Shown here one piece after another: positions 1 to 24,920 of a stretch of DNA of 24,920 nt. The notes under the pieces are model-generated. The model saw nothing but the letters and a program-made list of their open reading frames with translations, made no database searches and was not told the origin of the DNA. A program made the translations under genes and the position numbers. Positions within the stretch are counted from its first letter, which is position 1. The number at the start of each line of letters is the position of its first letter. The DNA comes from Chrysochromulina tobinii (Eukaryota > Haptophyta > Prymnesiales > Chrysochromulinaceae): NCBI GenBank assembly GCA_001275005.1, contig JWZX01002382.1:1-24920 (forward strand), given 5' to 3'.

Positions 1-223
1 AGTACGGGTCGAGGTGTTGCGCCTGCCGCCCTTAACGTTGTTCGCTCTGGAAGACAACCAATCTAGCGCAAGCGCTAGAACCCACCATAAGACTAAGACG
101 ACGCCCAATGACTTTTAGTTTTCACTCCGCCTCGACCCGGACCCTAACCGCCCCACCATCCGATCGACGACAATCTATGTTACCGGTAGACGTAACACGT
201 ATGACGAGAGTTAATCGTAACTT

Positions 224-1708
224 TCATGCCAACCGGGCTCTCTTTTGTGCATGCTTGGAGTCGTAACATAGGCGGCCGCCATCCCCCCCTTCGTCTGCCG
301 CGCCATTGCGATTGTCGTCGGCAAAGATCCACGCCGGGCGCAGCCTCGCTTCCTCTACCTCGTGAAACACGTCATATTGCACCGATCGCACGCGAAACAG
401 CCCACGCACCGAACCGCGGCTGACGAATTCGGCATCCCACCAAGCATCTTCGAACCAGAGGTCGCAACGGTCACCCGGCACAAAGCGCTCCACAAAGTTG
501 GCTGGCGGCGGTGGGGGTGCAGGGCGGCAGCGGCTGAGTGGCACCCATTCCTCCAGCAATGCACCGTCACTGTCCTCTGCCAGCAGCTCCATGTACCGTA
601 CAAGCATCTGTACCTGCTGCTGCTCCGCCGACCCTGACGTTCGCACCACTCGCACCACGTGCCCTTCAAAACGGCTGCCTTCGAGCCCGGCTTCCAGAAT
701 GCGCACCTCGACACGGCTGCCTTCGGCTGGCCAGTCTCCTTCACCCTGATACGTAGTGGGAGCAGGCGGAGGCGCAGCGATGGCATGGAGCCCAGACGAG
801 CTGGCCTCGCCCTGAAACACAGAGGGAGGAGCAGGCGGAGGCACAGCGATGGCGTGGAGCCCAGACGAGCTGGCCTCGCCCTGAAACACAGAGGGAGGAG
901 CAGGCGGAGGCGCAGCGATGGCATGGAGCCCAGACGAGCCGGCGTCACCTGAACTCTGCAGGGCCCAACTGAACTCTGCAGTGCCCTTCTCCTCACATTT
1001 GAGGAACCTTGCGTAGGCGAGCGCACCCTCTTCGGCCGTGGCGAAACATCCGACCACCCGAGTCATGCCGCCACGCCACACTTGCACTCGGTAAGGCTTG
1101 GCCGCCGCGTTATTCATGAATATGACGCACTTGTATCCGGTCAGGCTACCCGAGCCTCTGCCCATGCCTTTTCCTTCGGGAGCTCGAATGAGCTCGAGCC
1201 CTTCAGAAGCGGCCGCCGCGATTGCTTCTTCGGCTGTCATGCTAGCAACGGAGGAGCGACGCGAGCGAGATGCAGGAATGCCGACTGCAGGGGTGCGCAC
1301 AGAGAGACGCGCAAAGACACGTCCATGGCCGATGTCGAGCGCAAGAGCAACGCCAGCGCCCTTGAACGGAGCAGATGTCCTGGGCAGCTTGTGACTTGTC
1401 CTGGGCAGCTTGTGAACTTTCGCTGGGAGTTTTGGACGGTTTGGGAGCGGCTGCTTTCCGTCCTTTTTAGCTTGTTCGCCAGCCTCTATCAAAGCCGCCA
1501 GCCGTGGCGGCATGTAACCTTTTGTGGATCTTGAAGAATTGCGCACAGGAAGAACGGGCTCTGTGGAGCGAGGAGACCGCTGCGCAGGACGATGGCTTCG
1601 TGGCTGATGGAATGCCTCGGATGCTCCGAGCGGACCAAGCTCGGCAAGCTTACGCTCGTTAGCCAAAATGTTGCGGAGACGCTCCGATTCGTACGCGCTC
1701 AGTTCCAT
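224..1708 (-). CDS. AP2-like DNA-binding and tandem Agenet/Tudor-like domain protein
   Basis: A single-exon frame of 494 aa that starts at ATG 1706-1708 and ends at TGA 224-226. Residues 158-245 look like an algal AP2/ERF domain: a TAEEAIAAAASEGLELIR lead-in, then GYKCV, YRVQVWRGG and FATAEEGALAYARF. The usual GYKGV/GYRGV is GYKCV here. Residues about 328-397 and 405-460 look like two Agenet (plant Tudor-like) units; the second has GDRCDLWFEDAWWDAEF and ends in LRPAW. The region between (about 257-325) holds three 23-residue Pro/Ala-rich repeats. The N-terminal third is basic and Ser/Pro-rich. Likely a nuclear, chromatin- or DNA-associated regulator; AP2 domains bind DNA and Agenet domains bind histone tails, but the target is unknown. 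It is divergent from the WD40 gene at 2015. The 223 bases downstream of its stop hold no gene that I can support. Confidence 0.8.
   Translation of the reverse strand: MELSAYESERLRNILANERKLAELGPLGASEAFHQPRSHRPAQRSPRSTEPVLPVRNSSRSTKGYMPPRLAALIEAGEQAKKDGKQPLPNRPKLPAKVHKLPRTSHKLPRTSAPFKGAGVALALDIGHGRVFARLSVRTPAVGIPASRSRRSSVASMTAEEAIAAAASEGLELIRAPEGKGMGRGSGSLTGYKCVIFMNNAAAKPYRVQVWRGGMTRVVGCFATAEEGALAYARFLKCEEKGTAEFSWALQSSGDAGSSGLHAIAAPPPAPPSVFQGEASSSGLHAIAVPPPAPPSVFQGEASSSGLHAIAAPPPAPTTYQGEGDWPAEGSRVEVRILEAGLEGSRFEGHVVRVVRTSGSAEQQQVQMLVRYMELLAEDSDGALLEEWVPLSRCRPAPPPPPANFVERFVPGDRCDLWFEDAWWDAEFVSRGSVRGLFRVRSVQYDVFHEVEEARLRPAWIFADDNRNGAADEGGDGGRLCYDSKHAQKRARLA
757..955 (-). repeat. Three tandem 69-bp coding repeats
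   Basis: Three nearly identical units start at about 762, 831 and 900, exactly 69 bp apart. They keep frame and encode a 23-residue Pro/Ala-rich linker unit (core SSGLHAIAAPPPAPPSVFQG) between the AP2-like and Agenet parts of the protein. The copies differ at only a few bases, which suggests recent tandem duplication and probable length variation between strains. Confidence 0.9.
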
Positions 1709-2014
1709 GGCTGAATGTAGGCGGCGGCGACGGCGGCGACGGCGGCGGCGGCGGCGGCGGCGAAAGAAAAAGCTTGCGCAGGGGTCGTGGTCTTACAACC
1801 CCTAGAAAGCGGCACACGCACGCCTGCCTGCGCCACTCGCGACTCGGGGCCCGCCGTCCTCTTTTCCCAGAGCCCGCTGGACCCACCTTTGTGTGAACGC
1901 GTGGACCTACACGTCGACGATGTACGGTAGCCTTCGGGAATGTGATTGTGTCTTGGTGTCGAACCATCAGTGAATTCAAATGGTGTGAATTCCCCTTGAA
2001 GATTTTTTAGAAAC
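1709..2014. promoter_or_regulatory. Divergent promoter region
   Basis: A 306-bp gap lies between two start codons facing outward (AP2/Agenet protein on the minus strand, WD40 protein on the plus strand). It must hold both promoters and 5' UTRs. No convincing TATA box is visible. The AP2-proximal part is a GGC-type repeat. The plus-strand start has an aaacATGgc context. Confidence 0.5.
1721..1762. repeat. GCG/GAC trinucleotide repeat
   Basis: An almost pure GGC tract with a few GAC units lies 13 bases upstream of the AP2-like start codon, so it probably falls in that gene's 5' UTR. It is a likely polymorphic microsatellite. Confidence 0.9.
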
Positions 2015-3893
2015 ATGGCGACCGTCGTTGCATCGGCACAGACGCTACCGACGCGCTTGGGGTTCGCAGCACCCTCACCCCGCAGCCAGGGCACGCCTTC
2101 CTCACCCCGTAAGCAGGACATGCCTTCGCGACGCCGTCAGAGCAATCCGCCAACGAACCGAGTGTCGACGCCTCGCTCTCCTACTGCGCCTTTTCCGCGG
2201 CCGACGCCCTCGGCCTGGCCTGTTGTCAGTCATCCGCCGCGAGCCTCGGAGGGGCTCGCGCAGTGCATCCTGCGCCTCGATGCGCTGCCGGTGCGCGCCA
2301 TTTGCGCAGACGAGCGCCTCATCTATCTCGCCGAGGCGCCACTGCGCGCACAATACGCTAGCCATGCGAGCACGCAGCACGCTGGCCGGCTGAGTGCGCG
2401 TGAGCCGCGCTCGGGCCGCGTGTCGCGCACACTCTCCGGCGCCGGCGGCCACGCGATCAGCTGCCTGCTCGCCACGTCCCGACGGCCACCTCTGGAGCGG
2501 CAGCTTCGACGGCCTCGTGCGCGTCTCCCGACGTGGCGGCCAGGCGCTGCACGAGGTGCGCGCGCACAGCTCGACTGTGCATGCATTGGCCGAGGCGTGC
2601 GTTTCGTCCACGGCGGCGACCGTCTTCTCGGCGGGCAGCGACTTCCTCATACGCGCGTGGTCGCTCAGCTTGGCTCCGCTGCGTACGATGCGCGCCCACA
2701 CGTGTCCAGTCCATTCCCTCGCCGCCTTCGCCGCGCCCGCCGCCAGCGCCGCCGGCGCTTCTGGAGTGCACGAGGTGTGGAGCGGCGGGGATGACCACGT
2801 GATCCATATTTGGTCTGCGAGCGAGGCGAGCGGCTTCGCGCACGTCGCCAGTCTCGACGACTTCGGCGCGCCGATTCGGGTGCTCGCCACACAGCTGTCA
2901 GCAGCCGCGGCGCGCGTGTGGGCCGCGGACACTCTGGGTACACTCCGGGTGTACCATGCGAGCAGCCACGCGGCGCTGCGCACGATCCTGCCCGCTGGCG
3001 CCGCTGCACCCACGAGCTGCATCACCGCGACCGCCACCGGCAGTGTCTGGGTGGGCGACACGAGCGGCGGGCTCACCATCTACGACGGCACCTCGACAGC
3101 GCCGCTCGCGCGCTTCGAGGGCGCGCACTTGGGCTGCGTCGGAGGGCTCGCCTCCCCCGGTGTGGTGAGCGCCGTGTTGGGCACGGGCGGGCTCGCCTCC
3201 CCCGGTGCCCGACACGGCGCGGTCGCCCTGGTGTGGAGTTTCGGGGCGGACGCGAGCGTGCGCGTGTGGGGAATGAGCGAGCAGCTGCCCGAGCGCCTCA
3301 CCCGCGCGCGGGAGTCGATTGACAGCCAGCATCAGAGCCTGAGCATGATCCGCTCCATGCTGCCACGCGCGACCGCCGCGGCCGCGGGGAGGCTCGAGGC
3401 CGCGGCTCAGCGATCCGAGCTCCTCACAAGGCGAATGCTTGATCTTGAGGTGGCCATGAGCGTCGGCGCCGCGCCTCTCGACGTCTACCATGGCGGCGCC
3501 GTCGCGGGCGCGCGAGACGGCCCATACGAAGCTGGCGTCGAGTCGATCAACGAGGCGCATCGTCAGGTGACCGAGGAGGTGCAAGAAGCGCTCCTTGCTC
3601 TTCGAGGCCGGATCGACGAGCTACTGGCCTTTGCACGGGGACCCCCGCCGCTCGCAGCGGCGGTGCCGCGGAGCGCCGAGATGAGCGGTTCGGCCCCATG
3701 GGATTCGCTCGCTCGCTCGCCGAGCGCGCCCAGCACGGCGCTCGATTCGCCCGGGGCGCGGCTGGGCTCCAGAGGTGGATCAGGAGGTGGAGGTGGCGCC
3801 ATCTTGAGCGAGCCTCCGCGCGCTCCGCCATCGCCGCTCAATCCGCCGCTCTGGGCCACACCGCGGGCGCAGAGCGGCCATCCGTCGTGGTGA
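2015..3893 (+). CDS. WD40-repeat protein with C-terminal coiled coil
   Basis: ATG 2015 opens a Ser/Pro/Arg-rich N-terminus, followed by WD40 blades. Visible blade cores include DGHLWSGSFDGLVRV, FSAGSDFLIRAWSL, VWSGGDDHVIHIWS, VWAADTLGTLRVYH, VWVGDTSGGLTIYD and WSFGADASVRVWGM. A helical, coiled-coil-like stretch follows, and then a Pro/Ser-rich tail to TGA 3891-3893. The frame changes near 2460-2481: the first blade (GGHAISCLLATS) is in one frame and the rest in another. Either a one-base indel at 2477-2481 or a 61-nt intron 2400-2460 (GTGAGC...ATCAG) joins them; the intron fits phase exactly but would remove part of a plausible blade. A 45-bp direct repeat (starting 3145 and 3190) duplicates GGLASPG inside a blade. 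Probable scaffold; no specific function is assigned. Confidence 0.75.
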
Positions 3894-4209
3894 GAGATTT
3901 CGTAGTATAAAAAGACCGGACATCCAGCGTGAGAGAAAGTGTCGCATTCGGCCACTCCGCACCACGCAGGCAGTTGCTTACATTTCGTTGTCCGTACTAG
4001 CGCGGGTAGCCATCGATGAGGGGTACGCCAACCGCGCACGCGGCCCGAGCGGATCGCGGATACCAAGGTGAAGGTCACATGTGCCCCACATGCGAGAGCA
4101 CCCGGAAGACCAGAACCCAGTGATGAGAGATCCCGCCATGCTATCACACGCTGCCAACATACAGCTCGAGTCGCATGCTGCACCGCCGCTATCCAAAAAG
4201 CACCGAAAA
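3894..4209. other. Convergent intergenic region
   Basis: The 316 bases between the 3' ends of the WD40 gene (plus) and the CaaX-protein gene (minus) should contain both 3' UTRs. A TATAAAAA at 3906-3913 lies just after the WD40 stop codon and has no plus-strand gene behind it, so I do not call it a promoter. Nothing else is recognised. Confidence 0.5.
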
Positions 4210-4576
4210 CTACAATATCACGCACGTTTTGCCGCAGCAGTATCTTCGCCGTGGTCCTGATGCCGTGGGTGTCGGCTCTTTGAGTATGGCGTGCACAGCT
4301 CGTGCATGCGACTGGCGCTCGGATAGCAACTGACCGACTCTCTCCTCGGATTCCTGGAGCTCAGCCTGCGCCTGCGTCACAAGATCACGGTGAAGCTGCG
4401 AAATCCTCTCGATGTCATCGTCCTCTTCAATAGCAAACACTCCCATGGGCTCGTCCAAAGTGGTCACCTTCTCGTACTTGGATTTGCCGCCGATGGCTCT
4501 CAAGGAACCCAGCATGGGTGATGAGCTCAGCTGCTCTGCCACGAACGCTTGTAAGTGCGGGCTGAAGCGCCGCCGC
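4210..4576 (-). CDS. Small acidic/helical protein with C-terminal CaaX (CVIL), 5' end unresolved
   Basis: The frame ends RRRYCCGKTCVIL then TAG (4210-4212). CVIL fits the CaaX prenylation consensus, and Leu at the last position usually means geranylgeranylation. The two upstream Cys and three Arg resemble the palmitoylated/polybasic tails of membrane-anchored signalling proteins. The body has an acidic segment (AIEEDDDIERI) and a helix rich in Glu, Gln and Arg (about 40-70 of the short form). From ATG 4515 the product is 101 aa. The frame stays open upstream to a probable acceptor near 4576 (T/C-rich tract then GAG), and a CAG|GTGAGT donor lies at about 4654, so an upstream exon or 5' UTR intron is likely. 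I see no upstream in-frame ATG. No small-GTPase motifs are present, so it is not a Ras/Rab tail by sequence. Family unknown. Confidence 0.55.
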
Positions 4577-4811
4577 TCGGGGGAAAAAAGTCAGCAACGC
4601 GCCATGTCGAGCGTCCAACACGACGCTCAAATGTAAATACATGCACAACTCACCTGACCGTCCGGCTCCTCAGGGCTCCTCAGCTACTCAGAATAATGCC
4701 TCCTCAGCAATCCTGTCGAGCCTTCTGAGAACACCTCTGCACTCTCTCCGAGCACTTTTCTTCCCCCGATCGGGCCGCCACCGCTCGATGGCGGATGGCT
4801 GCGCGGCCGGG

Positions 4812-6731
4812 TTAGCGGATGGAGGTGCGCCCTTGGAAATCGAGCATCGAGGAAGAGTCGGAGGCGTCTCCCTTGGTCTTCGGGCCAGGGAAGACATTCC
4901 AAAAGCGCAGAGTTTCGTCGCCTGCGCCGGTGACGATCGTCTGCCCATCAGGTGACATCGCCAGGTAGAGTACGCGTAGGGTATGCCCCGTGAGCGTGGC
5001 CACCTGCGACGAGGGGCACGGGCGTCGTTGTGAGCGTGTGCATGCAAGGCAGGGGATCCCGAGTGTGAGCATGGCCATCAGGGAGGCCATTAGGGAGGCC
5101 ATCAGGAGAGGCCCCTTGGTCATCGAAGAGTAACCAGGGAGGCCATAAGGGAGGCCATCAGGAGATGCACCTTGGACATCGAAGAGTAGCGCCACACGAC
5201 GATCTGATTCTGAGAGTAGCCGTGTGTCGAGACGAGCTCGTTGATGTTCTTCGACCAGCACAGATTACAAACCTACAAGGCAAGGAGCGGCAATGAGCAG
5301 CAATGGGCGGCAGGAGCGGAGCGGCAAGGAGCGGTAAGGAGCAGCAATTAGAGGCATTTAGAGGCAATCAAGGAGCTGAGCGGCAAGGAGCGGCACTCGA
5401 CGATCGCACACCTGTGGGGAGGGGACAAGGCGCCGTGGTGAGCACATGCATGCTGAGCGAGGCTGTGAGTGCCGTGCACCATCGCACACCTGCGATCCCG
5501 TGTCGATGCTGTTGAGAGGCGAGGCCGTCTGCGTATTCCAGAACCGTATGCACCTGTCGGCCGTGCCGCCGCCCGAGGCCAACAACCCATTCTGATGCGG
5601 CGACCATGAGATGGCCTTGACCGCCGCCGTATGCTCGTTGAATCGAAGCAGCGGCGAGGTTGAGTGCGGCGACCACACGTAGAGCTTGTTGTCGTTGCCG
5701 CCCGAGGCGAGCTGTTGGCCGTCGAAGGACCACTTGAGTCCGCAGACCTGATGAGGGAGGCCGTCAGGGAGGTCATCAGGGAGGCCATCAGGGAGGCCAT
5801 CCAGGGGACCCATCTGAAATTGCACCTCCTGCTTGTGCCCGGAGAGTTTCGAGGTGAAGTGGTCTGCCACGCGCACGTCGCGCTGCAGAATGAGACGGTC
5901 GCGACTGCCCGAGGAGAGCATGTGGCCCGACCAGCAGAGCGTGCCCACGCGCGCCTGATGGCCGCTCATAGTGCGCGTCGTCTGGCATTTGGCCGCGTCC
6001 CAAATTTGGACTTCCCCCACGCTCGTCCCCACAGCTAGGTGAGTGCCCCGCTGCGTCCAGTTGACCGAGGTGACCGAATCCTCCGGTCCGAGATCGCAGA
6101 GCTTGGTGACCTTCGAGGTGCACGCAGACCACAGGTACACGCACGTGCCCAGCCCGACCGCGAGCACGTTCAGCGACGACCAGTCCACCAGGTTGAGGTA
6201 GAAGTCGTCTTGCAGCGCAGGAGCGTCGAGCACCTTGTACGGTACGGTCGAGATCTTGCGCGGCGCCTTGCGCGGGCTGCAGAGGACGCGCTGCGAGTCC
6301 GAGCCCACGGGCGAGAGCGCGTACGCCGCGTTCTCGTCCGCGCGCGAACTGGGCAGCGCGCGGTACCGGAAGAGGTTGCGCTGCGGGCTCGTCGGAGCGA
6401 GCTCATCGGCGCGGCGTGCGCCGTTCGACTCGCTGCCGAGGAACTCGGAACGCAGGAGCATCGTGTACGTGTCGAGGTTGTCCTCCTTGGCCCCCTCCTG
6501 CGGCGCGTCGCGCTTCTTGGGCTGCGAGTCGGGCAGCAGCGCAAAGGAATCCTGCAGGTTAACGCCCCTTCGGGAAGGGATGAAGCGGTCGGAGTAGGCG
6601 CTGCTGGGCGACTTGCGCGCGCTCGTCGGGAGGCGCGCGTCCGAGGTTGAACCCCACGCCTCGCGCCGCGGGTCCGACGAGGAGCCGGGCTCCGCCGGAG
6701 CCGAGCCCCCAAGTACGGTCTCCGTCTCCAT
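4812..6731 (-). CDS. FZR1: Cdh1/Fizzy-related (CCS52-type) activator of the anaphase-promoting complex
   Basis: Four exons: 5826-6731, 5490-5747, 5171-5272 and 4812-5003, all phase 0, giving 485 aa, a typical Cdh1 length. The start is METETVLGG (ATG 6729-6731). Hallmarks: the C-box DRFIPSR at residues 48-54, the motif NLFRYRALP, seven WD40 blades (for example SGHKQE|VCGLKWS, GGNDNKLYVWSP, VCNLCWSKNINELVSTHGYS, GHTLRVLYLAMSPDGQTIV), and a terminal Ile-Arg (TSIR then TAA), the IR tail that docks on the APC/C TPR subunits. DRFIPSR and the blade sequences favour Cdh1 over Cdc20. In known systems Cdh1 recruits D-box/KEN substrates for ubiquitination in late mitosis and G1 and drives endocycles. 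Introns 1-3 (5748-5825, 5273-5489, 5004-5170) carry minisatellites, and intron 2 contains an introner-like element. Confidence 0.93.
5004..5170 (-). repeat. Intron 3 of the Cdh1 gene with duplicated exon end and GGCCTCCCTGATG repeats
   Basis: The intron starts GTGCATCTCC and ends TCGTCGCAG. It contains several GGCCTCCCT(G/A)ATG units. A copy of the last 18 bases of exon 3 (TACTCTTCGATG then a one-base-different CCAAG), followed by donor-like sequence, sits inside the intron near 5115-5132. This is the same arrangement seen in the kinase intron at 14165-14410. Confidence 0.7.
5273..5411 (-). repeat. GGAGCGGCAAGGAGC-type minisatellite in Cdh1 intron 2
   Basis: The 3' part of Cdh1 intron 2 consists of irregular repeats of GGAGCGGCAA / GGAGCAGCAAT on the plus strand. 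It ends at the acceptor CCTTGTAG|GTTTGTAATC, whose exon start (5272) matches the conserved Cdh1 VCNL motif. Confidence 0.7.
5412..5453 (-). mobile_element. Introner-like element, family A (Cdh1 intron 2)
   Basis: On the minus strand this reads GCATGCATGTGCTCAC, CACGGCGCC, then a pyrimidine run ending CCCCACAG, followed by GTGTGCGAT. The same GTGTGCGAT starts the intron at 5489, directly after exon 2. The pair looks like a target-site duplication of about 10 bp. The present intron continues past this first CACAG to 5273, so the element sits inside a larger composite intron. Confidence 0.7.
5748..5825 (-). repeat. Cdh1 intron 1, 78 nt, made of 12-nt repeats
   Basis: A GTGCAATTTCAG start and CCTCATCAG end flank about five GGCCTCCCTGAT units. 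The length is a multiple of three with no stop, so retention would add 26 residues (GLPDG repeats) between SGHKQE and VCGLKWS. Conservation of SGHxQEVCGLKW in Cdh1 proteins shows that it is an intron. Confidence 0.85.
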
Positions 6732-6925
6732 TCCAAACGTTGTGTCGGGCACTCCGCGTAGGTGCGATGGCGAGAGCGCTTGACGTAAGCCGGTGTAGTT
6801 GGTGATCTGAGCTTGTGGGCAACGATCGGCTGGCGGGAAATGCGGTCTTGCGTTCCGGATTCGTCTGGAAGAAGCGAGCGACTGCCTTCTGCATCGCCGA
6901 CGATCCGCCTGCCTGCCTGAGCGAC
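6732..6925. promoter_or_regulatory. Divergent promoter shared by the Cdh1 and AHA1 genes
   Basis: Only 194 bp separate the two outward-facing start codons, so both promoters lie here. No TATA element is evident. Co-regulation is possible but is not shown by the sequence. Confidence 0.55.
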
Positions 6926-7939
6926 ATGGCCAAGCTTGGCGAAGGCGACGCGCGCTGGATCGTACGCGAGCGCGATGACGGAGCGAACGTCAATGGCTGG
7001 CACTGGTCGGAGAAGAACCTCACGCCGTGGTCCGAGGAGCGGCTGAGAGAGCTGCTCGTGGGCATCTCAGCCTTCGAAGAAGGAAGCAAGAAGGGCAAGT
7101 GCACGATCGACAAGCTTGACCATATGAATGGCGAGGTTACCGTCCAGAGCCGCAAGCAGAAAAAGTTTCCGCTGTACGAGCTGGAGATCAAGCTCAATTG
7201 GTCTGGAGAGGTATGGGATGCAGAGGGCAAGGTGGTCACGGAGGCCAAGGGTTCGATCAAGATCCCCGATCTGAGCGAGGAGACGTGGGACGACCTCGAG
7301 ATGACGGTCGTGTGCGACGACGAGACGAGCGCCATGAAGCCACTCAAGGAGGCCATGCGCACCGAGGGGTGCAAGCGCGTGCGCGAGCAATGCATGCTGT
7401 GGGTGAAAGAGCTGCGCGAGAGCGTCGCGGCGGGCAGGGACACCGCGGCCGCATCGACGAAGAAGCCCGCGGCCGAGCGCGTGAACGCGAGCTACGTCCC
7501 CGCCGCCATCGAGAGCAAGGCGACAAAAGCGATCACCATCAAGTACAGCTTTGTGCTGCCACCGCCCGTCCTCTTTGAGACACTGCTCGACACGAACCGC
7601 ATCCGAGGCGCGACCGCGAGCGATGCGAGCATGAGCAAGGAGGTGGGCGGCACCTTCTCGATGTTCAGCGGCAGCGTCGAGGGCAAGAATGTGAGCCTCA
7701 CGCCCTTCTCCTCCTCCGAAGGCAAGGCACAGATCGTGTGGGAGTGGCGTTTTAACACGTGGCCGCCGGGATGCTCATCCAAGGTGACGATCGACCTGCT
7801 AGACAAGGACGGCGGTACGACGCTCGAGCTGAAGCAGACGGGCGTGCCCGACGCGGAGGTGGAGCGCATGGAGAAGGGCTGGCGCGAGCTACTCTTCGAT
7901 CGGCTCAAGGCGATGCTCGGCGGCACAGTCCTCGGATGA
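6926..7939 (+). CDS. AHSA1: Activator of Hsp90 ATPase (AHA1)
   Basis: Intronless, 337 aa from ATG 6926, almost exactly the length of human AHSA1 (338 aa). The N-terminal Aha1 domain carries the diagnostic NVNGWHW (residues 21-27), preceded by GDARWIVRERDDG; then come KGKCTIDKLDHMNGEV and LYELEIKLNWSGE. A charged/Ala-rich linker (about 175-205) leads to a C-terminal SRPBCC/AHSA1 domain with IKYSFVLPPPVLFETLLD, GGTFSMFSGSVEGKNVSL and IVWEWRFNTWPPG. Aha1 is a cytosolic co-chaperone that binds the Hsp90 middle and N domains and stimulates ATP hydrolysis. An upstream in-frame extension without ATG exists, but the family alignment supports MAKLGEGDARW as the start. Confidence 0.95.
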   Translation: MAKLGEGDARWIVRERDDGANVNGWHWSEKNLTPWSEERLRELLVGISAFEEGSKKGKCTIDKLDHMNGEVTVQSRKQKKFPLYELEIKLNWSGEVWDAEGKVVTEAKGSIKIPDLSEETWDDLEMTVVCDDETSAMKPLKEAMRTEGCKRVREQCMLWVKELRESVAAGRDTAAASTKKPAAERVNASYVPAAIESKATKAITIKYSFVLPPPVLFETLLDTNRIRGATASDASMSKEVGGTFSMFSGSVEGKNVSLTPFSSSEGKAQIVWEWRFNTWPPGCSSKVTIDLLDKDGGTTLELKQTGVPDAEVERMEKGWRELLFDRLKAMLGGTVLG

Positions 7940-8427
7940 GGCGGCGCTTCCAAATTAGGTTCCGCAGCGGCTTCGAGGGGAGCTCGGTCCGTAGCCGTTG
8001 GCGCGAGAGAGCAGCTTGCATGCCGCGCTGGTGCTCTCTGCCGCCAAGTATTTACCAATCCAGCGAGAAGGGCTTTCGTGCGCACCGGTCAGAATGGCTC
8101 GGCACTCGGGGGCGCCGCGCGGCCGCCGCGCGGCCGACTGAGTGATCACACAGTCGCGTTCATCCGTAGTTATTACGGTGAACGCAGTGAGCAATGTAGG
8201 TTGGCCCAGCTCCGCAGGAGCTTTGATCGATGTCGCTATTTTGATCAAAAATATAGCGCACGTCGCGTGTCGCGGTGATCGAATGCAACCGGGGGACAGA
8301 AAACGGTCCTGGGGACACCGCTACTGACCCTTGGGACATATACCTCGCGCTCAGGTCTCCGATCATGCAGTCGACAGTACGTTGAGCACCAATCACGAGG
8401 CCGAGGCAGCCCTTGACTCCCCTGAGT
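7940..8427. other. Convergent intergenic region with a short hairpin
   Basis: These 488 bases lie between the 3' ends of AHA1 (plus) and a coiled-coil gene (minus). No supported gene is seen. An imperfect inverted repeat at 8156-8185 (GCGTTCA-t-CCGTA, loop GTTAT, TACGG-TGAACGC) could form a hairpin of about 12 bp in one of the 3' UTRs. A GC-rich palindromic patch lies near 8115-8135. Confidence 0.4.
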
Positions 8428-8919
8428 TCATTTGCGCAAACCTCCGAGCGCCGAGCCCGCATCCTTAATGAGCCCATCCTTGCGCTGTTGCTCCAGCTCC
8501 ATCTCGCGCTGCAGCCGCGTGACCCTCTCGAGCTCGACGCGCAGCTGGAGCTCGGCAATCTTGTTGCGCGCAATCGCGGACGGCTCCGACGAGCGGATCG
8601 ATGAAGGCGTGCGCCACGAGAGGGTGCTCAGCCCGTCTTGGCCACCCGCGGCGGAGAGCACGCTGCGCACGCCATCGTCGCCATCGGCGGCTGCAGCAGC
8701 TTTAGAAGCTCCCGATGCGCTCGATCGGCGTGACGCACGCGAGCCCCCAGAGAGCATTGAGCTGCCAGTGGGCTTTGGCTTTGGTTGCGGCGGCAGGTCG
8801 ACAGCCCAGGGCGGTTGGGAGAATGGGTCACCGCGACGAGGTCCCTCCATCCAAGCCGAGATCTCCTTCTCGACACGCTCCATATAGGCGCCCTCGCGCT
8901 CGCGACTTGAGCTGGGCAT
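8428..8919 (-). CDS. Small coiled-coil protein of unknown function
   Basis: Single exon, 163 aa, ATG 8917-8919 to TGA at 8428. The N-terminus (ERVEKEISAWMEGP) is charged. The middle is Ser/Ala/Gly-rich and disordered. Residues about 118-152 form a clear heptad-like coiled coil (KIAELQLRVELERVTRLQRE followed by a Glu/Gln-rich end). No catalytic motif is visible. It lies 124 nt downstream of the sulfatase stop on the same strand. The family is not recognised; a cytoskeletal or ciliary partner protein is possible but unsupported. Confidence 0.6.
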   Translation of the reverse strand: MPSSSREREGAYMERVEKEISAWMEGPRRGDPFSQPPWAVDLPPQPKPKPTGSSMLSGGSRASRRSSASGASKAAAAADGDDGVRSVLSAAGGQDGLSTLSWRTPSSIRSSEPSAIARNKIAELQLRVELERVTRLQREMELEQQRKDGLIKDAGSALGGLRK

Positions 8920-9043
8920 TGGCTGTGTGCGGAGGTAGCGGCGAGAGCGGCGAGTGGAGTAGCGGTTGCTTTGGCAAAAACTTGAGAGGCTTCACATTCT
9001 CATTCACACCAGTGGTCCGTTTTGCACACTCCTGATAGACGGT

Positions 9044-11218
9044 TCAGCCCAGACCAGCCGATGCCTCCTCCGCCTGCGCACCGCCCGGCGGCGGTCGATT
9101 CTGGAGCTTGCAGTTAGGGTCCGGATTGTCGGACTGGTCGCGGAAGGACATCCAGTAGCCATCTTCGGGCGGCTGGTCCATCTCCTCCGTGCGCGCCGAG
9201 CCCGTGCATATGCAGCACGGCACGTTGGTCGCATTGTACGCGTCGAGGCGCCCCTTGAGTTGCTGCACGACCTCCGGCAGGGCTTGAGAGAGGTCCTGCC
9301 TCTCAGCCGGATCGGCGTCGATGTCAAACAAGAGGAATTCGGGGAGGGGCTCCGAATGGTTGGCGAGGGCGGGGGGGCACGAGGACGTGGCATTGGCGTC
9401 TGAGGGCGGCGCACTGAAGCAGCACAGCTGCCCGCCGAAGGCGACTGTCGTGCCATTCGGCACGCCGGCGCCCGGTACGGCGCTCGACTTGACTTGACTC
9501 GACTTGACTTGACTTGACGGTCCGGCGTTGGGCGGAATCCAACAGCCCCCCGTGTGGTTACACAGATCACACCACCCATCAAAGCCACGGGCGGCCTGCA
9601 TGCGGTGCAGTAGCTTGTAGGCGCCCACGCGAACCACGGCCACGCCGCTGCCCTCGACACCCTCAATGTTGTGTAGGATCTCGGTACGCGGGAACTCGGC
9701 CGCATCCGAAGGCGCCAAGAGCGCCCTCCCGCGCCCGTCACGGCGCCCCACTGGTGGCTGCACTGCCGTAAGCGCGTGCCACTGATTGATGCCGTCCAGC
9801 CCGGCGAACGTGGGCCCCAGACTGGCGGCCGTGCTTCCGGCAGCGGCGACGAGTGTCGGCAGCCAGTCAGTCACGTGGAATAGCCCACCAAAAGAGCTGC
9901 CGGGAGTGAGGCGGCCGGGCGCGACCACAAAGCTGATGCCGCGGATGCCACCTTCCCACAGCGTAGTCTTGTGCCCTCGGTAGGGCGTATTCAGCCCGCC
10001 GTATCCCATCCAGCCGCCATTGTCGTTCGAGACGACGAGGATGGTATTCTCCCACATCCGAGCCGCCTTGAGTGCCCCCGTGACATTCGCCAAGCACTCG
10101 TCCACCACCGACACCATCGCTGCGTACGTGCGCCGGCCGCCGTCCATGATTGTACCGGCAAAGGGCGCGATGTACTTGGCCGGCACCTCCAACGGCTCGT
10201 GCACGTCCTGCAAGGCTAGGTACAGAAAGAGCGGCTTCGTAGGGGGCGTGCCCTGGATCACTCGGATCGCCTCCGCCGTGAACAAGTGTGTTGAGTAGCA
10301 ACTCGGATCTCCCTCGGAGCTCGGCGGCAACGGATACTTGAAGTACGTGAGCCATCCATCACCACTGGCACTCGTGCCCGCCTCGGCGGTCTTGAAGAAG
10401 ATCTTGCAGTACGGAGCGCTCTCGCAGTCGGCGGGGTCGGCCGCCTCAAAGGTGATCGCCGAGCAGTTGGCAAGCGCATCGCAGCTCGCCTTTGCGAGAT
10501 CGAGCGTCGTGTAATGAAAGTCGACGGCGTCGTGGCCGCCTGGGAGATAGCCCGAGCGTTGAGTATACGAGCACGGCGGCTGGCCGGGCAGGCCACAAGG
10601 CGGCGCGGGCGGCGCGGGTGGGTCGAGCGGGGGATTGATGCAATACGAGCGCACGGGCCCTGCCTCGGTGCGAAGGTCCGGGTACATCCGTGTCGAGCTG
10701 TTACTTCCCGGGGGGCTGCCTCGCGGCGTTCGGTTGATCTTGGTGTAATGAAGCTCGCTGCCGGTCAGGTAGCCAAAGTAGGTCGCAAAGCCGCGGTTCC
10801 AGGGCAGGCACGCGTCGCGATAGATGCCCGCGTGCCACTTTCCGATCATCGCACTGCGGTACCCTAGGCTGGTGAAGGCGTCGCCCAGCGTGCCAAACGA
10901 GGGCGGCAGGCACACGCGCGCCCAGTCCTGGATGATGCCATCCTGGAGGCCCGTGTGAATCTGGTAGCGGCCGGAGAGGAGCGCCGAGCGAGTGGGCGAA
11001 CAGATGTGCTGCGTGTAGTAACGGTCCAGCAGCATGCCCTCGGACGCGAGCGCGTCGATCGTCGGCGTGTGGAGCTGTGCTGGCTGCTCCGGACGAAGAG
11101 CACGCTCGCGGAATGCGGCGTCGAAGCTGCCCCAGTCGTCGACTAGCGTGAATATGACGTTGGGTCGAATAACCAGCGCCCCTGCATGGGCGAGCGCGAG
11201 CAAGGGGTACAGGTGCAT
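9044..11218 (-). CDS. Secreted type I sulfatase (arylsulfatase B-like) with PAN/apple-like insert
   Basis: Single exon, 724 aa, starting at ATG 11216-11218 with a short hydrophobic signal (MHLYPLLALAHAGALV). The metal-binding VDDWG (residues 26-30) is followed by the formylglycine signature ICSPTRSALLSG, with Cys73 as the residue converted and Arg77 in place. The second sulfatase signature is GYRSAMIGKWH (119-129). LALQDVHEPLEVP and VVSNDNGG supply further conserved active-site residues. The closing FDIDADPAERQDL is typical of arylsulfatase B. A Pro-rich linker and a Cys-containing PAN-like module (about 222-295; DLAKASCDALANCSAITFE, KIFFK) interrupt the catalytic domain, which makes it about 190 aa longer than animal ARSB. 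Probably hydrolyses sulfate esters of polysaccharides in the secretory path or outside the cell; it needs a formylglycine-generating enzyme. Confidence 0.93.
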   Translation of the reverse strand: MHLYPLLALAHAGALVIRPNVIFTLVDDWGSFDAAFRERALRPEQPAQLHTPTIDALASEGMLLDRYYTQHICSPTRSALLSGRYQIHTGLQDGIIQDWARVCLPPSFGTLGDAFTSLGYRSAMIGKWHAGIYRDACLPWNRGFATYFGYLTGSELHYTKINRTPRGSPPGSNSSTRMYPDLRTEAGPVRSYCINPPLDPPAPPAPPCGLPGQPPCSYTQRSGYLPGGHDAVDFHYTTLDLAKASCDALANCSAITFEAADPADCESAPYCKIFFKTAEAGTSASGDGWLTYFKYPLPPSSEGDPSCYSTHLFTAEAIRVIQGTPPTKPLFLYLALQDVHEPLEVPAKYIAPFAGTIMDGGRRTYAAMVSVVDECLANVTGALKAARMWENTILVVSNDNGGWMGYGGLNTPYRGHKTTLWEGGIRGISFVVAPGRLTPGSSFGGLFHVTDWLPTLVAAAGSTAASLGPTFAGLDGINQWHALTAVQPPVGRRDGRGRALLAPSDAAEFPRTEILHNIEGVEGSGVAVVRVGAYKLLHRMQAARGFDGWCDLCNHTGGCWIPPNAGPSSQVKSSQVKSSAVPGAGVPNGTTVAFGGQLCCFSAPPSDANATSSCPPALANHSEPLPEFLLFDIDADPAERQDLSQALPEVVQQLKGRLDAYNATNVPCCICTGSARTEEMDQPPEDGYWMSFRDQSDNPDPNCKLQNRPPPGGAQAEEASAGLG
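9482..9519. repeat. ACTTG/ACTCG microsatellite inside the sulfatase gene
   Basis: Repeated (T/C)GACTTGACT units encode the low-complexity SSQVKSSQVKSS insert before AVPGAG in the sulfatase. The copies keep the reading frame. It is a probable recent expansion in a surface loop and may vary in length. Confidence 0.8.
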
Positions 11219-12393
11219 GCCGTCGCTAAGTTTCGTCCATATAGAAATGATTCACGTTCACGCGCCGGATGGGGGTGCGCGCGCGCGCGTGCAGTCACTC
11301 CTCTTTGCCATCGTGGCATGCATCAAACTAGATGCAATTTCGTCACGGTCACACTTCACAAACTTCACGCGGCGGGCGCGGGCAATGAAAGACGCGACGG
11401 CCTCCCTTGCGGCCTCCTGTTGCAACTGCCTTCGCCATGCTAGTTGAGATAGCTTCGGGAAGCGGATATCAAGGTGGTCGAGCTGAGGAGCCTGGCTTGG
11501 TGGAGATGCGGATAGCAAAGCGTACACGTGTCCGTCGCGTGATGCTGACTGTGACTGCCATCATTGCCGTCATTGCCATCGTCATCATTGTCTTCGTCGT
11601 GATCGTTGCGGGGCGCGCGGACCCCGCACCTGCCGGCAATACGTCCATCAAGGTGGTCAACGTCTCGAGCGTACGATATGCATAAAGCTACTCGACTGCT
11701 GGAGCAGCCTGGACTGCACGACACAGACGCACCAGGAGCCCGCACGAGCCGCGGAGCCGGGCCGGCCCGCGGGCGGCGATCGCGGCACGTGTGGTCAACG
11801 TCACTCGGTCGTGTCTGTACTACTACTACTAGCCCGGGCGTAGCCGGCCCGCAACGTATACCGTATAGAGAGCCGAGAGGACACTCCGCCTCAGGCTCAC
11901 CTGGACATGCACGTACCGTACTCTCTCTACTCGTACCGTAAAAAGCGAGATAGCGAGTGGGTGCGGACTGCGGTGAACTAGTCCGTACACGGGGAACGGC
12001 TCGCCACCTGCCAGCGAAAGGCGAAAGGCCGCCCGCTCGGCACCCCTCACATGCGGAATCTCAGCCCATACTCCCAGGCGTCGTAAGCTGCAGACCGCCG
12101 GCCTGGAGCGCCGCAGTGAGCGCAGCAAGTGCACCACGCGCTCCAACACGCCGCCCGCCCCGCCCAGCCCACTCCATGCCCCCCCCCCCCATTCCCCACA
12201 GGCACTGCGTTGCGTGTGCACATCGAGGCCACACATCGATACCCATGCGCAGAGACATCCTCATGCATATGCGCCCGGCTGGAGTCGTAATACGGGCTGG
12301 AGTCCGGGCGAGGCGAGGCGCGGCGCACGCGCGCGCGCTGCGGCGGGTACATGGCGCACACGGCGCGCTCGTCGGCGGCGCTCACTGCGGCGC
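11219..12393. other. Intergenic region between the sulfatase and ARF-part genes
   Basis: About 1.2 kb with no strong gene. It should hold the sulfatase promoter and 5' UTR at its left end and the 3' end of the SH3/kinase/ARF locus at its right end. Visible features are an alternating GC run near 11277-11291, a (TAC)n patch near 11817-11829, a C12 tract at about 12180-12191, and one small frame with a membrane-type segment (11437-11685, listed separately). Confidence 0.45.
11437..11685 (+). CDS. Possible small single-pass membrane protein
   Basis: An 82-aa frame from ATG 11437 (or 59 aa from ATG 11506) with a basic stretch (RIAKRTRVRRV) next to about 23 very hydrophobic residues (MLTVTAIIAVIAIVIIVF and on) and a short polar end. 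The topology rule (positive residues on one side) looks real. However, the hydrophobic part comes from ATT/GTC/ATC low-complexity DNA, and the protein matches nothing I know. It could be a chance frame or the first exon of a longer gene. Weak call. Confidence 0.25.
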   Translation: MLVEIASGSGYQGGRAEEPGLVEMRIAKRTRVRRVMLTVTAIIAVIAIVIIVFVVIVAGRADPAPAGNTSIKVVNVSSVRYA

Positions 12394-13070
12394 TCACTTG
12401 TCGCGGTCATCGGGCATGTTCGACGAGAGCCAGTCAAGGCCCTCGTGCAGCCCGTCGCCGCTCGTGGCGCAACAGCTCTGGATGTAACACGAGCGCGAGA
12501 TGTGCGGCGGGTAGAGCTTCATGAGCTGCGAGATCTCCGCCGCGTTGCATGCATTGGGCAAGTCCTGCTTGTTGGCAAGCACGAGCAGCAGCGAGTTGTG
12601 TAGCTCCTCTTCCTTGATCAGCCGATGAAGTTCCGAGGCGGCCTCGGTGAGCCGCGCGCGGTCGGAGGAGTCGACGACGAAGATGAGCGCCTGCGCCGAT
12701 GCAAAGTAGTGATGCCAGAGCGCGCGTAACTTCTCCTGCCCACCCACGTCCCACACGGTGAACGCGATGTTCTTGTACTCGAGCGTCTCCACGTTGAAGC
12801 CGATCGTGGGCACCGTCCGCTTGGGCTGCCCAAGCTTGAGCCGGTACAGGATCGAGGTCTTTCCCGAGTTGTCCAGCCCGAGCATCAGGATCCGCATCTC
12901 GCGCTTGACGAGCCGATCGACGAGCCATCGAGAGAACTGCGAGACGAGCCCCTTTTGCTCGAGGGTGAACTTGAGCTTGCCCTCGAAGTCGCCGCCCTCG
13001 GATTCGTTCGCGAAGACCATCTTCGCGTCCGTGTTCACAGGGCCCGACGGCTTCTGGATGGGCGCATCAC
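12394..13070 (-). CDS. ARF-family small GTPase domain (last exon of the SH3-kinase locus)
   Basis: One exon from an acceptor CTTCACAG|GTGATGCG (13070) to TGA 12394. It holds a complete ARF-type GTPase: G1 GLDNSGKT, switch [11 protein letters not shown]3 WDVGGQEK with the catalytic-position Gln, G4 NKQD and G5 CATSGDG. It ends in [15 protein letters not shown]. The body is closest to ARF1 ([47 protein letters not shown]). A standalone ARF would begin Met-Gly for myristoylation. Here the frame is open upstream through [17 protein letters not shown] to the splice acceptor, and the first Met ([12 protein letters not shown]) is not followed by Gly. If separate, translation would begin at that Met (about residue 454 of the joined protein). 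Splicing to the kinase exon is in phase, giving residues 437-661 of a 661-aa product. Confidence 0.85.
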
Positions 13071-13126
13071 CTGTGAAGAGACGGAGGAGGGGGGGCGAAA
13101 CGGCGCCGTGGTGAGCACTTGCATGC
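13071..13126 (-). mobile_element. Introner-like element, family A (kinase/ARF intron)
   Basis: On the minus strand: GCATGCAAGTGCTCAC, CACGGCGCC, a long C/T tract and TTCACAG, followed by GTGATGCGCCC. The segment beginning at 13159 (GTGACGCGTCC then TTCCAGACGCCGTCG) is a diverged copy of the exon start at 13070 (GTGATGCGCCC then ATCCAGAAGCCGTCG). This marks an old target-site duplication of about 30 bp. It implies that the ARF exon was once contiguous with the sequence just upstream (GATCGATCGAG, two copies ending at 13160 and 13232). Confidence 0.75.
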
Positions 13127-13231
13127 ATTTGTTCGACGGCGTCTGGAAGGACGCGTCACCTCGATCGATCTGGCCGCGCTCCAATCACGTGCAATCCGCG
13201 GTGGTGCAATCCGCGCCCATCAATCACGCAC

Positions 13232-15250
13232 CTCGATCGATCTGGCCGCGGTCCTGACGTGGCTGGCTCGCGCTGGCTGGAGCGCCCGCGGTCGCTGCGG
13301 CACGCCAACCAGAGTTGGATCGCTCTCGCATCTTACCCACCCAGCCCGCGCCGCGCGGCGTGCCCTTGGTCGTGAGCCACTCCCCCTCGAGCACCTGCCA
13401 AATATGGGAGGCACTCAGCATGCAATGAGGGAGGGCGATCAGCACGCAATGCGGGAGGCACTCGGCGTGCCCTTGGTCGTGAGCCGCTCGCCTTCGAGCA
13501 CCTTCCAAATATGGTATACGGCCATGCAAGCGCACGCAAGCAGAGGTCACTCCGAGGTCACTCCGAGGTCACTCCGAGATCACTCCGAGGACACTCTGAT
13601 GTCACTCTGATGTCTCTTCGAGGTCACTCAACACGTCATCAGGGGCAAGGCAATCACGTGTGGCAATCACGTGTGGCAATCACCTGTGGCGCCGTCGCGC
13701 GCTGCTGCGGAGGCACAGTGAGCAAGTTACGAATGACGCCTTTGGCTTGGTCGCTCACAGTAGCCCATGTGGTTCGGTAGCCGTCGATGGCCTCCGGGAA
13801 CGCGTATGTGCCTGCGCGGATCAGTTCGAACATCTGCTCGTCGTCGTCGCCGTAAAAGGGCGGGAAGCCGCACAGCACGATGTACAGCACGACGCCGAGT
13901 GACCACATGTCGACGGGCTGTGAATACGAGGAACCGCTCGGCTTCCTCGACTTGTCCGACACGTACCTGGGGCACGGGGGGTGAAGGGCGGGGGTGATGG
14001 GGGTGATGGGGTAAGCGGCAGGGGGGCAGGCGGGCAGGGGTGCAGGCGGGCAGGGGGGCGGGGGGGGTATGGGGGGCAGGGTGGGAATGGGGGGCAGGGG
14101 GCGCAGGGGGGGCAAGGGGGCAAGGGCACGGCCGTAACGATGCGCATGCAAATCACCACTCCAGTACTCACCAGGTGAGGAACTCAGGCGCCGCAATCAG
14201 AGGCCATCCGAGGCCATCCGAGGCCATCCGAGGCCATCCGAGGCCATCCGAGGCCATCCGAGGCCATCCGAGGCCATCCCAGGCCATCCGAGGCCATCCG
14301 AGGCCACTACTCACCAGGTGAGGATCTCGGGCGCCGCAATCAGAGGCCATCAGAGGCCATCAGAGGCCATCAGAGGCCAGTACTCACCAGGTGAGGATCT
14401 CGGGCGCCGCGTAGTCGGGCGTGCCGCACAGGCCGCGCAGCGGCGCGCTCGCCGAGCAAAACCCGGCATACCCAAAGTCGATGATCTTCATGCGAGCATC
14501 GGGTGCCTTGGTCGTGAACACGAGGTTGTCCGGCTTCAGGTCGCGATGCACGATGCCCTTTGCATGCAGGTAATCCACCGCCGTCACCACCTGCCGCATC
14601 AACAGCGCCGCATCCTCCTCCTTGTATGGTCCATTCTGCTCGATTCGGTCGAAGAGATCTCCGCCGTCGAGATCTTCGAGCACGAGATGGTAGCGCTTGC
14701 CCTCCTTGATCGTCTCGAGCAGCTCAACGATGTTCGCATGCTGCACCATCCGCAGCACCTTTACCTCGGCGAGGATCTCCTTCTCGGCATCCTTTTCGTT
14801 CGCACCCAACTCCGGATCGTCCAGCTCCATGATCTTGACGGCGCAGCTGCGCTTGCTCGCCGTGTGCGTGCACCGGCGCACCTGCGAGAAGCGCCCGCGG
14901 CCGAGCACCTCTGCCAGCGCATACGACGCCTCAAACTTTTGCACCTTCACGCTCTCGGGCAGCCCGGATGCGGCCGGCGCCGGTGGCGTCGTTGGCGGCG
15001 GTGTCGGCGCAATCGGACCGCTCGACGTCGGCTTGGACGGGGCTGCAGCCGGCGCCGGCACCTCCTCCATGAAATGCACGTAGTTGTTCGGGAATAGCCC
15101 CTCGATGCCATTCAGCCTCCCCTTGTACCACCCTTCATCCTCTTCATCGAGGCCGAACACCTCGATGAGGTCGTTACGTTTGAAGGTGAGCTCGTCGGGC
15201 GCGCGTGCGTCGTAGTCGTAGATAGCCCGCGCCTTGCGATTGGCGGGCAT
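13232..15250 (-). CDS. SH3 domain-CaMK-like serine/threonine kinase, in frame with the downstream ARF exon
   Basis: Exons 14388-15250, 13684-13966 and 13394-13232; the next exon in phase is the ARF exon starting at 13070. The total is 1986 nt, 661 aa. Start is ATG 15248-15250. Residues 6-60 are an SH3 domain (RAIYDYDARAPDELTF, GWYKGRLNGIEGLFPNNYV), followed by a Pro/Thr linker. Kinase about 110-389: Gly loop GRGRFSQV (117-124), CAVK Lys139, HRDLKPDN (Asp237), DFG (258-260), APE (282-284), SQPVDMWSLGVVLYIVLCGFPPFY, then RATAPQVLEGEWL closing the fold. All catalytic residues are present, so it should be active. The CaMK-type sequence (CGFPPFY) suggests Ca2+ signalling, but no calmodulin site is clear. 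Without splicing at 13232 the frame stops at 13224 (DRGA), giving a kinase-only protein. Confidence 0.85.
13353..13515 (-). repeat. Duplicated 3' splice site and exon start in kinase intron 2
   Basis: Two copies 107 bp apart read, on the minus strand, CATATTTGG(C/A)AG|GTGCTCGA(G/A)GG and on through CTCACGACCAAGGGCACGCC. Copy B (exon start 13394) encodes VLEGEWLTTKGTP and leads into the ARF exon. Copy A (start 13501) encodes VLEGERLTTKGTP and runs into TGA at 13439-13441 after 20 residues. Confidence 0.85.
13543..13690 (-). repeat. Minisatellites in kinase intron 2
   Basis: TCACTCCGAGG-type units fill 13543-13630. Three GGCAATCAC(G/C)TGTG units at about 13658-13690 repeat the donor-side sequence CACAG|GTGATTGCC of exon 2. 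The latter creates three overlapping candidate donors; only the first (13683) follows the TAPQ codons. Confidence 0.75.
13967..14126 (-). repeat. G/C-strand-asymmetric minisatellite in kinase intron 1
   Basis: The plus strand is almost pure GGGGGCAGGCGGGCAGGGG-type sequence with many runs of three or more G. This is G-quadruplex-forming potential on the non-template strand relative to the minus-strand gene, placed right before the acceptor CCCCAG|GTACGTGTCG at 13966. On the RNA it is C-rich and could act as an extended polypyrimidine tract. Confidence 0.8.
14165..14410 (-). repeat. Triplicated exon end plus splice donor, with GAGGCCATCC minisatellite
   Basis: The last 22 bases of kinase exon 1 and its donor (CACCTG|GTGAGTA) occur at 14381-14410 (real), 14308-14337 (identical) and 14165-14194 (two changes). 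They are separated by about 10 units of GAGGCCATCC and about 4 of GAGGCCATCA. Only the first donor avoids an in-frame stop (TGG TGA); the others would give truncated products if used. Confidence 0.9.
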
Positions 15251-15453
15251 CCCGCCGCCTCCGCGATCCCGGAGGGAACCGAGAGGAGAGGGAGTTGCTG
15301 CCAATCGGCGGCTGCGAGTCGGGAAAGATTGTGACCCGCCTGACCCTGACTGCCTCTTTCGGGACAACCTGCTTTTCTTTCACGCGTTTGGCTGTGAACG
15401 TGACCGCTGGACTCGACTGTGAACGTGTTGGTTGCGCTTCAATCCCCCATACA

Positions 15454-18303
15454 TCACGCGCCCACCATGGCGCCCATGAACACATAGCGCCACAATCTCG
15501 ACCACGCCTCGCCCTTCGCCTCAACGTCGTACGTCCTCGGCGCCGCCAGCACGCCTCGCAAACGCCTCCAGTACGCTGCGGCCGACTCGTCCCCCCGCGC
15601 GCGCAGCACCCCCTCACGCGGCACGCCGAAACACGCACCTGTGGGGAGGCCGGGCGCCGTAGTGAGCACACGCATGCTGGCGGGGCATGCAAGGCGGCGG
15701 CAGCGAGCCAACGCCCGAGACGGCGCCGAAGCACGCACCCGGAGTGTAGCATAGCCAGAGTGGCAGCGGCGGCGGCGAGCCAACGCCCGAGACGGCGCCC
15801 GTCGCTCGAGAACCATCAAGGCCGGTGGCGCCGTCGTGGGCGCCGTGATGGGCGCCGTGATGGGCGCCGTCGTGGGCGTTTCCACCGAACGCCGCTCGCC
15901 AGAGGGGCCCTATCGGAAGGAGCGCCGGGCGTCGTCGTGGGCATGGTAACCCACTCGGCTCAGAGAGGCGGAGCGGCGCACCGCTCGCGTCACAGAGCAC
16001 AAGGCGCTCACCTGTGGGGAGGCGAGGCGCCGTAGTGAGCACATGCATGCTCGCGTCACAGAGCACAAGGCGCTCACCCGAGCGCGGCGCGCCGCCCAAC
16101 GGCACAAAGGGAGGCAACGGCCGTCCAATGGCCGCCGCACCGGCCATGAGAGCCACGTCATCAAGGAATCTCGTGCTCCAGCTCGCCGGATCGGCCGGGG
16201 CGCAGAGGACGAGCGGCGGCAACGGCGGGCGCGCACGCCGACGCACGAACCGATCGTACCTAATGAGGGAGGTCATCAGAAGCCATCAGAGGTCATCAGA
16301 GGTCATCATAAGCCATCAGAGGTAATCAGAGGTAATCAGAAGCCATCAGAGGTCATCAGAGGCCATCAGTGGTCATCAGAGGTCATCAGAGGCCATCAGT
16401 GGTCATCAGAGGCCATTATCAGAGGCAATCACCGTCGGCCGGAGTGGAGAGCTGCGAGTAGCTCCGTGTATCCGATCGCGCCGTCGCCCGAGACGTCCCA
16501 CGACGCGAAGAGTAGGTCGCTCTCCTCCTCCGTCACCTCGAGCTCGAGGTGGCACAGGGCGCGGTAGAGCTCACCTGCATGCAATGCGGGAAGCAATCCG
16601 AGGCTCATTAGTGCTCATCAGGGGAGCTGCCGCCGAGCGCAGGTAACGCACCTGCATGCAATGAGGGAGGCAATCCGAGGTTGGCATTCGAGTCAATATA
16701 AAAATGGTTATACGAGGCAATCGTACGTACTCAAATAAGTACTCAAAGCACCATCAAAGGGCAATCAGCGAGCTCGCCTTTCGAGATCGTGCCTGACCGG
16801 TCGGTATCCCATTCGCGTAACAAGTCCATCACACGCTGTGCGTGCTTGCGCAGCCGTGCCACGATGGCGCTCTGTACTGTAGGCCCATCACCTGCATGCA
16901 ATGAGGGAAGCAATCAGAGGCCCATCACCTGCATGCAATGAGGGAAGCAATCAGAGGCCCATCACCTGCCAGAACAGCTCAGCGACCGCAATCAGAGGTC
17001 AATCATAGGTGAACCATAGGCCAATCAGGCCAATCAGAGGGCCATCAGAGGGCCATCAGAGGGCCATCAGAGGGTCATCAGAGGGCCATCAGAGGGCCAT
17101 CAGAGGGCCATCAGAGGTCTATCAGAGGTCATCAGAGGGCCATCAGAGGGCCATCAGAGGTCCATTCGTGAGGCCATTCGTACCCGCCCTGTCGTGCGTG
17201 ACAACGAGATCCGCTTGGCGCGCGAAATCGGGATCGCGCAGCGCCTCGATCAAGTCCTCATTCTCGGCCGCTTGCTGCAGAAAGCCACGAGCGCGAGCGA
17301 TGCGCTCGGCGGTGCTGCACCAGCCTCCGCCGCCGCGCCCGCCGCCACCATCGCAGTCTGCTTCTCCGGTGCAAATTGGGGCTGCAGCACGCCCGAGCGC
17401 TGCATGATGTGGAAGTCGACGCCCGCGGGCAGCCGATGCACCCACGCCACGTCTTCCTCCAGTCGCGGCACGACAACGACCGCGCAGGGGCCCGACGAAA
17501 CTCCAAGCGCCGTCCCGAGCGCACAGGGGCCCGACAAACCTCGAGGCGCCGTCCCGAGCGCCACGGGCCAACGGAGCGTGGCGCCATACGAGCTCGCGGA
17601 CGGCGCCTTGCGCCGCGCGGCTTCGGTCGCGCCGACCGTCGCGTAAAAGATCATCTCGTGCAGCATGGGTAGCAGCTCCCCTCGCAGCTCCTCCCAACTG
17701 GTGAGGGTGCTTAGGGTGCTTAGGGCGCGGAGATGTTCCTCGCCCACACCCAAGTCGCGCAGCTGCTCGAGCGCGGCGTGCGCCTCGTGCCGGCGTGCGT
17801 CATTGGCGAGGCACGCCGCCTCGTCGACCGTTTCGTCGCCGAGCTCCTCCGGGCTGACGAAGCCATCTGCAGCCAGCGCGAGCGCACGGCTGACTGCGTT
17901 CATCGCCGCACTGCGCACGGCCTCGATGTCGGTGCAACCATGATGCAACCGTAACCGGCGCCCGGTGCTGTCAGCCGACGGCTGCAGGTCGTGGGCGCGC
18001 AACCAGTCGTCGCAGCGGGCGGCCGCTGCTTCGATCGGGTCCTGCTGCGTGAAGGCGACGGCGGCTGCAGCGGTCGGCGCAGGCGTCGGCATGTGTGCGG
18101 CAGCACCAGCAGGAGCTACTGCGGGCCCCCCAGCTTGCGTGGGAGCTCGAGGTGGTGGCGCCCACGCTCCCTGTCGTCCTCGACCTGTGACCACCGCCTC
18201 TTCTGAAAAGCGGACCGTCTTGGTGGCGGTCACGTGGGTGGTTGGGGAAGGCTTAGATTGCCGCATTGAAAATTCCCCAAAGCACTGACTCTGTGTGAAA
18301 CGG
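15454..18303 (-). CDS. EF-hand calcium-binding protein, many short introns, one frame break
   Basis: Clear exons: 17184-18303, about 16770-16891, 16433-16574, 16078-16259, 15739-16011 and 15454-15638. A 12-nt micro-exon (16966-16977) fits phase. If a separate gene, it starts at ATG 18266 (MRQSKPSPTTHVTATK); the frame is open upstream to an acceptor at 18303, see the WD40 entry. Two EF-hands are visible: DTDRSGTISKGE preceded by KHAQRVMDLLREW, and DVSGDGAIGYTE preceded by EVTEEESDLLFASW; both loops have the Asp/Ser/Gly/Glu pattern expected to bind Ca2+. The remainder is not recognised. The junction between the EF exons (a GAGCTC copy on both sides, 16770-16775 and 16567-16572) has no canonical donor, and a possible mini-exon near 16651 is unresolved. 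A one-base frame change is needed near 17290-17345, in a GCG-rich run: real break or sequence error. Confidence 0.65.
15639..15677 (-). mobile_element. Introner-like element, family A (last intron of EF-hand gene)
   Basis: The minus strand reads GCATGCGTGTGCTCAC, TACGGCGCC, then CCTCCCCACAG, followed by the last exon GTGCGTGTTTCGGCG (15638). The intron (15639-15738, 100 nt) starts with GTGCGTGCTTCGGCG, matching the exon start with one mismatch, which marks a target-site duplication of at least 15 bp. The phase-1 junction CCG G|GT GCG keeps frame. Confidence 0.8.
16012..16050 (-). mobile_element. Introner-like element, family A (EF-hand gene, 66-nt intron)
   Basis: Core GCATGCATGTGCTCAC, TACGGCGCC, CCTCCCCACAG at the 3' end of a 66-nt intron (16012-16077). 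The first 29 bases of the intron (GTGAGCGCCTTGTGCTCTGT and on to GCGAGC) are identical to the first 29 bases of the next exon at 16011. So the element plus a 29-bp target-site duplication equals the whole intron. It is a multiple of three and lacks stops, so retention adds 22 residues. Confidence 0.9.
16260..16432 (-). repeat. GAGGTCATCA minisatellite filling an EF-hand gene intron
   Basis: About 16 units of GAGG(T/C)(C/A)ATCA lie between donor CGACG|GTGATTGCC (16432) and acceptor CTCATTAG|GTACGATCGG (exon start 16259). The phase across the junction is consistent (CG + G = Arg, then YDRFVRRR). Confidence 0.85.
16892..16965 (-). repeat. Two tandem 37-nt intron units (introner-like, family B)
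   Basis: Two identical 37-nt units, each beginning GTGATGGGCCT and ending TTGCATGCAG, sit directly before the EF-hand exon, which itself begins GTGATGGGCCT (16891). Each unit has its own GT donor and AG acceptor. The same 3' end (TCCC(T/G)CATTGCATGCAG|GT) appears before 16574 and 16651. A single 74-nt intron from 16965 to 16892 matches the size of other introns here. Confidence 0.75.
17003..17175 (-). repeat. GAGGGCCATCA minisatellite in an EF-hand gene intron
   Basis: About a dozen GAGGGCCATCA units with a few variants fill the intron that begins at the donor GCGG|GTACGAATGG (17183). It is the same repeat family as at 14195-14300 and 16260-16432, differing by one inserted G. Confidence 0.85.
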
Positions 18304-18347
18304 CTGTGAACAGCTGCGCTCCCGGCCGCTGTCACCCCTCCCACCTC

Positions 18348-20004
18348 TCACCTGCTTTGCAAGCAAGCTTCGATGAGCAGATCAAGCACATCATCAGGAA
18401 ACTTCATGCCGTGTTTGTTCAGCCACAGCAGCAGCAAGACGTATCGCTGGGTGGTACCATTGAACATCAAATGGTCTTTGCGAGACCAGTTGACCATATC
18501 CCAGACTTTGATCGTCTGGTCGCTCGATCCAGACACAATCTTGGTCCCGTCCGGGGAAAACGCCACCGACGTGACTACCCCGCTGTGGGCATTCGTCTTC
18601 TCGCTGAGCTGCTCCAGTTTGACTGCCAGGCAAGCCAACAGGCGTCAGTTTTTGCCAAGGAGGGGCGATTTTGAGGGCTCACGGCGCACCTGAATCCCAG
18701 ACTTTGATCGTCTTGTCGCGCGATCCTGAGACAATCTTGGTCCCGTCCGGGGAAAACGCCACTGACATGACCCATTCGCTGTGGGCATTCGTCTTCTCGC
18801 TCAACAACTCCACTTTGTCTGCAGGACAAGCGAGCAAGCGTCAGTTTTGGCCAAGGTGGGGCGATTTGAGGGCTCCGGCGCACCTGAATCCCAGACTTTG
18901 ATCGTAGGGTCGCCCGATCCCGACACAATCTTGGTCCCGTCCGGGGAAAACGCCACCGACATGATGTCCCCGCTGTGGGCATTCGTCTTCTCGCTGAGCT
19001 GCTCCAGTTTGACTGCCAGGCAAGCCAACAGGCGTCAGTTTTTGCCAAGGAGGGGCGATTTTGAGGGCTCACGGCGCACCTGAATCCCAGACTTTGATCG
19101 TCTCGTCGCGCGATCCCGAGACAATCTTGGTCCCGTCCGGGGAGAATGCCACCGACGTGATCCAGTGGCTGTGGGCATTCGTCTTCTCGCTCAACAACTC
19201 CACTTTGTCTGCAGGACAAGCGAGCAAGCGTCAGTTTTGGCCAAGGAGGGGCGATTTGAGGGCTCCGGCGCACCAAAATCCCAGACCTTGATCGTCCGGT
19301 CGACCGATCCAGACACAATCTTGGTCCCGTCCGGGGAAAACACCACTGACGTGACCGCTCTGCTGTGGGCGTTCGTCTTCTCGCTCAGCAGCCCCAGCGC
19401 GCCTGCCAGACAAGCCTGAAGGCATCAGTTTTGGCCAAGGAGGGGCGATTTTGAGGGCTCACGGCGCACCTGAACCCCAGACTTTGATCGTCTTGTCAGC
19501 CGATCCCGACACAATCTTGGTCCCGTCCGGGGAAAACACCACCGACGTGATGTGGTCGCTGTGGGCGTTCGTCTTCTCGCTGAGCTGCTCCAGTTTGACT
19601 GCCAGACAAGCCAACAGGCGTCAGTTTTTGCCAAGGAGGGGCGATTTTGAGGGCTCCGACGCACCAAAATCCCAGACTTTGATCGTCCCGTCAGCCGATC
19701 CCGACATGATCTTGGTCCCGTCCGGGGAAAATACCACCGACCGGATGGTGCCGCTGTGGGCGTTGGTCTTCTCCGCTACAAAGTTGATGAGCTTTGCGAT
19801 CATCCTGCGAACAAGAGAGAAGAGAGCCTTTGGCGGCATGTGTATTCGGCAACATGGAGATATGGGGCCACACACGGCTGCAAGCTCGAAGGGCGCGTCA
19901 AGGGTCTCGACGCAGACAAGCAACAGCCAACAGCGTGCCGCGAGGATGAGGGGATTGGCGTGCGGCGTGTGGCTCCGAAGCTCATCGCAAACGGAGAGTC
20001 GCAT
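18348..20004 (-). CDS. Seven-blade WD40 protein, one exon per blade, hypervariable face
   Basis: Exons 19665-20004, 19470-19598, 19274-19402, 19080-19208, 18884-19012, 18690-18818 and 18622-18348 or -18352. The five internal exons are all exactly 129 nt and phase 1-1; introns are 65-67 nt. Each blade reads EKTNAHSxx(I/V)xSVxFSP then [18 protein letters not shown], nearly invariant except at the x positions. The start is uncertain: ATG 20004 (MRLSVCDEL) gives 419 aa; MPPKALFS or MIAKLINF further in are alternatives. After blade 7 a helical tail ([29 protein letters not shown]) ends at TGA 18348. A GTGAGAGG donor at 18351 and acceptor TTCACAG at 18304 (48 nt) would skip this stop and join the EF-hand frame in phase. 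Probably a recognition or scaffold propeller. Confidence 0.85.
18500..19800 (-). repeat. 195-bp tandem exon-plus-intron array (seven WD40 units)
   Basis: A shared CTTGGTCCCGTCCGGGG block recurs on the plus strand at 18540, 18736, 18930, 19126, 19320, 19516 and 19711, that is at spacings of 196, 194, 196, 194, 196 and 195 bp. Two unit types (VKLEQLSE versus DKVELLSE exon starts, with matching intron variants) alternate over most of the array, so it probably grew by duplication of a dimer of about 390 bp. Confidence 0.95.
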
Positions 20005-20700
20005 GCCCTCGAGAGAGGCAGCCCAGCTCGGGGTCTCAGGGTTGGGCAGTCACGTGGCGGTGAAGCGCGCGGGGGCGGAGAGGAAGGAGGCGGACTGGTC
20101 GGCGGCGCGCGACTGCGGTAGGAACGCAAAAAGAATCCACACTCGTGAGATAGACGAAGGGAGACGTGTAGGGGCAAGGGCGTGTGTTCCCTGAGATGCA
20201 GAAGTGCCCGCGGGCACCGTGGAAGAAAGCACCTGAGCGGACTCGATCGATTCCGTGTGCGAAGGGGGTGCGGTGGTGCGCGCGCGGCGATCGCGCGCGC
20301 GCGCGCCTGCCCGCCGCGCAGCGATCCGCACCGACGCACGGCACAAGGAGGAAAAGCGGACAGACGACGCGAGTGTGAACGGGCTGTTAACGAGGTCTGG
20401 AGTGTGAACGTTGGTCGTGAACGGCGCGCACGCGCCCTAACTTTCCAGCTCGAATGCTGGCTCCCCCGCCCCTGGGGCTGGAGCGGAGGAGGCTGTGACC
20501 AATCTGGATCTCGTCAACACGAGCGTCGATAGTATACCGTCGCGGCGTAGGCGACGGGTGTAGCGTGTCGCGTTCGAGGTACGTTTGTCATATCTGGCGA
20601 CGTACACACGACTGATTTGGTCACAGTCGCCTATACACCAACGATGCTGAGGCCGCGGCGAGAGCTGCAGCAGGCGCCCGCGTGCCGCTCAGTGCGCCCA
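20005..20700. other. Intergenic region upstream of the WD40 gene
   Basis: About 700 bp between the WD40 start and the nicastrin stop, both on the minus strand. It holds the WD40 promoter and nicastrin 3' UTR. Visible: an alternating GC tract at about 20279-20309, two GTGTGAACG motifs (about 20371 and 20401), and no frame that looks coding. Confidence 0.45.
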
Positions 20701-22967
20701 TCACAGCCGCTTGTACGCATTCTTGTACTGATAACGGCTGACGTGCGTGGCCACGTAGGTGAGCAGCGCACCCAGCGCGCCCACGCCGAGGAGGGCGAGC
20801 CCTTCGACTGTGGAAGGGGCCCCGTGCGGGTACAGGAAGGCGTACATCTCGTTGGGCCAGTTGGACTCGGTCCAGAGGGGCTCGTCGGGATCGGTGACCC
20901 GCCAACGGCCAGTGCTTGGGTCGCGTTCGATGCCCGCTGGGTACGCGTCGTGCATGAGGATGGAAGGCTCGCAGGAGGCAGTTGGCGCCAGCCCGGTCGC
21001 CTCGCAGGCAGTTGTCAGTCGCTGCTCTAGAAAGGCGGAGGCGAATCGCGCCGTCGCGGACACACGGACGGAGCCCGGTGCCGCAATGTAGACGCCCGCG
21101 TAGTGCGTCGTCAGGTCGCCTTCCACTCCGAGCGCCGTTGCGAGCGCGCACGACGGCACGTCGCCGCCCTCGCCGCCGCCGTGGCCGTCGGCCGCATCCG
21201 GCTCACCGCTACCGGCCTCGCCGCCTTCGCTGCCGCCGCCACGGCCGCCACGGCGCGCCGGAGGCAGCAAGCAGTGGAGCAACTCCTCCACGAGTGAGCA
21301 GTTCGCGTGCAGGGTGCCAGTGCCACCCGCCAAGCTCCACCACGCACGTCCCGCGACCGTGGCCGCCGCGCACACGAGGGACACGTTGAGGCCGTCGATG
21401 GTATCGAAGTGGGAACCGTAACGGCCACCTCCATGGTAGGCGTCCTCAAAGTCCGCAAGGGTGGCGACCGAGGGGAGCGCCGAGTTGGGCAGCTGGAGCT
21501 TCGGATCGACGAAACTGCGCGCCGCCCCGGGCGGTAGCCCACGAGCGCCCGTCGCATCGCGCACCTGTGGGGGGAGCGGAGGGCGCCGTGCTGAGCACTT
21601 GCATGCGCGAGGGTAGCCCATGAGCGCCCGTCGCATCGCGCACCTGCAGAGAAGGCGCCGACAGCACGGGAGCCGCCGACGCCGCCGCTCGTAACGCCTC
21701 CGCCGCGCCGTTGGTCGCGCCGTTCGTGGCGGCGGCCGACGTGTGAATAAAGAGCTCCTCACCAGCTTCGCGTGCCCCGATCGGCCCCACGTGCACTAGC
21801 GTCGTGAGCCGCCGCTCGCGCAGCTCGAGGAACCTCAAGTCGCGTTTGAATGGAGCCTGATGAGGGAGGCAATCAAGGCGTATGAGAGGCCATGAGTGGC
21901 CATTAGGGCGATGAGCACTTCGAGGGAGGACGCACCTGGCAAGAACTTGGCGCCGGCAGCGGCGGGCGCTGTGACGGCGCACCCGAGGGGGCGCTGGGCG
22001 GCGGCGGCGGCGCGTGCGGCGTCGCGCAGGTGAAGTTGCGCACGTCGGTCAGCAGCCGGCGGGAGCCGAGCTCGCCCCACGCCTCCCCGGTGAAGAGGAA
22101 GAAGAGGGCCGTGTTGGGCAGCGAGCCCAGCTGCGACGCGAGCGCGGGGTCCGAGACGATGGCATCGACGGCGGCGAGGACGGCCACGAGTGAGGCGACG
22201 GCGGCGTTGGCGCCGGGCGCCGTCTCGTGGAAGAATCCCGTCGCGTCGAGCGAGGCCGTGAGAGCCACAGCAGGCTTCCCCAAGCGCAGCAGTTCAGTGT
22301 CCGGCGCCGTGCGCGGCTCCAAGGAGCCCCAGACACTCTGGCCGCCGAGGGGCAAGCAGGTCTCGCTTGCGAGGCAGCTGGGAGCGTCGCCGCGCGCGCT
22401 CATCGGGTAGCGCAACTCCACGAGCGGTCGGTTGCCGCTGCCCACACTGGTGCCGGCATGGACGCCGTGCATGAGCACCGCGGCACTCTCGACCAGGCCG
22501 AGGAGCACGATGGCGAAGGGGAAGCGCTCGTGAGAGAAGCCGGTGCCCGCCGCGTTCCACGGATGCCGAGGCTGCGTCTCGGTGCCCAAGGGCACGGCCA
22601 GGTCGGGCGACGGCACCTGCGCCGGCATGGCCCTGGCGTCCAGCACGAGCACGCCATCGAGCTTGGCGCCCAACGTGGTGGCGAGCGAGCGGAGCGTCGT
22701 CAAGTGGAAGAGCGGAGCGGCCAGCGCAACGGCCATCCCGCCCTCGGGCGGCGCCCGCAGCAGCGCCGCCAGGTCCGCGTCGCTGCGCAGGACGTGCAGC
22801 GGCGCGAGCGAGCCGCTGCTGCGCGTGGCGCATCCGATGGTGCCGGTCGCGTTGAGCAGTCGGACGCACGGGTCCACGTGGCGCAACTCGATGCGCTGAC
22901 CGTCGAGCGGCGAGCGGGCAGCGGCTAGCGGAGCTGTGAGCGGCGCGAGCAGCCAGAGGGCCCGCAT
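20701..22967 (-). CDS. NCSTN: Nicastrin, gamma-secretase subunit
   Basis: Three exons: 21936-22967, 21644-21856 and 20701-21564, all phase 0; 702 aa against 709 in human. MRALWLLAPLTAPLAAA is a signal peptide. CVRLLNATGTIGC (34-46), SLDATGFFHETAPGANAAVA (239-258) and FFLFTGEAWGELGS (289-302) match the nicastrin ectodomain; the Glu of GE is kept, while the human DYIGS is GELGS here. The exon 3 part has LADFEDAYHGGGRYGSHFD, WWSLAGGTG and WTESNWPNEMYAFLY, then one transmembrane helix (VEGLALLGVGALGALLTYV) and a short basic tail. Nicastrin gates substrate entry in the presenilin/APH-1/PEN-2 protease. Intron 2 (21565-21643) is an introner-like element; intron 1 is 21857-21935. Confidence 0.93.
21565..21606 (-). 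mobile_element. Introner-like element, family A (nicastrin intron 2)
   Basis: Core GCATGCAAGTGCTCAG, CACGGCGCC, CTCCCCCCACAG. The first 31 bases of the 79-nt intron (GTGCGCGATGCGACGGGCGC, then TC, A or G, TGGGCTACC) match the first 31 bases of exon 3 at 21564 with one difference. The element with its target-site duplication makes up the entire intron. Confidence 0.9.
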
Positions 22968-23143
22968 CGCGTACACAGCTATTCTTCACAGTCACTCAAT
23001 TTGGACCGTTGAAAATGAATCAAGGTTCCTTTCTTGACCAGGATGGACTGAATCGCCATATGCGACGAAACCACATTGCATCTAGTGAGGCCCCGAAATT
23101 GAAAAGCTCGAGTTTGTGCGTTGGGCCCTCTCTGCCTGCAGGC
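22968..23143. promoter_or_regulatory. Divergent promoter between nicastrin and the membrane-protein gene
   Basis: 176 bp separate two outward-facing ATGs. It is AT-richer than its surroundings (for example ATTTGGACCGTTGAAAATGA near 22999) and has no clear TATA box. Confidence 0.5.
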
Positions 23144-24920
23144 ATGGCGGAGGGCGGGGGTCCAGCAGAACCGAGCAGTCGGAGCCGTCAGTCGCGGGCC
23201 GCCGCCGGAATGCAGCGCGGATCGGCGGTTGCGTCAGGTAGTAACGATGAGAAGTTGCCGCACCAGCAGATCGGCGACCTCGTCCAGGACTCGGGACGGT
23301 CACGGGATGCTCACACTCAGGAGCTGCTCGCCCACCTCTCGCGGCTCTCCGCGGCGCATATCACGCAGAGCCCGCAAACGGACCGCTCGCTGCACGAGAA
23401 TTTCTCTGCCACCGCTGAGAGCCGCAGCGTACGAACCGCTGCAGGTTTATCTCCTAGCCGAGAGCTCCGCAAACCATCCAGCCCGAGCCAGAGCATTGTT
23501 GCCGCCGCAGAAGCCGCTGCCCTTCGAGCGCCGCCGGAACTTCGTCGCAACGTGCGCTCGTTTCCTGGTCCTGAGATCGCTGATCTCGAAGACCTGCGGA
23601 AAGCCAAAGCGGCCGCCTTGATACAGGCCGCCGAGAAGGGCCGGTTGGTCCGTCAGCTTCAAAAGGAGAAAAACGCGGCGGAGAGAAACGCGGGTCGGTT
23701 GGCGCGGCAGCTGTTCAAGAAGGAGAGAATGCTTCGGAGAGAAGGTGAAGTGCCAGGCAGCCTCTTGCGCTACGGCAGCTATCTCAAGCTAGGCCAGCCG
23801 GTGTCCAACCCTCTCTCGACTCTGCAGGCGGTGTCGGTCCGAGCGCCATGGGATGCGACGTGTTTCGAGCGCACCCGAGACCGCGTGTTGAAAGTCTTAT
23901 GCGGCAGGCGGATCGCGAAGCTCTTCATCGGCTTGGCCCTCACTTGTATTGTGCTCATCATCAGCTTTGTCTTCGTGATCGCCTGGGCAATGTTCGGACT
24001 CTATTTTGGAGTGCGGAACGGCGGCCAGATCATGTCGCCTGCGTGCTTAACGGCCGCCGCGGCGCTCAACCAGACGCTGCAGCCGAATCAGTTTCCCGTG
24101 CCGCACGGCTCAATTAGCCACTGCTCTGTGAACCAGTGGGTCTTCAACGGCTCAATCAAGGGGTTCGTGTGCCTCTTCTCGTACATCAACTTCCTACCCG
24201 TGCCGTGGCGCATCTCCATCTTCCATCACTCGTGGCTCAGCCGACGACCCTCCACCCCAGGGCTCGACTTTTATGGACGGCCGACCGAGACGATGTGGTT
24301 CAACCTGCCTCAGAGCACCCGCCGCCTGGTCTCCGCGCTGCTCAATCTCGCGTACATCTCGCACTTTGTGAGCCAGGTGTTCCACCTCGTCTTTTGGACA
24401 TACGTCGAAGGCCAAACTCTGCCCGGCGCACTCGCCCAGAACTTGCCATTCGGCCTCTCGATTTTTTGTGCGGTGGCCGCGGGCTACATTCAAGAGAATG
24501 CCGAGAATGCGCTGATCGCAGCACATCCGGATCGGTACCCGCCGCGCCTTGGGCACTTGTTGAGGTGCGCGTGGCGCCGGTGGCGGCAGGGCGAGGGCGG
24601 CCTCCTCGCCCTCATTCGCGACGAGATGGGGCTGCCGAATCTTGTCTCGAAGAAGCTGGCCAGAGCTAGCACGGCTGTGATGCTTGCCTCGCTTCGAGGC
24701 TATGACAAGAGTCGTGACCCGCGGCGCGCCTTCGAGGGCATGACACTGACGGAGAAACTGAAATCCGATCGTGAGAAAGAGGCCCAAGACCTCTTCCAGC
24801 AGCAGCAGCAGCAGCAGGTGTGGCGGCAGAATTTTGGTGAGATCCGGCGGCTGGAGGTCGAGGAGCAGCAGCTGCAGCAGCAACAGCAGCTGCAGTCACA
24901 GCCGCAGAAGCAGCAGCAGC
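23144..24920 (+). CDS. Multi-pass membrane protein with glutamine-rich tail, 3' end outside the window
   Basis: One open frame of 592 codons from ATG 23144 to the window edge with no stop. Residues 1-160 are Ser/Ala/Arg-rich and probably disordered. About 165-210 is a charged helix (KGRLVRQLQKEKNAAERNAG). The first hydrophobic span is near 260-288 (LFIGLALTCIVLIISFVFVI), and further spans lie near 340 (GFVCLFSYINFLPVPW), 395-420 and 437-455. Between the hydrophobic parts are HSWLSRRPSTPGLDFYGRPT and MWFNLPQSTRRL, a pattern I associate with uncharacterised membrane proteins of algae and oomycetes. The C-terminal side turns into a charged region with polyglutamine. No enzyme motif or transporter signature is visible; the function is unknown. 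Confidence 0.8.
   Translation, partial: MAEGGGPAEPSSRSRQSRAAAGMQRGSAVASGSNDEKLPHQQIGDLVQDSGRSRDAHTQELLAHLSRLSAAHITQSPQTDRSLHENFSATAESRSVRTAAGLSPSRELRKPSSPSQSIVAAAEAAALRAPPELRRNVRSFPGPEIADLEDLRKAKAAALIQAAEKGRLVRQLQKEKNAAERNAGRLARQLFKKERMLRREGEVPGSLLRYGSYLKLGQPVSNPLSTLQAVSVRAPWDATCFERTRDRVLKVLCGRRIAKLFIGLALTCIVLIISFVFVIAWAMFGLYFGVRNGGQIMSPACLTAAAALNQTLQPNQFPVPHGSISHCSVNQWVFNGSIKGFVCLFSYINFLPVPWRISIFHHSWLSRRPSTPGLDFYGRPTETMWFNLPQSTRRLVSALLNLAYISHFVSQVFHLVFWTYVEGQTLPGALAQNLPFGLSIFCAVAAGYIQENAENALIAAHPDRYPPRLGHLLRCAWRRWRQGEGGLLALIRDEMGLPNLVSKKLARASTAVMLASLRGYDKSRDPRRAFEGMTLTEKLKSDREKEAQDLFQQQQQQQVWRQNFGEIRRLEVEEQQLQQQQQLQSQPQKQQQ
24797..24920 (+). repeat. CAG (polyglutamine) tracts
   Basis: Seven uninterrupted CAG codons (24797-24817) and a second CAG/CTG-interrupted Gln-rich stretch from about 24859 to the end. 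Both are in frame in the membrane-protein gene, on what is probably its cytosolic side. Confidence 0.9.

Follow-up and report, generated by a model that had tools for sequence, protein, structure and literature searches.

The window examined here comprises 24,920 nucleotides of Chrysochromulina tobinii contig JWZX01002382.1, in which positions 12394 to 15250 carry a gene of four exons on the minus strand, the strand of every feature given below. PsaB identified the host as a haptophyte, in agreement with the algal relatives to which the original prediction pointed. Spliced translation placed the exons at 15250-14388, 13966-13684, 13394-13232 and 13070-12394, with sizes of 863, 283, 163 and 677 nt that total 1986 nt and give 661 codons plus a stop, confirming to the base the GT-AG model of the original prediction. 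The three introns (421, 289 and 161 nt) are all of the GT-AG type, with donors GTGAGT, GTGATT and GTGCGT and a CAG acceptor in every case. Exon 1 (14388..15250) contains the start codon, an SH3 domain, a proline-rich linker and the N-lobe and catalytic loop of a kinase, and is covered by protein matches over residues 1-290; exon 2 (13684..13966) encodes the kinase C-lobe (matched over residues 288-385), exon 3 (13232..13394) the kinase end and a linker block, WVGKMRERSNSGWR (13302-13343), and exon 4 (12394..13070) the remaining linker, an ARF domain and the stop codon (matched over residues 433-661). Retention of one or more introns led to a premature stop in all seven combinations, after 288, 391 or 438 residues. 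A relative of 661 residues, P0001, which is 82% identical to the window protein, aligned with it without gaps at all three exon junctions.

Intron 1 (13967..14387) is rich in minisatellites and repeats the exon 1 end together with its donor, GAGATCCTCACCTG recurring at 14315-14328. In intron 2 (13395..13683) a degenerate repeat of the exon 3 start was noticed by eye near 13500-13461. Intron 3 (13071..13231), which separates the kinase and ARF exons, carries at 13134..13172 a degenerate repeat of the exon 3/exon 4 junction in its joined form, where CAGATCGATCGAG (13160-13172) recurs from 13232-13244 and the next 26 bases correspond to the exon 4 start with four mismatches. The gap terminates in a repeated intron element, the core of which, GTGCTCANNACGGCGCC, was matched exactly at 13102..13118 and has 921 exact copies genome-wide, the reversed pattern having none; by its sequence, this disputed gap belongs to a repeated intron family.

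The SH3 domain was located at residues 7-58 (15077..15232; Pfam SH3_1, 52.2 bits, E-value 4.6e-14, above the cut-off), with the ligand-pocket positions of AIYDY, GWYKG and FPNNYV retained. Conservation was assessed in an alignment of the window protein with 16 of the 18 three-domain relatives described below (n = 17), leaving out P0004, which has an apparent intron read-through, and P0005, which is cut short. In this alignment 28 of the 52 SH3 columns are invariant, including the positions of D12, Y13, W41, P54 and Y57, as in a canonical PxxP-binding domain. The proline-rich linker between SH3 and kinase (residues 62-97, 14960..15067) is variable, with 0/36 columns invariant.

Residues 110-389 (13374..14923), split by introns 1 and 2, form a CaMK-like protein kinase domain (Pfam Pkinase, 229 bits, E-value 7.4e-68, above the cut-off). 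The residues K139, H235-R236-D237, N242 and D258-F259-G260 are intact in 17/17 aligned sequences, as are P283 and E284 of the APE motif, and with its catalytic lysine, HRD, DFG, APE and CAMK-like sequence the domain can be assigned to the CAMK group. The closest solved chains in a PDB comparison were those of CaMKII (195 bits), and CaMKII, CaMK1 and CDPK are the nearest kinases in both sequence and modelled fold; unlike these, the window protein has no EF-hand or association domain by Pfam, and has its own linker and an ARF domain after the kinase. With regard to the calmodulin-binding autoinhibitory segment of CAMK-group kinases, a basic, Trp-flanked conserved block was observed behind the kinase in the 17-sequence alignment.

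Within the kinase-ARF linker, WVGKMRERSNSGWR (10/14 columns invariant) and VNTDAKMV (residues 448-455, 13015..13038; 5/8 invariant) match the domains in conservation and have variable stretches between them, a pattern expected only of translated sequence. The ARF GTPase domain that follows (residues 491-654, 12418..12909; Pfam Arf, 224 bits, E-value 8.5e-67, above the cut-off) scored 242 bits against ARF1, 213 against ARF6 and 176 against ARL1. PTIGF and WDVGGQ are present in all 17 sequences and NKQD in 16, P0001 having NNPD instead. The GTP-binding motifs and the closer match to ARF1/6 than to the ARLs mark the domain as a true ARF, but the Met-Gly N-terminus for myristoylation is absent, as had been claimed beforehand, the first Met of exon 4 lying within NTDAKMVF and being followed by Val. 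The host genome keeps a separate ARF1 on contig C47, which starts with Met-Gly (MGLSLSK). The stretch that replaces the ARF N-terminal helix is internal to the chain (residues 478-491, 12907..12948) and has 8/14 columns invariant. A helix at 477-489 was present at low confidence in the AlphaFold model of P0002 (computed with 21 relatives), which is usable only in the SH3 and kinase domains and poor in the ARF part; the best 50 rows of a Foldseek search with this model were all kinases, giving no indication of ARF packing. In hydrophobic moment, the pre-ARF helix did not surpass shuffles (0.469), and neither did that of the host genome's own ARF1 (0.518).

Searches of protein databases revealed all three domains in one frame in at least 18 proteins among the best 120 of 3342 matches, with identities to the window protein of 55-82%. 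The order SH3-kinase-ARF in a single frame, as originally predicted, was thus supported, and the contrary outcome considered with it, that relatives would carry separate orthologous genes, was contradicted by the same proteins. None of the 18 was of MMETSP, EukProt, UniRef, NCBI or NR origin, the fusion relatives being environmental sequences. Scoring was confined to the 7986 and 7996 candidates with the most shared words, and length limits applied, so that further fusions may have been missed. A profile search with seven members retrieved the same three-domain set, and no more distant fusion, among the best 120 of 4535 matches, and residues 330-475 of P0019 as a query retrieved only P0019 among 308 candidates. 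A scan of viral contigs gave one locus only, at 20% identity over a kinase stretch, and a scan of genome contigs, in which 80 of 129 relatives were kept, matched mostly kinase residues, at 22-37% identity, in bacteria and one archaeon. With the fusion recurring in many environmental sequences, the gene product appears to be a genuine signalling protein rather than an error of gene reading.

The distances of the SH3, kinase, linker and ARF parts were correlated across nine of the 17 aligned sequences (Mantel r 0.78-0.94, each p 0.0002, the minimum attainable with 5000 permutations), with an r of 0.91 for kinase versus ARF. Trees were inferred with the window protein and nine fusion proteins from the match lists (eight of the 18 plus P0018), the other rows being hand-picked. 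The fusion ARF domains formed one clade (support 99/100), the internal order of which was nearly repeated in the kinase tree, where P0003 and P0004 swapped places. The ten fusion kinases were not one clade in the first kinase tree (40 rows), two changes being needed rather than one, and the P0019 kinase there paired with the pseudokinase of a further relative, C1302 (61/60). In a second kinase tree, consisting of these rows minus the long branches of P0120 and the C1925 kinase, one clade of fusion kinases was not rejected (p-AU 0.379). Correlated distances and near-agreeing domain trees are as expected of one inherited fusion, and the SH3, kinase, linker and ARF parts have evidently evolved together.

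The C1302 relative, a doubtful one, is also held by the host genome and has the order kinase, SH3-like, pseudokinase, ARF. In its pseudokinase HRD is replaced by HGN and DFG by DLR, and its SH3 match covers half a domain, scoring 20.3 bits (below the cut-off) and 25.5 bits (above) in two runs. In the second kinase tree, the C1302 kinase grouped with the kinases of the fusion proteins (79/99, unstarred), and its placement with C889-type kinases instead was not rejected there (p-AU 0.32); in the ARF tree, the C1302 ARF lay outside the fusion clade on a long, unplaced branch. SH3-kinase-ARF might conceivably be a reusable haptophyte cassette, with an ancestral copy kept active and GTP-addressed and another placed behind a second kinase, its own kinase having decayed and its SH3 and ARF having been kept. 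This scenario is doubtful, and was made slightly more so by the ARF tree, in which the C1302 ARF does not group with the fusion ARFs; if true, the outcome would be a relay of two kinases with an ARF switch as its anchor.

With its gene structure, its domains and their intact motifs, and the same domain order in relatives, the locus almost certainly represents a single-gene fusion, one gene encoding one 661-residue chain of SH3, CaMK-like Ser/Thr kinase, conserved linker and C-terminal true-ARF domain. This chain is the core of the best overall explanation, which we consider fairly probable as a whole. Its mechanistic part, an ARF-addressed, SH3-docked kinase in which the ARF domain would direct the kinase to membranes under the control of GTP, is proposed tentatively, at somewhat less than even confidence. 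Sec7 factors act on true-ARF-type domains, and a Sec7-type exchange factor would load GTP and thereby free the helix (478-491) before the G domain, which would anchor the chain on a membrane of the Golgi or of endosomes. Proline-rich partners would be picked there by the SH3 domain, and the kinase would phosphorylate these or else, acting in cis, the conserved RSxS motif in its own linker. As the chain has no N-terminal myristate, the SH3 partner would be the needed second membrane contact, making the protein a coincidence detector.

In a ROCO-like alternative, the ARF domain would switch the kinase within the molecule, or the kinase would switch the GTPase, by way of the linker, and membrane targeting would be secondary. 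The nearly invariant linker blocks, the R-x-x-S site near behind the kinase and the kinase/ARF distance correlation (r 0.91) are consistent with this, but Pfam detected no COR-like domain between kinase and ARF, and the retained true-ARF switch sequences would be unnecessary for a purely internal switch, leaving it rather unlikely. It is improbable that the form retaining intron 3 is a genuine second product, by which the gene would yield a switched kinase and an unswitched 438-residue SH3-kinase without ARF; the stop after residue 438 does lie past the entire kinase domain, but the intron is seemingly absent from P0004 and P0010, the frames of which pass uninterrupted through that point in the alignment. 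That two neighbouring genes, an SH3-kinase and an ARF, were read as one is very improbable despite the in-frame stop just inside intron 3 (13224), and was rejected on the one-frame three-domain relatives (at least 18 in the best 120 of 3342 matches), the linker conserved as protein and the repeated intron family in the gap. A chimeric joining of two unrelated loci, conceivable in an assembly fragmented into 2253 contigs, has a negligible probability and was rejected, the same joint recurring in separate sequences at 55-82% identity.

Parts of the single-chain fusion have counterparts in known systems. Src-type and CASK-type proteins carry SH3 and kinase domains on one chain, CASK with a CaMK-like domain; the window protein differs in its ARF domain after the kinase and in having, by Pfam, neither an SH2 nor a PDZ nor a guanylate kinase domain. 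ROCO proteins, such as LRRK2, likewise combine a Ras-superfamily GTPase, as Roc then COR, with a Ser/Thr kinase, whereas here the GTPase is an ARF and C-terminal; Pfam gave no COR match, and its Roc hit (55 bits) overlaps the Arf hit (224 bits). Signalling by kinases and membrane traffic under ARF control are usually coupled via separate proteins. The original prediction knew of no described protein joining SH3, kinase and ARF, and none was found within the literature searched; in a survey of multidomain ARF proteins (Vargova et al. 2021; PMC8358228), the main-text passages name neither a protein kinase nor an SH3 partner of ARF, 'SH3' occurring 0 times in the main text. The partners given in those passages include PH, BTB, F-box, RSP3, VPS9 and Rab-BTB-BACK, and a haptophyte case is the ARF and 2OG-oxygenase protein of Emiliania huxleyi; the likeness lies in the joining of ARF to other domains as a lineage-specific innovation (PMC8358228). 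In TRIM23 (ARD1) of animals, described in the same passages as RING, B-box, coiled coil and ARF (PMC8358228), a true-ARF-like GTPase similarly makes up the C-terminal portion of an enzyme with further domains. Its partner, however, is a ubiquitin ligase and not SH3 plus kinase, the window protein has no RING, B-boxes or coiled coil (Pfam), and the ARF domains fall into separate clades (99/99 for four TRIM23-type rows versus 99/100 for the fusions). The fusion would add a protein kinase to the known partners in multidomain ARF proteins, relative to those named in the survey's passages, and a conserved chain with docking, phosphorylation and an ARF switch would represent a natural experiment in kinase/traffic coupling that is directly testable.

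The window gene lies on the minus strand and comprises four exons (15250-14388, 13966-13684, 13394-13232 and 13070-12394; 863, 283, 163 and 677 nt) joined at GT-AG sites throughout, with introns of 421, 289 and 161 nt. Splicing yields 1986 nt encoding 661 residues and a stop, reproducing the sizes, junctions and length claimed in the original prediction, and retention of introns in any of the seven combinations ends the frame after 288, 391 or 438 residues. Pfam assigned three domains above cut-off: SH3_1 (residues 8-54, 52 bits), Pkinase (residues 110-389, 229 bits) and Arf (residues 491-654, 224 bits). Among solved chains, CaMKII was nearest to the kinase (195 bits) and was also the best match to its modelled fold among the matches listed, whilst the ARF domain scored higher against ARF1 (242 bits) than ARF6 (213) or ARL1 (176). 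An alignment of 17 sequences revealed that kinase residues K139, H235-R236-D237, N242 and D258-F259-G260 were unchanged in all, that the SH3 ligand-pocket positions were kept, and that the ARF motifs PTIGF and WDVGGQ were universal, with NKQD in 16; the P-loop GLDxSGKT varied at x alone, this being A in 12 sequences and N in the window protein. The structure model of database match P0002 had a mean pLDDT of 63 and was poor in the ARF part, leaving SH3 and kinase as its usable regions.

Elsewhere in the window, frames recognised by eye resembled an AHA1-like co-chaperone (6806-7939, plus strand), an arylsulfatase (9044-11251, minus) and a GPI-transamidase subunit (20701-22985, minus), and short minus-strand frames at 18348-20049 carried WD40-like units that by eye looked closely alike. 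Minisatellite units like CTCTGATGGC were also seen by eye in intron 1 (13967-14387) and again upstream of the gene at 16260-16440.

The whole window protein was utilised as the query in a protein search, which retrieved 3342 significant matches, the best 120 of which were examined. SH3, kinase and ARF domains occurred together in 18 of these 120 (P0001-P0017 and P0019), at 55-82% identity and with query coverage of 98-100% in all except P0005 (87%). P0001, also of 661 residues, aligned across all three exon junctions. P0020 possessed all three Pfam domains, its ARF part ending shortly past the P-loop. Five others among the best 120 had kinase and ARF without SH3 (P0018 and P0022-P0025) and five had SH3 and kinase alone (P0021, P0026, P0027, P0031 and P0033), with apparent read-through introns in several of these ten. 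The cluster's longest contig measured 1,986-2,935 bases for 16 of the 18 three-domain matches, which may indicate assembled transcripts, 5,607 bases for P0004 and 14,645 bases for P0010. P0004 had an apparent read-through intron within the kinase, yet its frame ran unbroken from kinase to ARF. The recurrence of the three domains bears out the predicted single-frame SH3-kinase-ARF gene, and the fusion is very probably real and carried on one chain. All 18 matches originated from jgi, ena or lgn, so cultured, named representatives are seemingly missing, which may explain why the fusion was overlooked.

The 3' end of intron 3 (13231-13071), between the kinase and ARF exons, reads GCATGCAAGTGCTCACCACGGCGCC..CACAG. 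The core of this element, GTGCTCANNACGGCGCC, had ten matches in the window at up to two mismatches, against 0.21 expected; five were exact (5429-5445, 13102-13118, 15653-15669, 16026-16042 and 21582-21598, minus strand). The 53.15-Mb genome held 921 exact matches and none to the reversed pattern. The introner-like element can be written as GCATGCAAGTGCTCANNACGGCGCC..CACAG and is spread genome-wide. Of 37 distinct places, taken from the first 30 loci plus the window, 27 showed CAG|GT at 11-31 bases downstream, including all five of the window. Immediately upstream of the element, the sequence repeated the start of the next exon, often over 20-40 bases, in 25 of the 30 places having a downstream CAGG, the criterion being a score no lower than the 95% level for mismatched pairs; a single window place among the five (score 6) fell below it. 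Intron 3 itself holds a degenerate copy of the exon 3/exon 4 joint at 13172-13134, ahead of the element, and P0004 and P0010 apparently have no intron at the kinase-ARF joint. Intron 3 is consistent with an introner-like intron gained inside formerly continuous coding sequence. The genome-wide repetition and similar intron anatomy support the proposed splicing out of 13071-13231, and what separates the kinase from the ARF exon is in all probability an intron.

Trees and pairwise distances indicated joint evolution of SH3, kinase, linker and ARF. The ARF tree covered 37 domains, and all ten from fusion proteins (the window protein and nine SH3-kinase-ARF or related matches) lay on one side of a branch (99/100). 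Nine fusion kinases clustered at 93/89 in a 40-row tree of kinase C-lobes, in approximately the internal order of their ARFs, with P0003 and P0004 swapped; the P0019 kinase paired with a long-branched pseudokinase from contig C1302 (61/60), and a single clade of all ten was not rejected (p-AU 0.379). Pairwise distances of the four segments were correlated across nine sequences (r 0.78-0.94). The linker is under protein-level constraint, since nearly invariant blocks (one containing WVGKMRERSx) stand among variable stretches.

The most likely working model, we infer, is a GTP-addressed, SH3-docked kinase. A Sec7-type factor would load GTP onto the ARF domain, and the GTP-bound ARF would set free the pre-ARF helix and put the chain on the membrane, where the SH3 would select proline-rich partners and the kinase would phosphorylate these or the RSxS site of its own linker. 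As an N-terminal myristate is absent, membrane binding by the ARF would be weak by itself, and another contact would probably be involved. The chief alternative is a ROCO-like arrangement, in which GTPase and kinase would form an internal switch.

A possible second relative, a gene on C1302 (L098, C1302:1500-8500; 1673-6866, minus strand), has the order kinase, half SH3, pseudokinase, ARF. Its first frame (1421 residues) encodes a kinase (PK_Tyr_Ser-Thr, 189 bits), which we take to be TKL-type, and a half SH3 scoring 20.3 bits (under cut-off) in one run and 25.5 bits (over) in another. The second frame, on the same strand (534 residues), encodes a kinase C-lobe (97.6 bits) and an ARF (147 bits); because HGNLQP and ADLR replace HRDLKP and DFG, this kinase should be a pseudokinase. 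The frames join one base out of register, through either a sequence error or a broken gene. The C1302 kinase fell with the fusion kinases at 79/99 in a repeat tree, its ARF did not group with the fusion ARFs among the 37 domains, and a common origin with the fusion is possible. Among other ARF-family proteins of this genome, two (C585, L099 1896-2942, minus; C1873, L102 2761-3762, plus) have a hydrophobic leader and LRGGG motif ahead of the domain and by eye look N-terminally targeted or anchored. A third (C184, L100 18-2405, minus), presumably resembling ARL13, has a long tail of coiled-coil look behind the ARF-family domain, the GTPase being its sole Pfam match.

The genome holds 58 matches to the chlorophyll-binding-protein family, and contig C1598 encodes two PsaA/PsaB genes, the second scoring 1642 bits against PsaB chains 9jj8 and 9uen, 1637 against 8z11, 1636 against 9uh3 and 1526 against 7y7b. 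Of these chains, 9UEN is from E. huxleyi, 8Z11 from Isochrysis galbana and 7Y7B from the cryptophyte Chroomonas placoidea (PMC12716418), and 9JJ8 is from E. huxleyi (PMC13219633). The higher scores with the E. huxleyi and Isochrysis chains than with the cryptophyte chain indicate that the host is a haptophyte. A separate, ordinary ARF1 (N-terminus MGLSLSKVFKGLFGKK) is encoded on C47, so the fusion ARF is an extra copy. The kinase C-lobe of C889 (L103) was identical to that of P0074 (jgi and ena, 66 members), so the host species or a close strain occurs in environmental data.

Literature searches by title and abstract opening found no kinase-ARF protein, and within that literature the claim that no described protein joins SH3, kinase and ARF holds. 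Vargova et al. (2021; PMC8358228) counted 75 multidomain proteins in an ARF-family set of more than 2,000 sequences and described a number of architectures, one of them a 2OG-oxygenase-ARF from E. huxleyi; in its main text 'SH3' is absent, and the passages on kinases that were examined deal with lipid kinases, PKA docking and references. The SH3-kinase-ARF protein would join the already known multidomain ARF proteins. It differs from TRIM23, in that the TRIM23-type ARF domains formed a clade of their own (99/99), apart from the fusion ARFs, in the 37-domain tree.
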